From NCBI RefSeq assembly GCF_029626225.1, contig NZ_JARUBP010000001.1, forward strand, positions 5,952,001 to 6,016,000: a stretch of DNA of 64,000 bases. Reading direction: 5' to 3'. This document shows, one piece after another, positions 1 to 64,000 of this stretch. The DNA is from Asanoa sp. WMMD1127 (lineage in GTDB: Bacteria > Actinomycetota > Actinomycetes > Mycobacteriales > Micromonosporaceae). Within the stretch, counting starts at the first letter, position 1; every line of letters begins with the position of its first letter. A model generated the notes under the pieces. The model was not told where the DNA came from, did no database searches, and saw only the letters and a list, made by a program, of their open reading frames with translations. A program made the translations under genes and the position numbers.

Positions 1-1
1 G

Positions 2-691
2 ACGCTGTTCACGGTCGCGTTCATGGGCGCGATGCTGCTGCTGCCGAGCTACTTCCTGCAGGTGCGGGGCCAGTCGACGCTCGACGCCGGCCTCCTGCTC
101 GCGCCGCAGGGCCTCGGCGCCATGGTCACGATGCCCATCGCCGGCCGGCTGACCGACAAGATCGGGCCGGGCAAGCTGGTGCTGCCGGGCCTGCTGCTGA
201 TCGCGCTCGGCATGGCCACGTTCACGCAGGTGACGCCCGACTCGTCGTACCCGCTGCTGCTCGGCTCCCTGTTCGTCAGCGGCCTCGGCATGGGCATGAC
301 GATGATGCCGATCATGTCGGCCGCCCTGGCGTCGTTGACCCACCAGCAGGTGGCCCGCGGCTCGACGATGATGAACATCGTCCAGCAGACCGCCGGCTCG
401 ATCGGCACCGCGGTGATGTCCGTGATCCTCACCAACCGGGTGCTGGACAGCCAGGAGGCCACCGCCTACAGCGCGGTGACCCAGGGCCAGGTGCCCGCCT
501 CGCAGGTGCCGCCGGAGGTCCTCACCGCCGGCCAGGCGTCCCTCGCCGACGCGTTCGGCCACACCTGGACGGTCGCGGTCGCGCTGCTCGTCCTCTGCCT
601 GGTGCCGGCCCTGTTCCTGCCGCGCCGCCGGATCGAGAAGGCCCCGGACCCGTCCGGCGAGGCCGTCGCCGTCCCGGTGGCGATGCACTGA
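2..691 (+). CDS. MFS drug-efflux transporter, DHA2 (EmrB/QacA) type, C-terminal part
   Basis: The reading frame is open from the left edge, so the N-terminal half lies outside the window. About 229 residues remain. They show alternating hydrophobic membrane segments and the loop LTDKIGPGKL, which resembles the MFS signature loop between helices. A helix motif rich in Met and Gly (GLGMGMTMMPIMSAAL) and the sequence QQVARGSTMMNIVQQTAGSIGTA resemble the second half of 14-helix DHA2 proton antiporters. The family exports drugs or toxic metabolites across the cell membrane. The protein ends in a short charged tail after RRR. The substrate cannot be told from the sequence, and any regulator would lie upstream of position 1. 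Confidence 0.85.
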   Translation, partial: TLFTVAFMGAMLLLPSYFLQVRGQSTLDAGLLLAPQGLGAMVTMPIAGRLTDKIGPGKLVLPGLLLIALGMATFTQVTPDSSYPLLLGSLFVSGLGMGMTMMPIMSAALASLTHQQVARGSTMMNIVQQTAGSIGTAVMSVILTNRVLDSQEATAYSAVTQGQVPASQVPPEVLTAGQASLADAFGHTWTVAVALLVLCLVPALFLPRRRIEKAPDPSGEAVAVPVAMH

Positions 692-956
692 CCCGGTACG
701 ACCCGATCGCGGCGTCCGCTGGCCTCGTCCGGCGGTCGCCGCGTCCCGGATCCGCGTTCCGGCTCGGCCGATGGTGGCGCGGTGGCCGCCCAATGCGGAC
801 GCCCTCCGCCCGGATTGACGCCGCACGCGGCCGCGCCTAGTCCGGATCGCCGGCGCCCGGGGCCGAGTGACCAACGCGGACGAACCGGGCGGACTACGCC
901 CGGCGGCTGACCTCCGGCCTGGCGGGGGCGGCGTGGTTGCGGCAGGATCGGTCGCC

Positions 957-1823
957 GTGACCGGAGCATGGCAGCGGCGCTGGTGGTTGGTCGGCGGGGT
1001 GCTCGTCCTCGCCGCCGCGGTGACGGCCGTCTTCGCGCTGCGCGGGGCGGGCAGCGCCTGCGCGGCGGCGGCGACCAGCGGCAAGGCGACCTTCTACACC
1101 GACAGCGGTGGCAACTGCTCGTTCCCGAGCCCGCCCGACGACCGGCTGTTCGTCGCCCTCTCGCCCGACGAGTACGCCGACGGCGCCAAGTGCGGCGGCT
1201 ACCTGGACGTGAAGGGGCCGGACGGCAGCGTGCGGGTCAAGGTCGTCGACCAGTGCCCGCCCTGCGAGTCCGGCCACATCGACCTGAGCCGCGAGGCGTT
1301 CGCGAAGATCGGCGACCCGGTCGACGGGATCATCCCGGTCACCTACACGACCGTGGCCAGCCCGCGCACGGACAACCTGACCTTCCGGATCAAGGAAGGC
1401 GCGTCCGCGTACTGGTTCGCCGTCCTGGTCGACAACACCGGCAACGCGCTGCGGTCGGTGCAGGCCAAGGGGCCCGGCGGCAGCTGGCGGTCGGCGCACC
1501 GCGAGCCCTACAACTACTGGCTGATCGACGGCGGCATCGGATCGGGCCCCTACAGCATCCGCGTGACCGACGTCCGCGGCCGCCAGGCCACCGCCACGGG
1601 CGTCAAGCTGTCGCCCGGCACGACCCAAACCTCCGGCGTACGCCTCGGCGGCGCCGGCACCGCCCCCGCGGTCAAGAAGTCGCCGACGAAGAAGCCGACC
1701 CCGAAGCCGACCGCGTCGCCGACCCCGACCGCCGTCGCGCCCACCACCCGACCGGCCGTCCCGCCCACCGAGGCCGCAGTCCTGGCCGGCGGCGAAGCGG
1801 GGTTGGGCAGCCGCTGCGACTGA
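957..1823 (+). CDS. Expansin-like secreted or membrane-anchored protein
   Basis: A protein of 288 residues that resembles bacterial expansins (EXLX1 type), which loosen cell-wall polysaccharides without hydrolysis. An N-terminal membrane segment (WWLVGGVLVLAAAVTAVFAL) is followed by a double-psi barrel domain with GKATFYTD, the paired-cysteine run CPPC and a HIDLS motif where expansins have the catalytic-like HxDLS. A CBM63-like beta domain follows (around KGPGGSW and YNYW). The tail from about residue 240 is Lys/Pro/Thr-rich (KKPTPKPTASPTP), probably a wall-spanning or glycosylated linker. I chose GTG 957 because it sits directly before the signal segment; GTG 867 would add 30 Gly-rich residues and cannot be excluded. 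The neighbouring GH64 and GH3 genes also act on polysaccharides. Confidence 0.8.
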   Translation: MTGAWQRRWWLVGGVLVLAAAVTAVFALRGAGSACAAAATSGKATFYTDSGGNCSFPSPPDDRLFVALSPDEYADGAKCGGYLDVKGPDGSVRVKVVDQCPPCESGHIDLSREAFAKIGDPVDGIIPVTYTTVASPRTDNLTFRIKEGASAYWFAVLVDNTGNALRSVQAKGPGGSWRSAHREPYNYWLIDGGIGSGPYSIRVTDVRGRQATATGVKLSPGTTQTSGVRLGGAGTAPAVKKSPTKKPTPKPTASPTPTAVAPTTRPAVPPTEAAVLAGGEAGLGSRCD

Positions 1824-1870
1824 CCGGGGACCGGTGGCCCGCACCTGATGCCTGGGCGGACAGCCGCCGG

Positions 1871-1902
1871 CGCTACCCGGCCCGTGGGTGGGCCGGGTAG
1901 CG
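1871..1902. terminator. Bidirectional hairpin terminator
   Basis: Two perfectly complementary 13-base arms (1871-1883 and 1890-1902) flank a 6-base loop between two convergent genes (expansin on +, GH64 on -). There is no T-run, as is common in high-GC actinobacteria. Confidence 0.75.
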
Positions 1903-1909
1903 ACGAGCG

Positions 1910-3676
1910 TCACCAGCCGACGGCCACCAGTAGCCACTGCGGGTTGCCGTGGGAGATGAACGAGGACTGTTCGGCGTAGTCGTCGTACGGGAAGCCGTAC
2001 GACAGGTTGTTGATCGCGCGGTCGTGCCAGAACTTCGAGTAGTAGTTCGCCGGCGGGGCCTGGTAGAAGTTCGCCGGGTTCGACCACTGCGACTGCGGCA
2101 GGTGCGCCACGTGGCGGTTGAGCGCCGCGCAGCCCGCCGCGTTGTTGGCCAGCGGGCCGGCGCAGCCGAAGACGTCCGAGGTGGACGCCGGCAGGCCGTT
2201 CTGCGCCGCGTAGGTGGACATGTAGTTCTGGTAGACCCCACCGGCCCGGAACTGGGGTGAGTTGCCCGGCGACGGGATCCGGTACGGCGCCTGGATGGTG
2301 GCCAGGTGCTTGAACTCGGCGGGCATCGCGTCGGAGAAGCGCTGGAACGTGACCGCCCGGTCCTCCGCGAACGTCGCCTCCGTCTCGCCGACCGCCGCGT
2401 CGTAGCCGTCGCGGGCGTGCAGCCGCATGGCCAGCTTGAGGCCGAACGCGTCGACCCGGGTGGTGTTGCCGTTGAACACCGCCGGCCCGACCGTGAACTC
2501 GATGAAGTCGCTGTACTGGCTGTTCGGCGACCCGAGGTAGAAGTACATCCGGCCGGCGGTGTTGGCCGGCATGTCGAAGTAGGGCTGCTCGGCGATCGAG
2601 TGCGTCTGCCCGTTGTAGCTCCAGTAGACCTGGCTGTCCGGGTAGCGGCCGTTGGTCCGGTTCAGGATCTTGACCATGACGACGTTCTGGGCGGCGGGGA
2701 TGGTCGACGTGTCACCCCAGAAGCCACCGGTCGGCGGCGGGTTCGTCGTGGGCGGCGGGGTCGGCCCGCCACCGGTGGTACGCACGACGAACTCCCAGAG
2801 CGAGTACCCGTACGCCGTGGCCCGCGCGGTCCCGTTCATCCGCACGTAGCGACCCGACCCGGAGACCGCGAGGGTCTGCGTGCCGCCCGTGCCGGTGGTC
2901 GTCGAGTAGACCGTCTGCCACGGACCGTCCGGCCCGGCGGAGACCTGGATCTGGAAGGCCCGGGCGTACGCGGGCTCCCACTGCAGCACCACCTGGCAGA
3001 GCGTCTGCGTGCTGCCGAGGTCGACGCGCAGCCACTGCGGGTCGCCGAACGCGCTCGACCAGCGGGTGGCCGCGTTGCCGTCGACGGCGGCCGAGGCCGG
3101 CATGGTGGCGTTCTCGACCGACGACGCGGCGGCCGGCCGGTTGAGCGCGGCGTTGCCGGAGCAGGTCTGACCGGTGTCGATCAGGCCGTAGACCTGGAAC
3201 TCCCAGAGCGAGTAGCCGTAGGGCGTGCCCCGCGCGGTGCCGTTCATCCGCACGTAGCGGCCCGTGCCGGAGACGGTCAGCGCCTGGGTGCCGCCGGCGC
3301 CGGTGGTGGTCGACCAGATCGTCGTCCACGGCCCGCCGGCGGCCGCCGCGACCTGGATCTGGAAGGCGCGGGCGTACGCCGCCTCCCACTGCAGCACGAC
3401 CTGCGCGACCTGGGTGGTGGCGCCGAGGTCGACCTGGATCCACTGCGGGTCGCCGAAGGCGCTGGACCAGCGGGTGCCGGCGTTGCCGTCGACGGCCGCG
3501 GAGGCGGGCGACGCGGCGTTCTCGGTCGACGAGGCCGTGGCCGGCTTGCCCTGGGAGACCAGGACGAGCGCGGCGTCGGCGGCCGACCGGGTGGTCACGA
3601 CGAACAGTGCGGTGAGGAGGATGACCGCGGCGGCCACGGCGAGCGCGGCGCGGCGGCGGGACAGGGCATGGGGCAT
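1910..3676 (-). CDS. Secreted beta-1,3-glucanase-like protein (GH64/thaumatin-like) with two discoidin domains
   Basis: A 588-residue exported protein. ATG 3676 is preceded by a strong ribosome site (GCAGGAGTCGCG) and begins a signal peptide (Arg-rich start, hydrophobic run, cut near ADA at about residue 36). Two F5/8-type C (discoidin) carbohydrate-binding domains follow at about 38-172 and 175-310, each with AVDGN..TRWSSAF.DPQW and ending YGYSLWEF. A Pro/Thr/Gly linker then leads to a domain of about 255 residues resembling GH64 beta-1,3-glucanases: TRVDAFGLKLAMRL, VGETEATFAEDR, FKHLATIQAPYRI. It probably degrades fungal or plant beta-1,3-glucan outside the cell. I did not map the catalytic acids. 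It is divergent from the GH3 gene with shared palindromes between them. Confidence 0.75.
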   Translation of the reverse strand: MPHALSRRRAALAVAAAVILLTALFVVTTRSAADAALVLVSQGKPATASSTENAASPASAAVDGNAGTRWSSAFGDPQWIQVDLGATTQVAQVVLQWEAAYARAFQIQVAAAAGGPWTTIWSTTTGAGGTQALTVSGTGRYVRMNGTARGTPYGYSLWEFQVYGLIDTGQTCSGNAALNRPAAASSVENATMPASAAVDGNAATRWSSAFGDPQWLRVDLGSTQTLCQVVLQWEPAYARAFQIQVSAGPDGPWQTVYSTTTGTGGTQTLAVSGSGRYVRMNGTARATAYGYSLWEFVVRTTGGGPTPPPTTNPPPTGGFWGDTSTIPAAQNVVMVKILNRTNGRYPDSQVYWSYNGQTHSIAEQPYFDMPANTAGRMYFYLGSPNSQYSDFIEFTVGPAVFNGNTTRVDAFGLKLAMRLHARDGYDAAVGETEATFAEDRAVTFQRFSDAMPAEFKHLATIQAPYRIPSPGNSPQFRAGGVYQNYMSTYAAQNGLPASTSDVFGCAGPLANNAAGCAALNRHVAHLPQSQWSNPANFYQAPPANYYSKFWHDRAINNLSYGFPYDDYAEQSSFISHGNPQWLLVAVGW

Positions 3677-3707
3677 CGCGACTCCTGCGGGGACGGAAGC
3701 AGGGCGA

Positions 3708-3719
3708 GAGAGCGCTCTC
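3708..3719. promoter_or_regulatory. LacI/CebR-like operator, GH64 side
   Basis: GAGAGCGCTCTC is a perfect 12-base palindrome 32 bases upstream of the GH64 start. Its centre, AGCGCT, is the one found in CebR-type operators (TGGGAGCGCTCCCA) that control actinobacterial glycan-use genes. The second, longer copy lies at 3812-3829. Confidence 0.6.
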
Positions 3720-3811
3720 AGGCGGAGACGTTCGTCCGGCCGGGCGCGCTTGTCAAGAGACCAGCACGAATATTTGCGCCCTTGACTGGAGCGCCCGTAG
3801 TCACGACTCTG

Positions 3812-3829
3812 TTGGAGAGCGCTCTCCAA
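3812..3829. promoter_or_regulatory. LacI/CebR-like operator, GH3 side
   Basis: TTGGAGAGCGCTCTCCAA is a perfect 18-base palindrome 27 bases upstream of the GH3 start. It contains the same GAGAGCGCTCTC core as the site at 3708-3719. The two centres lie about 107 bases apart, close to ten helical turns, so one LacI-family regulator could bind both and repress both genes. Which regulator binds is unknown; no LacI gene is adjacent. Confidence 0.7.
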
Positions 3830-3856
3830 ACCGTCCGTCCCCGCATTGGAGTGCAC

Positions 3857-6800
3857 ATGCCAGCCCCGCCCCGCCGCCGGCTGCTCGTCGCCGGCGCGAT
3901 CCTCACCCTGCTCGTCGCCGGGGCCCTGCGGGCCACCCCGGCCGCCGCCGCCGGCCCGCTGATCTCCCAGGGCAAGCCGGCCACCGCCTCGTCGGCCGAG
4001 AGCGCCGGCACGCCCGCCTCGGCCGCGGTCGACGGCAACACCGGCACCCGCTGGTCGAGCGCCTTCAGCGACCCACAGTGGATCCAGGTCGACCTCGGCG
4101 CCACGTACGCCGTCGACCAGGTTGAGCTCGTCTGGGAGGCCGCCGCCGCGCGGTCGTTCCAGATCCAGGTCGCGGCCGCGGCCGGCGGGCCCTGGACCAC
4201 CGTCTACTCGACCACCACCGCGACCGGCGGCACGCAGACCCAGGCCGTCACCGGATCCGGGCGCTACGTCCGCATGTACGGCACCGCCCGGACCACCGGC
4301 TACGGCTACTCGCTCTGGGAGTTCCGGGTCTTCGGCACCACCGGCGGCGGCGGGCCGACCGACCCGCCACCGGCCGGCGGCACGCCGATCTCCGCCTTCA
4401 AGAACGTGGCCGCGTCGTCGCACGAGGGCGGCAACGCGCCCGCCGCCGCGGTCGACGGCCGCACCACCACCCGCTGGTCGAGCCAGTTCAGCGATCCACA
4501 GTGGATCAGCATCGACTTCGGCGGCACGGCCAGCATCACCCAGGTGGTGCTCAACTGGGAGGGCGCCTACGCGTCCGCGTACCGGCTGGAGACCTCCGCC
4601 GACGGCAGCTCCTGGACGCCGATCCACACGACCACCGCCGGGCGCGGCGGCGTCGAACGGCTCGCGGTCACCGGCACCGGGCGGTTCATCCGGATGTACG
4701 GCACCGCGCGCGCGACCGGCTACGGCTACTCGCTGTGGGAGTTCCAGGTCTTCGGCACGGTCGACACCAGCGCGTCCACGCCGCCGCTGCTGTCGGGCCC
4801 CACCCGGCCGCCGGGCACCACGGGCCAGTTCGCGCTCACCGCGCCCGGCGACGGCGCCATGGTCACCACCACCCGGCGCCCGACGCTGACCTGGGCCGCG
4901 GTCGGAGGTGCCACCCGCTACCAGGTGTGGATCAACGTCAGCCGCACCGACTACGACTTCGCGGCGTCCGGCAACCTCATCGACCTCTACACGCGGGTCG
5001 CCGACGTGACCGGCACCAGCTACACGCCGAGCTGGGACCTGGCCGACCGCTGGACCTACAAGTGGTACGTGACGGCCGGCAGCAGCACGTCGTCGATCCG
5101 CCGGTTCAGCGTCTACGTGCCGACGCTGGAGACCGTGGCCGACGGGGTCAACCTCGTGGCCGGCGCGCGTGACCTCGACCGCAACGGCACGATCGCGCCC
5201 TACGAGGACTGGCGCCAGCCGGTCGAGACCCGGGTCAACGACCTCCTGGGCCGGATGACGGCCGAGGAGAAGGCGTACCAGATGTTCTACAACGCCCAGG
5301 CGTTCCCGCGCGCGGGCTGGCACTTCGGCCCGGCCGGCGCGGCCGACCTGCACGCCGCGCTGCTGGGCTCCTCCGGCACGCGGCTCGGCATCCCGTTCAT
5401 CTCGGCCGGCGACACGATCCACGGCTACCAGACCACCTATCCGACCCAGAGCGCGCTGGCCGCGGCCCGCAACTACCCGCTGCAGTACAAGCTCGGCGAC
5501 ATGCAGCGCCGCGAACAGCTCGAGGTCGGCACCCGCGGCGTGCTCGGCCCGCTGGCCGAGGTCGGCACGAAGGTGCTCTACCCGCGCATCCAGGAGGGCA
5601 ACGGCGAGAACGCGACCGTCGCCGCCGCGCAGGTGCGAGCGCTGGTGGCCGGGCTGCAGGGCGGTCCGGAGCTCAACCCGCGCTCCGTGCTGGCCACGGT
5701 CAAGCACTGGCCGGGCGAGGGCGCGGGGGGCGAGGCGCTGATCGTCTACGACGGGGTCACGATCAAGTACCACATGATCCCGTTCCGGGCCGCGATGGAG
5801 GCCGGCGCGGTCAACATCATGCCCGGGTACGCCGGCTCGTCCTTCCTGGACCCGGGCGGCCCCGGCGCCGGGGACAGCGCGCCGATCCTCGCGTACCTCC
5901 GGCAGAACCTCGGCTACCAGGGCCTGATCACCACCGACTGGCTGCCCTGGGGCGCCTGGGTCGGCGCGGCGCGGGCCGGCTCCGACGTGATGGGCGGCGC
6001 CGACCCGGGCGCGGCCGGCTTCTCGATGGCGACGTTCACCGCCAGCGTGCCGGCGGCCCGGATCGACGACGCCGTGCGCCGGGTGCTGCGGATCAAGTTC
6101 CAGCTCGGCCTCTTCGAGAACCCGTACGGCGATCCCGTCAACGGGCCGTACCGCATGCACCAGCCCGCTTACACGGCGCTGGCCAACCAGGCGTCCCGCG
6201 AGGCGATGACGCTGCTGAAGAACGACGGCGCGGTGCTGCCCCTGCGGCTCGCGGCGGGTGACACGGTGGTCGTCGCCGGCCCACGCGCCACGGACACCTC
6301 GGCGTGCTGCATCTGGACCAGCTACTTCCACCAGGAGTACGGGTCGCTGACGATGCTGGACGCGATCCGGGCCCGCGGGCAGCAGGCCGGGGTCAACGTG
6401 GTGTCCGGTGACGCCCCGGCGCCGAAGCTGGTGATCGTGGCGGTCGGGGAGGGCTCCTACACACACGGGACACAGTGGGTGAAGGAGCAGCCGTACCTGC
6501 CGCCGGACCAGCTCGCGCTGATCCGCAACTTCCGTGCCCGGGGCATCCCGGTGGTGGTGGCGCTGGTGATGCCGCGGCCCTACGTGATCACGGACTGGCA
6601 CAACGACGCGAACGCGATCGTGGTGACCTACCGCGGCGGCGAGGAGATGGGGCCGGCGCTGGCCAGCCTGCTGTTCGGTGACTACGCGCCGAGCGGCAAG
6701 CTGCCCTGGCAACTGCCGCGCAGCCTGGCCGACGTGCTCCGGCCGGGCGGCAGCGACGTGCTGGCCGACGCGACCGAGGCCTGGGACCTGCCCTACGACC

Positions 6801-6916
6801 TCGGCGCCACGGCCGCGCAGCGCACCACGCTGCGGTCGCAGATCGACGCGGGCCAACCGCCGACACCGACGGGCAACCCGCTCTACCAGTACGGCGCCGG
6901 GCGCACCGGCTTCTAG
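3857..6916 (+). CDS. Secreted GH3 glycosidase with two discoidin domains
   Basis: A 1019-residue exported glycosidase. ATG 3857 starts a signal peptide (RRRLLVAGAILTLLVAGAL, cut near AAAA). Two discoidin domains occupy about 35-165 and 178-305, separated by a Gly/Pro linker. A fibronectin/Ig-like module (about 330-425) has DGAMVTTTRRPTLTW and is followed by the catalytic region from about 430. GH3 marks include LATVKHWPGEG (the KH substrate-binding pair) and LITTDW, whose Asp694 matches the GH3 nucleophile. The C-terminal alpha/beta sandwich contains REAMTLLKNDGAVLPL. Discoidin domains identical in style to those of the divergent GH64 protein suggest the same polymer target, with this enzyme trimming oligosaccharides. 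The exact sugar specificity is not visible. Confidence 0.88.
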   Translation: MPAPPRRRLLVAGAILTLLVAGALRATPAAAAGPLISQGKPATASSAESAGTPASAAVDGNTGTRWSSAFSDPQWIQVDLGATYAVDQVELVWEAAAARSFQIQVAAAAGGPWTTVYSTTTATGGTQTQAVTGSGRYVRMYGTARTTGYGYSLWEFRVFGTTGGGGPTDPPPAGGTPISAFKNVAASSHEGGNAPAAAVDGRTTTRWSSQFSDPQWISIDFGGTASITQVVLNWEGAYASAYRLETSADGSSWTPIHTTTAGRGGVERLAVTGTGRFIRMYGTARATGYGYSLWEFQVFGTVDTSASTPPLLSGPTRPPGTTGQFALTAPGDGAMVTTTRRPTLTWAAVGGATRYQVWINVSRTDYDFAASGNLIDLYTRVADVTGTSYTPSWDLADRWTYKWYVTAGSSTSSIRRFSVYVPTLETVADGVNLVAGARDLDRNGTIAPYEDWRQPVETRVNDLLGRMTAEEKAYQMFYNAQAFPRAGWHFGPAGAADLHAALLGSSGTRLGIPFISAGDTIHGYQTTYPTQSALAAARNYPLQYKLGDMQRREQLEVGTRGVLGPLAEVGTKVLYPRIQEGNGENATVAAAQVRALVAGLQGGPELNPRSVLATVKHWPGEGAGGEALIVYDGVTIKYHMIPFRAAMEAGAVNIMPGYAGSSFLDPGGPGAGDSAPILAYLRQNLGYQGLITTDWLPWGAWVGAARAGSDVMGGADPGAAGFSMATFTASVPAARIDDAVRRVLRIKFQLGLFENPYGDPVNGPYRMHQPAYTALANQASREAMTLLKNDGAVLPLRLAAGDTVVVAGPRATDTSACCIWTSYFHQEYGSLTMLDAIRARGQQAGVNVVSGDAPAPKLVIVAVGEGSYTHGTQWVKEQPYLPPDQLALIRNFRARGIPVVVALVMPRPYVITDWHNDANAIVVTYRGGEEMGPALASLLFGDYAPSGKLPWQLPRSLADVLRPGGSDVLADATEAWDLPYDLGATAAQRTTLRSQIDAGQPPTPTGNPLYQYGAGRTGF

Positions 6917-6917
6917 C

Positions 6918-6976
6918 GGTGAAAGGAACGGTCCGTTGTTAACGCTATGCGTTAACAACGGACCGTTCCTTTCACC
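6918..6976. terminator. Bidirectional 28-bp perfect hairpin
   Basis: The arms 6918-6945 and 6949-6976 are perfectly complementary over 28 bases with a 3-base loop (TAT). The hairpin lies directly after the GH3 stop and covers the stop codon of the convergent VOC gene. The arm contains AGGAACGGTCCGTT, a core that recurs in the hairpin at 47983-48030. Confidence 0.85.
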
Positions 6977-7337
6977 TGACCTGGGTCAGGGCGAGGTTGT
7001 GGCCGTCGGGGTCACGGAAGAACGTCATCCACAGCTCGCCCTGCTCGTCGCGATGCACGGCATGCGGCTCGTCGAGGAACTGGACCCCCGCCTCGACGAG
7101 CCGCGCACGCTCGCCGTCGAGATCGTCGACACCGAAGTAGAGCGTCACCTTGCTGGCGAACGCCTCGGACTCGGGCACGCCGAGGTAGAGCCGCACGTCG
7201 CCGCTCTGGAAGAACGCCATCGACTGCCCGGGCACGGCGAAGAGGAACGGCACCCCGAGCACGTCGCGGTAGAACACCACGGACCGCTCGATGTCGCTGA
7301 CACTGATGTGGATCTGCGAGACCGCACCGACCGCCAT
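6972..7337 (-). CDS. VOC-family (glyoxalase/bleomycin-resistance) protein
   Basis: A 121-residue single-domain protein of the vicinal oxygen chelate superfamily. It has the usual beta-alpha-beta-beta-beta repeats: IHISVSDIERSVVFYRDVLG at the start, DVRLYLGVPE in the middle and LWMTFFRDPDGHNLALTQ at the end. The His near the start, the Glu/His region in the middle and the DPDGH motif are candidate metal ligands. ATG 7337 follows a good ribosome site (GAGGTGGAGCGC), so I prefer it to the longer frame. Family members act as glyoxalases, dioxygenases or drug-binding proteins; which applies here cannot be said. The stop codon lies inside the shared hairpin terminator. Confidence 0.85.
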   Translation of the reverse strand: MAVGAVSQIHISVSDIERSVVFYRDVLGVPFLFAVPGQSMAFFQSGDVRLYLGVPESEAFASKVTLYFGVDDLDGERARLVEAGVQFLDEPHAVHRDEQGELWMTFFRDPDGHNLALTQVR

Positions 7338-7459
7338 GCGCTCCACCTCACCAGCCCGCCGTGAGCGGCGCAACACGACGCGTCATCCGACCGACCAGTG
7401 GTCGCTGGTGACGGCCGCGAAACCCGGCGGATCCGCCGAAAACGTCACAGAATCATCTT

Positions 7460-8905
7460 ATGGGCAGCGCGGGGGAGCTCGGCACCATCCGGACGAACGT
7501 GCCCGCGCGGCTCGACCGGCTGCCGTGGGCGCGGTGGCACTGGCTGATCGTGATCGGACTCGGGACCGTGTGGATCCTCGACGGGCTCGAGGTCACCATG
7601 GTCGGCAACCTGTCGGGCCAGCTGTCCAAGCCGGGCAGTGGCATCGACATCTCGCAGTCCCAGATCACCGGGCTCGGTGCCGCGCTCTACGTCGCCGGCG
7701 CGTGCACCGGCGCGCTGTTCTTCGGCTGGCTGACCGACCGGTTCGGCCGCAAGAAGCTCTTCATGATCACGCTCGTCGTCTACCTGGCCGCGACCGCGCT
7801 CACCGCGATCTCGGTCGAGGCCTGGATGTTCTTCCTGTTCCGGTTCCTGACGGGCTTCGGCATCGGCGGCGAGTACGCGGCGATCAACTCGGCCATCGAC
7901 GAGCTGATCCCGTCGCGGCACCGCGGCCGGATCGACATCATCATCAACGGCACCTACTGGGCCGGGGCGGCGGCCGGCGCCCTGATCACGATCCCGCTGA
8001 TCAACTTCCTGCCGGTCGACGTCGGCTGGCGGATCGCGTTCGGCGTCGGCGTGGTGCTCGGCCTGGTCATCCTGCTCGTGCGGCGCAACGTGCCGGAGAG
8101 CCCGCGCTGGCTGTTCATCCACGGTCGCGAGCGGGAGGCCGAGCGCCTCGTCGGCGGGATCGAGCAGGAGGTCGAGCGGGAGACCGGCAAGCGGCTCGAC
8201 CAGCCGGACCGCTACATGACGATCCGCCAGCGGCACTCGATCGGGTTCGGGACGATCGCGAAGACCATGGTCCGCAGTTATCCGAAACGGACGGTGCTCG
8301 GCTTCTCGCTCTTCGTCGGCCAGGCGTTCCTCTACAACGCCATCACGTTCGGGTTCGCCCAGATCCTCGAGACCTTCTTCGACACGCCGTCAGGGAGCAC
8401 CGGCTACTACTTCGCGGTGATCGCGGTCGGCAACCTGCTCGGCCCGCTGCTGCTCGGGCCGCTGTTCGACACCGTGGGGCGCAAGCCGATGATCGCCGGC
8501 ACGTACCTCGTCTCCTCGGTCTCGTTGCTGGTCACCGCCTGGCTGTTCAACGAGGGCCACCTCAACGCCGTCACCATGACCGCGGCCTGGAGCTTCGTGC
8601 TGTTCTTCGCGTCCGCCGGGGCCAGCTCCGCGTACCTCACCGTCAGCGAGGTCTTCCCCATGGAGACCCGCGCGCTGGCGATCGCGTTCTTCTACGCGAT
8701 CGGCACCGCCGCCGGCGGCATCACCGGCCCGCTGCTCTTCTCCAAGCTGGTCTCGACCGGCGTCGTCACCGACACGGCCTGGGCGTTCACGATCGGCGCC
8801 ATCCTGATGGGCCTGGCCGGCATCGTGGCCGCGTTCCTCGGCGTCAAGGCCGAGCGCCGCGGTCTGGAGGACATCGCGAAACCGCTCACCGCGCAGGAGG
8901 CGTGA
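7460..8905 (+). CDS. MFS transporter, metabolite:H+ symporter/sugar-porter-like
   Basis: A 481-residue protein with about 12 membrane helices. Motif A appears as GWLTDRFGRKKL after helix 2, and FRFLTGFGIGGEYAAINSAIDELIP matches the acidic/Gly motif after helix 4 in organic-acid and sugar symporters. A central charged loop (EREAERLVGGIEQEVERETG) separates the two halves. It lies 1 base ahead of an SDR and upstream of an FAH-type hydrolase, so it probably imports the substrate that these enzymes handle, an inference from order only. ATG 7460 lacks a clear ribosome site, which could mean a very short leader. Confidence 0.85.
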   Translation: MGSAGELGTIRTNVPARLDRLPWARWHWLIVIGLGTVWILDGLEVTMVGNLSGQLSKPGSGIDISQSQITGLGAALYVAGACTGALFFGWLTDRFGRKKLFMITLVVYLAATALTAISVEAWMFFLFRFLTGFGIGGEYAAINSAIDELIPSRHRGRIDIIINGTYWAGAAAGALITIPLINFLPVDVGWRIAFGVGVVLGLVILLVRRNVPESPRWLFIHGREREAERLVGGIEQEVERETGKRLDQPDRYMTIRQRHSIGFGTIAKTMVRSYPKRTVLGFSLFVGQAFLYNAITFGFAQILETFFDTPSGSTGYYFAVIAVGNLLGPLLLGPLFDTVGRKPMIAGTYLVSSVSLLVTAWLFNEGHLNAVTMTAAWSFVLFFASAGASSAYLTVSEVFPMETRALAIAFFYAIGTAAGGITGPLLFSKLVSTGVVTDTAWAFTIGAILMGLAGIVAAFLGVKAERRGLEDIAKPLTAQEA

Positions 8906-8906
8906 C

Positions 8907-9794
8907 ATGGCGTTCGGCGCCGAGACGACCGCGGCCGAGGTGCTGGCCGGCATCGACCTGGTCGGCCGGCGGGCGGTGGTCACCGGCGGCGGCTCCGGCA
9001 TCGGCCTCGCCACCGCGCGCGCCCTCGCGGCCGCCGGCGCGGACGTCACGATCGCCGTGCGCGACCCCGCGCAGGGGCGGGCCTCGGGGCTGCGCTGGGA
9101 GCTGCTCGACCTGGCCGACATCGGCTCGGTGCGGGCGTTCGCCAACCGGTGGACCGGGCCGCTGCACATCCTGGTCAACAACGCCGGCGTCATGCGCACG
9201 CCGTTCGCCCACTCGGCGCAGGGCTGGGAGCTCCAGTTCGCGACCAACCACCTCGGCCACTTCGCGCTGGCCGTCGCGCTGCACCCCGTGCTGGCCAACC
9301 CCGACGGCGCCCGGGTCGTCGCGGTCACCTCCGCGTCGCACCTGCGGGCGCCGGTCGACTTCGACGACATCAACTTCGAGCGGCGGCCGTACGGTCCGAC
9401 CATCGCGTACGACCAGTCCAAGACGGCCAACATCCTGTTCGCGGTCGAGGCCGCGCGGCGCTGGATGCACGACGGCGTCACGGTCAACGCGGTCAACCCC
9501 GGTGGGCTGCGGGGCAAGCTCCAGCGGCACCTGTCCGAGGCGGAACTGTCCGAGATGGACGCCCGGGCCGTGCGGGGGCCGGGCTGGAAGACGCCGGGGC
9601 AGGCGGCCGCGACGTCGGTCCACGTCGCCACGGCGCCGGGGCTGGCCGGGGTGTCGGGCCGTTACTTCGAGGACTGTCACGAGGTCGGCCTGCACCAGCC
9701 GGGCACGGCCACCGGCGTCGCCCCGTTCGCGGTCGACCCGGCCAACGCGGCCCGGCTGTGGGAGATCTCCCTGGAGGCGATCGGCGGGGCATAG
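8907..9794 (+). CDS. Short-chain dehydrogenase/reductase (retinol-dehydrogenase-like)
   Basis: A 295-residue Rossmann-fold oxidoreductase. The NAD(P)-binding Gly motif is VTGGGSGIGLATARAL, with the NNAG structural motif at VNNAGVM. The catalytic residues are Ser in TSASHL, Tyr168 and Lys172 in the YxxxK motif AYDQSK. The arrangement after the Tyr (TANILFAVE) is that of the retinol dehydrogenase/WW-domain oxidoreductase-like group common in actinobacteria. It starts one base after the MFS stop (TGACATG), so the two are co-translated. The true substrate is unknown. Confidence 0.87.
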   Translation: MAFGAETTAAEVLAGIDLVGRRAVVTGGGSGIGLATARALAAAGADVTIAVRDPAQGRASGLRWELLDLADIGSVRAFANRWTGPLHILVNNAGVMRTPFAHSAQGWELQFATNHLGHFALAVALHPVLANPDGARVVAVTSASHLRAPVDFDDINFERRPYGPTIAYDQSKTANILFAVEAARRWMHDGVTVNAVNPGGLRGKLQRHLSEAELSEMDARAVRGPGWKTPGQAAATSVHVATAPGLAGVSGRYFEDCHEVGLHQPGTATGVAPFAVDPANAARLWEISLEAIGGA

Positions 9795-9810
9795 CCGTAC
9801 GCTGCCCGTC

Positions 9811-10671
9811 ATGCACATCGTCCGCTACCGCCGGGAGCACGACGAGACCGCCCGGGTGGGCGTCCGGGTCGACGGGGTCGTCCGCGAGCTGCCCGTGCCG
9901 TCCGTCGCCGCCCTCCTCCGCGAGCCCGTCGCGGCCATCCGGACCCTGCTGGACTCGCCCGGCGACGAGGTCGGCGACGCCCGGCTGCTGGCGCCGGTCG
10001 ACGGGGCCACCGAGGTCTGGGCCGCCGGGGTGACCTACCTGCGCTCCCGCGAGGCGCGGATGGAGGAGAGCAGCGAGGCCGACATCTACGGCCGGGTGTA
10101 CGAGGCCCCGCGCCCCGAGCTGTTCTTCAAGTCCGCCGCCTGGCGGGTCGTGGTCGACGGCGACCCGGTCGCGATCCGCGCCGACTCCGGCCTCGACGTG
10201 CCCGAGCCCGAGCTGGCCCTGGTCGTCAACCGGCTCGGCGAGATCGCCGGCTACCTCGTCTGCAACGACATGAGCTCCCGCGCCATCGAGGGGGAGAACC
10301 CGCTCTACCTCCCACAGGCCAAGGTGTACGCCGGCGCGTGCGCCCTCTCGGCCGGCATCCGCCCCGCCTGGGAGGTGGACGGCGCCGACCTGCCCGTCGC
10401 GGTGCGGGTGACCCGCGAGGGCGTGGCCGTCTGGTCGGGCGCCACGTCGACCGCCCGGATCAAGCGGCCGCTCCAGGAGCTCGTCGACTGGCTGTTCCGG
10501 GCCGACAACTTCCCGGACGGCGCGGTCCTCTCCACCGGCACCGGACTCGCGCCGGCGATGGACTTCACCCTCCAGCCCGACGACGTCGTCACCATCACCA
10601 TCGACGGCGTGGGCGAGCTGACCAACCCGGTCGTCGTGGGCAAGGAGCACTTCGCCTTCCAACACCCCTAA
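9811..10671 (+). CDS. Fumarylacetoacetate hydrolase-family protein, AraD1-like
   Basis: A 286-residue member of the FAH superfamily, metal-dependent enzymes that cleave or dehydrate 2-keto acids. The catalytic-domain markers are VPEPELALVVN (metal-binding Glu pair), GYLVCNDMSSRAIEGENPLYLPQAKVY and the late STGTGLAPAMDF. Residues such as TYLRSREARMEES resemble 2-keto-3-deoxy-L-arabonate dehydratase-like proteins, so a role in sugar-acid catabolism together with the upstream MFS and SDR is plausible. ATG 9811 is 16 bases after the SDR stop. Its TAA stop overlaps the TAG stop of the convergent lipoprotein gene. Confidence 0.82.
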   Translation: MHIVRYRREHDETARVGVRVDGVVRELPVPSVAALLREPVAAIRTLLDSPGDEVGDARLLAPVDGATEVWAAGVTYLRSREARMEESSEADIYGRVYEAPRPELFFKSAAWRVVVDGDPVAIRADSGLDVPEPELALVVNRLGEIAGYLVCNDMSSRAIEGENPLYLPQAKVYAGACALSAGIRPAWEVDGADLPVAVRVTREGVAVWSGATSTARIKRPLQELVDWLFRADNFPDGAVLSTGTGLAPAMDFTLQPDDVVTITIDGVGELTNPVVVGKEHFAFQHP

Positions 10672-11900
10672 TCCGCCGCTAGGGCGAGAACCCGGGGCCA
10701 GCTGTCGATGCGGGCCGCGGCGTTGGCGTCGCGGGTGCCGCCCATCATCCGGCCGCCGACGATCGTGCCGGCGGGGAGGTAAGGGAAGCTGCCGACGTGG
10801 TGGCCCGCTTCCGGGTAGATCAGGACCTGGTGCGCGGCGGTCACCTCGGCGTCGTCGAGGCGTCGCATGATGCGCTGCGCCTGCTCGGCGGAAGACCAGA
10901 CCCGGTCATCGCCGCCGGCGATGGCGAGGACCGGGCCGCGCACGCGGGTGACCGGTATCGCGCTCTGCGGCACCGGTTCGCCGTCGATGGTCCACGCGTT
11001 GCCCCGCTTCGGATAGCCCGCCCAGACGGTGTCGCTGGGCGCGTACAGGATGGTGCCGTGGACGAGGTCGGGGTAGTGCTGTGCGAGCAGCAGCGCCGCC
11101 TCCGATCCGCGGGAGTAGCCGCTGACCACCACGTCGTCGGGGTCGGCCCCGGGCTGCCTCGTCAGCAGTCGCGCCGCCGTGGCGAAGTACTCCAGCGGTA
11201 TGTCGTCGAGGTATTTGGGGAGACCGGGTGCGCCGAAGTAGCCCAGCGCCAGCGTCGGGTGGCCGCGCGACGCGAGCAGGGCAGCTTCGTACCTCCTCCC
11301 GATGCCACCTTCCGAGCCCCCGAAGAGCAGAACTCCGGTGCGGCGCTGCCCACCGGGAGCGGGCAGGAAAATGACACCGGCGAGTCCGTCGGCGCCAACC
11401 GTCAGAGTGCGGTGGGTCACGCCCGGCGCGACCCACCGCCGGGTCACCGTGCGGGCCGCGATCTCCCGACCGGCGGCTGACACGGTCAGCCGGACCTCGT
11501 ACGCCCCCGCCTCCTCGGGATAGCCCAAGCGGAAGAGGGCCCACTCCGGATCACCGGTGGCTGGACGCATCGACCAGAACAGTCCCATCCCGTCGACTCC
11601 GCTGTAGGTGCCCGACGCGGGTGCGGAGCGGGCGAGGTCGACGACGCCGTGTCCATCCGCCTCGAATGTCGCGTCGGCGCTCCACCGCTGGCCGTCGCGA
11701 TCGTCCACCTGCGACGCGACGGTTACGGTCTCACCGGCTCTCAGGCCCGACACCCGCACATGAATGGGCTGATCGGCCAAGGCGACAGCCGCGTCGAACT
11801 CGATCGTGGCATTTGTGGAAACGACTGCCGAACAACCAACGACGCCACCACCGGTCACGAGGACCGCGGCGACGCCGGCAAGCCATCGACGGACGCCCAT
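10668..11900 (-). CDS. Lipoprotein with acyl-CoA thioesterase/BAAT-type alpha/beta hydrolase domain
   Basis: A 410-residue probable lipoprotein. The N-terminus MGVRRWLAGVAAVLVTGGGVVGC has a lipobox (VVGC), so it should be anchored outside the membrane. An Ig-like acyl-CoA thioester hydrolase N-domain follows (about 35-150: VRVSGLRAGETVTVAS, GMGLFWSM), then the BAAT C-terminal hydrolase fold. The nucleophile elbow is GYSRGS (Ser), with the acid in GGDDRVW and His in AGHHVG, giving a Ser-Asp-His triad where many animal relatives use Cys. The start is ATG 11900, just before the signal; its ribosome site is weak. Export of a BAAT-like enzyme points to an ester or thioester outside the cell rather than acyl-CoA, which is inference. 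Confidence 0.8.
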   Translation of the reverse strand: MGVRRWLAGVAAVLVTGGGVVGCSAVVSTNATIEFDAAVALADQPIHVRVSGLRAGETVTVASQVDDRDGQRWSADATFEADGHGVVDLARSAPASGTYSGVDGMGLFWSMRPATGDPEWALFRLGYPEEAGAYEVRLTVSAAGREIAARTVTRRWVAPGVTHRTLTVGADGLAGVIFLPAPGGQRRTGVLLFGGSEGGIGRRYEAALLASRGHPTLALGYFGAPGLPKYLDDIPLEYFATAARLLTRQPGADPDDVVVSGYSRGSEAALLLAQHYPDLVHGTILYAPSDTVWAGYPKRGNAWTIDGEPVPQSAIPVTRVRGPVLAIAGGDDRVWSSAEQAQRIMRRLDDAEVTAAHQVLIYPEAGHHVGSFPYLPAGTIVGGRMMGGTRDANAAARIDSWPRVLALAAD

Positions 11901-11929
11901 GCTGGCCAAGATAGCGACCGCGACACACC

Positions 11930-12727
11930 CTAGTCGCTCAGGTCGGCCACCACGGCCGCGTGGTCGGTGGGCCAGACGCCGGCGACCGGGGCGGTGCCGG
12001 CGCGGTGGACGGCCTGGACCCGGCCGGCGCGGTGGGCGCTCTGCAGCACGTGGACGTAGTCGATCCGGCCGCTCGGCGCGACCCAGGCCGCCGCGTGCGG
12101 GTTGGCGCGGTCCCAGGTGAAGCCCGGATCGCCCGGGTCGGCGAACCACCACGCGTCGAGGAGCACCTGCTCCGGGACGTAGCCCGTGGTCAGCACCCCG
12201 GTGAAGCGGCGCAGCTCGTCGGAGTCCGGCATCGCGTTGAGGTCGCCGACGACCACCGGTGGGTGACCGTCGTGCGGCAGGCCGGCGACGTGCCGGGCCA
12301 GCCAGTCGAGCTGCGCCGAGCGGCCCGCCGAGCCGGACAGCACGCTCAGGTGGGTCGTCACGAACGGGATCGTCCCGTGTGGAGCGTCGACGAGCACGCT
12401 GAGCGCGGCCCGGCTCGGGTCGCCGGGCAGGTCGTACGCCTTCTCGGTGCGGATCGGCCAGCGGCTGAGCACCGCGACGCCGTTGCGCAGGCCGGGCCCC
12501 CCGCCGACCCGCACCCGCCAGGTCTCCTGGTCGCTGCCGCAGCCGAACGCCCAGTGCAGGCCCAGCTCGTCGGCCAGCCAGCCGGCCAGGTTCTCGTCGC
12601 CGTCGGCCCAGACCTCCTGCAGGCCGACGAGGTCGGGCCGCTGGTCGCGGAGCACGGCGAGGATCGCCGCCCGCCGCCGCTCCGGCTCGCCGAACCGCCA
12701 CCACAGGTTCCACGTCATCACCCGCAC
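11930..12727 (-). CDS. Endonuclease/exonuclease/phosphatase (EEP) family protein
   Basis: A 265-residue metal-dependent phosphoesterase of the DNase I-like fold. Motifs in order: RVMTWNLWW (Asn of the N-terminal strand), DLVGLQEVW (catalytic Glu), [21 protein letters not shown] (Asp/Asn pair), RIDYVHV and the final [10 protein letters not shown] (Asp-His). Family members cut nucleic acids, phosphoinositides or sphingomyelin; none can be singled out. There is no signal peptide, so it is probably cytoplasmic. I chose GTG 12727, which gives an (M)RVMTWNLWW start; a GTG further upstream and ATG 12718 are also possible. Confidence 0.83.
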
Positions 12728-12825
12728 GCCGATCACCGTCGCACATCCCCGCCCGGGGCCGCCGACCCCACTCCGCCGCGGCGGAGATCCGAGCCGGGTC
12801 CGATCACCGGCGTTACGATGCGGGC

Positions 12826-14469
<1,644 letters not shown>

Positions 14470-14472
14470 GCC

Positions 14473-14901
14473 CTAGCGCAGCCGGGACAGCGTCGCGTCG
14501 TCCTCGGCGCCGCCGTAGAAGCGGTCGAGGACCGCGCGGAACACCGGCTCGTCCGGCGCCGCGTGTGCGAACAGGGTCATCGACGAGCGGAGCTTGAGCG
14601 CGTCGACCGGGCCGAAGATCCGCTCCGCGTCGCTGGCCGCGCCGTCGACCAGGGCGGTCGCGGACTCGCGCAGCCGCGGCCCGAGCACCGGGTGCGCCAG
14701 GTAGGCGCGGGCCTCGTCGAGCCCGGAGATCGCGTACGCCTGGGCCATGGAACTGCGCCCCAGGCCGGCGATCTGCGGGAAGACGAACCACATCCAGTGG
14801 CTGCGCTTCGCACCGGCGCGCAGCTCGGCCAGCGCCCGCTCGTGGACACCGTCCTGGGCGTCGACGAAGCGGCTCAACCGGTAGGGATCGTCGTCGGTCA
14901 C
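14473..14901 (-). CDS. DUF1810-family protein
   Basis: A protein of about 142 residues with the full DUF1810 pattern: DPYRLSRFVDAQDGVHERAL, RSHWMWFVFPQIAGLGRS, AYAISGLDEARAYLAHPVLGPRL, GPVDALKLRSSMTLFA and the closing FYGGAEDDATL. The family is widespread and small; its biochemical role is not established. GTG 14901 gives the typical N-terminus; GTG 14937 would add 12 Gly-rich residues. It shares a short upstream region with the divergent GNAT gene. Confidence 0.85.
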   Translation of the reverse strand: MTDDDPYRLSRFVDAQDGVHERALAELRAGAKRSHWMWFVFPQIAGLGRSSMAQAYAISGLDEARAYLAHPVLGPRLRESATALVDGAASDAERIFGPVDALKLRSSMTLFAHAAPDEPVFRAVLDRFYGGAEDDATLSRLR

Positions 14902-14971
14902 CGCCCCAGCCTGGCCACCCCCGCCCGCGTCGGTCAAGGCGCCGCTCCGTGCCGGCTACCCTTGACGCATC

Positions 14972-15448
14972 ATGACGTTCACTCTCGTTCCGTTCACCGC
15001 GGACCGGGCGGCGCTGGTCGCCGGCTGGGTCCGGTCCGCCGACGAGGCCGACATGTGGTGTTCCCGCGCCGAGCATCCGTTCCCCGCCGACGTCGTCGCC
15101 GGGTGGTCCACGCAGGACGACGTGGCCGCCTACCTGCTGCTCGACGGTGGCCGGGCGGTCGCGTACGGCGAGGTGTGGTCCGACGACGAGGAGGACGAGG
15201 CCGAGCTCGCCCGCCTGCTGGTCGACCCGGGGGAGCGGGGCCGGGGCGTCGGCAAGGCGCTGACCCGCGCGCTGGCCGACCGGGCCGGGTTCGACGACGT
15301 GTTCCTGCGGGTCCGGCCCGACAACGCCGCCGCGCTGGCGACCTATCGCGGCGCGGGGTTCGCCGACGTCGCGCCCGAGCTGCAGGAGGCGTGGAACGCG
15401 CCGCAGCCCCGCCCGTACGCCTGGCTGCGCTGGACCGGCAGGCCTTAA
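14972..15448 (+). CDS. GNAT-family N-acetyltransferase
   Basis: A 158-residue acetyl-CoA-dependent acyltransferase. The acetyl-CoA-binding motif A is LLVDPGERGRGVGKALTRAL (the Q/RxxGxG/A pattern as RGRGVG), followed by motif B, RVRPDNAAALATYRGAGF. The acceptor (amine of a small molecule, peptide or protein) cannot be predicted. It is divergent from the DUF1810 gene. Its stop codon overlaps that of the convergent TetR gene within the palindrome CTTAAG. Confidence 0.85.
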   Translation: MTFTLVPFTADRAALVAGWVRSADEADMWCSRAEHPFPADVVAGWSTQDDVAAYLLLDGGRAVAYGEVWSDDEEDEAELARLLVDPGERGRGVGKALTRALADRAGFDDVFLRVRPDNAAALATYRGAGFADVAPELQEAWNAPQPRPYAWLRWTGRP

Positions 15449-16026
15449 GCGGGGCCCAGTTCGGTGTCGAGCAGGGTCGCCGCCAGCGCGCGGCCCGAGC
15501 GGACCGCGGCCGCCGGGTCGCGGTCCATCCGCGTCGAGATCGCGACCCCGTCGTAGATCATGCGTAGCTGGTAGCCCAGCGCGTCCGGGTCGGCGGCGCC
15601 CGCCTGCGCGGCCAGGTCGGTGAACAGCCCGCGCACCCAGGCCCGGTAGTCGTCGGCCGCCGCGACCGCCGCCGTGCCGGTCGCGGCCGTCTCGGCGGTC
15701 GCGGAGACGAACGGGCAGCCACGGAAGTCCGGCTCGGCGAAGCGCGCGCCCTGGACGTCGAAGACGCCGAGGATCTTCTCGCGGGCGCTGGGGTAGGCGG
15801 CCAGTCCCTCGGTCACGCGCTTCTCGATCGCCCGGTGCCGACCCTGCAGATAGGCCCGGATCAGCTCGTCCTTGCTGCCGTAGGTGTTGTAGAGCGTGGC
15901 CTTGGCGACGCCGGCGTGCTCGATGACGCGGTCGATGCCGACCACGTGCACACCCTCGCGATAGAACAGCTCGTCCGCCGCCGCGAGGAGCCGCTCGCGG
16001 GCCGTCGGCCGGGTAGCCGTCGCCAT
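15445..16026 (-). CDS. TetR-family transcriptional repressor of the adjacent MFS gene
   Basis: A 193-residue regulator. The N-terminal helix-turn-helix is RLLAAADELFYREGVHVVGIDRVIEHAGVAKATLYNTYGSKDELI, a typical TetR domain; the remaining helices form the ligand-binding and dimer domain. It lies 32 bases downstream of the MFS gene on the same strand, so the pair is probably one transcript, and the protein should bind the paired palindromes upstream of the MFS gene. ATG 16026 is chosen; GTG 16035 lies closer to the GGAAAGG ribosome site and may be the real start. The ligand is unknown, probably the drug or metabolite exported. Confidence 0.88.
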   Translation of the reverse strand: MATATRPTARERLLAAADELFYREGVHVVGIDRVIEHAGVAKATLYNTYGSKDELIRAYLQGRHRAIEKRVTEGLAAYPSAREKILGVFDVQGARFAEPDFRGCPFVSATAETAATGTAAVAAADDYRAWVRGLFTDLAAQAGAADPDALGYQLRMIYDGVAISTRMDRDPAAAVRSGRALAATLLDTELGPA

Positions 16027-16058
16027 GTCGGTCACCGCCTTTCCGCGCCCATCGTAGG

Positions 16059-17297
16059 TCAGCCCGCCGTCCGGATCCGGGGCGTGCCGCGGCGCAGCAG
16101 GCCGACCCCGGCGAGGGCGGCCAGCACGATCACGGCGACGCCGTACTCCCGGGCGGTGTCGAGGAGGCCGCCGGCGTGCACCACCAGGTAGCCGGCGACC
16201 ACGGCGGGCAGGCCCAGGCCGAGGTACGAGACGACGTAGAGCAGCGACAGCACGCCGGCCCGCTCGTGGGCGGCGACCAGCGGCACCACGATCCGGATGG
16301 CGCCCTGGAAGCCACTGCCGAAGCCGATGCCCGCGACGCCCGTGGCGATCAGGAAGCCGACCGTCGAGCCGGCGGAGATGGCCACCAGCGTGCCGGCCAC
16401 CCCGACGATGAGGCCGACGATGCCGACGCTGAGCGCGGTGCGGGCGGGTCGCTTGTCGATCGCCAGTACGGCCAGGGCGGCGACGGCGGCCAGCACGAAC
16501 AGGCCGAGCCCGCCGTAGACCGCCGAGGTCGACGACGCGAGGTTGCGGACCAGGGCCGGGCCGAGCGAGGCGTAGAAGCCGGCCAGCGCCCAGACGGAGA
16601 AGAGCACGGGAGCGGCGATGGCCACGGGGCCGCGTACCTGGCGGGGCAGGCGGATCTCCGGGATCAGCGAGTGCCGGGCGCCGGGCGCGCGGGACACCGT
16701 CTCGGGCATCAGGGCCACGCCGACCGCCTGCGCCGCCAGCACGCCGAGCAGCACCAGGTAGATCAGGTGGGTGGGAGCGGGGAGGAACTGCACCACGAGG
16801 GCGGAGAGCAGGGCACCGCCGCCGGTGCCGATGCCGGGCGCGACCGCGTTGGCGGTGGTGCCGCGGACCCGGTCGATGTCGAGCATGCCGGCGCCGAGCG
16901 CCGCGAGGGCAGCGCCGGTGGCCAGGCCCTGGACGACGCGGGCGGCGAGCAGGGCGGGCACGCCGCCGGCGAACGCGAACACGACCAGCGCGGCGGCCTG
17001 GACCAGCAGGGCGACGAGGAGCACCGGGCGCCGGCCGACGTGGTCGGAGAGGCGGCCGAAGACGAGCAGCGACAGCAGCACGGCGACCGCGTACACCCCG
17101 AAGACGACCGTGGTGGTCATCGGCGAGAAGCCCCATTCCGCCTGGTAGGTGGCGTAGAGCGGGGTCGGCGCGCTCGACGCGGCCAGCAGCGAGACGACGA
17201 TCGAGGCGAGCAGGACGAGGGAGCCGGTGCCGCCGAGGCGCCTGGTGCGTGGCGTGCGGGTCCCCGGCCGCTCGGCGAGGGTGACGGAGTGGCTCAC
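16059..17297 (-). CDS. MFS efflux transporter (12 TM) under TetR control
   Basis: A 412-residue transporter with about 12 hydrophobic helices. Motif A is FGRLSDHVGRRPVLL after helix 2, and GLATGAALAALGAG with PGIGTGGGALLSAL resembles the antiporter motif C region. The start PTPLYATYQAEWGFSP is typical of actinobacterial MFS exporters paired with TetR repressors. GTG 17297 has an excellent ribosome site (CTAAGGAGTCCC). The promoter region holds two 16-base operator half-palindromes (17311 and 17342). It is followed in the same direction by the TetR gene. Substrate unknown. Confidence 0.88.
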   Translation of the reverse strand: MSHSVTLAERPGTRTPRTRRLGGTGSLVLLASIVVSLLAASSAPTPLYATYQAEWGFSPMTTTVVFGVYAVAVLLSLLVFGRLSDHVGRRPVLLVALLVQAAALVVFAFAGGVPALLAARVVQGLATGAALAALGAGMLDIDRVRGTTANAVAPGIGTGGGALLSALVVQFLPAPTHLIYLVLLGVLAAQAVGVALMPETVSRAPGARHSLIPEIRLPRQVRGPVAIAAPVLFSVWALAGFYASLGPALVRNLASSTSAVYGGLGLFVLAAVAALAVLAIDKRPARTALSVGIVGLIVGVAGTLVAISAGSTVGFLIATGVAGIGFGSGFQGAIRIVVPLVAAHERAGVLSLLYVVSYLGLGLPAVVAGYLVVHAGGLLDTAREYGVAVIVLAALAGVGLLRRGTPRIRTAG

Positions 17298-17310
17298 GGG
17301 ACTCCTTAGG

Positions 17311-17326
17311 TAGACCAGTCTGTCTA
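17311..17326. promoter_or_regulatory. TetR operator, proximal
   Basis: TAGACCAGTCTGTCTA is an imperfect 16-base palindrome ending 14 bases upstream of the MFS start and directly before its ribosome site. Its right half (CTGTCTA) is identical to that of the perfect copy at 17342-17357. Confidence 0.7.
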
Positions 17327-17341
17327 ACGCGCAGCCAACGT

Positions 17342-17357
17342 TAGACAGACCTGTCTA
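17342..17357. promoter_or_regulatory. TetR operator, distal
   Basis: TAGACAG-AC-CTGTCTA is a perfect inverted repeat (7-base arms, 2-base centre). It lies 31 bases, about three helical turns, from the second copy at 17311-17326. This spacing would place two TetR dimers on the same face of the DNA across the MFS promoter. Confidence 0.75.
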
Positions 17358-17380
17358 GAAGAGTCAACGTGATCCAGGTC

Positions 17381-18565
17381 TTACGGCACCGCGCGGTGAG
17401 CGGCGGCCGCGGACCACTCGAGCAGCACGAGGGTGGCGTCGTCGCGGGGCGGGCCGTTCTGGTGGTCGATCACCGCGTGGGACAGCCGTCGCAGCGTCTC
17501 GGGCGCCGGCAGGTCGGTCTCGCCCACGCTCTCCACCAGGTCGACCAGGCGGTCGAGTCCGAACTGGACGCCGGCGGGGTCGCGGGCCTCGGTGACGCCG
17601 TCGGTGTAGAGGAGCAGGCGGTCGCCGGGCTCGAGGGTCGTCTCCGCGACGGTCGGCGGGTCGGCCGGCACGCCCAGCGGGGTGCGGTTGCCGTCGTCGA
17701 GGGTCCGCACCGCCCGGCCGGCGCGAAGGAGGACCGGTGGCGGGTGGCCGGCGTTGACGTAGCGCAACCGGCCGTCGTTCAGCGAGAGCTCGGCGAGCAC
17801 GGCCGTGACGAAGCGGGAGTCGGTGAACTCGCCGAGGAGCATCCGGTCGACGGCGGCCGCCCGGGCGGCGAGGTCCGCGCCGGCGATCCGCTGGGCCCGG
17901 GACGTGCCGATCGCCGCCGCGGTGGTCAGCGCCGCCCGCATGCCCTTGCCGACGCCGTCGTAGATGGACAGCCGCGCCACGTCGCCGTCGACCGCGTAGT
18001 CGAACGCGTCGCCGCCCACGTCGTAACAGGGCTCCAAGGACGCGGTGATGACCATCCGCTGGTTGGCGAACGTCAGTGGCGGCAGCAGCCTCCACAGCAG
18101 ATCGGCGGCCGGCGTCATCGGCCCCGACCGGCGGATCCGTTGGAGGTCGTCCCCGTAGTGGTTCTTCGCGGTGATGAGGTGTCCGGCCATGCCGGCGACC
18201 AGCCGGGCGCCGGCGAGCAGCGCATCCGGGTCAGCGCCGGCCGGCGGCGTCACCCGCAGGACGCCGAGCCGTTCGGTGCCGTTGACGACCGGCAGCCAGG
18301 CCGGTGGCCCCGCGACGGGGCGGCCGGCCGCGAAGGCATGTCCGGCGTCGCTGCCGTCCACCGGCTCGGGACCGCCGCGGCCGGGCGGCACGGGCCGCAG
18401 TGCCCGTTGCTCGTAGTCGACCAGGTAGAGCACCACCTCGGCGCCGGTCGGCGCGACCGCCTCGGCGAGCAGGTGGCCCAACTCGGCCGGGCCGGTGAGG
18501 TGCCCGGCTTCGACCAGCGTCGCGAGCGCGTCGCGCCACTGTGCCCGGCCGGTCGGGCCGGTCAT
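17381..18565 (-). CDS. PP2C-type serine phosphatase (SpoIIE/RsbU domain) with N-terminal sensory domain
   Basis: A 394-residue protein with a GAF-like N-terminal half (about 1-150: VVLYLVDYEQRALRPV, ERLGVLRVTPP) and a SpoIIE-type PP2C domain (about 170-390). Metal-binding motifs include EPCYDVGGDAFDY, YDGVGKGMRAAL, YVNAGHPPPVLL, LLLYTDGVTEAR and the terminal RDDATLVLLEW; the usual DGxGHG is here DGVGKG. Such phosphatases dephosphorylate STAS anti-anti-sigma proteins in partner-switching pathways. The ATG start overlaps the stop of the upstream STAS gene by four bases (ATGA), so the phosphatase and its probable substrate are translated together. Confidence 0.88.
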   Translation of the reverse strand: MTGPTGRAQWRDALATLVEAGHLTGPAELGHLLAEAVAPTGAEVVLYLVDYEQRALRPVPPGRGGPEPVDGSDAGHAFAAGRPVAGPPAWLPVVNGTERLGVLRVTPPAGADPDALLAGARLVAGMAGHLITAKNHYGDDLQRIRRSGPMTPAADLLWRLLPPLTFANQRMVITASLEPCYDVGGDAFDYAVDGDVARLSIYDGVGKGMRAALTTAAAIGTSRAQRIAGADLAARAAAVDRMLLGEFTDSRFVTAVLAELSLNDGRLRYVNAGHPPPVLLRAGRAVRTLDDGNRTPLGVPADPPTVAETTLEPGDRLLLYTDGVTEARDPAGVQFGLDRLVDLVESVGETDLPAPETLRRLSHAVIDHQNGPPRDDATLVLLEWSAAAAHRAVP

Positions 18566-18864
18566 GCCGGCGGGAGCCCCAGCAGCGGCGCCACCTGGGT
18601 GAGGCGGAGCACCTGGGCGACGATCGGCTGCGGATCGCGGACGGTGAGCCGGGCCTGGCGATCGAGGGCGACGTTGCGGGCGTGGATCAACGCGCGTACG
18701 CCGCTGGAGTCGAGAAACGGCACCTCGGAGAGGTCGACGACCACGGGATCCGCCCCGGCCTCGATCGCCGAGACGATGGCGGCTTCGACGTCGAGGTGCG
18801 AGTCGAGGTCGACGTCGCCCGTCAGGTGGATCACGGTCCCGCGGTCGGGCTGCTCTCCGGTCAT
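18562..18864 (-). CDS. STAS-domain anti-sigma factor antagonist
   Basis: A single STAS domain of about 100 residues: TVIHLTGDVDLDSHLDVEAAI at the start and VVVDLSEVPFLDSSGVRALIHAR, where the Ser in DSSG is the usual phosphorylation site of RsbV/SpoIIAA proteins. Unphosphorylated forms sequester anti-sigma kinases and free the sigma factor. It overlaps the PP2C gene by four bases and lies 4 bases after smpB. ATG 18864 is preferred over GTG 18882, which would overlap smpB. Its kinase partner is not adjacent; the STAS-HATPase gene near 33 kb is one candidate. Confidence 0.85.
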   Translation of the reverse strand: MTGEQPDRGTVIHLTGDVDLDSHLDVEAAIVSAIEAGADPVVVDLSEVPFLDSSGVRALIHARNVALDRQARLTVRDPQPIVAQVLRLTQVAPLLGLPPA

Positions 18865-18868
18865 CGGG

Positions 18869-19369
18869 TCAGCGTAGGTCACGCCCGGCCGGTCGGCCCT
18901 TGAGCCGCCGCCCGAACTCCCGCGCGATCTCCCGGTTGGCGTCGCGCTCGGCCAGGACCTGCCGTTTGTCGAAGGACCGCCGGCCGCGGCCGATGCCCAG
19001 CTCGACCTTGGCCCAGCCGTTGTCGAAGTAGAGCGCCAGCGGCACGAGGGTCAGCCCCGGCTCGCGGATCTTCGCCAGGATGCGGTCGATCTCGACCCGG
19101 TGCAGGAGCAGCTTGCGGGTGCGCCGGGGTCCGTGTGGCGACCAGCCGGCCAGGCCGTACTCCGCGATGTGGAGGCCGTAGAGCAGCAGCTCGCCGTCGC
19201 GTTCCTGGGCGAATGCCTCGGCCAGCGAGGCGTGCCCCAGCCGCAGCGACTTGACCTCGGTGCCGAGCAGCACGAGCCCGGCCTCGTAGGTCTTGAGGAT
19301 CTCGTATTCGTGGCGGGCGCGCTTGTTGGTGGCGATCATCCGCCGCGGCGTCTCGCGCTCCCGGCTCAT
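18869..19369 (-). CDS. smpB: SsrA (tmRNA)-binding protein SmpB
   Basis: A 166-residue protein that carries tmRNA to stalled ribosomes for trans-translation. Family motifs are [42 protein letters not shown], here seen as contiguous blocks, then [45 protein letters not shown] and a basic C-terminal tail. Length matches the family (about 160). The ATG start 19369 is chosen over an upstream TTG. The tmRNA gene itself was not found nearby. Confidence 0.95.
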
Positions 19370-19415
19370 GACGGTCAAGTCTGCCGCACCGGCGCCGGTC
19401 GGCGCCGCCGCTTTA

Positions 19416-19796
19416 TCAGCGCTCCCGGAACCCTTCGCGCATGCGGCGGAAGAAGCCGCCCTCGCGCGGCAGGGCCGGCGCCGGCGCGACCGGCCGCGCG
19501 GCCCGGCGGGCCACCGGCTGCTCGTAGTCGGTGTTGGCGATGGCGTCGACGACCTGCGTCTCCGAGAAGTCCTCGGAGCCCGCGATCGCGGGCACGAAGC
19601 CCACCAGCATGCCGTCGCGCATCACCTGCGCCTCGAGCCCGGCGGTGCCGTCGGTGTCCCAGAGCGCCTCGCGGTCGCCGGGGAGCACGACCCGGATGCC
19701 GGTCTGCGACCGGCCGGCGCTGGCCTGTGCCACGTGAGCCGGAACGCCGCGGTCACGCAGCGCGTCGACCACCCGGCGGGCGCGGTTCTCGTCCAT
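19416..19796 (-). CDS. Small hypothetical protein
   Basis: A 126-residue protein I do not recognise. The first half ([41 protein letters not shown]) looks like a small alpha/beta fold. The middle is followed by a disordered Arg/Ala/Pro stretch and an amphipathic basic end ([14 protein letters not shown]) that could bind membrane or nucleic acid. There is no signal peptide. It lies on the same strand as smpB, 46 bases upstream of it. Codon use (strong GC at third positions) supports real coding. Confidence 0.65.
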
Positions 19797-19844
19797 GCCC
19801 AGGACGGTAGCGCCCGCCGTTGGGAATCGGCTGTACGTCGCCTG

Positions 19845-20048
19845 TCAGCGGCCTCGGCCGGTCTTGGCCTGCAGCTCCTCGATCAACTTGGCGGCATCGG
19901 CCTTGGTCAGCTCGGCCGGTGCCTCCTCGCCGGCCTCCCGCGCCAGCGTCTCGAGGTAGGACCGCTGCGCCGCGGTCGATGGCTCGTCGCCCGTGACCCA
20001 CTCGTCCGGGTCCTTGATAGCCGCATTGTCCGGGTTCTGATCGCTCAT
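19845..20048 (-). CDS. DUF3072-family small protein
   Basis: A 67-residue acidic protein with the DUF3072 pattern: KDPDEWVTGDEPSTAAQRSYLETLAREAGE and TKADAAKLIEELQAKTGRG. The second part resembles a short helix-extension-helix found in actinobacterial proteins. The role is unknown. ATG 20048 is divergent from the kelch lipoprotein gene. Confidence 0.85.
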   Translation of the reverse strand: MSDQNPDNAAIKDPDEWVTGDEPSTAAQRSYLETLAREAGEEAPAELTKADAAKLIEELQAKTGRGR

Positions 20049-20112
20049 GTGTTCGAACTACCCCGTCGACGGCGTCGCGAACCACCTGACGTTCTCGCGA
20101 CTCGTCACGATT

Positions 20113-21198
20113 ATGCGAAGCCTCGGCGCGGCCCTCGTCCTGCTCCTCGCCGGCTGCTCGACCGCGGCGCCGGCGCCGCCCACGATCGTCCCGTCCGGCG
20201 GCGCGACCGTGATGCGGCTCGCACGGGCCGCGCACACCGCCACCCCGCTGCCCGACGGCCGGGTGCTGCTGGTCGGCGGCTGCGCGACCGACGGCTGCGG
20301 CGGGACCACGGCCGAGTCGGAGATCTTCGCCGGCGGTCGGTTCGGCGCCGGGCCGCCGCTGGCCGAACCACGCTTCAACCACACGGCGACGGCGCTCGCC
20401 GACGGGCGGGTGCTGGTCGCCGGGGGCTTCCCGAGCGAGACCGCCGGGCCGAGCGGGACCGCGGAGATCTTCGCCGGCGGGCGCTTCGGTCCCGCCGTCC
20501 CGCTCACCGCGCCGCGGGCCAACCACACCGCGACCCGGTTGCGCGACGGCCGCGTCCTGTTGGCCGGCGGCGTCTCGGGCCGGTCCGCACTGGCGTCCGC
20601 GGAGGTGTTCGACGGCACCGGGTTCCGGGCGGTGGCGGCGATGCCGGACGCGCGCTCCCGGCACGGCGCCGCGCTGCTCGCCGATGGGCGTGTGCTGGTG
20701 GTCGGCGGCCAGGGCGGCACGGCGCACGGCGACCGGCTGCTGGACACGGCGCTGCTGTACGACCCGGCGCGGGACGTGTGGCAGGAGGTGCCGGGGCGCA
20801 TGCCGGCGCCGGCCTACAAGCTCGCCGTGGCCGCGCTGCCGGACGGCCGAGCGCTGGTGGTCGGCGGGCAGACCGCCGACGACCCGGCCGCCCGGCTGTC
20901 CACCACGCTGCTCTTCGACCCGCGGACCGGCGGGTTCACCGCGGGCGCGCGGATGGCGGAGCCGCGCTACAAGATCTCCGACGCGGTGGTCGCCCTGCCC
21001 GGCGGGCGGGTCGCGGTCGCGGGCGGCTTCGGTGTCGAGGTGTACGCCGAGGGCCGCTTCCGCCCGGCCGCGCAGGACACGGTGGAGCGCCAGTATCCGG
21101 CCGTCGCGGTGCTGCCCGGCGGCGCGCTCCTCGTCACCGGTGGCTACGACGACCGCACCCGGGTCACCGCGACGGCGCTGGTGGTCGACGTCGCCTGA
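20113..21198 (+). CDS. Kelch-repeat lipoprotein (beta-propeller)
   Basis: A 361-residue exported protein. ATG 20113 begins a short lipoprotein signal (RSLGAALVLLLAGC). Seven repeats of about 50 residues each carry a motif like DGRVLLVGG (HTATPLPDGRVLLVGG, HTATALADGRVLVAGG, HGAALLADGRVLVVGG and so on), the pattern of kelch or galactose-oxidase-like propellers. No copper-ligand set of galactose oxidase is apparent, so it is more likely a binding protein than an oxidase. It lies 79 bases upstream of the carbamoyltransferase gene on the same strand and could be co-transcribed with the heptose operon, though the gap is wide compared with the overlaps inside that operon. Confidence 0.8.
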   Translation: MRSLGAALVLLLAGCSTAAPAPPTIVPSGGATVMRLARAAHTATPLPDGRVLLVGGCATDGCGGTTAESEIFAGGRFGAGPPLAEPRFNHTATALADGRVLVAGGFPSETAGPSGTAEIFAGGRFGPAVPLTAPRANHTATRLRDGRVLLAGGVSGRSALASAEVFDGTGFRAVAAMPDARSRHGAALLADGRVLVVGGQGGTAHGDRLLDTALLYDPARDVWQEVPGRMPAPAYKLAVAALPDGRALVVGGQTADDPAARLSTTLLFDPRTGGFTAGARMAEPRYKISDAVVALPGGRVAVAGGFGVEVYAEGRFRPAAQDTVERQYPAVAVLPGGALLVTGGYDDRTRVTATALVVDVA

Positions 21199-21277
21199 GC
21201 CCACGATGTCAGCGGCGCCCGGCCCTGGCGGGCCACGAGCGCCGGTTAAGCGGGCCGAAGGCGGGTATGGCCGCGCC

Positions 21278-22912
21278 ATGCGCGTACTCGGGATCAACGC
21301 CATCTTCCACGACCCGGCGGCGGCCCTGGTGGTCGACGGGCGGGTGGTCGCCGCGGCCGAGGAGGAGCGGTTCAGCCGGCGTAAGCACGGCAAGCGGCCG
21401 GTGCCGTTCGCCGCCTGGGAGCTGCCCGACCTCGCCGCCGCGTGGTGCCTGGAGGCGGGCGGGCTGCGGCCGGCGGACCTCGACGCGGTCGCCTACTCGT
21501 TCGACCCCTCCCTGTGCCGCGACGCCGCCGATCTCGGCCTCGCGGACCCGTGGGACTGGCTGCGCGTCGAGTACGCCAAGCGCGCCCCCCAGTTCCTCGC
21601 CAGCGCGCTGCCCGGCCTGGACCCGGCGAAGGTGCGGTTCGTGCCCCACCACGTCGCCCACGCCGCCTCGGCCGCGCTAGCGATGCCCCGCGACGGCGAT
21701 GCCGCCGTGCTCGTGCTCGACGGCCGGGGCGAGGTCGCCAGCCACCTGGCCGGCGTCTACCGCGGCGACGCGCTGACCCCACTGTTCACCCAGGAGCTGC
21801 CGCACTCGCTCGGCCTGCTCTACGAGGACCTCACGCGGCACCTCGGCTTCCTGCACTCCAGCGACGAGTACAAGGTCATGGCCCTGGCGTCGTACGGCAA
21901 ACCGCGCCACCTCGCCGCCTTCCGCGACCTGGTCCGCGCCGCCGACGGCGGCTTCACGGTCGCGCCCGTCGACTGGGCCGGCTTCGCGCCGCGCCGCACC
22001 GGTGACGCCGAGCTGTCCGAGGACCACGCCGACCTGGCATCCACCGTGCAGACCCGCCTGGAGGAGGTCATCCTCGACCTCGGCCGGTGGCTGCACGACG
22101 CGGCCGGCGGCCCGACCACGATCGCCCTGGCCGGCGGTGTCGCGCTCAACTGCGTCGCCAACGCCCGGCTGGCCCACGAGGGCCCCTACGAGCGGGTCTG
22201 GATCCAGCCCGCCGCCGGCGACTCGGGCACCGCGCTCGGGGCCGCGCTGCACGTGGCCACGACCGGCGCCGACCCGCTCCAGCCGATGCCCGGCGTCGAC
22301 CTCGGTCGCGGCTGGTCCGACGAGGAGATCGAGGCGGAGCTCCGCCGCGCCGCCCTGCCCTACGAGCGGCCGGACTCGATCGCCCACGCGGCCGCCCGCG
22401 TGCTGGCCGGCGACGGCGTGGTGGCCTGGTTCCAGGGCCGCAGCGAGTACGGACCCCGCGCGCTCGGCCACCGCTCGCTGCTGGCGCACCCGGGCCGGTC
22501 GGACACCACGGCGCGGATGAACGACATCAAGGGCCGCGAGCAGTTCCGCCCGATCGCGCCGATGGTGCGGGCCGAGCGGGCCGCCGAGGTGTTCGAGGGC
22601 GTGCTGCCCAGCCCCTACATGCTCTTCGTGCACGGCGTCCGTCCCCAGTGGCGCGACCGGATCCCGGCGGTGGTGCACGTCGACGGCACGGCCCGCGTGC
22701 AGACCGTCGACCCGGCCGACGAGCCGCTGGTGGCGGCGATGCTGGCCGAGTTCGACCGGCTCACCGGCATTCCGGTCGTGGTCAACACCTCGCTCAACAC
22801 GGCCGGGCGGCCGATGGTCGACACGCCGCGCGAGGCGATGGAGCTGTTCGGCAGCGCGCCGGTCGACCTGCTGGCGATCGGCCCGTTCGCGGTGCACCGG
22901 CGGCGCCTGTGA
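21278..22912 (+). CDS. Carbamoyltransferase, NodU/TobZ family
   Basis: A 544-residue enzyme that transfers carbamoyl from carbamoyl phosphate to a hydroxyl, usually of a sugar. The N-terminal Kae1-like domain begins GINAIFHDPAAALVVDG and contains the metal-binding motif HHVAHAASA and the adenylate pocket near LAGGVALNCVANAR. The C-terminal YrdC-like domain has GRSEYGPRALGHRSLLAHP, REQFRPIAPMV and VVVNTSLNTAGRPMV. All family hallmarks are present at full length. As the first gene of the heptose operon, it probably carbamoylates the sugar chain being built. Its TGA overlaps the GTG of the next gene (GTGA). Confidence 0.92.
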   Translation: MRVLGINAIFHDPAAALVVDGRVVAAAEEERFSRRKHGKRPVPFAAWELPDLAAAWCLEAGGLRPADLDAVAYSFDPSLCRDAADLGLADPWDWLRVEYAKRAPQFLASALPGLDPAKVRFVPHHVAHAASAALAMPRDGDAAVLVLDGRGEVASHLAGVYRGDALTPLFTQELPHSLGLLYEDLTRHLGFLHSSDEYKVMALASYGKPRHLAAFRDLVRAADGGFTVAPVDWAGFAPRRTGDAELSEDHADLASTVQTRLEEVILDLGRWLHDAAGGPTTIALAGGVALNCVANARLAHEGPYERVWIQPAAGDSGTALGAALHVATTGADPLQPMPGVDLGRGWSDEEIEAELRRAALPYERPDSIAHAAARVLAGDGVVAWFQGRSEYGPRALGHRSLLAHPGRSDTTARMNDIKGREQFRPIAPMVRAERAAEVFEGVLPSPYMLFVHGVRPQWRDRIPAVVHVDGTARVQTVDPADEPLVAAMLAEFDRLTGIPVVVNTSLNTAGRPMVDTPREAMELFGSAPVDLLAIGPFAVHRRRL

Positions 22913-23952
22913 TCAGCCTCGTCGTGCCGACGCTCGGCCGGCCGTCGCTGCGCGTGCTGCTGGACGCGCTCGCCGCGCAGATCGGCGCCGATCCCGTCGA
23001 GATCATCCTGGTCGACGACCGGGCCGACGGGGCCGCGCTGGAGACCGGCTTCCGGGTGCTGCGCGGCGGCGGGAACGGCCCGGCGGCCGCCCGCAACGTC
23101 GGCTGGCGGGCCGCGCGCGGCGACTGGGTGGTTTTCGTCGACGACGACGTTGTGCCCGATCCCGGCTGGTGGGCGCGGTTGCGGTCCGACCTGAAGGTTC
23201 CTGGCGACGTGGGCGGTGTGCAGGCCCGGGTGAGCGTGCCGCTGCCGGCCGACCGCCGCCCCACCGACTGGGAGCGCAACACCGCCGGCCTCGCCGACGC
23301 GCCGTGGATCACCGCCGACATGGCGTACCGCCGGGCCGCCCTGGCCGAGGTCGGCGGCTTCGACGAGCGCTTCCCCCGCGCGTTCCGTGAGGACGCCGAC
23401 CTGGCCTACCGCGTCCGCGCCGCCGGGTGGCGGCTGCGCCGGGGCGAGCGGAGCATCACCCACCCGGTGCGGCCCGCCGACCTGTGGGCCAGCGTGCGGG
23501 TGCAGGCCGGCAACGCCGACGACGCGCTGCTGCGTCGCCGCTACGGCGCAGACTGGCGGTCCCTGCTGGAGATTCCCCCCGGCCGGCGGCGGCGGCACGC
23601 GGTCGTCACCGGCGCCCTCGCGGTCGGCCTCGCCGCCGCGACCGCCGACCGGCTGCGCGGCGGAAGCGGGCCGCTGCGGGCCGTGGCCGCCGCGGGCGGG
23701 CTGGTCTGGGCGGTCGGCACCGCCGAGTTCGCCGCCCGGCGCGTCGCGGCCGGGCCGCGTACGCCCCGGGAGATCGCCGCCATGGCATTGACCAGTGTGG
23801 TCATCCCGCCGGTCGCGATCGGCCACTGGATCCGCGGTTGGATCCTGGCCGCGACCAGGGGAGAAGTCGTTGATGTTTACTTCTCTTCTCCCCGGGCAAG
23901 CGCTCCCGGTGACGGCAACCACTTCGATCAGTGCAGGTCAGAGGCTGTTTGA
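22909..23952 (+). CDS. Family 2 glycosyltransferase with C-terminal membrane segments
   Basis: A 347-residue GT-A-fold glycosyltransferase. It starts ISLVVPTLGRPSLRVLLDAL, has the nucleotide-binding IILVDDR and the DxD-like VVFVDDDVVPDPGWW, then the acceptor-side motif FREDADLAYRVRAAGWRL (ED catalytic base region). The last 100 residues contain two or three hydrophobic stretches (VTGALAVGLAAATADRL, AVAAAGGLVWAVGTA, ALTSVVIPPVAIGHWI), suggesting membrane attachment. It overlaps the carbamoyltransferase by four bases and the next gene by 80 bases. Confidence 0.87.
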   Translation: MISLVVPTLGRPSLRVLLDALAAQIGADPVEIILVDDRADGAALETGFRVLRGGGNGPAAARNVGWRAARGDWVVFVDDDVVPDPGWWARLRSDLKVPGDVGGVQARVSVPLPADRRPTDWERNTAGLADAPWITADMAYRRAALAEVGGFDERFPRAFREDADLAYRVRAAGWRLRRGERSITHPVRPADLWASVRVQAGNADDALLRRRYGADWRSLLEIPPGRRRRHAVVTGALAVGLAAATADRLRGGSGPLRAVAAAGGLVWAVGTAEFAARRVAAGPRTPREIAAMALTSVVIPPVAIGHWIRGWILAATRGEVVDVYFSSPRASAPGDGNHFDQCRSEAV

Positions 23953-25486
23953 CGCGGTCCTCTTCGACCGCGACGGCACTCTGGTCGAAGATGTGCCCTA
24001 CAACGGCTCGCCGGACAAGGTGCGCCCGATGCCGGGTGCCCGGGAGGCTGTCGACCGGGCCCGCGCCGCGAATCTCCGGGTAGGAGTGGTCAGCAACCAG
24101 TCGGGGCTGGCACGCGGTTTGTTCAGCGCTGCGGACCTCGCCCGGGTGAATGCCCGGGTGTCCGAACTGCTCGGGCCGTTCGACACCTGGCAGATCTGTC
24201 CACACGGGCCGGGCGACGGCTGCGCCTGCCGCAAGCCCGCGCCGGGTCTGGTCCGCGCTGCCGCCGCCGACCTCGGCACCGTGCCCGAGCGGTGCGCCGT
24301 GATCGGCGACATCGGCGCGGACGTCGCGGCGGCCGAGGCCGCCGGCGCGACGCCGGTGCTGGTGCCCACGCCCGTCACCCGGCCGGAAGAGGTGGCCGCC
24401 GCCCCGGTGGTGGCCGCGACCCTCGGCGAGGCGGTGTCCCACCTGCTCGAGCGGCAGGACCGGGTGGCGCCCGCCGCGCCGCGGCGGGGCGGCCGGGTGC
24501 TGGTCGTGCGCACCGACTCCGCCGGCGACATGCTGGTCACCGGCCCGGCCATCCGGGCCGTGGCCGCGGGCGCCGAGTCCGTCGTGCTCCTCTGCGGGAC
24601 CCGGGGCCAGGACTCGGCAGCGCTCCTGCCGGGCGTCGACGAGGTCGTCACCGCCGACCTGCCCTGGATCTCACCCGACCCCGCGCGCGTCGACCCGGGC
24701 GCGATGACCGGCCTGGTCGACCGGCTGGCCGCCCTGGCCGTCGACGAGGCGATCGTCTTCACCAGCTTCCACCAGTCCGCGCTGCCACTGGCCCTGCTGC
24801 TGCGGATGGCCGGCGTCGCCCGGGTCAGCGCGATCAGCGACGACTACCCGGGCAGCCTGCTCGACGTCCGGCACCGCGTGCCCTACGGCATCCCCGAGCC
24901 GGAACGGGCCCTGTCGCTCGCGGCCGCCGCTGGCTACGGACTGCCGGCCGACGACCAGCCGACGCTGCGGGTCGCGACGGGACCCCGCCCGGCGCGGCGG
25001 TCCTATGTGGTCGTCCACCCCGGCGCCTCCGCGCCCGCCCGCGCCTGTCCGCCCGACGTCTGCGCGGCCATCGTCGCCGCCCTCGCCGCGGCAGGCCGGC
25101 GGGTTTTGGTGACCGGTGGACCGGACGAGACCGACCTCACCGCGTACGTCGCCGCCAACCATGCCGTCGACCTCGGCGGCGCGCTGACCTGGGCCGAGCT
25201 GGCCGGCGTGCTGGCCGGCGCGGAGTGCCTCGTGGTCGGCAACACCGGCCCCGCCCACCTGGCGGCCGCGGTGGGCACGCCCGTGGTCAGCCTCTACGCG
25301 CCCACCGTGCGGTTCGGCGCCTGGGCGCCCTACCGCGTGCCCACCGTGCGGCTCGGCGATGCGGCGGCGCCGTGCCGGGACACCCGGGCGACCGCCTGCC
25401 CGGTGCCCGGCCACCCCTGCCTGTCCACACTCGACCCGGCCGCCGTCGCCGACGCGGTCCGCGTGCTCACCGGAGGTCCGGCGTGA
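23873..25486 (+). CDS. Fusion of D,D-heptose 1,7-bisphosphate phosphatase (GmhB-type HAD) and family 9 glycosyltransferase
   Basis: A 537-residue two-domain protein. Residues about 25-195 are a GmhB-like HAD phosphatase: AVLFDRDGTLVEDVPYNG (nucleophile Asp), VVSNQSGLARG, the zinc loop CPHGPGDGCACRKPAPG and VIGDIGADV. Residues about 205-537 form a GT9/heptosyltransferase domain: RVLVVRTDSAGDMLVTGPAI, VVVHPGASAPAR, VTGGPDETDL, VVGNTGPAHLAAAVGTPVVSLYAP. GmhB removes the C7 phosphate during ADP-heptose synthesis; GT9 enzymes transfer heptose from ADP-heptose. ATG 23873 has a strong ribosome site (GGGGAGAA) although it lies 80 bases inside the preceding gene. The 90 bases around the start are visibly less GC-rich than the flanks. 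Confidence 0.88.
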   Translation: MFTSLLPGQALPVTATTSISAGQRLFDAVLFDRDGTLVEDVPYNGSPDKVRPMPGAREAVDRARAANLRVGVVSNQSGLARGLFSAADLARVNARVSELLGPFDTWQICPHGPGDGCACRKPAPGLVRAAAADLGTVPERCAVIGDIGADVAAAEAAGATPVLVPTPVTRPEEVAAAPVVAATLGEAVSHLLERQDRVAPAAPRRGGRVLVVRTDSAGDMLVTGPAIRAVAAGAESVVLLCGTRGQDSAALLPGVDEVVTADLPWISPDPARVDPGAMTGLVDRLAALAVDEAIVFTSFHQSALPLALLLRMAGVARVSAISDDYPGSLLDVRHRVPYGIPEPERALSLAAAAGYGLPADDQPTLRVATGPRPARRSYVVVHPGASAPARACPPDVCAAIVAALAAAGRRVLVTGGPDETDLTAYVAANHAVDLGGALTWAELAGVLAGAECLVVGNTGPAHLAAAVGTPVVSLYAPTVRFGAWAPYRVPTVRLGDAAAPCRDTRATACPVPGHPCLSTLDPAAVADAVRVLTGGPA

Positions 25487-26445
25487 ACATCCTGGTCTGG
25501 CACGTGCACGGCTCCTGGATGACGGCGTTCGTCCAGGGCCGGCACCGCTACCTCGTCCCGGTCAACGCCGCCCGCGACCCGTGGGGCCTCGGCCGGGCCC
25601 GCACCTACGACTGGCCGTCGTCGGCGGTCGAGGTCACGCCGGAGGAGCTGGCGACGGCCGACATCGACGTGGTGATCGCGCAGCGGCCCGAGGAGATCGC
25701 CCTGGCCCGCCGGTGGACGGGCCGCCGGCTGCCGACCGTCTACGTCGAGCACAACACCCCCAAGGGCGACGTCCCGGCCACCAGGCACCCCGTGGCCGAC
25801 CGCGACGACCTGCTGCTGGTCCACGTGACCGGGTTCAACCAGCTGTTCTGGGACGCCGGTGGCACCCGCTCAACGGTGGTGGAGCACGGGATCGTGCCGC
25901 CTCTCGCGTCGTACGAGGGTGATCTGCCTCGGCTGGCCGTGGTGACCAACGAGCCGGTCCGGCGCTGGCGGGTGACCGGCACGGACCTGATGCCGCGGTT
26001 CGCCGACGTGGCGCCGCTGGACGTCTTCGGCATGGGCGTCGCCGGGCTGCCGGCGCGGCTCGGCCTGCCGCCGCAGCGGCTCACGCCGCACGAGGACGTG
26101 CCGCAGGGCGCGCTGCATCCGGCGGTCGCGCGCCGCCGTGCGTACCTGCATCTGTGCCGCTGGACCTCCCTGGGCCTGAGCCTCATCGAGGCGATGGCGA
26201 TGGGGATGCCGGTGGTGGTGCTGGCCAGCACCGAAGCGGTCGAGGCGGTGCCGTCCGGCGCGGGGGTCCTGTCCACCAAGGTCGACACGCTCGTCGAGGC
26301 GGCCCGTTGGCTGCTCGACGACCCGGCCGCCGCCGGGGAGCTCGGCGCCGCCGCTCGCAAGGCGGCCACCGCCCGCTACGGACTCGATCGGTTCCTGGCC
26401 GACTGGGACCACCTCTTGGAGGAGGAACGATGCGCATCGCGATGA
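25483..26445 (+). CDS. Glycosyltransferase (GT-B, family 4-like)
   Basis: A 320-residue putative glycosyltransferase. It begins MNILVWHVHGSWMTAFVQG and contains VYVEHNTPKGDVP, typical of a small actinobacterial GT-B group, plus the nucleotide-sugar site CRWTSLGLSLIEAMAMGMPVVVLA, a version of the GT4 E-x7-E motif (here one acid is replaced by Leu/Ser-rich residues). The GTG start overlaps the previous stop (GTGA), and its end overlaps the next gene by 16 bases. Donor and acceptor are unknown; operon position suggests ADP-heptose or another activated sugar. Confidence 0.8.
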   Translation: MNILVWHVHGSWMTAFVQGRHRYLVPVNAARDPWGLGRARTYDWPSSAVEVTPEELATADIDVVIAQRPEEIALARRWTGRRLPTVYVEHNTPKGDVPATRHPVADRDDLLLVHVTGFNQLFWDAGGTRSTVVEHGIVPPLASYEGDLPRLAVVTNEPVRRWRVTGTDLMPRFADVAPLDVFGMGVAGLPARLGLPPQRLTPHEDVPQGALHPAVARRRAYLHLCRWTSLGLSLIEAMAMGMPVVVLASTEAVEAVPSGAGVLSTKVDTLVEAARWLLDDPAAAGELGAAARKAATARYGLDRFLADWDHLLEEERCASR

Positions 26446-27611
26446 TCTCCGAACACGCCAGCCCGCTCGCGGCGCTCGGCGGCGAGGACGCCGGCGGCCA
26501 GAACACCCACGTCGCCGATCTGGCGTCGGCGCTGGCCGGGGAGGGACACGACGTGCGCGTCTACACGCGACGCGACGGCGACCTGCCCGAGTCCGTGCGG
26601 GTCCGCCCGGGCGTGACGGTGGTGCACGTGCCGGCCGGCCCGGCCGAGCCCATCCCGAAGGACACGATGTTGCCGCACATGGGCGCGTTCGGTGCCTGGC
26701 TGGCCGACGACTGGGCCCGCTGGCGGCCCGACGTGGCGCACGCCCACTTCTGGATGAGCGGGCTGGCCGCCCTGACCGCCCGGAAGCGCACCGGCGTGCC
26801 GGTCGCGCAGACCTACCACGCCCTCGGCACCGTCAAACGGCGGCATCAGGGCGACCGGGACACCAGCCCACCCGGCCGGATCGGCTTCGAACGCACGCTG
26901 GGTCGGCAGGCCGACGCGGTCGTCGCCCAGTGCCAGGACGAGGTCGACGAGCTGCTCCGGATGGGCGTGCCCCGCGCCACGATGAGCGTCATCCCGTCCG
27001 GAGTGGACAGTGAGCGGTTCACGCCCGACGGCCCGGTCGCACCGCGCACCGACCGGCCGCGGCTGCTCAGCATCGGGCGCCTCGTCGAGCGCAAGGGCGT
27101 GGCCGACGTGATCGCCGCGCTGCCCCGGATCGGCGACGCGGAGCTGGTCGTCGTCGGCGGCCCGCCCGTCGCCGAGCTCGACGCGGACCCGCTGGTGCGC
27201 GACCTGCGGGCGCAGGCCGTGCGGCTCGGCGTCGACGATCGGGTGCGGTTCGTCGGCGGGCAGTCCCGCGACGAGGTGCCCGCCTGGTACCGCTCGGCCG
27301 ACATCATGGTGACGACACCCTGGTACGAGCCGTTCGGGCTCACCCCGTTGGAAGCCATGGCCTGTGGCGTGCCGGTGGTGGCGGCCGAGGTCGGCGGGCT
27401 CACCGACACGGTGGTCGACGGCGTCACCGGCGACTTCGTGCCGCCCCGGGACCCCGCGGCCCTGGCCGACACCGTGCGGCGGCTGCTCGCCGACCCGATG
27501 CGCCGGGTCGCGTACGCCGCGGCCGCGCTCGACCGGGCCCGGATGTCCTACAGCTGGAAGCGGGTGGCCGCCCAGGTCGGCGTCCTCTACGACGGGCTGG
27601 TGGTCGCATGA
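26430..27611 (+). CDS. Family 4 glycosyltransferase
   Basis: A 393-residue GT-B enzyme. The N-terminal domain starts MRIAMISEHASPLAALGGEDAGGQ with an acceptor-side Gly/Glu loop, then HAHFWMSG and QTYHALGTVKRRHQG. The donor domain has LLSIGRLVERKGVADVI and the E-x7-E motif TPWYEPFGLTPLEAMACGVPVVA, both diagnostic of retaining GT4 enzymes related to sucrose-synthase/MshA-like proteins. ATG 26430 has a textbook ribosome site (GGAGGAAC) inside the end of the previous gene. It overlaps gmhA by four bases. Confidence 0.9.
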   Translation: MRIAMISEHASPLAALGGEDAGGQNTHVADLASALAGEGHDVRVYTRRDGDLPESVRVRPGVTVVHVPAGPAEPIPKDTMLPHMGAFGAWLADDWARWRPDVAHAHFWMSGLAALTARKRTGVPVAQTYHALGTVKRRHQGDRDTSPPGRIGFERTLGRQADAVVAQCQDEVDELLRMGVPRATMSVIPSGVDSERFTPDGPVAPRTDRPRLLSIGRLVERKGVADVIAALPRIGDAELVVVGGPPVAELDADPLVRDLRAQAVRLGVDDRVRFVGGQSRDEVPAWYRSADIMVTTPWYEPFGLTPLEAMACGVPVVAAEVGGLTDTVVDGVTGDFVPPRDPAALADTVRRLLADPMRRVAYAAAALDRARMSYSWKRVAAQVGVLYDGLVVA

Positions 27612-28186
27612 CCAGCCTGGTCGACACCCACCTGAGCGGGCTCGCCGGGGCCCTGCCGGCGTTCGCCCGCGAGGCCGCCAAGCTGGCCCGCTGGGGGGCC
27701 GAGCTCGCGCACACGCTGTCCGGCGGCGGCCGGCTGCTGGTCGCGGGCAACGGTGGCAGCGCCGCCGAGGCCCAGCACCTGACCGCCGAGCTGGTCGGCA
27801 AGTTGCGCGACGACCGCACGCCGCTGTCGGCGATCGCGCTGTCGGCGGAGACCTCGTCGCTGACCGCGATCAGCAACGACTTCGGCTACGACACCGTGTT
27901 CGCCCGGCAGGTGCGGGCCCACGGCCGTCCCGACGACGTGCTCCTGCTGCTGTCCACGAGCGGTGCCAGCGCCAACCTGCTCGAGGCCGCGGCCGCCGGC
28001 CGGGACGCCGGGCTGCGCACCTGGGCGATGACCGGCCCGGCGCCGAACCCGCTCGCCGACGCGTGCAAGGAGGCGCTCGCGGTGCCGGCGCCGGACAGCC
28101 AGGTCGTCCAGGAGCTGCACCTGGTCTCGGTGCACCTGCTCTGCGAGTACGTGGACCTCGCCCTGGCCGGCGGGAGCGCGCGGTGA
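27608..28186 (+). CDS. gmhA: Sedoheptulose 7-phosphate isomerase
   Basis: A 192-residue SIS-domain protein that converts sedoheptulose 7-phosphate into D-glycero-D-manno-heptose 7-phosphate, the first committed step of ADP-heptose synthesis. It contains LLVAGNGGSAAEAQHLTAELVGK (substrate and zinc-binding region), ISNDFGYDTVFARQV, LLLLSTSGASANLLEA and the C-terminal ELHLVSVHLLCEYVD with the catalytic His/Glu region. Length and motifs match GmhA. It is joined by ATGA/GTGA overlaps to the GT4 gene before it and the kinase gene after it. Confidence 0.92.
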   Translation: MTSLVDTHLSGLAGALPAFAREAAKLARWGAELAHTLSGGGRLLVAGNGGSAAEAQHLTAELVGKLRDDRTPLSAIALSAETSSLTAISNDFGYDTVFARQVRAHGRPDDVLLLLSTSGASANLLEAAAAGRDAGLRTWAMTGPAPNPLADACKEALAVPAPDSQVVQELHLVSVHLLCEYVDLALAGGSAR

Positions 28187-29562
28187 CGGCGCACGTGGTG
28201 GTCGTCGGCGACGTGCTGCTCGACCGCGACGTCGACGGCACCACCACGCGACTGGTCCCGGACGGCCCGGGCGCCCCGGTGCTCGACGAGACGTCCTCGG
28301 TGGAGCGGGCCGGCGGGGCCGGGCTGGCGGCGTCGTTCGCGGCCGCCTCCGGCGCCCGGGTCAGCCTGGTCACCGCGCTCGCCGACGACGAGGCCGGCGC
28401 CCGGCTGGCCGGCCTGTTGACCGGCCTGGGCATCGAGCTGTTCCCGCTGCCGGTGACCGGCGGGACGACGGTGGAGAAGATCCGGCTGCGGGCCGGCGGA
28501 CGGACCCTGCTGCGGCTGGACCGCGGTGGCGGCGCCACGCCGGCGGACCCGCCGGACGCCGTCACGGACCTCGTCGCCGGCGCCGACGCGGTGCTGGTGA
28601 GCTGCTACGGCAACGGTTTGCTCCGGGTGCCCGGGCTGCGCCACGCGCTCGCCGGCGCCGGGGGACCGGTCGTCTGGGACCCGCATCCCCGCGGGCCGAT
28701 CGCCGTGCCGGGTGTCGCCCTGGCCACGCCCAACGAGGGCGAGCTGCGGGCGCTGACCGGCGACGACGGCGGCGGCCGGCGGTTGGCCGCCGCGACCCGC
28801 GGCGCGCAGCGACTGCGCCAGCACTGGCGGGCCTCCGCGGTGGCCGTCACGCTCGGTGCGGACGGCGCGCTGCTGTCCCATGCGGCGGCCGCTCCGCTGG
28901 TGCTGCCGCCGCCGCACGGGCTCGTGCCTCCCCCTGGCGCGGACCCGTGCGGCGCCGGCGACCGGTTCGCGGCCACCGCGGCCATCGCCCTGGCCGACGG
29001 CGCGTTGACCTCCGAGGCGGTGGCCGCGGCGGTCACCGAGGCCTCGCGGTACGTCGCCGAGGGTGGCGCCGCCACCCGGCGGCCGCGCGCGGAACCGCAC
29101 GACGTGGTCGCGCACACGCGGGCCGCCGGCGGCACCGTGGTGGCCACCGGCGGCTGCTTCGACCTGCTGCACGCCGGCCACATCGCCACGCTGGAGGCGG
29201 CCCGCCGGCTCGGGGACTGCCTCGTCGTCTGCCTCAACTCCGACGCCAGCGTGGCCGGGCTCAAGGGCCCCGGCCGCCCACTGACGCCGCAGGCGGACCG
29301 CGAGCGGGTGCTGCGCGGATTGTCCTGTGTGGACGACGTCGTCGTGTTCGACGAGTCGACACCGGAAGCGGTGCTGTCCTGGCTGCGCCCCGACGTCTGG
29401 GTCAAGGGCGGCGACTACACGGGCGCCGAGCTGCCCGAGTCGGCCCTCGTGGAGCGGTGGGGCGGCCAGACCGTGGTCGTGCCCTACCTCGGCGGTCGGT
29501 CCACGACCGCCACCATCGCCGCCGTCCGCGACGGCGGTCGCCAACTGGAAGGAGCATCATGA
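28183..29562 (+). CDS. hldE: Bifunctional D-beta-D-heptose 7-phosphate kinase/1-phosphate adenylyltransferase
   Basis: A 459-residue two-domain enzyme. Residues 1-305 are a PfkB/ribokinase-type kinase: VVVGDVLLDRDVDG, ERAGGAGLAASFAAASGA, ATPNEGELRALTG and the anion-hole motif DPCGAGDRFAATAAIAL. Residues about 320-459 are a nucleotidyltransferase: ATGGCFDLLHAGHIATLEAAR (HxGH), VCLNSDASVAGLKGPGRPL, VKGGDYTGAELPE. The kinase makes heptose 1,7-bisphosphate and the second domain attaches AMP after GmhB acts. E. coli HldE is 477 residues with the same order. Start GTG 28183 overlaps gmhA by four bases. Confidence 0.92.
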   Translation: MTAHVVVVGDVLLDRDVDGTTTRLVPDGPGAPVLDETSSVERAGGAGLAASFAAASGARVSLVTALADDEAGARLAGLLTGLGIELFPLPVTGGTTVEKIRLRAGGRTLLRLDRGGGATPADPPDAVTDLVAGADAVLVSCYGNGLLRVPGLRHALAGAGGPVVWDPHPRGPIAVPGVALATPNEGELRALTGDDGGGRRLAAATRGAQRLRQHWRASAVAVTLGADGALLSHAAAAPLVLPPPHGLVPPPGADPCGAGDRFAATAAIALADGALTSEAVAAAVTEASRYVAEGGAATRRPRAEPHDVVAHTRAAGGTVVATGGCFDLLHAGHIATLEAARRLGDCLVVCLNSDASVAGLKGPGRPLTPQADRERVLRGLSCVDDVVVFDESTPEAVLSWLRPDVWVKGGDYTGAELPESALVERWGGQTVVVPYLGGRSTTATIAAVRDGGRQLEGAS

Positions 29563-30257
29563 CGATCGACCCCTCCACCGGACGGGCGGTGCTGGTCACC
29601 GGCGGCGCCAGCGGACTCGGTGCGGCCGTGGTCGACGCGGTGGCCAAGGCCGGCGGCCGGCCCTTCGTGCTCGACCGGCAGCCCTCCGCGGCCGGAGTGC
29701 CCTGGGTCGAGTGCGACCTGGCCGACACCCGCGCCGCCGAGCGCGCCACCGTCACGCTGGCCGAGCAGGCCGGCGGCCTCGACGGTGTGGTCACCGCGGC
29801 GGGCACGGATCTCCCCGGTCGGCTCTCCGACATCCCCGGTGACCGGTGGGACATGGTGGTCACCGTCGACCTGCTGGCCACCGCCGCGGTCGTGCGGGCG
29901 GCGCTGCCCTACCTCGAACGGTCGCACGGCACGGTCGTCACCGTGGCCTCGACGCTGGGCCTCAAGGCGGTCAGCGACGCGACCGCCTACTGCGCGGCCA
30001 AGTTCGGCGTCGTGGGCTTCACCCGCGCGCTGGCGGCGGAGACGGCCGGCCAGATCGGCGTGACGCTGCTCATCCCCGGCGGCATGCGGACCGCGTTCTT
30101 CGACGGGCGGACCGAGCAGTACAAGCCCGGCCCGGACGCGGTGCTCAACGACCCGGCCCAGGTCGCCGCGGCGGTGCTGTTCGCCCTCGAACAGCCGCCC
30201 GGAAGCGCGATCCGGGAGATGGTTGTCTGCGCCGAGCAGGAGTCGTCCTACCCGTGA
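29559..30257 (+). CDS. Classical short-chain dehydrogenase in the heptose operon
   Basis: A 232-residue SDR with AVLVTGGASGLGAAVVDAV (cofactor site), WVECDLADT, catalytic Ser in TVASTLGL and the YCAAKFG motif (Tyr-x-x-x-Lys), followed by IPGGMRTAFFD. It is the short classical type and not the extended type to which the ADP-heptose 6-epimerase HldD (about 310 residues) belongs, so it is not simply that enzyme. It could oxidise or reduce a nucleotide-linked or glycan sugar. ATGA overlaps join it to hldE before and GTGA to the GT9 gene after; ATG 29559 has the ribosome site GAAGGAG. Confidence 0.85.
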   Translation: MTIDPSTGRAVLVTGGASGLGAAVVDAVAKAGGRPFVLDRQPSAAGVPWVECDLADTRAAERATVTLAEQAGGLDGVVTAAGTDLPGRLSDIPGDRWDMVVTVDLLATAAVVRAALPYLERSHGTVVTVASTLGLKAVSDATAYCAAKFGVVGFTRALAAETAGQIGVTLLIPGGMRTAFFDGRTEQYKPGPDAVLNDPAQVAAAVLFALEQPPGSAIREMVVCAEQESSYP

Positions 30258-31186
30258 TCCTCGTGCTGCGGGCGCTCGGCCTCGGCGACCTGGCGACCGC
30301 CGTGCCGGCCCTGCGGGGCCTGCGGGCCGCGTTCCCGGGCGAGGAGATCGCGCTCGCCGCGCCCGGCTGGCTGGCGCCGCTGGTGCCGCTGACGGGCGCG
30401 GTCGACCGGCACATCGCTGTGCCCGGCTTGAACCTGCCACAGTGGACGCTGCCGGAGCGGCCGGCGCTGTCGGTCAACCTGCACGGCCGTGGCCCGCAGT
30501 CGCACCGGCTGCTGGCCGTGGCCGGCGCGCCCCGCATGTGGGCGTGGGCGCTGCCGGGCGAGGATGGTCCCCTGTGGACGGCCGACGAGCACGAGGTCGA
30601 CCGCTGGTGCCGGCTGCTGCGGGAGCACCGCGTCGAGACCGACCGGGACGACCTCGACCTGCTGCCGCCGCCCACCGCCGGGCCGCCCGGGCTGACCATC
30701 GTCCACCCGGGCGCGAAGGCGGCGGCCCGCCGGTGGCCCGTCGACCGCTTCGCCGCGGTCGCCCGTGAGCTGACGGCCCGCGGCCACACGGTCGTGGTGA
30801 CCGGTTCGGCCGTCGAGCGGGGACTGGCGGAACGCGTGGCGGCCGGAGCGGGGCTGCCGCGGTCGGCGGTGCTGGCCGGCGACACCGACGTGGGCGACCT
30901 GGCGGCGCTGGTGTGCGGCGCGCGGCTGGTGGTCGCGGGGGACACCGGGATCGGTCACCTGGCGACCGCGTACCGGATCCCGTCGGTCCTGCTTTTCGGT
31001 CCGGTCGCGCCGCGGTTGTGGGGGCCGCCCGCCGACCGGCCCTGGCACCGGGCGCTGCATCCGCCGGCCACCGGCGATCCGGTGGACGGCGTCGACCCGC
31101 GCCTGGCCGCGGTCAGCGTGGCCGACGTGGTGCGGGCGGCCGAGCTGGCGCTGACGTGCGCACCTGACCGCCCAGTCCGGCGATGA
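30254..31186 (+). CDS. Family 9 glycosyltransferase (heptosyltransferase-like)
   Basis: A 310-residue GT9-type protein: VLRALGLGDLATAVPALRGLRAAFP is the classical heptosyltransferase start, LTIVHPGAKAAARRWP the donor-phosphate region, VVVTGSAVERGLAERV follows, and VVAGDTGIGHLATAYRIPSVLLFGP the C-terminal signature. It is the second GT9 domain of the operon; the first is fused to the HAD phosphatase. The operon therefore probably adds at least two heptoses. Its last 74 bases overlap, on the opposite strand, the end of the sigma-factor gene. Confidence 0.88.
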   Translation: MILVLRALGLGDLATAVPALRGLRAAFPGEEIALAAPGWLAPLVPLTGAVDRHIAVPGLNLPQWTLPERPALSVNLHGRGPQSHRLLAVAGAPRMWAWALPGEDGPLWTADEHEVDRWCRLLREHRVETDRDDLDLLPPPTAGPPGLTIVHPGAKAAARRWPVDRFAAVARELTARGHTVVVTGSAVERGLAERVAAGAGLPRSAVLAGDTDVGDLAALVCGARLVVAGDTGIGHLATAYRIPSVLLFGPVAPRLWGPPADRPWHRALHPPATGDPVDGVDPRLAAVSVADVVRAAELALTCAPDRPVRR

Positions 31187-32288
31187 CCAGCGACCGGGCC
31201 ACGGTGCGGCCCGGGTTGACCAGCACGAGCCGGACGCCGCGCCGCCACGCGAGCCGGTAGGCGTCGGCCAGTGCGCCGATCGCCGCCGCGTCGACGAACG
31301 GCACGTGCCGCAGGTCGACGGCCACGCCGGCCCGGGCGTTGCGGCAACAGAAGACGAGGGTGGGCCGCAGCTCGTCGACGTTGTCGTGGTCGATCTCGCC
31401 GCGGACAGCGATCCGGGCCACACCGCGGTCGTTGCTGACCGCGATCTCCAGGGTCCGCTCGTCGGGACCCTCGTCTCCCATGCCGGGGTAGGGGGCCGCG
31501 GTGTCCGTCAGCAGGCCCGCCCGCAGCCACTCCAGCGTGCGGGACAGCAACCGGGAGACGTGCATCTGCGAGATCCCCGTCGCGGCGGCGATCTCGGCCT
31601 GGCTCCGGTTGCCGTAGAACCGCAGCGCGAGGATCTCGCGTTCCCGCGCGGGCAACCGGGTGATCAGGCCGCGGACCGTCTGGACGTCGTCGACCTTCGC
31701 CAGATCGCGGTCCGGGGCGCCGATCAGGTCGCCGACCTCCTCTGACTGCTCGCCGGCGTCCTCGCTGGCGGCCGGGCGGTTGAGGGACCGGGCGCGGTAG
31801 GCCTGCCGGGCCTGCAGCGCCAGTTCGAGCTCGTCGGCCGGCACGTTCAGGCGCTCGCAGAGCTCCGACCGGGTCGGTTCGCGGGACAGCTCGTACGTCA
31901 GCTCCTCGATCGCGCGCGAGGTCTCCAGCATCAGCTCCTGGACGCCGCGCGGCACATGGGTGTCCCAGCAGGCGTCGCGGAAATAGCGGCGCAGCTCGCC
32001 GCGGACGGTGGTGGCGGCGTAGCCGGTGAAGGACCCGCGGTCCGGAGCCACGCCGTTGACGGCCTTGACCATCCCCAGCCGGGCGACCTGGCGCAGGTCG
32101 TCGATCGGCTCACCACGATGGGCGAACGAGCGGGCGAGCCGGTCGGCCATCGGCAGGGCCTGTTGCCACAGCAGCTCCTGCCGCTGGGCGACGTCCTGGC
32201 CGGTGCGCCGGGCCTCGGCGTACTCGCGCGCGATCGCGTCGAGCGGTGCTTCGGGGCCGGCTCCTTGTGTCAAGGGCATCTTGGGCAT
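31113..32288 (-). CDS. SigB/SigF-type sigma factor fused to a C-terminal STAS domain
   Basis: A 391-residue protein. Residues 1-265 are a group 3 sigma-70 factor: region 2 (MADRLARSFAHRGEPIDDLRQVARLGMVKAV, RYFRDACWDTHVPR), region 3 (LTYELSREPTRSELCERL) and region 4 with helix-turn-helix REREILALRFYGNRSQAEIAAATGISQMHVSRLLSRTL. Residues about 280-375 are a STAS domain (ARIAVRGEIDHDNVDELRP, VAVDLRHVPFVDAAAIGALADAYRLA) with Asp-Ala-Ala at the usual phospho-Ser site. STAS domains normally occur in separate anti-anti-sigma proteins. ATG 32288 chosen; ATG 32279 is in frame. The 3' end overlaps the convergent GT9 gene by 74 bases. Confidence 0.88.
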   Translation of the reverse strand: MPKMPLTQGAGPEAPLDAIAREYAEARRTGQDVAQRQELLWQQALPMADRLARSFAHRGEPIDDLRQVARLGMVKAVNGVAPDRGSFTGYAATTVRGELRRYFRDACWDTHVPRGVQELMLETSRAIEELTYELSREPTRSELCERLNVPADELELALQARQAYRARSLNRPAASEDAGEQSEEVGDLIGAPDRDLAKVDDVQTVRGLITRLPAREREILALRFYGNRSQAEIAAATGISQMHVSRLLSRTLEWLRAGLLTDTAAPYPGMGDEGPDERTLEIAVSNDRGVARIAVRGEIDHDNVDELRPTLVFCCRNARAGVAVDLRHVPFVDAAAIGALADAYRLAWRRGVRLVLVNPGRTVARSLVIAGLGGQVRTSAPARPPAPRRPR

Positions 32289-32342
32289 CTACCCACAACC
32301 CGGTGTGGTAGTCGTCCGTGGGCCGCTTTCATCCGGGAGATG

Positions 32343-33080
32343 TCACACCCGCAGGACCGCCCAGACGACCTTGCCGGCGTCCGTGGACAGCCAGCCCCAG
32401 CGGTGGCTGAGCGCTTCCACCAGGCCCAGGCCACGCCCGGGACCGCCGTCGTCGTGTGCGGGCATCGGCAGCCGTTCGGGCAGGCCGGCGCCGCCGTCCT
32501 CGACCGCGAGCAGGAGCCAGCGCCCGCGATGTGACAGTCGCAATGTCATGGTGGTGTCGGCGTGCCGGGTGGCATTGCTGATGAGCTCCGTCGCCACCGC
32601 GCACGCGGGACCGACCACGCCGGCGAATCCCCAGCTGAGGCAGCTTTCCGTGATCACCGCGCGGGCGTGTCGGGCGGCGCCGCGGATCGGGGGCAGAATC
32701 TCGCGTACGGTCGGTTGCGCCTCACCCTGGTCGATCGACTCGAGCGCCGCCGCCACCGTCGGACGCACCGGGACGGCGCGGGAAAATCCCAGCCGGTCGA
32801 GGTCGGTCAGGACGTCCCGCCGTGACTCGACGACCACGAACGGCACCGCCGGCCAGATGCTCGCCTGCCGCGCCACGGCCGACAGGACGGTCAGACACCC
32901 TCGCTCGGCCACCTCGATGCGGGTGAGGTCGAGGATCACGGCACTGGGCTGGTCGACGAGGCACTTGTGCAGCGTCGAGCGCAGCGCGCTGGACGTGCCC
33001 GCGCTCAGCGTCCCGTCCGCCGTGACGACGGACGCGCGTTCGTCGGACTCGACGGCGAACCGCAGCTGACTTTCCCGCAT
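32343..33080 (-). CDS. STAS-HATPase fusion (anti-sigma antagonist plus RsbW-like kinase)
   Basis: A 245-residue protein with an N-terminal STAS-like domain (about 8-105: ASVVTADGTLSAGTSSALRSTL, AVILDLTRIEVAERGCLTVLSA) and a C-terminal histidine-kinase-like ATPase domain (about 115-245: ATELISNATRHADTTM with the N-box Asn, LLLAVEDGGAGLPE as G1 box, GRGLGLVEALSHRWGW as G2 box). RsbW-type ATPases phosphorylate STAS proteins and hold sigma factors. Here both folds are in one chain. It lies 54 bases upstream of the sigma-STAS gene on the same strand, so it is a likely regulator of that sigma factor. ATG 33080 is the natural start. Confidence 0.85.
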   Translation of the reverse strand: MRESQLRFAVESDERASVVTADGTLSAGTSSALRSTLHKCLVDQPSAVILDLTRIEVAERGCLTVLSAVARQASIWPAVPFVVVESRRDVLTDLDRLGFSRAVPVRPTVAAALESIDQGEAQPTVREILPPIRGAARHARAVITESCLSWGFAGVVGPACAVATELISNATRHADTTMTLRLSHRGRWLLLAVEDGGAGLPERLPMPAHDDGGPGRGLGLVEALSHRWGWLSTDAGKVVWAVLRV

Positions 33081-33166
33081 GGTACGTAAAGTCTGCCCCG
33101 CCGGGCCGTTCGCCGCCACTTGCCGGGGGGAGGCATGACCATGGTGCACAGGGGTATACCGGAAAG

Positions 33167-34207
33167 GTGACGCCACATGTGATCGTCGCCGGCGCCTCGG
33201 CCGGAGGCGTCGAGGCGCTGCGGGCCATGGTTGCCGGGTTGCCGGCCGACCTGCCGGCCGCGGTGCTGATCGTCCTGCACGTTCCGCGCACCTCGCCGAG
33301 CGCGCTGCCGGCGATCCTGAGCCGGGCCGGCAAGCTGCCGGCGCACACCGCGCGCGACGGCGAGACGCTGGAGCACGGACACATCTACGTCGCCCCGGCC
33401 GACCATCACCTGCTCGTGCTCGACCACCGCCTGCGGCTGTCCCGCGGACCGTCCGAGAACGGCCACCGCCCGGCCATCGACCCGCTCTTCCGGTCGGCCG
33501 CTCGGGCCCTCGGCCCACGGGTGGTCGGCGTCGTGCTGTCCGGCGCGCGCGACGACGGGGCCGCGGGCCTCGGGACGATCGCGCAGCGCGGCGGCCAGTG
33601 CGTGGTCCAGGAGCCCGACGACGCGCTCCACGCGTCCATGCCACGGGCCGCGATGGAGCGCGTGCGGGTCGACGCGGTCGCCTCCGCCGCCGCCATGGGC
33701 GAGGTGCTGACCAAGATGGTGAAGGCCGCCGCGGAGCGGCTCACCGCCGGGGACGATGAGTCCCGACCCCTGCTCGACGGAGAGATTGCCATGTCGGAGC
33801 TCGCCGACCTGACCAGTGAGGATCTGGCCCTCGAACCAGCCGGTTACGGATGTCCGTCGTGCGGGGGATCGCTGTTCGAGATCAGCGACCAGCCGGTGCC
33901 GCGCTACCGCTGCCGGGTGGGGCACGCCTGGTCGCCGCAGAGCCTGCTCGACGAGCAGGCCGTCGCGCTCGAGGGAGCGCTCTGGATGGCGCTGCGGGCC
34001 CTGGAGGACAAGGCCTCGCTGAGCCGGCGGATGGCCGAGAGCGGCCGCCGCCGCCACGTCGGCACCGAGGCCCAATACACGTCGAGCGCGGACGAGGCCG
34101 ACCGGGCCGCCTCGCTGATCCGCGACCTGATCGGACGGATCGGCTCGACCGCCACCGAGGAGGCGGCGATCGTACCTGGGCTGATGCCGGGCGACCGCGA
34201 CGAGTAA
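33167..34207 (+). CDS. CheB-type methylesterase domain without receiver, with C-terminal zinc ribbon
   Basis: A 346-residue protein. Residues 1-185 match the CheB catalytic domain: VIVAGASAGGVEAL (Ser11), IVLHVPRTSPS (His38), APADHHLLV and VVLSGARDDGAAGL (Asp130) form the expected triad. There is no receiver domain. From about residue 225 a Cys pattern, GCPSCGGSLFE followed by YRCRVGHAWSP, suggests a zinc ribbon. Such proteins are found next to CheR in actinobacteria without flagellar chemotaxis and probably act on a non-classical methylated sensor. GTG 33167 is chosen. The next gene encodes the matching CheR. Confidence 0.87.
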   Translation: MTPHVIVAGASAGGVEALRAMVAGLPADLPAAVLIVLHVPRTSPSALPAILSRAGKLPAHTARDGETLEHGHIYVAPADHHLLVLDHRLRLSRGPSENGHRPAIDPLFRSAARALGPRVVGVVLSGARDDGAAGLGTIAQRGGQCVVQEPDDALHASMPRAAMERVRVDAVASAAAMGEVLTKMVKAAAERLTAGDDESRPLLDGEIAMSELADLTSEDLALEPAGYGCPSCGGSLFEISDQPVPRYRCRVGHAWSPQSLLDEQAVALEGALWMALRALEDKASLSRRMAESGRRRHVGTEAQYTSSADEADRAASLIRDLIGRIGSTATEEAAIVPGLMPGDRDE

Positions 34208-34247
34208 CGTCAACCGGGCGAAGTCACCATCGACGACGAAGGCGCCC

Positions 34248-36110
34248 ATGACGAGTCCCGACCCGCACTTCGAGTCGCTGCTGCTCTATCTCAAGGAGCA
34301 GCGCGGCTTCGACTTCACGGGCTACAAGCGGTCGAGCCTGATGCGGCGCGTCGGCCGGCGGATGGACCAGGTCGGCACCTCCGACTACGTCGAATACCTC
34401 GACTACCTGCAGGTCCATCCCGACGAGTTCACCGCGCTGTTCAACACGATCCTCATCAACGTCACCGGCTTCTTCCGCGATCCGGAGGCCTGGGACTACC
34501 TCTCCGACCAGGTGCTGCGCCCACTGATCGACGCGCTGCCACCGACGGCGCCGTTCCGCGTGTGGAGCGCCGGGTGCGCGTCCGGCGAGGAGGCCTACAC
34601 GCTGGCGATCGTGCTCGCCGAGCTGATGGGCGTCGACGCGTTCCGCCAACGCGTCAAGATCTATGCCACCGACGTCGACGAGGAAGGGCTGGCGGAGGCC
34701 CGGCTGGCCACCTACGGCGAGCGCGAGATCAAGGGCCTGCCCGAGCGCTTCGTTAGCACCTACTTCGAACCCGTCGCCAACCGCTACGCATTCCGCAAGG
34801 ACCTGCGCCGGTCGGTCATCTTCGGCCGCAACGACCTCGTCCAGGACGCCCCGATCTCCCGCATCGATCTGCTCGTGTGCCGCAACACGCTCATGTACCT
34901 CAACGCCGAGACGCAGGCGCGGATCCTCGGCCGCTTCCACTTCGCCCTCGGCGACAGCGGCGTGCTCTTCCTGGGCAAGGCGGAGATGCTGCTCAGCCAC
35001 GGCCACATGTTCCTGCCGGTCGACCTCAAGCGCCGCATCTTCAAGAAGGTGCCGCGCAGCAACGGCGGCAACGGCTCGCTGTTCGCCACCATCAACGAGA
35101 GCGCGACGCGGCAGCAGCTGATCGGTCTCGACCAGCTGCGTGACCAGGCGTTCGTGGGCAGCCCCGTGGCGCAGATCGTCGTCACCACCGAGGGCCTCGT
35201 GGCGCTGACCAACCGCACCGCCGACGCGATGCTGGGCGTCTCGGCCCGCGACATCGGCCGGCCGTTCCGCGATCTGGAGATCTCCTACCGCCCGACCGAG
35301 CTGCGCAAATACATCGAACAGGCGCAGGTCGAGCGGCGCACCGTCCAGATCAACGACATCGAGCTCGAACCCCTCACGGGTGATCGGGTCCACCTCGAGA
35401 TCCAGGTCAACCCGATCGTCGGCAGCGACTCGGGCCTGCTCGGCGTCTCGCTGTTCTTCCACGACGTCACGGCGACCCGGCGCATGCAGGACGAGCTCCG
35501 CGACGCCAACCGCCAGTTGGAGACCGCCTACGAGGAGCTGCAGTCCACCAACGAAGAGCTGGAGACCACCAACGAGGAGCTGCAGTCGACGGTCGAGGAA
35601 CTGGAGACGACCAACGAGGAGCTCCAGTCGACCAACGAAGAGCTCGAGACCATGAACGAGGAGCTCCAGTCGACCAACGACGAGTTGCAGAGCATCAACG
35701 ACCAACTGCGTGACAGCAGCATCGAGCTGGACTCCGCGCGTACCTTTCTCGAATCGGTCCTGTCCAGCCTCGAAGCGGGCGTCATCGTCGTGAGCCCCGA
35801 CCTCCAGGTGCAGGCCTGGAACCGCGGCGCCGAGCAACTGTGGGGCCTGCGCCGCGAGGAGGTGGTGGGGCAGCACCTCCTCAACCTCGACATCGGACTG
35901 CCGATCGACGACGTCCGCCCCGCGCTGCGGCGGGCCCTGGCCGCCACCGACAACAGCCAGAACGCGCGCGAGGAGATCCGCGTCGGCGCGGTCAACCGGC
36001 GTGGTCGTCCGGTGACGCTGCGGCTCACCTGCGCGCCGCTGCTCGCCGGCGGGTCCGTGTCAGGGGCGATCATGGCGATGGAGCCCATCGAGGTCGCCCA
36101 ACCCGGCTGA
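34248..36110 (+). CDS. CheR-type methyltransferase with PAS domains and long coiled coil
   Basis: A 620-residue protein. Residues 1-270 are a CheR SAM-dependent glutamate methyltransferase: FTGYKRSSLMRRVGRRM in the N-domain, TGFFRDPEAW, FRVWSAGCASGEEAYTLAI (SAM-binding), IYATDVDEEGL, LLVCRNTLMYL and GVLFLGKAEMLL. A PAS domain (about 300-405) is followed by a coiled coil of about 60 residues (about 420-490, repeating NEELQST/NEELETT) and a second PAS domain (about 500-615). This architecture couples a sensory signal to methylation. It follows the CheB gene by 40 bases, and the two probably act as a pair. Confidence 0.9.
   Translation: MTSPDPHFESLLLYLKEQRGFDFTGYKRSSLMRRVGRRMDQVGTSDYVEYLDYLQVHPDEFTALFNTILINVTGFFRDPEAWDYLSDQVLRPLIDALPPTAPFRVWSAGCASGEEAYTLAIVLAELMGVDAFRQRVKIYATDVDEEGLAEARLATYGEREIKGLPERFVSTYFEPVANRYAFRKDLRRSVIFGRNDLVQDAPISRIDLLVCRNTLMYLNAETQARILGRFHFALGDSGVLFLGKAEMLLSHGHMFLPVDLKRRIFKKVPRSNGGNGSLFATINESATRQQLIGLDQLRDQAFVGSPVAQIVVTTEGLVALTNRTADAMLGVSARDIGRPFRDLEISYRPTELRKYIEQAQVERRTVQINDIELEPLTGDRVHLEIQVNPIVGSDSGLLGVSLFFHDVTATRRMQDELRDANRQLETAYEELQSTNEELETTNEELQSTVEELETTNEELQSTNEELETMNEELQSTNDELQSINDQLRDSSIELDSARTFLESVLSSLEAGVIVVSPDLQVQAWNRGAEQLWGLRREEVVGQHLLNLDIGLPIDDVRPALRRALAATDNSQNAREEIRVGAVNRRGRPVTLRLTCAPLLAGGSVSGAIMAMEPIEVAQPG
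35530..35708 (+). repeat. Internal coding repeat for a heptad coiled coil
   Basis: Within the CheR-PAS gene, units of 21 bases encoding ELQSTNE or ELETTNE recur about eight times. Individual units differ in silent positions, so the protein repeat is kept under selection while the DNA repeat is partly randomised. Confidence 0.8.
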
Positions 36111-36129
36111 CGGTGGGATCATCGCAGGT

Positions 36130-36867
36130 GTGACCGAACGACAGACGGCGCAGGGCCGGCCGTCGGAAAGCTTCGCGGCGGACCCGGCGGTCCTGGAGAC
36201 CCTCGCCACCAAGTTGAGCGATCTGGCCCGTGCGCTCCAGGCGGAGAGCAGCCTCGGCGGGACGCTGGACGCGATCGTGGCGACGGCGATCGGCACCGTT
36301 CCGGGAGCGGACTTCGCGGGGATCTCCCAGGTGGAGAATCGACGTCGCGTCCGCACGACCACCGGCACCGACGACCTGGTCTTCGACGTGGATCAGTTCC
36401 AGTACGACCTCGGCGAGGGGCCGTGCCTCGACGCGCTCTACGAGCACCGCACGGTCCGGGTCGACGACATGGCGGTCGAGGGCCGGTGGCCGCGGTTCAG
36501 CGCCGCGGCGCACGAGCGCGGCATCGCCAGCATGCTGGCGTTCCAGCTCTACGTGGTGAGCGGCAACCTCGGCAGCCTCAACCTCTACTCCCGGCACGTC
36601 GGCGCGTTCGACGACGAGTCCGAGCGGATCGGCCTGCTGTTCGCGGCGCACGCGGGCGTGGCGCTGGCGGACGCGCAGCAGCTCAACCAGCTCTCCCGCG
36701 CCCTCGACGTCCGCGATCTGATCGGTCAGGCCAAGGGCATCCTGATGGAGCGGCACAAGCTGACCGGCGACCAGGCGTTCGCCCTGCTGGTGGCGGCGAG
36801 CCAGACCACCAACACCAAGCTGCTCGAGGTGGCGCGCTACCTGGTCGAGACCGGCGAGCTGGGCTGA
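36130..36867 (+). CDS. GAF-ANTAR transcription antiterminator
   Basis: A 245-residue regulator with an N-terminal GAF sensory domain (about 35-175: LDAIVATAIGTVPGADFAGIS, YDLGEGPCLDALYEHRTVRVDD) and a C-terminal ANTAR RNA-binding domain (about 180-240: DVRDLIGQAKGILMERHKLTGDQAFALLV). ANTAR proteins bind paired hairpins in leader RNA and stop premature termination. It follows CheR by 19 bases and belongs to the same run of signalling genes. Its RNA targets are not obvious in the window. Confidence 0.9.
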   Translation: MTERQTAQGRPSESFAADPAVLETLATKLSDLARALQAESSLGGTLDAIVATAIGTVPGADFAGISQVENRRRVRTTTGTDDLVFDVDQFQYDLGEGPCLDALYEHRTVRVDDMAVEGRWPRFSAAAHERGIASMLAFQLYVVSGNLGSLNLYSRHVGAFDDESERIGLLFAAHAGVALADAQQLNQLSRALDVRDLIGQAKGILMERHKLTGDQAFALLVAASQTTNTKLLEVARYLVETGELG

Positions 36868-36868
36868 C

Positions 36869-37234
36869 TCAGTCGCCGGCCAGCTGCACGTCGAGGGTGT
36901 CGACCAGGCCGCACAACAGCAGCATCCGATAGATCAGCGGCTGCGGATTTCGCACCAGGAAGGTGAGGCCCGCGTCCTTCACCTGTTTGCGGCATCGCAG
37001 CAGCGCGCTGATCCCGCTCGCGTCCATGAACGTGACGCCGGTGAGGTCGACCTCCACCGTGGCGCCGGGACGAGCGGGCAGCACGCGCGCGAGCGCGTCT
37101 TCCAGCGGCTCGAGCACGTCCATGTCGACCTCACCGACCACGGTCACGACGGTGGTCAGCGGATGACGGCGCTCGAGGGAGACCTGGAGACCCGCGGGAA
37201 CCGGTGTGGCAACGTATGTGCGGAATTGTCGCAT
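36869..37234 (-). CDS. STAS-domain anti-sigma factor antagonist
   Basis: A 121-residue single STAS domain: TVVTVVGEVDMDVLEPLEDAL and VEVDLTGVTFMDASGISALLRCRK, with Ser in DASG at the phosphorylation site. The order matches RsbV-like proteins, which bind RsbW-type kinases when unphosphorylated. It is convergent with the GAF-ANTAR gene (one base apart). A plausible partner is the STAS-HATPase protein encoded 4 kb away. There is an N-terminal extension of about 15 residues. Confidence 0.85.
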   Translation of the reverse strand: MRQFRTYVATPVPAGLQVSLERRHPLTTVVTVVGEVDMDVLEPLEDALARVLPARPGATVEVDLTGVTFMDASGISALLRCRKQVKDAGLTFLVRNPQPLIYRMLLLCGLVDTLDVQLAGD

Positions 37235-37314
37235 TCGAGAAAGCCTTTAGGCCGCTAGTTTCAACCCTCGCTGCAGAAGGCGTGAACCCACCTAGAACCG
37301 TAACACCGATCACG

Positions 37315-37349
37315 GCGAACGGCCCGGCGCGGGGCGCCGGGCCGTTCGC
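37315..37349. terminator. Hairpin terminator of the DUF6328 gene
   Basis: Perfect 15-base arms (37315-37329 and 37335-37349) flank a 5-base loop. It lies 16 bases past the stop of the minus-strand DUF6328 gene and ahead of the STAS gene. Confidence 0.75.
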
Positions 37350-37365
37350 GGACCACAATGGAGCG

Positions 37366-37884
37366 TCACTTCACCTCATAGGGCTCCGGGTTCTCCCGCC
37401 GCTCGTCGGTCTGCTCCTCGGTCTTGTCGGGCTCGCCCCAGTCGCGGCGGGACCACGGAAGGATGGCCCAGAACGAGACGAAGAAGAGCCCGGTGCACAG
37501 CGAGATGACCAGCGCGGCCGGCCATGGCAGCACGTAGTCGGTGATGAGCAGGACGGCGGAGACCATCGACACGAACATGAAGAACAGGCCGCCGGTGGCC
37601 ACCTTGTGCGCGTACTTCACCAGTTCGGGTTTGCGACCCTGCCGGAACAGCGCCCGGTGGAAGGCGACCGGCGAGATGATCAGCGCGGTGGCGCAGGCGG
37701 CCGCGATCAGCGCGACGATGTAGACGTCCTTCTGGAACGGCGTGGTGCGCGGGAACCCGTTACTGAACGGCAGCGTCAGCAGGAACGCGAAGAGGATCTG
37801 CACGCCCGTCTGCGCGACGCGCAGCTCCTGCAGCAGGTCGCTGAAGTTGCGGTCCCACCTCTGCTTCTCGGTCTCTTTGACCAT
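37366..37884 (-). CDS. DUF6328-family four-helix membrane protein
   Basis: A 172-residue protein with a charged N-terminal region (KETEKQRWDRNFSDLLQELRVAQTGVQILFAFLLTLPF) and four hydrophobic helices (QILFAFLLTLPF, VYIVALIAAACATALIISPV, GGLFFMFVSMVSAVLLITDY, ALVISLCTGLFFVSFWAILP). It ends in an acidic, cytoplasmic-looking tail. The pattern RNFSDLLQELRVAQTGVQILFAFLL is that of the DUF6328 family, whose function is unknown. ATG 37884 follows the ribosome site GGAGGGG. It is transcribed divergently from hrpB. Confidence 0.8.
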   Translation of the reverse strand: MVKETEKQRWDRNFSDLLQELRVAQTGVQILFAFLLTLPFSNGFPRTTPFQKDVYIVALIAAACATALIISPVAFHRALFRQGRKPELVKYAHKVATGGLFFMFVSMVSAVLLITDYVLPWPAALVISLCTGLFFVSFWAILPWSRRDWGEPDKTEEQTDERRENPEPYEVK

Positions 37885-37979
37885 GCCGTCCCCTCCGCCA
37901 GGATGTGAAAGTCCGGGCACATTTCCCGATCGCGTTGCGGGCGAAACGTCGGGCGCCGCCGATCGGCCATCATGGTGCC

Positions 37980-40376
37980 GTGCTGCCCGACGAACCCGAC
38001 CTGCCGATCCGCCGTGTGCTGCCGCAGGTGCGGGCGGCGTTGGACGGCCACGGGAGCGCGGTGCTGGTCGCGCCCCCCGGCACCGGCAAGACCACCCTCG
38101 TGCCGCTGGACCTCGCCGCGCACGGGCGGGTGCTGGTCGCCGAGCCCCGCAGGCTGGCGACCCGGGCGGCCGCGCGGCGGATGGCGGTGCTCGTCGGGTC
38201 CAGGGTCGGTGACGCGGTCGGGTACGCCGTGCGCGGTGACCGCCGCTCCGGTCCGGCGACCCGGGTCGAGGTGGTCACCACCGGGCTGCTGGTGCGCCGG
38301 CTGCAGCACGACCCCGCCCTGGACGGCGTCGACACCGTCATCCTCGACGAGTGCCACGAGCGGCACCTCGACTCCGACCTCGCGCTCGCGTTCTGCGTCG
38401 ACGTGCGGGCCAACCTCCGGCCGGACCTGCGCCTGCTGGCCACCTCGGCGACGGCCGACACCGCCCGGCTCGCCGACCTGCTCGGGCCGACCGTCACCGC
38501 CGACGACGCGTTGCACCCCGTCGACGTCGTCTGGGCGCCACCACCGAAGGTCGACCCGCCGCACGGCCTGCGCGTCGACCCCCGGCTGCTCGACCACGTC
38601 GCCGCCGTCACCCGTCGCGCCTTCCACGAGCGCGACGGCGACATCCTGGTGTTCCTGCCGGGGGCCGGCGAGATCGCGGCGGTCGGCGAGCGGTTGCGGG
38701 ACCTGCCGGTGCATTCGCTTCTGGGGCGGCAGGACGCGGCCGCGCAGGACGCCGTGCTGCGGCCGTCGGCGCGGCGCCGGGTCGTGCTGGCCACCGCGGT
38801 CGCGGAGAGCAGCCTGACCGTGCCCGGCGTACGGGTCGTCGTCGACGCCGGGCTGGCCCGGGTGCCCCGCACCGACCACGCGCGCGGGCTCGGCGCGCTG
38901 GTGACCGTGCCGGTGTCGAAGGCGGCGGCTGAGCAGCGCGCGGGCCGGGCGGGCCGCGAGGCGCCGGGCGCCGTCTACCGCTGCTGGTCGCAGGCCGCCC
39001 ACGACCGGCTGCCGGCTCGGCCCGAGCCGGAGATCGCGGCCGCCGACCTCACCGGGTTCGCGCTCGACCTGGCGCTGTGGGGCGCGCCGGGCGGGTCGGG
39101 GCTGGCGTTGCCCGACCCGCCGCCGGCCGGGCCGCTGTCTGTGGCCACGGAGACGTTGCGGGCGTTGGGCGCTGTCGACGCCGCCGGGCGGGTGACCGAG
39201 CGCGGCCGGCGGATCGCGGGGGTCGGCACCCACCCGCGGCTGGCCCGGGCGCTGCTCGACGGGGCCGCGCTGGTCGGCGCCGAGCGGGCGGCGTCGGTGG
39301 TCGCGCTGCTCGACCGGGATCTCGCCGGCGCGGACCTGGTCGCGGGCTGGCGCCAGGTGCGGGGCGAGCCCGCGTTCAGGGAGGAGGCGCGCCGGCTGCG
39401 GAACGCGCTCGGGCCGGTGCGCGACGGGCCACGGGCTCCGGACGATCTGGCCGCCGGGCTTGTGGTGGGGCTCGCGTACCCGGAGCGGTTGGCGAAGGTT
39501 CGCACGGCGGGCGGGTCCGCGTACCTGATGACCGGTGGGACCGCGGCCGACCTGCCGCCGGGGTCCGGGCTGGCCGGCGCCGACTGGCTCGCCGTCGCGG
39601 CCGCCGACCGACCGCCGGGGCGGGCCTCCGCGCGGATCCGGGCGGCGGTGGCGATCGACGAGGCGACCGCGCGGGAGGCGGGCGCGGACCTGCTGACCAC
39701 CGACGAGGAGGTGCGGTGGTCGGGCGGCGACGTGGTGGCCCGGCGGGTCGAACGGCTCGGCGCGGTGCCGCTTGTCGAACGTCCACTGTCGACGCCCGCG
39801 CCGGCGTTGGTCGCGGCGGCGCTGGCCGACGGGTTGCGCCGGGAGGGCCTGGGCCTGTTGCGGTGGGACCGGGCGGCCGTGGCGCTGCGGCAGCGGCTGG
39901 CGTTCGCGCGGCAGGCGCTGGGCGAGCCGTGGCCGGACGTGTCCGACGCGGCCCTGCTCGACCGGGCCGGCGAGTGGCTCGACCTCGGGGCGGCGCGGCG
40001 GCGGGCCGACCTCGGCCGGATCGACGTGGCCGCGGCCCTGCGCCGGCTGCTGCCATGGCAGCTCGCCGGCCGGCTGGACGCGGTCGCGCCGGAGCGGGTG
40101 GCCGGGCCGGGGGAGCGGCGGCTGCGGGTCGACTACAGCGATCCGGAGGCGCCGGTGGTCGCGCTGAAAGTGCAGGAGGCGTTCGGTTGGCTCACCACGC
40201 CGTTGGTCGCCGAGGGCCGCGTACCCGTGCTGCTCCATCTGTTGTCCCCCGCCGGGCGGCCGGTCGCCGTGACCCGTGACCTCGCGTCCTTTTGGGAGAA
40301 CGGCTATCCGCGGGTACGGGCGGAGCTGCGCGGCCGGTACCCGCGGCACGCCTGGCCCGCCGATCCGACCGGCTGA
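37980..40376 (+). CDS. hrpB: ATP-dependent helicase HrpB
   Basis: A 798-residue DEAH/RHA-family RNA helicase, close to the length of E. coli HrpB (about 809). Helicase motifs: LVAPPGTGKTTLVPL (I), EPRRLATRAAA (Ia), TTGLLVRRL (Ib), ILDECHERHLDSDL (II, DECH), ATSATAD (III), ILVFLPGAGEI (IV), ATAVAESSLTVPGV (V) and QRAGRAGREAPG (VI). The HA2 winged-helix region and the HrpB-specific C-terminal domain follow (LRVDYSDPEAPVVALKVQEAFGW). Biological role is unclear in most bacteria. GTG 37980 gives the usual N-terminus LPDEPDLPIRRVLPQV. Confidence 0.93.
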   Translation: MLPDEPDLPIRRVLPQVRAALDGHGSAVLVAPPGTGKTTLVPLDLAAHGRVLVAEPRRLATRAAARRMAVLVGSRVGDAVGYAVRGDRRSGPATRVEVVTTGLLVRRLQHDPALDGVDTVILDECHERHLDSDLALAFCVDVRANLRPDLRLLATSATADTARLADLLGPTVTADDALHPVDVVWAPPPKVDPPHGLRVDPRLLDHVAAVTRRAFHERDGDILVFLPGAGEIAAVGERLRDLPVHSLLGRQDAAAQDAVLRPSARRRVVLATAVAESSLTVPGVRVVVDAGLARVPRTDHARGLGALVTVPVSKAAAEQRAGRAGREAPGAVYRCWSQAAHDRLPARPEPEIAAADLTGFALDLALWGAPGGSGLALPDPPPAGPLSVATETLRALGAVDAAGRVTERGRRIAGVGTHPRLARALLDGAALVGAERAASVVALLDRDLAGADLVAGWRQVRGEPAFREEARRLRNALGPVRDGPRAPDDLAAGLVVGLAYPERLAKVRTAGGSAYLMTGGTAADLPPGSGLAGADWLAVAAADRPPGRASARIRAAVAIDEATAREAGADLLTTDEEVRWSGGDVVARRVERLGAVPLVERPLSTPAPALVAAALADGLRREGLGLLRWDRAAVALRQRLAFARQALGEPWPDVSDAALLDRAGEWLDLGAARRRADLGRIDVAAALRRLLPWQLAGRLDAVAPERVAGPGERRLRVDYSDPEAPVVALKVQEAFGWLTTPLVAEGRVPVLLHLLSPAGRPVAVTRDLASFWENGYPRVRAELRGRYPRHAWPADPTG

Positions 40377-40437
40377 CTCGTTTTTGTCGGTGGGTGGTGC
40401 GAGGATCGGCTCGCCGCTCTCGACGAGGAGGACCGCC

Positions 40438-41832
40438 GTGCCGTCTGTCCTGTTGCGACGCGCCGCCGCCGCGGCCGTCGCCGCGCTGACCGCCCTCGCG
40501 GTCGCCACTCCGGCCGCCGCGGGCGGGTCCACGATCGGCTCGCCCGGCCTCGGCGACCCCTACTTTCCGCTCGCGGGCAACGGTGGCTACGACGTCCGGC
40601 ACTACTCGCTCGACCTCGACTACCGCCGTGCCGGCAACCAGCTCGACGCGACCGCCGTGATCACCGCCCGGGCCACGCAAAACCTGACGCGGTTCGACCT
40701 CGACCTGCGCGGCTTCACCATCAGCTCGTTGCGGGTCGACGGCGCGCCGGCCTGGTTCACCCGCGACGGCCAGGAGCTGGTCGTCAGTCCGCGCCGGCTG
40801 CTGCGCGCCGGCCGCACGTTCACGGTGCGGGTCGACTACGCCGGCCAGCCCACCGAGGTGATCGACCCCGACGGCAGCAGCGAGGGCTGGGTGACCACAC
40901 CCGACGGCGCGTTCGTGGTCAACGAGCCGCAGGGCTCGCCGGGGTGGTACCCGGCCAACGACAACCCGCGCGACAAGGCCACCTTCGACTTCGCGATCAC
41001 GGTGCCCAAGGGGATCACCGCGATCGGCAACGGCCGGCTGGTCTCGGCGCGCTCCCACCAGGGCCGCACCACCTGGCGCTGGCGCGAGGACTCGCCGATG
41101 GCGCCCTACCTGGCGACGGCCACCAACGGTGTCTTCGAGCTGCGGGTCAGCCGGGCGGGGCAGATCCCGCTCTACCACGCGGTCGACCCGGCCGAGGTGC
41201 CCAACGGCGCGTTCGACCGGTTGGCCGCCGAGGCATCGGTGATCGAGTTCTTCTCGGAGCTCTACGGGCCCTACCCGTTCAGCAGCGGCGGCGGGGTGGT
41301 CGACCACGCTCCGGAGGTGGGCTACGCGCTCGAGTCGCAGACCAAGTCGCAATACGACCAGACGCCCGATCCGTCCACCGTGGTGCACGAGATCTCCCAC
41401 CAGTGGTTCGGCAACAGCGTCAGCCTGACCGTCTGGCCCGACATCTGGCTCAACGAGGGCTTCGCGGCCTGGTCCGAGTGGATCTACGACGAGCGGCACG
41501 GTGGGCAGACGGCCCAGCAGGCCTTCGACGCGTCCTTCGCGCGGCCGGCGTCGGCCTCCTTCTGGCAGCGTCCGCCGGCCGACGTGGGCGGTCCGGAGGT
41601 CATGTTCAGCGGCCCGGTCTACGACCGCGGCGCGATGACGCTGCAGGCCCTGCGGGTGAAGATCGGTGACCGCGCGTTCTTCTCCCTGCTCCGCGACTGG
41701 TACCACCGCAACCGCGACGGCAACGTCACCACCGCCGACTTCATCCGGCTGGCCGAGAAGCACGGGCGGCAGCAGCTCGACACGTTCTTCGACGTCTGGC
41801 TCTACCAGCCGACGAAGCCGACCACCTGGTGA
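40438..41832 (+). CDS. Secreted M1-family metallopeptidase (aminopeptidase N-like)
   Basis: A 464-residue exported zinc peptidase. GTG 40438 has the ribosome site GACGAGGAGG and begins a signal peptide (LLRRAAAAAVAALTALAVATPAAAGG). The N-terminal beta domain (YDVRHYSLDLDY) precedes the catalytic domain with HEISHQWFGN (zinc ligands His317 and His321, catalytic Glu318) and NEGFAAW (third ligand Glu340). The exopeptidase GxMEN motif is altered to VVDHAPEVGYALESQ-type sequence, with PEVGYALES in its place. It is shorter than full-length PepN and lacks the C-terminal helical superdomain. It overlaps the next gene by GTGA. Confidence 0.9.
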   Translation: MPSVLLRRAAAAAVAALTALAVATPAAAGGSTIGSPGLGDPYFPLAGNGGYDVRHYSLDLDYRRAGNQLDATAVITARATQNLTRFDLDLRGFTISSLRVDGAPAWFTRDGQELVVSPRRLLRAGRTFTVRVDYAGQPTEVIDPDGSSEGWVTTPDGAFVVNEPQGSPGWYPANDNPRDKATFDFAITVPKGITAIGNGRLVSARSHQGRTTWRWREDSPMAPYLATATNGVFELRVSRAGQIPLYHAVDPAEVPNGAFDRLAAEASVIEFFSELYGPYPFSSGGGVVDHAPEVGYALESQTKSQYDQTPDPSTVVHEISHQWFGNSVSLTVWPDIWLNEGFAAWSEWIYDERHGGQTAQQAFDASFARPASASFWQRPPADVGGPEVMFSGPVYDRGAMTLQALRVKIGDRAFFSLLRDWYHRNRDGNVTTADFIRLAEKHGRQQLDTFFDVWLYQPTKPTTW

Positions 41833-42851
41833 CCGGCCCGCTTCCCGACCTGTCGCTGCCGGTCGTCGCGGCGCCGATGGCCGGCGGCCCGGGCGCGCCG
41901 TCGCTGGCGGCCGCCGCGGGCCGGGCCGGCACGCTGGGCTTCGTGGCCGGCGGATACCTGCCCGCCTCGGCGCTCGCGGCGGAGATCGCCACGGTGGCGT
42001 CGGCCGGTGTGCCGTTCGGGGTCAACCTGTTCGCGCCCAACCCGGTGCCGGTCGCTCTTCCCGCCTACGAGTCCTACGCGGCGTCGCTGGCGCGGGAGGC
42101 GGCGCGCTACGACGTGGCGCTGCCGGCGTCGCCGGTCTCCGACGACGACGCGTGGGCGGCCAAGATCGAGGTGCTGCGGGAGCGGCCGGTCCCGCTGGTC
42201 AGCTTCACGTTCGGCCTGCCGCCGGCCGCCGACGTGGCCCTGCTGCGGGCGACGGGGGCGGTGCTGGCGCAGACCGTGACGTCGGTCGCGGAGGCCCGCG
42301 CGGCGGCCTCGGCGGGCTTCGACGTGCTGGTGGTGCAGTCGGCGGCCGCGGGCGGCCATTCCGGCACGTTCACGCCGTCGTCGCCGGTGCCGGACGTGCC
42401 GCTGCCGGAGCTGGTCAGGGCCGTGCGTTCTGCCGTCCCGCTGCCGGTGATCGCGGCGGGCGGCGTGGGCACCGCCACCGACGTGGCGGGGGCGCTGGGC
42501 GCGGGGGCGTCGCTGGTCGCGGTCGGCACGGCCCTGCTGCGGTCGCCGGAGGCGGGGACGTCTTCGCCCTATCGGGCGGCGCTGGCCGACCCGAGCCGGA
42601 TTGGCACGGCGGTGACGCGGGCGTTCACGGGGCGGCCGGCCCGCGGCCTGCGCAACGACTTCCTGGACCGCCACAGCGCGGCCGCGCCGCTCGGCTATCC
42701 GGCCGTGCACCACCTGACCCGCCCGATCCGCCGAGCGGCGGCCGCCGCCAACGACCCGGAACGCCTGAACCTCTGGGCCGGCACCGGCTTCCGCCATGCC
42801 ACCGCCGACCCCGCGGCGACCACCCTCACCCGCCTGTCGGCGGCAGCCTGA
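41829..42851 (+). CDS. Nitronate monooxygenase-like FMN enzyme (2-nitropropane dioxygenase family)
   Basis: A 340-residue TIM-barrel flavoenzyme: VVAAPMAGGPGAPSLAAAA at the start, GFVAGGYLPASAL, FGVNLFAPNP, VLVVQSAAAGGHSG (the GGH motif with the catalytic-like His), PVIAAGGVGTATDVAGALGAGASLVAVGTALL (FMN phosphate-binding). These enzymes oxidise propionate 3-nitronate and related nitronates. Coupling to a secreted peptidase by a four-base overlap looks like transcriptional convenience only. Function beyond the family is not visible. Confidence 0.87.
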   Translation: MTGPLPDLSLPVVAAPMAGGPGAPSLAAAAGRAGTLGFVAGGYLPASALAAEIATVASAGVPFGVNLFAPNPVPVALPAYESYAASLAREAARYDVALPASPVSDDDAWAAKIEVLRERPVPLVSFTFGLPPAADVALLRATGAVLAQTVTSVAEARAAASAGFDVLVVQSAAAGGHSGTFTPSSPVPDVPLPELVRAVRSAVPLPVIAAGGVGTATDVAGALGAGASLVAVGTALLRSPEAGTSSPYRAALADPSRIGTAVTRAFTGRPARGLRNDFLDRHSAAAPLGYPAVHHLTRPIRRAAAAANDPERLNLWAGTGFRHATADPAATTLTRLSAAA

Positions 42852-43191
42852 CCGCACCACTCCAGCCGGCGCGGCCGCCCTTGCGGACGCGGGCGGGTGC
42901 GATGTTCGCGTCGCGGTCGCGGTCGCGGTCGCGCAGGTGCCAGTGCCGGCGATGGCAGGCCGGACCTTGCCCCCGCATGGTCTGCGGAGTGGCCAAACGG
43001 ACTACCAGAGGGTCCGCGCTTGCGTGCACTCCTGCCCGGCGCCGCCCTCGTCATGGCCGCGCTGGCCCGCGCAGTCGTGGTCCGCCGCCGCCCTCCACGC
43101 CGCCGATGATCGCCGCCGCGCCACGACACGGCGGGCGTCGTCGGCGGACACCACGACCCGCGCTGTACGTTGGCCGGGTGGGAGCGACATC
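42852..43191. other. Intergenic region of 340 bp with short tandem repeats
   Basis: No convincing gene on either strand: the open frames present are Arg-rich shadows with no start context. The only visible structure is a run of TCGCGG hexamers at 42906-42934. A promoter for the zinc-finger gene is presumably near its right end, but no clear -10/-35 pair was recognised. Confidence 0.5.
42906..42934. repeat. Tandem TCGCGG hexamers
   Basis: Five consecutive units (TCGCG, three TCGCGG, TCGCGC) in the non-coding stretch. The run is short and may be slippage of GC-rich sequence. Confidence 0.6.
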
Positions 43192-43560
43192 GTGTTGAGG
43201 CGGCATCGGGGCGGGTCCGGAGAGGCGGACGACGAGCGCCGTGACAAGCCGTTACGCCTGTTCCGGCAGCTCGTCCGCTCGGGCCAGCTGCCCGTCTACC
43301 AGCCGGAGCTGTGCACGCACCTCGACGCGGCGCCGGCGCGGGACGTCGGCCGGCCGGACACGTGCGAGGACCACCTGCCGACCGACGAGCCGGTGGTGCA
43401 CCTGCGGGTCTGCCTGACCTGCGGGCACGTGGCCTGTTGCGACTCGTCGCAGCCCCGGCACGCGACCAAGCACGCCCACGCCACCGGCCACCCGGTCATC
43501 CAGTCCGCCGAGGTCGGCGAGTCGTGGCGCTGGTGCTACCCCGACGAGCTGCTCGGCTGA
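43192..43560 (+). CDS. UBP-type zinc finger protein
   Basis: A protein of about 122 residues with a UBP-type (ZnF-UBP) zinc finger. The Cys/His ligands lie in ELCTHLDAA, TCEDHLPTDE, LRVCLTCGHVACCDSS and RHATKHAHATGHPVIQSAE, the arrangement seen in the ubiquitin-binding domain of eukaryotic deubiquitinases and in small actinobacterial proteins next to transporters. Bacteria of this group have Pup rather than ubiquitin, so the ligand is unknown. The closing WRWCYPDELLG is typical of the family. GTG 43192 is the first suitable start; TTG 43195 is possible. Confidence 0.82.
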   Translation: MLRRHRGGSGEADDERRDKPLRLFRQLVRSGQLPVYQPELCTHLDAAPARDVGRPDTCEDHLPTDEPVVHLRVCLTCGHVACCDSSQPRHATKHAHATGHPVIQSAEVGESWRWCYPDELLG

Positions 43561-43563
43561 GAG

Positions 43564-43637
43564 TTTCGATAACGGTTTCGCTTTCCCGACCAGCGGTGTA
43601 CGGTGCCCGAACACCCCTGCGATCGAAGGTTTTCGAA
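43564..43637 (+). promoter_or_regulatory. Putative promoter and autoregulatory sites of the LacI gene
   Basis: Two similar AT-richer motifs lie upstream of the regulator: CGATAACGGTTTCG (43567-43580) and CGAAGGTTTTCG (43624-43635, followed by TTCGAA). A possible -10 TACGGT is at 43599-43604, with the first motif over the -35. Sites of the CGAAnnnnTTCG kind are used by several LacI-family regulators of plant-polysaccharide genes. Confidence 0.4.
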
Positions 43638-43641
43638 ATTT

Positions 43642-44649
43642 ATGGCGGGCACCGGCCGACCGACCATGGCGGAGATCGCCAAAGAGGCCAACGTCGCGAT
43701 CTCCACGGTGTCCAAAGTGCTCAACGGCCACACCGACGTGTCGGCCGCGACCCGCAGCCGGGTGGAGCGCCTGCTCGCGGAGCGGGGCTACCGCCGACCA
43801 CGTGCCGTGCGCCGCGCCGGCCGGGGCAGTGACCTCGTCGACCTGGTGATCAACGACCTCGACAGCGTCTGGGGCCTGGAGATCCTCTCGGGCGTCGAGG
43901 AGGTTTTGGAGGCGGCCGGCCACGCCCTGGTCGTCTCGACCGTCCACAACCGCCAGTCACTGACCCGCCGCTGGGTCGAGTCGGCGCTGGCCCGCGGCTC
44001 CCTCGGCGCGATCCTCGTGCTCTCGGAGCTCACCGGCCGCCAACACGCCGACCTCGACCGGCGCGGCCTCCCGATCGTCGTGGTCGACGGCGTGAGCCAA
44101 CCGCCACCCGAGGTGGCGTCGATCGGAGCGACCAACTTCGCCGGCGGGTACGCGGCCGCCGAGCACCTCATCAGCCTTGGCCACCGCCGGATCGGCGCGA
44201 TCGGCGGCCCGGAGCGCCTGCAGTGCACCCGGGCCCGCATCGCCGGCTACCGCGCGGCCCTGGAATCCGCCGGCCTGCCCGTGGACCGCCAACTGGTCCG
44301 CTACGGCAACTTCATGCACGAGGGCGGCCTCCGCGGCGCCCAGGCGCTGCTGGCCCTGCCGGACCCGCCGACCGCCATCTTCGCGGGCAGCGACCAACAG
44401 GCGACCGGCGTCTACGAAGCGGTGCGCCGCGCCGGCCGGACCATCCCCGCCGACGTCAGCGTGGTCGGCTTCGACGACCTGAACTTCGCCGAATGGACCG
44501 CGCCACCGCTGACCACGGTCCGCCAGCCCCTGCACGAGATGGGCGTGGCCGCGGCCCGGACGCTACTCCGCATCGTCAACGGCGAACGCCTCGAATCCAC
44601 CCGCATCGAACTGGCCACCCACCTGGTGGTCCGCGGCAGCACGGCCTGA
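43642..44649 (+). CDS. LacI-family transcriptional regulator
   Basis: A 335-residue regulator. The N-terminal helix-turn-helix and hinge are RPTMAEIAKEANVAISTVSKVLNGHTDVSAATRSRVERLL. The periplasmic-binding-protein-like domain follows: LVDLVINDLDSVWGLEILSGVEEVL, VVDGVSQPPPEVASIGATNFAGGY, GHRRIGAIGGPERL, AIFAGSDQQATGVYEA, VSVVGFDDLNFAEWTAPPLTTVRQPLHEMG. These proteins sense a sugar and repress catabolic genes. No transporter or glycosidase lies next to it, so targets are elsewhere. ATG 43642 is the start that gives the normal N-terminus. Confidence 0.92.
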   Translation: MAGTGRPTMAEIAKEANVAISTVSKVLNGHTDVSAATRSRVERLLAERGYRRPRAVRRAGRGSDLVDLVINDLDSVWGLEILSGVEEVLEAAGHALVVSTVHNRQSLTRRWVESALARGSLGAILVLSELTGRQHADLDRRGLPIVVVDGVSQPPPEVASIGATNFAGGYAAAEHLISLGHRRIGAIGGPERLQCTRARIAGYRAALESAGLPVDRQLVRYGNFMHEGGLRGAQALLALPDPPTAIFAGSDQQATGVYEAVRRAGRTIPADVSVVGFDDLNFAEWTAPPLTTVRQPLHEMGVAAARTLLRIVNGERLESTRIELATHLVVRGSTA

Positions 44650-45043
44650 CCGCCGTCGGCCGAGCATTCGGGCCGATCCGCCGTTGCGGCCGGCCCCCGG
44701 CTGGGCGGCGGGCTGGGGCGTCGCCGATCCGACCGCGGTCGCGGCCGAGGAAGTTGAGGCCGGTGCCCGAAACGCCGTGTGGTTGGCCGGACGAGCTGCC
44801 CGGGCTGGCCTCCTCTGCGGCCCGACTCGGTGGGCCATGTGCGTACATGCGAAGCATGTCGGCTTCGGCAGCGACTCACCGCCCTTCGGTGACCCCTCCA
44901 CGCAGGCTTTGCTCTGCAGCCAAATACGCAACGCCCGACGGAGAGGGTGTTGCGTATTTGGCTGCAGAGCAAAGCCTGCGTGCCGAGGATCGCCGCCCGC
45001 CCGCCGGCCGGCCGGCTCGGCTAGGCGGCGGCGGAGCGGACGG
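44650..45043. other. Intergenic region of 394 bp holding a long hairpin
   Basis: Between the LacI gene (+) and the convergent kinase gene (-). The only strong structure is the 84-bp inverted repeat at 44899-44982. The AT content is locally higher around it (GCAAATACG-like stretches) than in the flanking genes. No coding frame with a credible start was found. Confidence 0.6.
44899..44982. terminator. Long perfect inverted repeat, probable bidirectional terminator
   Basis: 34-base arms at 44899-44932 and 44949-44982 are perfectly complementary with a 16-base loop. The arm contains CTTTGCTCTGCAGCC. It lies between convergent genes, and so fits a terminator for both. The length is unusual for that job, and a mobile-repeat origin is possible. 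Confidence 0.7.
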
Positions 45044-45619
45044 TCAGGTGGTCGACTTGCGGAGTGGGCCCGTGAGCCAGGCTCGGGCCTCGTCGCGGTC
45101 GCGCAGGCGCACCACCGGGAGGTCGGGGCGGTCCTGTGCGAGGTGCAGCACGCGGGCGGAGTTCGCGTGGTGGGTGCGCCACGCCCAGCGCAGGATGTGG
45201 TCGCGGTCCGTGAAGACCGTCCACAGCGGACTCTCCACGTTGCCGTTCCACAGCTCCTGCCGCCGGAAGCGGCGCACGAAGGTGCGGCGGGTCAGTTGGC
45301 GCATGACCACCCCGCGCGGCAGGTCGAGCCAGATCAGCAGGTCGGCGCGGGCGGCCAGGCGGGCGCGGACCGCGCTGTACTGCCACTCCGTCACCCACTC
45401 CGGCTGCGCCGCGAAGCGCTCCACGTCCGCCTCGAAGGTCGGGCGCGGCGTCCACCCCGGGCCGTGGAAGAGGGAGTCGATCTCGATGTGCGGTGCGCCG
45501 AGCGTCGTGGCCGTCTGCCGGGCGACCGTCGTCTTGCCCGAGCCTGAGGTGCCCGCCACCAGCACCCGGTGCGGTCGGGTCGGCAGCGGGTCCGCCGCCG
45601 TGAGCAGAGGCGGGCTCAT
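45044..45619 (-). CDS. P-loop nucleotide/small-molecule kinase (adenylate-kinase-like)
   Basis: A 191-residue protein. The Walker A motif is VLVAGTSGSGKTTVARQ, followed by IEIDSLFHGPGWTPRP, a DSLxxGPxW substrate segment typical of the small AAA/adenylate-kinase-like proteins often annotated FlaR. LLIWLDLPRGVVMRQLTRRTFVRR is the lid region and RTHHANSARV a conserved C-terminal block. These proteins probably phosphorylate a nucleotide or small molecule. ATG 45619 overlaps the stop of the upstream hypothetical gene (ATGA), so the two are coupled. Confidence 0.83.
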   Translation of the reverse strand: MSPPLLTAADPLPTRPHRVLVAGTSGSGKTTVARQTATTLGAPHIEIDSLFHGPGWTPRPTFEADVERFAAQPEWVTEWQYSAVRARLAARADLLIWLDLPRGVVMRQLTRRTFVRRFRRQELWNGNVESPLWTVFTDRDHILRWAWRTHHANSARVLHLAQDRPDLPVVRLRDRDEARAWLTGPLRKSTT

Positions 45620-46083
45620 TCCGCGTGTTGGGCGAGTTCGGTCGCCGCCGCTTCCAGGCGGGCGGGGAACGCCGCCGGTTCCACCAGGTGGGTGACCAGC
45701 AGGACGGCGTGGCGGGCGGAGACGTCGGGTTCGACCGGTGGGTCGTCCGGGTCCGGCTCGTGGACGCCCAGCGCGCCGGCCAGCAACAACAGGAACACCT
45801 GCGGGTCGAGATCGGTCTGCCATTGTCGGGCGTCCGTGACGACCGCCGTCAGGGTGTCGCGGATGTCGTCGCTGCCGAGACCGTCCGGATGGCCCGACTC
45901 GAGGGCGTGGCGCACCACCGTGCCGAGCAGCAGGCCCACCTGGGCCGGGTCGTACGTGCCCAGCCGCGCGACGGCCGACGCGAAGGACGGCGCGTCGAGG
46001 GCGCCGGCCGCGCTCACCGCCTCCTCCGCGGCGTCGGCGATCGGTCGCGCCACCGCCGGTACGGCACTCCACCTGCGTCCCAC
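45616..46083 (-). CDS. Hypothetical protein downstream of the KAS gene
   Basis: A protein of about 155 residues I do not recognise. It looks all-helical: SFASAVARLGTYDPAQVGLLLGTVVRHALE, DDIRDTLTAVVTDARQWQTDLDPQVFLLLLAGALGVHE, ARHAVLLVTHLVEPAAFPARLEAAATELAQHAE. There is no signal or membrane segment. GTG 46083 lies 11 bases after the stop of the KAS gene and is the likely start. It overlaps the kinase gene by four bases, so a three-gene unit (KAS, this gene, kinase) is likely. Confidence 0.65.
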   Translation of the reverse strand: MGRRWSAVPAVARPIADAAEEAVSAAGALDAPSFASAVARLGTYDPAQVGLLLGTVVRHALESGHPDGLGSDDIRDTLTAVVTDARQWQTDLDPQVFLLLLAGALGVHEPDPDDPPVEPDVSARHAVLLVTHLVEPAAFPARLEAAATELAQHAE

Positions 46084-46094
46084 GAGAGCCCAGC

Positions 46095-47333
46095 CTACGG
46101 GGTGAAGATCACGCTGACGTTCTGGCCGCCGAAGCCGAACGAGTTGCTCAGCACCGGGCCCGGCCGGACGCGGCGGGTGTCGCCGGCGACCACGTCCAGG
46201 GTCACGTCCTTGTCCTTGGACTCGAGGTTGAGCGTGCGCGGGATCACGCCCTCGACCGCGGAGAGCAGCGCGACGATGCCCTCGACCGCGCCGGCCGCGC
46301 CCACCAGGTGGCCGATGCTCGACTTCGGCGCGGTGAGCACCGCGTCGGGGCCCAGGGCCGCCACCACCGCGGCCGACTCGCCGACGTCGCCGACCACCGT
46401 CGACGTGGCGTGGCAGTTGACGTGGACGATGTCGGTGGGCGACAGGCCGGCGTCGGCCAGCGCCTTGCGGATCGCGCGGATCTGGCCGGCGGCGGTCGGG
46501 TCGGGGCCGGTGATGTGGTAGCCGTCGGCGGTGATGCCGAAGCCGGCCAGGCGGCCCAGCACCCGGGCGCCGCGGGCGGCGGCGAAGTCGGCGCGTTCGA
46601 GCACCATCGCGCCGGCGCCCTCGCCGAGGACGAAGCCGTCGCGTTCGGTGTCGAACGGCCGGGACGCGGCCTGCGGGTCGTCGTTGCGCCGGCTCAGCGT
46701 GCGGGCCTGGGCGAAGCCGGCGATGGTCAGCGGGTTGATGGCCGCCTCGGCGCCGCCGGCGATCACCACGTCGGCCTCGCCGTCGCGGATCAGCCGGGCG
46801 CCCAGCGCCAGCGCCTCGGCGCCCGACGCGCACGCCGAGACCGGGGTGTAGACGCCGGCGCGGGCCCCGTACTCGATGCTGATCCAGGCCGCCGGGCCGT
46901 TGGGCATGAGCATCGGGACGGTCAGCGGCGAGACCTTGCCCGGGCCGCGGGCTTCGATGAGGTCGTCCTGGTCGAGCAGCGTGTTGACGCCGCCGATCCC
47001 GGTGCCCATCGCCACCGCCAGCCGCTCCGGCTCGACCCCGGGCGCGCCGGCCGCCGCCCAGGCCTCGGCGGCGGCGACGAACGCGGCCTGCTCGGCGCGG
47101 TCCATCCGGCGCGCCTGCACCCGGGTCAGCACGTCGGCGGGGGAGACCGCCATCGGCGCCGCGATCTTGGCGGGCAGGTCGTCGGCGAACGCGAACCCGG
47201 CGACCAGGTCGTCGATCCGGCGGACCCCGGAGCGGCCGGCGAGCATGCCCTGCCACAGGGCCTCGACGTCGCCGCCGAGCGGGGTCGTCGCACCCAATCC
47301 GGTGACGACGACGTCGGCTGGGGTGGTGGACAT
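46095..47333 (-). CDS. 3-oxoacyl-ACP synthase II (FabF-type)
   Basis: A 412-residue condensing enzyme. The catalytic triad is Cys in TPVSACASGAEAL, His in VNCHATSTVVGD and His in SSIGHLVGAAGAVEG, with the C-terminal NSFGFGGQNVSVIF glycine-rich motif. It would extend acyl-ACP with malonyl-ACP. No acyl carrier protein or other fatty-acid gene is adjacent, so it may belong to a specialised lipid pathway controlled by the neighbouring TetR. ATG 47333 gives the normal start STTPADVVVTGLGATTPLG. It is divergent from the TetR gene across a perfect operator. Confidence 0.92.
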   Translation of the reverse strand: MSTTPADVVVTGLGATTPLGGDVEALWQGMLAGRSGVRRIDDLVAGFAFADDLPAKIAAPMAVSPADVLTRVQARRMDRAEQAAFVAAAEAWAAAGAPGVEPERLAVAMGTGIGGVNTLLDQDDLIEARGPGKVSPLTVPMLMPNGPAAWISIEYGARAGVYTPVSACASGAEALALGARLIRDGEADVVIAGGAEAAINPLTIAGFAQARTLSRRNDDPQAASRPFDTERDGFVLGEGAGAMVLERADFAAARGARVLGRLAGFGITADGYHITGPDPTAAGQIRAIRKALADAGLSPTDIVHVNCHATSTVVGDVGESAAVVAALGPDAVLTAPKSSIGHLVGAAGAVEGIVALLSAVEGVIPRTLNLESKDKDVTLDVVAGDTRRVRPGPVLSNSFGFGGQNVSVIFTP

Positions 47334-47338
47334 GCCAT

Positions 47339-47357
47339 AGTTGTATCGCATACAACT
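47339..47357. promoter_or_regulatory. TetR operator between KAS and TetR genes
   Basis: GTTGTAT-CGC-ATACAAC (47340-47356) is a perfect inverted repeat, extended by one pair on each side. It lies 6 bases from the KAS start and 6 bases from the TetR start, so bound regulator would block both divergent genes. AT-rich halves in this GC-rich DNA stand out. Confidence 0.8.
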
Positions 47358-47362
47358 TAAGA

Positions 47363-47941
47363 GTGTCCACCGCAGTGCCGCCGCGGCTGCGCGGGCGGCG
47401 CACCCGTGCGCTGATCCTCGAGCAGGCCGTCCACCTCTTCGCCGAACGCGGGTTCGACCAGGTCAACGTGGCCGAGATCGCCGCGGCGGCCGGGGCGCAT
47501 CCCCACCAGATCACCTACTACTTCGGCTCCAAGGACGCGCTCTTCGTGCACGCGGCGTTCCTGATGCTGTTACGCGACGCGGCCCGCATCGAGCCGATCG
47601 GCCGCCGGCAGCGCACTCCGGCGGCCTTCCGGGCGGCGCTGGCGCGCACCGCGTTGGCTCTGCCGTCCGTGCCCGCCGTGGTCGAGGCCATGTCGATCAC
47701 CCGGCGCCGGCCGGAGCTGCGGTCCCTGGCCGAGCAGAATCTGACCGTGCTGTTCCGCCAGGCCGAGCACTACCTGACCGCGATCCTGACCCGCCGCGGC
47801 TGGAGCGTCGACCGCGCGCCGGAGGTCGAGGCCCGCACCTTCTGGAGCGCCGTGCTGGGCGCCCGGCTGATCGCGGAGTCCGGCTACCCGGGCACGTCCG
47901 CCGACGTCGACGTCGCCGGCGTCCTGACCGTCCACGCGTGA
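47363..47941 (+). CDS. TetR-family transcriptional regulator
   Basis: A 192-residue regulator. The helix-turn-helix is RALILEQAVHLFAERGFDQVNVAEIAAAAGAHPHQITYYFGSKDALF. The C-terminal domain (AALARTALALPSVPAVVEAMSITRRRPELRSLAEQNL) is the dimer and ligand part. GTG 47363 is only 6 bases past the operator palindrome, so the transcript must have almost no leader and may be leaderless. The most likely targets are itself and the KAS gene; an acyl-CoA or fatty acid ligand is a guess from that target. Confidence 0.88.
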   Translation: MSTAVPPRLRGRRTRALILEQAVHLFAERGFDQVNVAEIAAAAGAHPHQITYYFGSKDALFVHAAFLMLLRDAARIEPIGRRQRTPAAFRAALARTALALPSVPAVVEAMSITRRRPELRSLAEQNLTVLFRQAEHYLTAILTRRGWSVDRAPEVEARTFWSAVLGARLIAESGYPGTSADVDVAGVLTVHA

Positions 47942-47982
47942 CGGACCCGACGCGGCCGCGCGCCGCGCCGGGTCCGGGCGTT

Positions 47983-48030
47983 AGGAACGGTCCGTTCCTA
48001 TGCGGAAAGCGTTAGGAACGGACCGTTCCT
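47983..48030. terminator. Double palindrome, probable bidirectional terminator
   Basis: AGGAACGGTCCGTTCCT (47983-47999) and its reverse complement (48014-48030) lie 14 bases apart between the convergent TetR and ABC-permease genes. Each arm is itself an 8-1-8 palindrome. The core AGGAACGGTCCGTT is shared with the hairpin at 6918-6976. Confidence 0.75.
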
Positions 48031-48036
48031 TGCCCT

Positions 48037-48813
48037 TCAGGTGCCGCGGGGGCGGTTGTAGAGGGCGCGCGACCAGAAGAAGCCGACGATCGACAGGACC
48101 ACGCACCAGCCGACCGCCCACAGTGCACTGTCGCCGATGCCCGACCCCATCAACAGGCCGCGGATCGTTTCGATGACCGGGGTGTACGGCTGGTGCTCGG
48201 CGAACCAGGCGACCCCGGCCGGCATGGAGTCCGTGGGCAGGAACGCGCTCGAGATCAGCGGCAGGAACTGGAGGATCAGCGAAAGGCTGTTGGCACCCGC
48301 CACCGTCTTGGTGAGCAGGCCGAACGCCACCGCCAGCCAGGTCAGCGCGAACGTCAGCATGGCGAAGACGCCCAGCGCCGCCAGATATTCCACCGGCGTC
48401 GCCGACGGCCGGAAACCCAGCGCCAGCGCCACCCCGACGACCAGCACGACGCTGAGGATCGTGCGGACGAGGCTGCCGACCACCTGGCCGGTCAGCACGG
48501 ACATGCGGGCGATCGACATCGTCCGGAGCCGGGCGATGAGGCCCTCCTGCATGTCCTGGTTGATTTTGATCGCGGTGGCGGCGGTGCCGGTGCCGGCGGC
48601 CATCAGGATGATGCCGGGCGCGATGTAGTCGACGTAGCGGCCGCCGCCCTCCGGCAGGAAGTCCGCGCCCAGCGCGTCGCCGAACACGCCGACGAACAAC
48701 AGCAGGAAGAAGGCCGCCGTGCCGATGCCGCTGATCGTCATCATCGGGAAGCGCAGCGCGTGCGTGATGTCGCGGCGGAACAGCGTCACGGAGTCGAGCA
48801 TGGCGGTGGTCAT
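48037..48813 (-). CDS. ABC-2 type transporter permease (DrrB-like)
   Basis: A 258-residue membrane protein with six hydrophobic segments (TISGIGTAAFFLLLFVGVFG, APGIILMAAGTGTAATAI, VVLVVGVALALGFRP, LGVFAMLTFALTWLAVAFGLL, LSLILQFLPLISSAFLPT, LWAVGWCVVLSIVGFFW). ABC-2 family marks include QDMQEGLIARLRTMSIAR and the C-terminal QPYTPVIETIRGLLMG. It pairs with the ATP-binding protein encoded immediately upstream (ATGA overlap) and should export a hydrophobic drug, lipid or polymer. Confidence 0.9.
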   Translation of the reverse strand: MTTAMLDSVTLFRRDITHALRFPMMTISGIGTAAFFLLLFVGVFGDALGADFLPEGGGRYVDYIAPGIILMAAGTGTAATAIKINQDMQEGLIARLRTMSIARMSVLTGQVVGSLVRTILSVVLVVGVALALGFRPSATPVEYLAALGVFAMLTFALTWLAVAFGLLTKTVAGANSLSLILQFLPLISSAFLPTDSMPAGVAWFAEHQPYTPVIETIRGLLMGSGIGDSALWAVGWCVVLSIVGFFWSRALYNRPRGT

Positions 48814-49769
48814 CGGGCACCATCCTTGGTGGACAGAGCGGCGGGGGAGGCCGGCGCGGTGGCGGTCAGGGCGAGGAACACGTCGTCGAGGTCGGGGGTG
48901 TGCACGGCCAGGCCGTCGGGCTCGACCCGCTCGTAGGCGAGCCGGTCCAGCAGCGTGCGCAGCGAGGCCACGCCGCCGTCGCCGGGCACGTCGAGGGTGA
49001 GCGCGTCGTCGTCGCGCGTACCGTCGGCGAACCGGCCCGCCGCGTGGTCCAGCCGCGCCGGGTCGCTGAACTGCAGCCGGACGTGGCCGCCCGGCACCAG
49101 CCGCTTCAGCTCGGTCGGCGAGCCCTGCGCGACCAGCACGCCCCCGTTGAGCACCGCGATGCGGTCGGCGAGCTGATCGGCCTCCTCGAGATATTGCGTG
49201 GTGAGGAAGATGGTGGTGCCGGCGGCGACCAGCTCACGGATGCTCTGCCACATCGTGTGCCGGCTGCGCGGGTCGAGGCCGGTGGTCGGCTCGTCGAGGA
49301 AGATGATCCGCGGCGTGCCGACCAGCGTCATGGCCAGGTCGAGCCGGCGTCGCATGCCCCCGGAGTACGTGGACGCGGGCCGCCCAGCCGCGTCGACCAG
49401 GTCGAAGCGCTCCAGCAGGTCGCTCACCCGCTGCCGGCCGGCGCGCTTGCCGAGGTGGCGCAGGTCGGCCATCAGCTGCAGGTTCTCCCGGCCGGTGAGG
49501 ATGTTGTCGACCGCCGAGAACTGGCCGGTCACGCCGATCGCACTGCGTACTCCCTCGGGATTCCTGGCCAGGTCGTGGCCGCCCACGACGATCCGGCCGG
49601 CGTCCGGGGCCTGCAGGGTGGTGAGGATCTCGACGGTGGTGGTCTTGCCGGCGCCGTTCGGGCCGAGCAGCGAGAACACCGACCCCTCGGCGACGTGCAG
49701 GTCGATGCCGTCGAGCACGGTGTGCTTGCCGTACGCCTTGCGCAGGCCGGACACCTCTATCGCGGTCAT
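48810..49769 (-). CDS. ABC exporter ATP-binding protein (DrrA-like)
   Basis: A 319-residue ATPase: Walker A in LLGPNGAGKTTTVEIL, Q-loop IGVTGQFSAVDNILTGRENL, signature YSGGMRRRLDLAMTL, Walker B RIIFLDEPTTGLDPRSR, and the switch region TTQYLEEADQLADRI. The C-terminal domain of about 90 residues (VRLQFSDPARLDHAAGRF, VHTPDLDDVFLALT) is the DrrA/CcmA-type extension. ATG 49769 has the ribosome site GAAAGGA. Export by the partner permease is expected; the substrate is unknown. Confidence 0.92.
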   Translation of the reverse strand: MTAIEVSGLRKAYGKHTVLDGIDLHVAEGSVFSLLGPNGAGKTTTVEILTTLQAPDAGRIVVGGHDLARNPEGVRSAIGVTGQFSAVDNILTGRENLQLMADLRHLGKRAGRQRVSDLLERFDLVDAAGRPASTYSGGMRRRLDLAMTLVGTPRIIFLDEPTTGLDPRSRHTMWQSIRELVAAGTTIFLTTQYLEEADQLADRIAVLNGGVLVAQGSPTELKRLVPGGHVRLQFSDPARLDHAAGRFADGTRDDDALTLDVPGDGGVASLRTLLDRLAYERVEPDGLAVHTPDLDDVFLALTATAPASPAALSTKDGAR

Positions 49770-49803
49770 GGTGCGTCCTTTCCAGGGCAGCATTGGTAGC
49801 CAT

Positions 49804-49818
49804 GGCAGCACTGCTGCC
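49804..49818. promoter_or_regulatory. Palindrome upstream of the ABC exporter genes
   Basis: GGCAGCACTGCTGCC is a perfect 7-1-7 palindrome 34 bases upstream of the ATPase start, preceded by a related GGCAGCATTGG half. It lies between the exporter and the DUF4097 gene on the same strand. It may be an operator or a weak terminator. Confidence 0.4.
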
Positions 49819-49849
49819 GCGGCGGTGGGCGGGATTGATCGGGGGAGGG

Positions 49850-50692
49850 TCAGGCGCGCTGGATCGAGATGTCTCCGAAGTACGTGCGGGCGCGGATCTC
49901 GACCTTCTCGTCGGTCTCGTCGGGACCCGTCGTGCCGGCGAGGTTGTTGCGCACCGCGCCGTTCTTGACGTCGAGGTCGAGCCAGGCCGCGGTGCCGGTG
50001 GGGATGCCGACCTCGATCGAGCCGGCCGCCGTGTCGAGCGTGACCTGGCCCCGCACGGCCTCCCGGACGCGCAGGCTGCCGTTGGCGGTCTTCAGCGTCG
50101 CGCCGCCGGTGACCCGGTCGACGTCGATGCTGCCGTTGGCGCCGTTGGCCCGCAGCGTCCCGACGGCCTCGCCGATCCAGGTCTCGCCGCTGGAGTTCTT
50201 GACCACGGAAGCGCCCTCGACCTTGCCGACGTGCACCCGGCCGGTGCCGGTGGTCACCTCGGCGTCGCCGGCGGCGCGGTCGACCGTGATGTCGCCCGCC
50301 CCGGTCTCGAGCCGCAGCCGGCCGGTCTCGCCCAGCCGCAGCGCGCCGAAGCCGGACTTGTAGCGGGTCTCACCGAGCGCGCCGACGACCCGCAGGTCAC
50401 CCGCGTCGGTGCTGCCGGTGAGCCGGGAGCCGGCCGGGACGGCGATGTCGACCTCGATCCGGCCGCTCGAGCCGGCGAACCAGCGCGCGAGGCCCTTCGG
50501 GGTGCGCACGGTCAGCCGGCCGTCGGCGTAGGCGACCTGGGTCTCCTCGACCATCTTGCGCGACCTGGCGTTGTTGTTGCCGGGCCGCACCTCGACCTCG
50601 GTCGTGTCCCGTTCGCTGGCGGTGACCCGCACGTGGCCGACGATGATGCTGATCTCGACGTCGATGGGCGTCGGGGTGTCGAAGGTGGGCAT
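49850..50692 (-). CDS. DUF4097-family beta-helix-like protein
   Basis: A 280-residue protein with no signal peptide. It is made of repeated short beta strands: GDLRVVGALGETRYKSGFGALRLGETG, LRLETGAGDITVDRAAGDAEVTTGTGRVHVGKVEGASVVKN, GSIDVDRVTGGATLKTANGSLRVREAVRGQVTLDTAAGSIEVGI. This is the DUF4097/DUF4098 adhesin-like fold, common next to ABC exporters and HTH regulators in actinobacteria; its role is unknown. ATG 50692 follows the ribosome site GAGGGGACC. It is 34 bases after the ribbon-helix-helix gene. Confidence 0.85.
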   Translation of the reverse strand: MPTFDTPTPIDVEISIIVGHVRVTASERDTTEVEVRPGNNNARSRKMVEETQVAYADGRLTVRTPKGLARWFAGSSGRIEVDIAVPAGSRLTGSTDAGDLRVVGALGETRYKSGFGALRLGETGRLRLETGAGDITVDRAAGDAEVTTGTGRVHVGKVEGASVVKNSSGETWIGEAVGTLRANGANGSIDVDRVTGGATLKTANGSLRVREAVRGQVTLDTAAGSIEVGIPTGTAAWLDLDVKNGAVRNNLAGTTGPDETDEKVEIRARTYFGDISIQRA

Positions 50693-50726
50693 GGTGGTCC
50701 CCTCGTGTGGTGGTGACGATCGGTGG

Positions 50727-51239
50727 CTAGCGGACCCAACCGGTGAAGCGCTGGCCGGCGCCGCCGTCGGGGGCGCTGGTCGCGGGGCGGTGGCGGTCGG
50801 CGTCGAGCGCGGCGGCCGCGGCCCGGACGAGCCAGGTGTTGACGGAGACGTGGCCACTGGCCGCGGCGGCCTCGACCCGCGACTTGAGCTCATCGGGCAG
50901 GCGCAGGTTGATCCGGGCCGAGGCGGCGCCCGCGGTGAGCGCCTCGTCGACGGCCGGCTCGGCCGGTGCCGGAGTTGGTGTCGCCGTGGTGCCACTTGGC
51001 ACCACGGCGACGACGAACTGCGGGTCGCGCCCCCGCAGCCGCACGTCGACCGAGCCGGGCGCCAGCTCACGGGTGATCTCGTCGGCCGCGGCGGAGAGCG
51101 CCTCGAGGAAGGCCAGGCGGACGGCCGAATCCAGGGGAGCGGTCAGCCGCTCGGCGAGCGCGCGGGCCTCTTCGCCACCGGCCTCGGCGGCGACGGCCAG
51201 CTCCTCGCGAAGCTTGTCGACGTAGGGCGTCAGGTCCAT
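50727..51239 (-). CDS. Ribbon-helix-helix DNA-binding protein
   Basis: A 170-residue protein. The N-terminal half is helical (DLTPYVDKLREELAVAAEAGGEEARALAERL). The C-terminal part has a ribbon-helix-helix (Arc/HicB-type) domain: ASARINLRLPDELKSRVEAAAASGHVSVNTWLVRAAAAAL, where SARINLRLP is the DNA-contacting strand. It likely represses its own operon, because three phased repeats overlap its promoter and start codon. Downstream on the same strand are the DUF4097 protein and the DrrAB exporter, its probable targets. The start ATG 51239 has no ribosome site and looks leaderless. Confidence 0.8.
   Translation of the reverse strand: MDLTPYVDKLREELAVAAEAGGEEARALAERLTAPLDSAVRLAFLEALSAAADEITRELAPGSVDVRLRGRDPQFVVAVVPSGTTATPTPAPAEPAVDEALTAGAASARINLRLPDELKSRVEAAAASGHVSVNTWLVRAAAAALDADRHRPATSAPDGGAGQRFTGWVR
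50981..51010. repeat. Perfect 30-bp inverted repeat inside the ribbon-helix-helix gene
   Basis: 14-base arms (50981-50994 and 50997-51010) flank a 2-base centre. The inner part, GTGGTGCCA..TGGCACCAC, is the same word found three times at the gene's start. In the protein it encodes a disordered Val/Thr/Pro linker. Confidence 0.75.
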
Positions 51240-51270
51240 GGCACTACTATGGCACCACGTGGCACCACGC
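51239..51270 (-). promoter_or_regulatory. Phased direct repeats over the promoter and start of the ribbon-helix-helix gene
   Basis: Read on +, TGGCACTACT begins at 51239, TGGCACCACG at 51250 and TGGCACCACG at 51260, spaced 11 and 10 bases, one helical turn each. A possible -10 (CATAGT on the minus strand) lies between the first two copies, 7 bases from ATG. This is how ribbon-helix-helix dimers commonly bind, so autorepression is likely. Confidence 0.7.
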
Positions 51271-51278
51271 GCAAGTGC

Positions 51279-52460
51279 TCAGTAGCTCGGGAGGTCGATC
51301 GCCGTCGCGGCCCGGTGGATCGGCTCGACGACCTTGGCCAGCATGCGCTCCTTGCCGGGCAACCGGTTGACCACGGCCAGCATGCGCATCGACATCCGCA
51401 CCTGGCCCCGGCTGCGCAGCACCATGCGCTTGATGTTGGCCGGGCCGAGCTTCTGGTTGGCGGCGACGAACGGGCGCATCAGCCGCTCGTAGCGGGCCGG
51501 ACCCTGGTCGAGGCCGGCCGCGGCCAGCTCGCCGGCCAGGACGTAGGCGCCGACCAGGGCGAGGCTGGTGCCCTGCCCGGACGCGGGGGAGGCGCAGTAG
51601 GCGGCGTCGCCGATCAGCGTGACCCGCCCACGGGACCAGCTGTCGAGGCGGGCCTGGCTGACCGTGTCGAAATAGAAGTCGGTGGCCCCGGGCAGCGCGT
51701 CGAGCAGGCGCGGCACCTCCCAGCCCTCACCGGCGTACGCACTGGTCAGGAACGCGTGTTGGGCCGCTCGCCCGCTGGGTCGCGGACCGCCGGGGTCGGT
51801 GAACAGGCACATCGCCTTGGCGTCGGCCTGGCCGGCGGTGCTGTAGACCAGCGCGGTCCGCCCCGGCCCGACATAGGTCAGCTCCTCGCGGTCGAGGCCG
51901 AGGTGGTTGGGCACCGACCAGATCGCGACGTAATGGCCGAGGTCGTGCACGCCGCCCCCGCCGAAGGCCAGCTCCCGGGTCCGCGAGCGCAGACCGTCGG
52001 CCCCCACCACCAGGTCGTACGCCGTGCGCTGCCCGCTCTCGAAGGTGACCTCGCCGCCGGCGGAGACGCCGGCCACCGCATCGCCGAACCGGAAGTCGAC
52101 GCCGGACGCGCCCTCGCGCAGCAGCCGGGCCAGGTCGCCGCGGAGGAGCTCGGCGTCGTCGTGCACCCGGCCGCCGAACGTGTCGGCGTCCATGCTGGCC
52201 ACCCGCCGGCCGGTCGCGTCGACCACCGAGCCGGTGCGCACCCCGGTGCGGTGCGCCCGCACCGACTCCAGCAGCCCCATCCGCTCGACCACGGCCAGCG
52301 CCGCGCCGCGGATGTCGACCTTGTAGCCGCCGTCGCGCGGGGACTCGGCCCGCTCGACGACCGTCACCCGCGCCCCGCGCTCGGCCAGCCACCAGGCGAG
52401 CGCGGTGCCCGCGATGCCGGCGCCGCAGACCAGGATCTTCGCGTTCTCGATGCGTGTCAT
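51279..52460 (-). CDS. FAD-dependent monooxygenase (PHBH fold)
   Basis: A 393-residue flavoprotein hydroxylase. FAD motifs: ILVCGAGIAGTALAWWLAERGARVTVVER (GxGxxG), the DG motif YDLVVGADGLRSRTRELAF, and GRVTLIGDAAYCASPASGQGTSLALVGAYVLAGEL (GD motif). It resembles the TetX/PhzS-like tailoring and resistance enzymes. The substrate is unknown. The ATG start 52460 is chosen because it precedes the FAD motif properly. On the minus strand a possible -35 TTGCAC and -10 TACCAT lie 18 bases apart just upstream, leaving a very short leader. Confidence 0.88.
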   Translation of the reverse strand: MTRIENAKILVCGAGIAGTALAWWLAERGARVTVVERAESPRDGGYKVDIRGAALAVVERMGLLESVRAHRTGVRTGSVVDATGRRVASMDADTFGGRVHDDAELLRGDLARLLREGASGVDFRFGDAVAGVSAGGEVTFESGQRTAYDLVVGADGLRSRTRELAFGGGGVHDLGHYVAIWSVPNHLGLDREELTYVGPGRTALVYSTAGQADAKAMCLFTDPGGPRPSGRAAQHAFLTSAYAGEGWEVPRLLDALPGATDFYFDTVSQARLDSWSRGRVTLIGDAAYCASPASGQGTSLALVGAYVLAGELAAAGLDQGPARYERLMRPFVAANQKLGPANIKRMVLRSRGQVRMSMRMLAVVNRLPGKERMLAKVVEPIHRAATAIDLPSY

Positions 52461-52593
52461 GCCGCAGATGGTACGCACGTCTGAGACATATGTGCAAGAC
52501 GATTGTTTCACACATGGTGGGCGGATTGTGATGCGAGGCTCGCGGGTAGTACCGCCGGAAAGCGACGGGCGGCTGGCTGCGGAGGTGGTGGGG

Positions 52594-53595
52594 ATGGCGC
52601 GTCCGATCTGGACCGGCGTGATCAGCTTCGGACTGGTGGCGGTCCCGGTGCGGATGTACTCGGCGACCCGCGAGCACGAGGTCTCGTTCCACCAGTTCGA
52701 GAAGGGCACCAGCGACCGGATCCGCTACCAGCGGGTCAACGAGCGCACCGGCAAGGAGGTCGACTACGCCGACATCGTGAAAGGCGCCGACGTCGGCGGC
52801 GGCCAGTACGTGATCCTCGACCCGGACGAGCTCGACGCCGTCGCGCCCGGCCGGTCGCGCAGCCTGGAGATCCACGCGTTCGTCGACCTGGAGGAGATCG
52901 ACCCGATCTACTACCAGAAGACCTACTTCCTCGGGCCGGGCAGCGACGAGTCGACCCGTACCTACGCGCTGCTGCGGGACGCGATGGCCGACGCCGGCCG
53001 GGCCGCGATCGGCACGCTGGTGATGCGCGGCAAGGAGTACCTCACCGCGATCCGCAGCGACGGCGACCAGCTCGTGCTGCAGACCATGTTCTTCGCCGAC
53101 GAGGTGCGCGACCCCGGCGACATCGCCGACATCCCCGGCAAGGTGAAGCTGAAGCCGGCCGAGCTGAGCATGGCCGCGCAGCTGCTCGACTCGATGACCT
53201 CCGCGTGGAAGCCCGAGGAGTACCGCGACACGTACACCGATCGGGTCAACGAGCTGATCGAGGCGAAGAAGTCCGGCGAGGAGATCACCGAGACCGAGGC
53301 GGCTCCCGAGGCGACCGGCGTCAGCGACCTGATGGAGGTGCTGCGGCGCAGCGTCGAGGACGCCCGGTCGCGGCGCGGTGGTGCCGGCCGTGCTTCCGGC
53401 GCCGCTTCGAAGAAGGCGGCGAAGAAGGCCCCGGCCAAGAAGAGCGCTGCCAAGAAGGTGCCGGCGAAGAAGAGCACCGCGAGGAAGACGCCGGCCAAGG
53501 CCGCGGCGAAGAAGAGCACGAAGTCGTCCACTGCCAAGAAGTCGTCCGCGGCGAAGAAGACGACGGCGAAGAAGGCAACCCGCAAGGCTGCGTAG
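52594..53595 (+). CDS. ku: Non-homologous end-joining protein Ku
   Basis: A 333-residue Ku-type DNA end-binding protein. The core barrel domain covers about residues 1-255: RPIWTGVISFGLVAVPVRMYSAT, SFHQFEKGTSDRIRYQRVNERTGKEV, EEIDPIYYQKTYFLGP, AGRAAIGTLVMRGKEYLTAIR, MFFADEVRDP, YRDTYTDRVNELIEAK. The last 65 residues are a Lys/Ala-rich tail with repeated AKKAPAKK- and TAKKS-like units, as in Streptomyces and mycobacterial Ku, which may bind DNA. ATG 52594 follows GGAGGTGGTGGG. LigD, its usual partner, is not in the window. Confidence 0.94.
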   Translation: MARPIWTGVISFGLVAVPVRMYSATREHEVSFHQFEKGTSDRIRYQRVNERTGKEVDYADIVKGADVGGGQYVILDPDELDAVAPGRSRSLEIHAFVDLEEIDPIYYQKTYFLGPGSDESTRTYALLRDAMADAGRAAIGTLVMRGKEYLTAIRSDGDQLVLQTMFFADEVRDPGDIADIPGKVKLKPAELSMAAQLLDSMTSAWKPEEYRDTYTDRVNELIEAKKSGEEITETEAAPEATGVSDLMEVLRRSVEDARSRRGGAGRASGAASKKAAKKAPAKKSAAKKVPAKKSTARKTPAKAAAKKSTKSSTAKKSSAAKKTTAKKATRKAA

Positions 53596-53615
53596 CGGGT
53601 GGCGACGGGGGCGTC

Positions 53616-54569
53616 ATGATCGGTGTGGGCATCATCGGCACGGGCTACATCGCGGCGGCGGCGCACGGGCCGGTGGTGATGGCGTCCCGGGACGCCCACC
53701 TGGCGGCGGTGCTGTCCCGTCAGGAGGCGGCGGGCCGGGAGTTCCTGGCCGGGCTGGGCGCCGACGACGCGCGGGCGTACGACGATCTGGGTGCGTTCCT
53801 CGGCGACCCACGGGTCGAGCTCGTCATCGTCGCCTCGCCGGACGGGCTGCACTTCCCGCAGGCCGAGGCGAGCCTGCGGGCCGGCAAGCACGTGCTGGTC
53901 GAGAAGCCGATGGCGTTGAGCGTGGCCGAGGCCCGGACCTTGGTCGACCTGGCCGCGACCCAGGACCGGGTGCTCGCCGCGAGTTACCACCTGCGCTGCC
54001 ATCCCGGCCACGTGGCGCTGCGCGAGCGGGTCCGCGCCGGCGAGCTGGGCACGATCCGGCATCTCCGGCTGATCTGGGCGTACCCGATCCCGGAGTCGAA
54101 CTGGCGCGCCCGCGGCGACGTCGGCCGCTGGTGGTCGATGTCGGCCACCGCCACGCACTGCCTGGACCTGGCCCGCTGGTTCGCCGGGGATGTGGCTGAC
54201 TGGGCCCAGTACAAGGCGGTGCTGAGCACGGCGAGGTGGCACACCGGCCGCGACGAAACCGCGGCGATCGCGGGGCAGCTGGCCTCGGGCCCGACGGTCG
54301 AGGTGCTGAGCACGGTGCAGGTCGGCGAGTACACGCGGCTCGAGATCTTCGGTGACGGCGGGACCGCCTTCTGCGACGGCACGTTCGGCCCGGACGGCAC
54401 CGGCGAGATCGTCCTCAATGGACGGCGGCTCGACTTCACGCCGGTCAGCCCGTTCGTGCCGCAGCTCGCCGCGCTCCTCGCCGCTGTCAAAGGCCAAGGC
54501 CCACCGCCCGCCGACGGCGCGGTCGGCCTGCGGGCGGTCGAGGATCTCGTGCTCGCCGACGACCGCTAG
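53616..54569 (+). CDS. Gfo/Idh/MocA-family NAD(P)-dependent oxidoreductase
   Basis: A 317-residue two-domain oxidoreductase: VGIIGTGYIAAAAHGPVV (Rossmann Gly motif), VIVASPDGLHFPQAEASLRAGKHVLVEKPMALSVAEA (the EKP motif), then the C-terminal beta-sheet domain with WWSMSATATHCLDLARWFAG, where His is in the catalytic position. Family members oxidise or reduce sugars and cyclitols. It follows ku by 20 bases; a functional link is unlikely. The 3' end abuts the remains of a methyltransferase gene on the other strand. Confidence 0.88.
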   Translation: MIGVGIIGTGYIAAAAHGPVVMASRDAHLAAVLSRQEAAGREFLAGLGADDARAYDDLGAFLGDPRVELVIVASPDGLHFPQAEASLRAGKHVLVEKPMALSVAEARTLVDLAATQDRVLAASYHLRCHPGHVALRERVRAGELGTIRHLRLIWAYPIPESNWRARGDVGRWWSMSATATHCLDLARWFAGDVADWAQYKAVLSTARWHTGRDETAAIAGQLASGPTVEVLSTVQVGEYTRLEIFGDGGTAFCDGTFGPDGTGEIVLNGRRLDFTPVSPFVPQLAALLAAVKGQGPPPADGAVGLRAVEDLVLADDR

Positions 54570-54574
54570 CGGGG

Positions 54575-55028
54575 CCGGGTCGCCCCGACGGCGGTTGGGT
54601 GGCGTCGCTCCCAGGACGTCGTTGAGTTCCAGGTGGTTGCGGCTACCGACCTGCTGGGTGAGCAGCCGTCCGTCCGGGCTCACGTGCTCCGGGGCCAGGC
54701 GCCCGTGCCAGCTGAGCACCAGGTCGAAGCCGCCGGCGACATCCTCTATCCGCGTCTCGAGCGCACGCCGAGTCGCTCGCGCGCCACCTCGATGTTGGGC
54801 GCCCAACTCTCGACGGCCACGGTGCGCCGGGGGAGCGGCCCGAGCCCGGCAAGGAACTCACCGCCGCCGGTGTCCACGTCGAGCAGCTACGCGGCCTCCC
54901 GCACCAACACCCGAGCCCCGCTCCCGGTAATCCCACGGCGGCTCCGTGCCCTCGACCCGCCCGGCCAGCCAGGAGAAGTCCCACCCCGCGCGCGGTACGG
55001 TCCAGGCCGCGGCGATCTTCAGCGTCAC
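54575..55028 (-). pseudogene. Broken class I SAM-dependent methyltransferase
   Basis: Conceptual translation from GTG 55028 gives KIAAAWTVPRAGWDFSWLAG and EPPWDYRE, the start typical of an actinobacterial methyltransferase. The frame then slips, an in-frame TAG lies at 54887-54889 (between EAA and LLDVDTGGGEFLAG, the SAM motif), and a second slip near 54765 is needed to reach LETRIEDVAGGFDLVLSWHGRL and LLTQQVGSRNHLELNDVLG. The C-terminal 60-80 residues of the family are missing. With at least two frameshifts, a stop and a truncated end, this is decayed beyond function. Confidence 0.8.
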
Positions 55029-55161
55029 CGCGCAATCCTTCCATCCTGGCGCAGACTGCCTGCGTTCTCAGCGTGGCTGGGCGTCCAGGAAGCGCAGGAA
55101 CGCGCGGACGCGGCGTCTCGGAGGAGGGTCGGGGACCGGGCAGCGCCCCGGTAGGAACCGT

Positions 55162-55503
55162 ATGGTGCCTTCCATGCCCGAACTCGGCCAGTACGACCGT
55201 TACCAACGGGATGCCGCTGTGCTTGCCACCCTTGGAAAGAGCCTCCTAGTGGACATGCCCCGTATCGCGGTGCGCATTCCGGTCGAACTTGCGGACGCCG
55301 CGTCGGCCGCGTGGAGCCGTGACGAACTCGACGAGACGCGCGGCGAAACGCCCGAGCAGGAGAGGCTGCGCTCCCTCGCCGGCGACCTGGCGCTCGTCGG
55401 CCTCGCCATTGAAGAGCGGGGCCAGCGTTCGAAGGCGTGGGTGAACGTCACTCTTGATGCGGCAGTCTTCGCGTCCGCGATCCGCGCCTCCGAGGACACC
55501 TGA
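55162..55503 (+). CDS. Conserved hypothetical protein
   Basis: An intact 113-residue frame among the pseudogenes. The middle reads PRIAVRIPVELADAASAAWSRDELDE and ERLRSLAGDLALVGLAIEERGQRS, followed by VNVTLDAAVFASAIRASEDT; similar small proteins are, as far as I recall, common in actinobacteria and uncharacterised. ATG 55162 follows a fair ribosome site (TAGGAA); ATG 55174 is also possible. No domain is recognised. It is acidic and predicted to be cytoplasmic. Confidence 0.65.
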   Translation: MVPSMPELGQYDRYQRDAAVLATLGKSLLVDMPRIAVRIPVELADAASAAWSRDELDETRGETPEQERLRSLAGDLALVGLAIEERGQRSKAWVNVTLDAAVFASAIRASEDT

Positions 55504-55756
55504 ACCGGTTCTTAGGTCGGGCCGAACCGTCCCTGGACGACGACTTCGAGGTCTACCTGGAGGCCAAGAGCGCGGCCGACGCCGCGGTCCGCGGCACCGA
55601 TCTGGAGTGGACCGCAGCAGCATCCCCCGCGCCGACGTCGCCGCGTCCCTGGCCGCCGTCGTCACGGGCAACCTGGCGGTCCGTCGCCAGTTCGAACTGA
55701 CGGGCGGCGACACGCCGATCACCGAGGCGATCGCCGCGCTGTCGACCAGCGCTTAG
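55503..55756 (+). pseudogene. C-terminal remnant of an NAD(P)-binding SDR
   Basis: One frame reads DDFEVYLEAKSAADAAVRGTDLEWT and then a different frame reads SIPRADVAASLAAVVTG and RRQFELTGGDTPITEAIAAL. These are two consecutive blocks of the C-terminal half of NmrA-like NAD(P)H-binding proteins, with the roughly 25 residues normally between them deleted. The whole Rossmann half is absent. The TAG stop at 55754-55756 overlaps the TAA of the convergent reductase pseudogene. Confidence 0.7.
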
Positions 55757-56363
55757 CGACGCACCCTGAACCGCAGGTGCAGCACCCGCTCGCCCTGCAC
55801 GACCACGTGGGGATCCTCGAGCAGGTGCTGGCCGTCGATGCGGCCGAAGTAGCGTTTGCCGGACCCGAACACCACGGGCACCACATCCATCGCCACCTCG
55901 TCCACGAGGCCGGCCGCGAGGATCTGGCTGCCCACCTCGCCGGCGTTCACCGCGATGGTCCGCTCCCCGGCCAACTCCTGGGCACGATCGATCGCGGCCC
56001 GCACGCTGCCGACGAAGTGGTACGACGCCTCGGGGTGCCAACCGTCAGGCTTGGGCCGGTGGGAGACGACCACCACGTGGTCTCCCGTCGGCGGGCTACC
56101 CTCCCAGCCGTTCACCAGGTCGAACAGGCGGCGGCCCTGAACGATCACGCCGATCGAGGCCCACATCGCCCGGACGTACTCCGCCGACGCCCGGGAGACC
56201 TTGAACCCGCTCCCCGACCCGGAGTGGTCGAACCGCTGGTCACCGTCCCCGGTGATCGGAGTGTTCCCGCTGAAGTACCAGTCGTGCAGCGGCCCGACGT
56301 CGTCGTTGTCGTCGGCGATGAAACCGTCCACCGACACACGTTGTGCATGATCACCGTGCCCAC
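55753..56363 (-). pseudogene. RibD/dihydrofolate-reductase-like protein with an N-terminal frameshift
   Basis: The main frame encodes SVDGFIADDNDDVGPLHDWY, ASIGVIVQGRRLFDLVNGWEGSPP, HVVVVSHRP, VNAGEVGSQILAAGLVDEVAMDVVPVVFGSGKRYF and VLHLRFRVRR, a near-complete RibD C-terminal-type reductase of about 200 residues. Its true start, GTG 56363 with ribosome site GAGGAG, encodes (M)GTVIMHNV in another frame. One base is missing near 56340 between the two. The rest of the gene is clean, so it is a recent inactivation or a sequencing error. Confidence 0.7.
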
Positions 56364-56438
56364 AGGCTCTCCTCGCAATCGCTTGCCGCATCAGCACCCG
56401 ATCGTGCCGCCCGCGGCGGCGGGAGCGCATGTAAGAAA

Positions 56439-57127
56439 TCAATCAACCGGCATGGGACCGTTGTCGGGTGGGAATCCCGGCTCGGCGGGGAACCGACGCC
56501 GCAAGGCCAGGTACTCCGTCGGAGTATGGCCGGTGAAGTCCCTGAACTCCCTGCCGAAGTAGGCCCGGTGGAAATAGCCCGCCGCGTGCCTTGAACAGCG
56601 TGGCCAGATGATTGCCACTCACGCCGACCGCACCAGCGAGAGCACCGACCTGCGCCGCGCCGTGCGACGCCGCCAAGCGTTGGCCAGTGTGCAGCACCAG
56701 GTCCAGTCCACGCGACGGTTCTTCGGCAAGTCGCGACCGCAGCTCCGCCTCCAGGACCCGCAAGGTTTCGGTGGCCGACGCGAGATCGCCGACCTGGTTG
56801 CGGATCCGGTCCGAACTCCGCCGCCAGACGGCGTCGGCCGACAACCATCGGTCCCCCAGTTCCGCGGCGGGCACGTCGACGAACGGCGACATGCCCCACG
56901 GCTTGAAATGCACACCGACCAGCCGCACGCGCGAGGGGTACTCCATGAGGAAGCGCCGGGTCCGGACGCCCATGAACCACGCATCGGTGAGCACTGCCGG
57001 CGGCGCCGAGGGGTCTCCGTCCCACATACGGACGGGATCGCCCAGGTTGATGAACAGTGGTCAGGCAGTAGATGTCGTCGGTGAACCGGTCCAGCGGCGG
57101 GGCGGGCACCCGGCTGACGTAATCCAT
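56439..57127 (-). pseudogene. AraC-family regulator broken by two deletions
   Basis: From ATG 57127 the frame gives DYVSRVPAPPLDRFTDDIYCLT, then jumps frame near 57060 to INLGDPVRMWDGDPSAPPAV and continues to GVHFKPWGMSPFVDVPAAEL, RVLEAELRSRL and the first HTH helix region (GAVGVSGNHLATLFKA). Near 56585 it changes frame again to GYFHRAYFGREFRDFTGH and TEYLALRRRFPAEPGFP, the end of the HTH domain, stopping at 56439. About 25 and 30 residues are missing at the two joints. It lies upstream of and in line with the reductase pseudogene; the two were probably a functional pair. Confidence 0.78.
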
Positions 57128-57131
57128 GGAC

Positions 57132-58754
57132 TCAGTGTGGCAAGGCGAGATACGTCGCGACGTAGGCCAGCGGTGCGTTCCAGCGGATGCAGATGTCGTT
57201 CGTCGTTTCCGATGTGGGCTCGTCGAGGTAGTGGGCCTGCGGCGGCAGGCCACGCAGGCGCGGGTCGCTCGGGAAGCCAGCAGTCTCGACCGAGTTGGCC
57301 CCGCCGGCCAGCGCGCCCGGTGGCGGGGGCGGCAGGGACGGGTCGAGGTCGTGGCCGAACTGCCGCGTTCGCAGGTGGGCGGTGGCGTCCGTGCCGTAGC
57401 CGGTGACGTAGCTCTGCCCGAGCGCGTTGCGGCCGAACAGGTAGTCGACGCCCGTCGCCACCGCGTCCCGGTAGCGCCGGTCGCCGGTGAGCTCGTGCGC
57501 CGTCGCCAGGACGACGAGGTTATTGAGGATGCGGCCGTTCGAGCCCCACTGCCAGCCCGTCGCCGGGGCGTAGGGCTGGCCCCACGGCTGCGCGCGTTGG
57601 AGGTCCAGCAGGCGCTCCGCGGCCGCGCGGACATCGTCGGACAGCCGGCCCGTCGCGGTCGCGACGTCCAGGGCCGCCGGTGCACCGACCCGGTCGTAGT
57701 CGAAACCGTCGAGGTCGAACTCCTGCGGCGGCACCGCGTACGGCGAACCGGTCGCCAGCCCCAACTCGGTGGCCGCCCACGCGAAATCGTCGGCCAGCCA
57801 CGGATCGCCGTACGGCCCGCCGCCGTGCCGGCCCTCGTCGTCCGGCGCGATCAGGTCGGGATGGGCGCGGGCGGCGCGATACGCGGTGCGGGCGACGGCC
57901 AACAGCTTGTCGTCGTCTAACAGTCGAGCGCCCATAGCCGCGACCGCCGCCATGTGCAGGGTCGCCGCCGTGGACGGTCGGTGGAGGACCCGCGTCGTCG
58001 GATCCTCGTGCGCGAACCCTGGCATCGGCGACCACGTGCTGCCGTGCACCCGGTGGAACGCCATGCCCGCGTACGGCTGACCCGGCGGCACCTGCATGCG
58101 CACCAGCCAGTCGAGCTGCCAGCGGCACTCCTCGACGACCTCGGACTCGGTCACCAGTCCCGCCCGGGCGGCGGCCGGGTGACGGCGCAACAGCCGCAGC
58201 AGGTTCAGCAGCTGCCAGAGGGCGATGCTGCCGCTGACCACGTACTTGCCGTAGTCGCCCGCGTCGTACCAGCCGCCCGAGACGTCGAACGCTCCGCTCG
58301 GCCGCCAGCCGGGATACAGCTCGGCGCAGCAGGGAACCGCGACGTCGCCGAGATGCCCGGCCGGTCGCCCGTACCCCGGCGCTCGTTGCTCGTCGATCTC
58401 GCAGCCCGAACGCAGCAGGTAGAAGAGCCGGAACGCGTCCCGGCTCAAACGGTCGTAAAGGTCCGGGGCGATCCGGAACGGGTGGCTGCGATCCGCGCCG
58501 ACCAGCAGCCGATAGCCGTCGCCGACCGTGTCGAGGGCGGTCAGGTCCAGGACGTGGACCGACACGCCGGACGTCGGCTCGGGTCGCGGCGACCACGGCG
58601 CAGAACGCCCCTGCAACGCGACCGCACCGCTCGAGGCCCGCACCGTGAACGGCGCGGGTTCGAGGGCGTCGGTGATCCAGGTCGCCCGCTTCGGCGCGCC
58701 CGGCCGGTAGCCCACCTGGTTGACGCGCACCCGCGGGCGCACGCGATCGGTCAC
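57132..58754 (-). CDS. GH9-family glycoside hydrolase without signal peptide
   Basis: A 540-residue inverting glycosidase. A CelD-type Ig-like N-domain (about 8-90: RVRVNQVGYRPGAPKRATW, FTVRASSGAVALQGR) precedes the (alpha/alpha)6 barrel. Catalytic motifs: DVSGGWYDAGDYGKYVV with the two Asp of the base, and the C-terminal TSETTNDICIRWNAPL where Glu is the probable acid. The barrel also holds GSNGRILNN and GRNALGQSYVTGYG. It has no signal peptide, so it probably acts inside the cell on imported oligosaccharides, unlike most GH9 cellulases. Its GTG overlaps the transporter stop (GTGA). Confidence 0.88.
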   Translation of the reverse strand: MTDRVRPRVRVNQVGYRPGAPKRATWITDALEPAPFTVRASSGAVALQGRSAPWSPRPEPTSGVSVHVLDLTALDTVGDGYRLLVGADRSHPFRIAPDLYDRLSRDAFRLFYLLRSGCEIDEQRAPGYGRPAGHLGDVAVPCCAELYPGWRPSGAFDVSGGWYDAGDYGKYVVSGSIALWQLLNLLRLLRRHPAAARAGLVTESEVVEECRWQLDWLVRMQVPPGQPYAGMAFHRVHGSTWSPMPGFAHEDPTTRVLHRPSTAATLHMAAVAAMGARLLDDDKLLAVARTAYRAARAHPDLIAPDDEGRHGGGPYGDPWLADDFAWAATELGLATGSPYAVPPQEFDLDGFDYDRVGAPAALDVATATGRLSDDVRAAAERLLDLQRAQPWGQPYAPATGWQWGSNGRILNNLVVLATAHELTGDRRYRDAVATGVDYLFGRNALGQSYVTGYGTDATAHLRTRQFGHDLDPSLPPPPPGALAGGANSVETAGFPSDPRLRGLPPQAHYLDEPTSETTNDICIRWNAPLAYVATYLALPH

Positions 58755-60100
58755 TCGCGGCGCGGTGTCGCGTCGACGGACGACTCGACCGGTGGCGGGT
58801 TCGCCGGGTCGGCGGCCTCGGCCCGGTCCTCCACCCGGTCCTCCGCCTCCGCCTCGTCGTCGTCCGTCGGTTCCGTGCCCGGTGGCTCGCGGTCCGGTGT
58901 CGGTTCGCCGCTCGGATGGTCGGCCAGGTAGCGCACCGCCGTGTTGGCGACCGCCAGGATCGGCACGGCGACCAGGCCGCCGACGATGCCGCCGACCACG
59001 ATGCCGGTGGCGATCGCCAGGATGACCGAGAGCGGGTGCAGCGCGACCGCCCGACCCATGATCAGCGGCTGCAGGACGTGCCCTTCGAGCTGTTGTACGC
59101 CGATGACGATGGCCAGCACGATCAGCGCGCTGATCGGCCCCTGGGTGACCAGCGCGACCAGCACGGCCACGGCGCCCGTGACGGTGGCGCCGACGACCGG
59201 GATGAACGCGCCGAGGAAGACCAGGGCGGCCAGCGGCAGCGCGAGCGGGATCCGGAGGATCGCCAGGCCGATGCCGATGCCGACCGCGTCGACGAAGGCG
59301 ACCAGGACGGTGGCCCGCACGTACGAGACGAGGGTGTGCCACGAGTAGTGGCCGGCCCGGGCGACCGGGACGCGGGCGCCGCGGGGCAGCAGCCGGCACA
59401 GGAACGTCCAGATCTGCTCGCCGTCGCGCAGGTAGAAGAAGAGCGTGAACAGGGCCAGGAAGAAGCCGGTGGCGACCTCGCCGATGGTGGTCGCCGTGCT
59501 GAGCGCGCCGGTGAACAGGCTGTCCCGGTTGTCCATGAACTGCCGCTGCAGCTGCTCGATGCCGTCGCTGACCTGGGCCTGCGACAGGTGCAGCGGGCTG
59601 CGGGCGAGCCAGTCCTGCACCTCGTCGATGCCCTGCCCGACCTGGTCGGAGAGGTTGTCGAACTGTGAGATGAACGTCTGGATGATCAGGCTGAGCCCGC
59701 CGAAGACGACGATCAGGCCACCGATCAGCACCAGCGCCGCGGCCAGCGACTTGTTCATGCCCCGCCGTCGCATGGCGGCGGCGACCGGCTCGAGCAGCGC
59801 CGCGAGCAGGATCGCGACGACGACCGGGATGAGCACCACCCGGAGGAGCCCCATGACCCGCAGCAGGAGGTACGCGGCCGCGACGAACAGGATGATCCGC
59901 CACGCCCAGGCCCCGGCCAGGCGGATGCCGCGGGGTATGCCGTCGTCGACCGTCGGCGCCTTGTCGACCACCACGACGGGAGCGGCGCTGGGCGGCGGCG
60001 CCAAACGCTGGTTGGGGGTGAAGGGCGGCGGCGCGCCGCGCCGGCCCGCTGTGCTCAGGGTGGTGCGCGCCCGCTGGCGGACCGAGTCGACCCACGTCAT
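58751..60100 (-). CDS. AI-2E family transporter (PerM/TqsA-like)
   Basis: A 449-residue membrane protein. A disordered N-terminal region of about 60 residues (Pro/Ala-rich) precedes about eight hydrophobic helices, with the family pattern LLRVVLIPVVVAILLAALLEPVAAAMRRRGMNKSLAAALVLI, FVDAVGIGIGLAILRIPLALPLAALVFLGAFIPVVGATV, IVIGVQQLEGHVLQPLIMGRAVALHPLSVILAI. The C-terminal tail is acidic and disordered. Family members export small signals or act as ion antiporters. It overlaps the GH9 gene by four bases, although a functional link is unclear. ATG 60100. Confidence 0.9.
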   Translation of the reverse strand: MTWVDSVRQRARTTLSTAGRRGAPPPFTPNQRLAPPPSAAPVVVVDKAPTVDDGIPRGIRLAGAWAWRIILFVAAAYLLLRVMGLLRVVLIPVVVAILLAALLEPVAAAMRRRGMNKSLAAALVLIGGLIVVFGGLSLIIQTFISQFDNLSDQVGQGIDEVQDWLARSPLHLSQAQVSDGIEQLQRQFMDNRDSLFTGALSTATTIGEVATGFFLALFTLFFYLRDGEQIWTFLCRLLPRGARVPVARAGHYSWHTLVSYVRATVLVAFVDAVGIGIGLAILRIPLALPLAALVFLGAFIPVVGATVTGAVAVLVALVTQGPISALIVLAIVIGVQQLEGHVLQPLIMGRAVALHPLSVILAIATGIVVGGIVGGLVAVPILAVANTAVRYLADHPSGEPTPDREPPGTEPTDDDEAEAEDRVEDRAEAADPANPPPVESSVDATPRRE

Positions 60101-60217
60101 GCCGCATGCGTTGCCCTGCGGAGGGTCGCCGGAAACCACGAAGGTGCGGTGGACCGCACCACGGTCGGGCGGCCGGCCCGGTCGATCAGGCCGCCACAGC
60201 CGGCGAGGCTGGTCGGC

Positions 60218-60955
60218 ATGGATGACGCGCCGGTGGTGGCTGAGGGTCTGGGACGGCGGTACGGCGAGCGGTTGTGGGCGTTGCGGGACGTCTCGCTGGC
60301 CGTACCCTCGGGGCAGTTCGTGGCCGTGATGGGCGCGACCGGGTCGGGCAAGAGCACGCTGCTGCACTGCCTGGCGGGGCTCGACCGGCCGACCACGGGT
60401 CGGGTGCGGCTGGCCGGCCGCGACCTCACCCGGCTGCGCGAGGCGGCGGTGACCCGGCTGCGGCGGGACCGGGTCGGTTTCGTCTTCCAGTCCTACAACC
60501 TGCTCTCCACGCTCACCGTGGCCCGCAACGTCCTGCTCCCGGCCCGGCTCGGCGGCCCGAGGGCCAGCCGGGCCGACGTCGAGGCGATGCTCGAGGCGGT
60601 GGGGCTCGGCGGGCTCGGTGACCGGCCGGTCGGCGACCTGTCCGGCGGGCAGCGCCAGCGGGTAGCGGTGGCCCGGGCGTTGATCACCCGGCCGGCCGTC
60701 GTGTTCGCGGACGAGCCGATGGGCGCGCTCGACCCGACGACCGGCGGCCAGGTGCTGCGGCTGCTGCGGGCGGCCGTCGAGCGCGACGGCGTGACGGTGG
60801 TCATGGTCAGCCACGACCCGGTCGCGGCCGCGCACAGCGACCGGCTGCTGCTGTTGCGGGCCGGCCGGCTGGTCGCGGACACGCGTACGCCGGATGCTTC
60901 GACCATCGCCGAGCTGTTGCGCAACGTGACGGAGCCCGCGGCGGTGCCGGCGTGA
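60218..60955 (+). CDS. ABC transporter ATP-binding protein (MacB/LolD type)
   Basis: A 245-residue ATPase: Walker A in VMGATGSGKSTLLHCL, Q-loop VGFVFQSYNLLSTLTVARNVLLP, signature LSGGQRQRVAVARAL, Walker B AVVFADEPMGALDPTTG and H-loop VTVVMVSHDP. The QSYNLL region is typical of FtsX-type mechanotransmission systems. ATG 60218 is preferred. It is coupled by GTGA to the permease gene and through it to a two-component pair, the arrangement of antibiotic-peptide sensing and resistance modules in Gram-positive bacteria. Confidence 0.92.
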   Translation: MDDAPVVAEGLGRRYGERLWALRDVSLAVPSGQFVAVMGATGSGKSTLLHCLAGLDRPTTGRVRLAGRDLTRLREAAVTRLRRDRVGFVFQSYNLLSTLTVARNVLLPARLGGPRASRADVEAMLEAVGLGGLGDRPVGDLSGGQRQRVAVARALITRPAVVFADEPMGALDPTTGGQVLRLLRAAVERDGVTVVMVSHDPVAAAHSDRLLLLRAGRLVADTRTPDASTIAELLRNVTEPAAVPA

Positions 60956-62259
60956 GGGCGGGGATCGCGGCGCAGGCCCTGCGCGCCCACCGCTGGGCCT
61001 TCGCGGGCCCGGCCAGCACCCAGCTCGTCGCCGCGGTGGTCATGACCGCGACCCTGACGGTACGCGTGTCCGTGCCCGACGCGACCGGCGACCTGGCCGA
61101 CGCGCTGACCGCCTTCGCGCTGATCGCGGTCTATCTCACGGTGCTGCTGGTCGGCGTCACGATGAACGCGGCGATCGCCCAGCAGGCCATGGACGTGGCG
61201 CTGCTCCGCGCGGTCGGCGCGACCCCGGCCCGGATCCGGCGCGCGGTCGCCCTGGAGGCCGCCGCGGTCGCCGTGCCGGCCGGGGTCGCCGGGTACCTGC
61301 GCGGCCTGCTGGCCGGCTGGGCCTGGCTCGGCCTGCTGGTCGACCACGGCATCGCGCCGCCGGACGCCCGCTTCGCGCCGGAACCGCTCCTGCTGCCACC
61401 CGTCGTCGCGGTGCTCGTGCTGACCTCGGCGCTCGGTGGGCTGATCGCCGCGATCCGCCCCTCCCGGGTCCGGCCCGCCGTGGCGCTCGCCGACGCGGCC
61501 ACCCGGCGCGCTCGGTTCACCGCGGTCCGGGTCGGCCTCGGGCTGCTGCTGGTCGCCGGCGGCGGAACCCTTTCGGTGCTGATCGCCGGCCTGGCGGCGG
61601 ACGCGGCCGACGACGCGGCGTTCTTCGTGATGCTCGCGCTGTGCACCGGCGTGGGCCTGCTCGGGCCGTTCGTGCTGCGGGCCACGATCGGGCTGGCCCG
61701 CCCACTGCTCCGGCTGGCCGGCGGGACCGGGCGGCTCGCCGCCGACAGCGTCGCCGTGCTGTCGCGGTCGCTGTCCGGCGCCCTGGTCCCGCTGGTGCTC
61801 GCGGTCGCGTTCGCCGGCGTCAAGGTCGCGGCGCACACCACCACGGCCCACGTGACCGGGTTCGCCGGGCCGGCCGCGGAGGTCTGGCTGGACTACTCGG
61901 GCACCGCGGTGTACTGCCTGTTCGCCGCCGTCGCCGCGGTCAACACGCTAATAACGGTCATGGTCGGGCGGCGCCGGGACCTCGCCCTGCTGGGCCTGGC
62001 CGGCGCCACCCGGCGGCACGTGCTGGCCGTGGTGATCTGCGAAGCTGGCATCGTGACGCTCACCGGGCTGGTCCTCGCCGCCGTGGTCGCGGCCGTGACG
62101 GTCACGCCGATCGTGCGCACGGCGCTGGGCGCGTGGCCCTACGTGCCGCCGGCCACGCTGGCCCTGGGCGTCCTCGCCACCGCCGCGGTGGTCGCCGCCG
62201 GCACGGTGCTGCCCGCCGCGCTGCTCACCCGGGGCCGCCCCGTCGAGGCCGTCGGTTGA
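60952..62259 (+). CDS. FtsX-like ABC transporter permease
   Basis: A 435-residue membrane protein. About eight hydrophobic segments are visible, including LTAFALIAVYLTVLLVGVTMNAAIAQQ, VALLRAVGATPARIRRAVALEA (the FtsX-domain loop VALLRAVGAT) and a second such loop, DLALLGLAGATRRHVLAVV, showing two FtsX domains. It is half the length of many tandem-domain permeases and lacks a large external domain. GTG 60952 overlaps the ATPase stop; its TGA overlaps the TTG start of the kinase gene. Confidence 0.88.
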   Translation: MRAGIAAQALRAHRWAFAGPASTQLVAAVVMTATLTVRVSVPDATGDLADALTAFALIAVYLTVLLVGVTMNAAIAQQAMDVALLRAVGATPARIRRAVALEAAAVAVPAGVAGYLRGLLAGWAWLGLLVDHGIAPPDARFAPEPLLLPPVVAVLVLTSALGGLIAAIRPSRVRPAVALADAATRRARFTAVRVGLGLLLVAGGGTLSVLIAGLAADAADDAAFFVMLALCTGVGLLGPFVLRATIGLARPLLRLAGGTGRLAADSVAVLSRSLSGALVPLVLAVAFAGVKVAAHTTTAHVTGFAGPAAEVWLDYSGTAVYCLFAAVAAVNTLITVMVGRRRDLALLGLAGATRRHVLAVVICEAGIVTLTGLVLAAVVAAVTVTPIVRTALGAWPYVPPATLALGVLATAAVVAAGTVLPAALLTRGRPVEAVG

Positions 62260-63473
62260 CGGCGGTCCTGCTCGCCCCGTTCACCGGCCGCACGTGGCGG
62301 ATGGTCGGCTACGCGTACGCCAGCCTGCTCCTCGCCGCCCCCGCCGTGCTCGTGCCGGCGGCCCTGCTGGTCGCGGCCCCGCTGGCGCTGACCGTGATCG
62401 GGCTGCCGCTCCTGGTCGGATTGCTGCTGCTGGCCCGCCACCTGCCCGGCTGGTTCGGTGCGGTGGCCCGCCCGCTGCTCGGCTGGGACCTGCCGCCGCC
62501 ACCGCCGCTGGAGGGCCGCACGGTGGTCGCCCGGGCGCGGGAGGTGCTGGTCGACGACCGGGCCTGGCGAGCCGCGGTGTACGCGTTCGTCAAGGCGCCG
62601 CTGGCCTTCGTCACCGCCTACCTGACCCTGCTCGGCACCGTCTTCGGCGTCGCGCTGCTGACCTCGCCGGCGTGGTGGTCAGCGGGCGAGCTCGCAGAGC
62701 TGGGTGTCGACCGGCGGCTCGACACGGCGTACGTGGTGGCGATCGGCGTGGCCGCCTTGTTCGTCTTCCCGTGGGTGCTGCGCGGCCTGGTCGCCGTCGA
62801 CCGGAGCCTGGCCACCCTGCTGCTCGGCCGCGGGCGCGCCGCCGAGCGGATCGACGAGCTCGTCACCAGCCGGGCGGCGCTGACCGCCGACGCGGCCACC
62901 ACCCTGCGCCGGCTGGAACGCGACCTGCACGACGGCACCCAGGCCCGGTTGGTGGCGCTGGGCATGACGCTCGGGCGGATCGAGAAGCGGCTGGGCCCCG
63001 CCGACGGGGAGGCGGCCGAGCTGGTCGACGGAGCACGCGCGGCGGTGACGGACGCGCTCGACGAGTTGCGGGAGATCGTCCGGGGCATCCACCCGCCGGC
63101 TCTGGACGCCGGGCTGCCGACCGCGCTGGGCACGCTCGCCGCCCGCAGCGGCCTGCCGGTGTCGGTGTCGGTCGCCCTGGACCGGCCACCACCGCCGGAC
63201 GCGGCCGCCACCCTCTATTTCACGGCGGCCGAGCTGCTCAGCAACGCCACCCGGCACGCGGGCGCCAGCACGGTGCGGCTGTCGCTCACGTCCGCCGACG
63301 GTTGGATACGGTTGGTCGTGACCGACGACGGCCGCGGCGGCGCGGCACCCTCCACAATGGGCTCCGGCCTGCGCGGCCTGATCGCCCGCGCCCAGGCCCT
63401 CGACGGCCGCCTCGACGTGACCAGCCCCGACGGCGGCCCGACCACCGTCACGATGACCCTGCCGGCGGCCTGA
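62256..63473 (+). CDS. Sensor histidine kinase (NarL-type partner)
   Basis: A 405-residue kinase with an N-terminal sensor part of about 190 residues with four hydrophobic segments (LLAAPAVLVPAALLVAAPLALTVIGLPLLVGLLLL, YLTLLGTVFGVALL, AIGVAALFVFPWVL). The HisKA_3 phosphoacceptor block is TLRRLERDLHDGTQARLVALGMTLG with the phosphorylated His. The ATPase has LYFTAAELLSNATRHAGAS (N-box) and LVVTDDGRGGA (G1) with GSGLRGLIARAQALDG (G2). The start TTG 62256, in the sequence TTGA, is unusual but gives a full sensor domain. It is followed one base later by its response regulator. Confidence 0.88.
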   Translation: MTAVLLAPFTGRTWRMVGYAYASLLLAAPAVLVPAALLVAAPLALTVIGLPLLVGLLLLARHLPGWFGAVARPLLGWDLPPPPPLEGRTVVARAREVLVDDRAWRAAVYAFVKAPLAFVTAYLTLLGTVFGVALLTSPAWWSAGELAELGVDRRLDTAYVVAIGVAALFVFPWVLRGLVAVDRSLATLLLGRGRAAERIDELVTSRAALTADAATTLRRLERDLHDGTQARLVALGMTLGRIEKRLGPADGEAAELVDGARAAVTDALDELREIVRGIHPPALDAGLPTALGTLAARSGLPVSVSVALDRPPPPDAAATLYFTAAELLSNATRHAGASTVRLSLTSADGWIRLVVTDDGRGGAAPSTMGSGLRGLIARAQALDGRLDVTSPDGGPTTVTMTLPAA

Positions 63474-63474
63474 C

Positions 63475-64000
63475 ATGCGGGTGGTGATCGCGGAGGACAA
63501 CGCCCTGATGCGCGACGGCATGGCGGCCCTGCTGACCGACCACGAGGTCTCGGTGGTGGCCACGGTGGCGGACGCGGCCGGCCTGGTGGCCGCGGTCGAT
63601 ACGCACCGGCCGGACGTGGCCATCGTCGACGTGCGCATGCCGCCGACCTTCACGGACGAAGGCGTACGGGCCGCGATCGCCATCCGCGCCGCCCACCCGG
63701 CCGTCGGCGTGCTGGTGTTCTCACAGTGGGTCGAGACGGTGTACGCGCACCAACTGCTCCGCGACCACCCGGAGCGCGTGGGCTACCTGCTGAAGGACCG
63801 CATCGTCAGCACGGCCGCCTTCCTGGACGCCCTGCACCGCATAGCCGACGGCGGCGTGGCCCTGGACCCGGAGGTGATCCGGCAGCTGCTGTCGGCGCCC
63901 ACTGTGGACGCCGGCCTGGCCCGACTCACGGCGCGGGAGCGGGAGATCCTGGCCCTGGTGGCGGAGGGCCGCTCCAACACGGCCATCGCCGCTGACCTGC
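63475..64000 (+). CDS. NarL/LuxR-family response regulator (runs off the window)
   Basis: The N-terminal 175 residues are present. A receiver domain (about 1-125) has RVVIAEDNALMRDGM (acidic pair), VAIVDVRMPPT with the phosphoacceptor Asp, VLVFSQW (Thr/Ser switch) and YLLKDRI (Lys). The LuxR helix-turn-helix begins at LTAREREILALVAEGRSNTAIAADL and continues past position 64000. ATG 63475 starts one base after the kinase stop (TGACATG). It probably controls the ABC transporter encoded upstream. Confidence 0.9.
   Translation, partial: MRVVIAEDNALMRDGMAALLTDHEVSVVATVADAAGLVAAVDTHRPDVAIVDVRMPPTFTDEGVRAAIAIRAAHPAVGVLVFSQWVETVYAHQLLRDHPERVGYLLKDRIVSTAAFLDALHRIADGGVALDPEVIRQLLSAPTVDAGLARLTAREREILALVAEGRSNTAIAADL

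Follow-up and report, generated by a model that had tools for sequence, protein, structure and literature searches.

A nine-gene cassette predicted to serve heptose nucleotide synthesis and glycosyl transfer in an Asanoa genome, a probable Micromonosporaceae variant of the Streptomyces cwg core

Nine consecutive genes of Asanoa sp. WMMD1127 probably encode a pathway that makes a nucleotide-activated heptose and uses it for a short carbamoylated, heptose-containing envelope glycan, as a Micromonosporaceae variant of the core of the Streptomyces cwg operon. All nine are intact open reading frames on the + strand between positions 21278 and 31186 of the window, i.e. of the 64,000 nucleotide stretch of DNA that was analysed. 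The domain set that a first-pass annotation had assigned to them was confirmed by Pfam and NCBIfam (Table 1).

Table 1. Genes of the cassette and their counterparts in the cwg operon of the Streptomyces genome G740 (identity in brackets)
Gene	Product	Position	Strand	Counterpart
1	O-carbamoyltransferase, NodU/TobZ type	21278..22912	+	cwgB (70%)
2	GT2 glycosyltransferase	22909..23952	+	cwgC (53%)
3	GmhB-GT9 fusion	23873..25486	+	cwgD + cwgE (65% and 56%)
4	GT-B (group 1) glycosyltransferase	25483..26445	+	cwgF (62%)
5	GT4 glycosyltransferase, MshA-like	26430..27611	+	cwgG (58%)
6	GmhA, sedoheptulose 7-phosphate isomerase	27608..28186	+	cwgH (65%)
7	HldE, heptose 7-phosphate kinase / heptose 1-phosphate nucleotidyltransferase, two-domain	28183..29562	+	cwgI (52%)
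8	classical short-chain dehydrogenase (SDR)	29559..30257	+	none in the G740 cwg operon
9	GT9 heptosyltransferase-type enzyme	30254..31186	+	cwgJ (56%)

All eight junctions of the cassette overlap: four by GTGA, two by ATGA, one by 16 bases and one by 80 bases. The first-pass annotation had correctly seen that all nine genes overlap but had counted five GTGA junctions. Elsewhere in the window only 7 of 30 same-strand neighbour pairs in the ORF list overlap; eight out of eight is unusual, yet normal for a tight operon. The 80-base overlap between genes 2 and 3 assumes that gene 3 starts at the ATG at 23873, other in-frame starts being found at 23795, 23870 and 23909. Two starts chosen by a mechanical gene caller were rejected: GTG 23993 for gene 3 would cut off its DRDGT motif and GTG 29628 for gene 8 its TGGASGLG motif. 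Upstream of the cassette lies a Kelch gene. A tRNA-Gly call at 31775-31844 was judged false, since it lies inside a coding gene and lacks an Rfam match. For the four of the nine proteins that were tried, no match to a PADLOC defence system was obtained.

According to the accessible parts of the literature, the cwg operon of S. coelicolor (SCO6179-6190) is induced by vancomycin as part of the sigmaE response, is termed a 'putative cell wall glycan' operon and has, since 2002, counted among the targets of the envelope-stress response of Streptomyces. Within the same limits, papers from 2018 and 2019 describe its part in making a cell wall glycan as tentative or predicted, a paper from 2026 mentions it with other cell-wall genes but names no product, and a chemical product is not given. 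The annotations of cwgH and cwgI read phosphoheptose isomerase and bifunctional synthase/transferase. The published SCO6179 promoter has an exact match in one of 392 Streptomyces genomes (G740), upstream of a 12-gene operon, and the comparison was read from this genome (locus L124), which was chosen by that match. Genes 2-10 of its operon (cwgB-J, genes 13 down to 05 of the locus) show the order of the cassette at 52-70% identity. This gene-for-gene match of the core had been missed in the first-pass annotation, which left the operon unplaced.

The two loci differ in several respects. The counterparts of cwgD and cwgE are fused in the window but separate genes in G740, and an SDR gene is inserted between the counterparts of cwgI and cwgJ; the 734-base stretch between these two genes in G740, which holds no called ORF, gave no match to an SDR remnant. 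Because cwgA, cwgK and cwgL are missing at the locus, the cassette is, as judged from these comparisons, a Micromonosporaceae variant that shares the cwg core rather than the same operon. A sigmaE-type promoter (AAC-N15-18-CGTC) was not found within 350 bases upstream of the cassette, which is a weak test: six other stretches, including two from the Streptomyces locus L053, also lack the motif, and only the G740 stretch carries it, by choice. For the cassette, a promoter may lie further upstream, ahead of the Kelch gene.

A cwgA relative with 59% identity is located about 4 Mb from the cassette in the same genome. We regard it as a general gene, since all five congeners that lack the cassette carry one as well (58-60%). 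Among the 62 loci with enough flank, SDR and cwgA-like gene never occur together (both 0, cwgA-like gene only 36, SDR only 24, neither 2; Fisher p 3e-15 at the level of loci). On the HldE tree, 4 changes account for the distribution of the SDR label and 12 for that of the cwgA-like label, with rows carrying neither gene counted. The idea that the SDR replaces cwgA was dropped: cwgA relatives (58-59%) sit elsewhere in 4 of 4 SDR-bearing genomes searched, in addition to those of the cassette-free congeners, such that the exclusion is a pattern of location and lineage.

The cassette is not a one-off, and its core occurs in at least nine actinobacterial families. Among 80 named loci (the best 80 of 157 by HldE, with cut contigs counted as misses) the order GT9a-GT4-GmhA-HldE is kept in 77, from nine families, and the longer order GmhB-GT9a-GT1x-GT4-GmhA-HldE in 62. 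A HldE relative (E <= 1e-30) is present in 218 of 300 Micromonosporaceae genomes. The first-pass annotation had proposed a search for the same nine-gene order in relatives. By HldE-relative search none of five congeners carries the cassette, which is therefore dispensable. Of the 80 loci, 43 have GmhB fused to a GT2 and 28 have it as a separate protein; a single locus (Micromonosporaceae) shows a fusion to a GT9, in 6 loci GmhB falls outside the called ORFs, and 2 gave no match. The GmhB-GT9 fusion also occurs in four further Micromonosporaceae loci (L125, L126, L127 and L129). This joining of GmhB to different glycosyltransferases per family suggests that sugar activation is tied to sugar transfer. 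At a Frankia locus (L113) a tridomain ORF is found, compared with the didomain HldE here.

One may ask whether the product is a soluble or secreted small molecule containing heptose, i.e. a natural product of the septacidin type, rather than an envelope glycan. Close solved relatives of the gene 1 product, the TobZ, novobiocin and GdmN carbamoyltransferases, are enzymes of antibiotic pathways. In a crude hydropathy scan none of the nine proteins had a strong membrane segment (19-residue maximum 1.35-1.93); they appear cytosolic, which leaves room for a soluble product. The congeners do without the cassette, and septacidin is a known heptose natural product of Streptomyces as far as the accessible literature goes. 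We nevertheless consider such a product unlikely. The conserved order in 77 of 80 loci and the frequent HldE relatives are unlike a strain-specific metabolite, which the spread over at least nine families makes less likely than an envelope glycan. Furthermore, Pfam detects no PKS, NRPS or nucleoside synthase domain in the cassette, and the Streptomyces counterpart belongs to an envelope-stress regulon in the sources accessible to us. Of the first-pass proposal of a carbamoylated heptose glycan or natural product, the second half has accordingly lost ground, while a carbamoylated heptose has a precedent in WapO of Pseudomonas, which places a carbamoyl group on HepII at O-7; the likeness to WapO, a carbamoyltransferase in a heptose context, is one of description rather than of sequence.

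Synthesis of nucleotide-activated D-glycero-D-manno-heptose and its use by heptosyltransferase-type GT9 enzymes are supported by the predicted activities of the gene set. GmhA, HldE (kinase and nucleotidyltransferase) and GmhB all carry their catalytic motifs, though they stay below the NCBIfam equivalog cut-offs, as do all matched equivalog models (for three of the nine proteins, among the best 25 matches listed). GmhA matches TIGR00441 at 3.3e-47 and 160.4 bits (cut-off 209.45) and the solved chain 1tk9 at 2.1e-38, with the motifs GNGGSAAEAQHLTAE and QELH. HldE reaches 177.5 bits for TIGR02199 (cut-off 181.5) and 110.7 bits for TIGR02198 (cut-off 345); its solved relatives are 5x9q (8.8e-37) and 4e84 (6.8e-15), and its motifs GAGDRF, GCFDLLHAGH, KGGDY and GRSTT. 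Gene 3 encodes a single protein with a GmhB-type heptose bisphosphate phosphatase at about aa 27-190 and a GT9 domain at about aa 208-530. The phosphatase part scores 108.5 bits with TIGR01656, above the domain cut-off of 84.15, and lies below the cut-offs of PRK08942 (108.4 vs 178) and TIGR00213 (54.4 vs 149.6); it contains DRDGT and CPHGPGDGCAC motifs and has the solved relatives 3l8h and 4pnh.

These data also bear on the nucleotide. The STT motif of HldE reads YLGGRSTT, with R5 present and Y in place of the F/L at the first position of (F/L)XXGRSTT. In the accessible literature, R5 is tied to CDP/UDP-heptose synthesis by a broad-NTP heptose nucleotidyltransferase (STTR5). Since the HldE motif carries R5, activation may also involve nucleotides other than ADP. 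The ADP-D-glycero-D-manno-heptose of the first-pass annotation is therefore supported as far as making and using a heptose nucleotide is concerned, while ADP-heptose alone is insecure as the product. One could go further and suppose that the enzymes act on a related other sugar, such that sugar phosphate, nucleotide and transferred sugar all differ (e.g. a modified heptose, or a hexose via GT9-like enzymes). The enzyme names rest on homology, the scores below cut-off, above all those of the HldE kinase domain and of GmhA, imply that substrates could be shifted, R5 suggests other NTPs, and the cassette has an additional SDR. We judge this improbable, given that isomerase, kinase, phosphatase and nucleotidyltransferase occur together with intact motifs beside two GT9s. 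To our knowledge few pathways besides that of glycero-manno-heptose employ all four activities.

GT9 heptosyltransferases, as seen in WaaC structures, have a catalytic Asp that follows the glycine turn near the N terminus, and a C-terminal [DN][TS]GxxH donor motif. Both GT9 domains of the cassette carry these elements, as GDMLVTGP (GDM) and NTGPAH in gene 3 and as GDLATAVP and DTGIGH in gene 9, which matches Pfam Glyco_transf_9 at 3.7e-23 and WaaF (1psw) at 1.6e-15. For the carbamoyltransferase, Pfam Carbam_trans_N (2.8e-48) and Carbam_trans_C (3.7e-64), the solved chains 7xb6 (4.3e-87) and TobZ 3ver (4.8e-77) and the motifs HHVAH and DGRG were found. The GT2 has a Glycos_transf_2 domain (8.6e-18) with a DDD motif. 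Gene 4 matches Glycos_transf_1 at 6.2e-9 and, weakly, the PI-monomannoside mannosyltransferase 3okc at 4.1e-4. The GT4, which Pfam also supports, scores 240.7 bits with the MshA model TIGR03449 (below its cut-off of 462.5) and matches 6kih (1.1e-61) and 3c48 (7.6e-53). The SDR (232 aa; adh_short 1.7e-34; TGGASGLG and YCAAK motifs) is 53-83% identical to 19 other locus copies; a search of two Streptomyces genomes (G740 and G300) gave no match at E <= 1e-25. It is a classical SDR by Pfam and NCBIfam, and its reading as an HldD-type epimerase was rejected; for the cwgA-like gene this reading was not supported.

That the cassette is an accessory island of little present function, which the species gained recently or is now losing, appears very improbable. 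All five congeners lack it, and in the sister genome G005 the two flanking genes lie on separate contigs, each followed by other genes, with no cassette gene there. However, the nine ORFs are intact with their catalytic motifs and the HldE groups with Micromonosporaceae copies on the HldE tree, so that the cassette cannot be taken for a foreign fragment in decay.

In the envelope glycan pathway that we favour, the two GT9 enzymes would add heptose, and the GT2, GT1-type and GT4 enzymes would add other sugars to an acceptor presumably on the cytoplasmic side. The carbamoyltransferase would cap a sugar, perhaps heptose by analogy to WapO, while the SDR would oxidise, reduce or epimerise one sugar. 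Export would be provided by proteins encoded outside the cassette. The LPS inner-core genes (gmhA, hldE, gmhB, waaC/waaF) comprise by homology the same four activities, again with two GT9 heptosyltransferase-type domains. In contrast to that system, the host is Gram-positive and without LPS, the family scores lie below cut-off, and the nine genes include no HldD-type epimerase, Kdo or lipid A genes (Pfam). As a tentative extension, the product of cwg itself could be an inner-core-like oligosaccharide, namely a carbamoylated glycan with two or three heptosyl units that is attached to a lipid or to the wall; CDP- or UDP-heptose may be among the heptose nucleotides used to make it. Many actinobacterial families would then share this envelope component, while the glycosyltransferase to which GmhB is fused differs between families.

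Heptose nucleotide enzymes in actinobacteria and the activation of ALPK1 by heptose nucleotides are already published, as far as the accessible text goes. The NDP-heptose synthetases of actinobacteria and other kingdoms (Tang 2022, Sci China Life Sci; Tang 2024, Science) share with the cassette the isomerase, kinase and nucleotidyltransferase modules and the R5 of the STT motif; the accessible commentaries on them treat the part of heptose nucleotides in immunity and do not settle other roles. Reading cwg as a pathway for NDP-heptose and carbamoyl-heptosyl transfer opens its product to a direct test in S. coelicolor. If the reading is true, some Gram-positive soil bacteria would have an equivalent of the LPS inner core, for which they produce heptose nucleotides; this would be relevant to antibiotic tolerance, to phage receptors and to sensing by ALPK1.

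Nine ORFs were called in the cassette, all of them intact, and every one overlaps its successor (four GTGA junctions, two ATGA junctions, one overlap of 16 and one of 80 bases). In the ORF list for the rest of the window, same-strand neighbours overlap in 7 of 30 pairs. The overlapping nine-gene operon of the first-pass annotation thus holds at all junctions, with four GTGA overlaps rather than the five it had counted.

Cassette genes, neighbouring features and one fused Frankia ORF (window positions unless a locus is named; domains of genes 1 to 9 from Pfam)
Feature	Position	Strand	Content
Cassette	21278-31186	+	genes 1 to 9
Gene 1			Carbam_trans_N/C
Gene 2			Glycos_transf_2
Gene 3			HAD phosphatase + Glyco_transf_9, single protein
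Gene 4			Glycos_transf_1
Gene 5			Glyco_transf_4 + Glycos_transf_1
Gene 6			SIS_2
Gene 7			PfkB + CTP_transf_like
Gene 8			adh_short
Gene 9			Glyco_transf_9
SpoIIE/STAS	17381-18882	-	SpoIIE-type phosphatase + STAS protein, opposite flank
Kelch	20047-21198	+	Kelch-repeat protein directly upstream of cassette, gap 79 bases
Sigma-STAS	31113-32288	-	SigB/SigF-type sigma factor with fused C-terminal STAS (anti-anti-sigma) domain
STAS-HATPase	32343-33080	-	STAS fused to anti-sigma-type HATPase, adjoins sigma-STAS
CheB, CheR	33179-36110	+	CheB methylesterase, then CheR with PAS domains
Frankia sp. QA3 ORF	L113:9176-11380		GmhA + HldE joined in one 734-aa ORF

By best NCBIfam matches the SIS protein is GmhA and the PfkB protein HldE, while the HAD domain lies near GmhB and histidinol phosphatase. 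Among the matches listed, all equivalog models stayed under their cut-offs for cassette proteins, the nearest being a nucleotidyltransferase domain (177.5 versus 181.5 bits). The active-site motifs comprise DRDGT and a CPHGPGDGCAC loop in the GmhB domain (C/H pattern as in solved 3l8h), GNGGSAAEAQHLTAE and QELH in GmhA, GAGDRF, GCFDLLHAGH and KGGDY in HldE, an N-terminal GD and a C-terminal [DN]TGxxH in both GT9 domains, and TGGASGLG and YCAAK in the SDR. Among the solved structures related to these proteins are 5x9q and 4e84 (HldE), WaaF 1psw (last GT9), and 7xb6 and TobZ (carbamoyltransferase). The GT4 protein is akin to 6kih and to 3c48, which is of MshA type; the resemblance of the GT1-type protein to a PI-monomannoside mannosyltransferase is weak.

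HldE relatives were found in 218 of 300 Micromonosporaceae genomes at E <= 1e-30, a count that takes in the own genome and kinase-only matches, and in 38 of 197 genomes of the class at E <= 1e-60. Five genus congeners gave weak HldE matches only (best E 3.4e-8 to 1.4e-5). In a quick tree (6 rows, SH-aLRT 100, long branches) the window HldE clusters with Micromonosporaceae copies. The HldE of L080, titled 'Bacillus sp. AZ43' (organism unverified), groups inside Blastococcus, so this name is probably wrong.

Among the 80 loci ranking best by HldE out of 157 named loci, the order GT9a-GT4-GmhA-HldE is kept in 77 and GmhB-GT9a-GT1x-GT4-GmhA-HldE in 62 (GT9a, the GT9 domain after GmhB; GT1x, the GT1-type protein). 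The complete nine-gene order, which had been proposed for a search of related genomes, is present at L125 and L127. GT1x is missing at L041 of Virgisporangium ochraceum (= L128, same contig), and carbamoyltransferase and GT2 were not found within 16 kb at L126 and L129. L125 and L126 are paralogous cassettes of one genome, G049, about 177 kb apart; many genomes of its genus have two to four HldE matches.

Of the same best 80 of 157 loci, 43 (41 Geodermatophilaceae, 2 Nocardioidaceae) have GmhB joined to GT2; GmhB stands alone in 28, is fused to GT9 in one (Micromonosporaceae), lies in no called ORF in six and has no match in two. The GmhB-GT9 fusion is shared by the window and the four further loci fetched from the family (L125, L126, L127, L129). 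That GmhB changes its fusion partner while the gene order stays fixed is an argument for a single pathway in which heptose is activated and sugars are transferred. The Frankia ORF resembles the tridomain heptose nucleotide synthetases named in available text of PMC11573728.

According to the available parts of PMC11461863 and PMC11573728, heptose nucleotidyltransferases that accept CTP and UTP as well are recognised by an arginine in position five of (F/L)XXGXSTT. The window HldE reads YLGGRSTT, with this arginine and an inexact first place (Y). Script-parsed fifth residues were R 29, H 1 and T 1 in the 31 matches from L001-L040 with 55% identity or more (window copy counted twice), R 24, H 52, S 2 and none 3 in 81 matches from the named loci, and R 6, H 6 and none 2 in 14 weaker matches. 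Given the fifth-place arginine, ADP-heptose, the product first proposed, is still likely to be made, but probably not exclusively.

The S. coelicolor cwg operon (SCO6179-6190, cwgA to cwgL) reportedly received its name from Hong et al. in 2002. In the accessible portions of the σE regulon paper (PMC6767563) it is a 12-gene, partly σE-dependent, vancomycin-induced operon with a predicted cell wall glycan product, and the SCO6179 promoter is printed; in those of the ArgR paper (PMC5839063) the annotation is phosphoheptose isomerase for cwgH and bifunctional synthase/transferase for cwgI. The exact promoter occurs in one of 392 Streptomyces genomes, G740, which we infer to be S. coelicolor itself or a very close relative. 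The promoter is followed there by 12 genes, namely a cwgA-type epimerase/dehydratase, carbamoyltransferase, GT2, GmhB, GT9, GT1-type, GT4, GmhA, HldE, GT9 and two further GT2s. Genes 2-10 share 52-70% identity with the window proteins. Since the cassette is without cwgA, cwgK and cwgL and has an extra SDR, it is classed, by gene content, as a variant with the cwg core in common. No σE-like promoter was found within 350 bases upstream of the cassette, a weak test that the Streptomyces cwg locus L053 fails likewise. SDR and a cwgA-like gene share a locus in 0 of 62 loci; this apparent mutual exclusion at the locus failed a whole-genome control.

Within one open-access library, our scope, no paper giving cwg product chemistry was found, including the accessible parts of PMC3902916, PMC4630627, PMC13118837 and PMC5563000. 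Word-start 'heptose' (excluding 'phosphoheptose') has no occurrence in PMC6767563, PMC5839063 or PMC13011467, and in the accessible text the cwgH annotation in PMC5839063 is the only tie to heptose. A more complete connection could well have been published already.

The flanking sigma-STAS and STAS-HATPase genes constitute, as predicted from their domains, a partner-switching module with fused parts, and the SpoIIE/STAS genes are probably of the same signalling type. In all 6 genus genomes, one or more matches cover both domains of the sigma-STAS protein. Congener G005, a genome without the cassette, has a relative of the Kelch-repeat protein at 78% identity.

GmhA, HldE and GmhB are known to yield NDP-heptose, from which GT9 enzymes transfer the heptose. 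In the cassette, NDP-heptose would be formed by the same three activities and passed on by the GT9s, the other glycosyltransferases would lengthen the glycan and the carbamoyltransferase would cap it. WapO/PA5005 of Pseudomonas cores provides a precedent for the proposed carbamoylated heptose (available text of PMC8005017 and PMC7168646). As Pfam revealed no flippase, polymerase or ligase among the nine genes and a crude hydropathy scan no strong membrane segment, we expect a short glycan built at the inner face and exported by proteins outside the cassette. The scores under equivalog cut-offs, the lack of the cassette in congeners and, as a weak test, the missing σE-like promoter speak against an NDP-heptose pathway feeding a short carbamoylated heptosyl envelope glycan, which is nevertheless the reading that we favour with moderate confidence.
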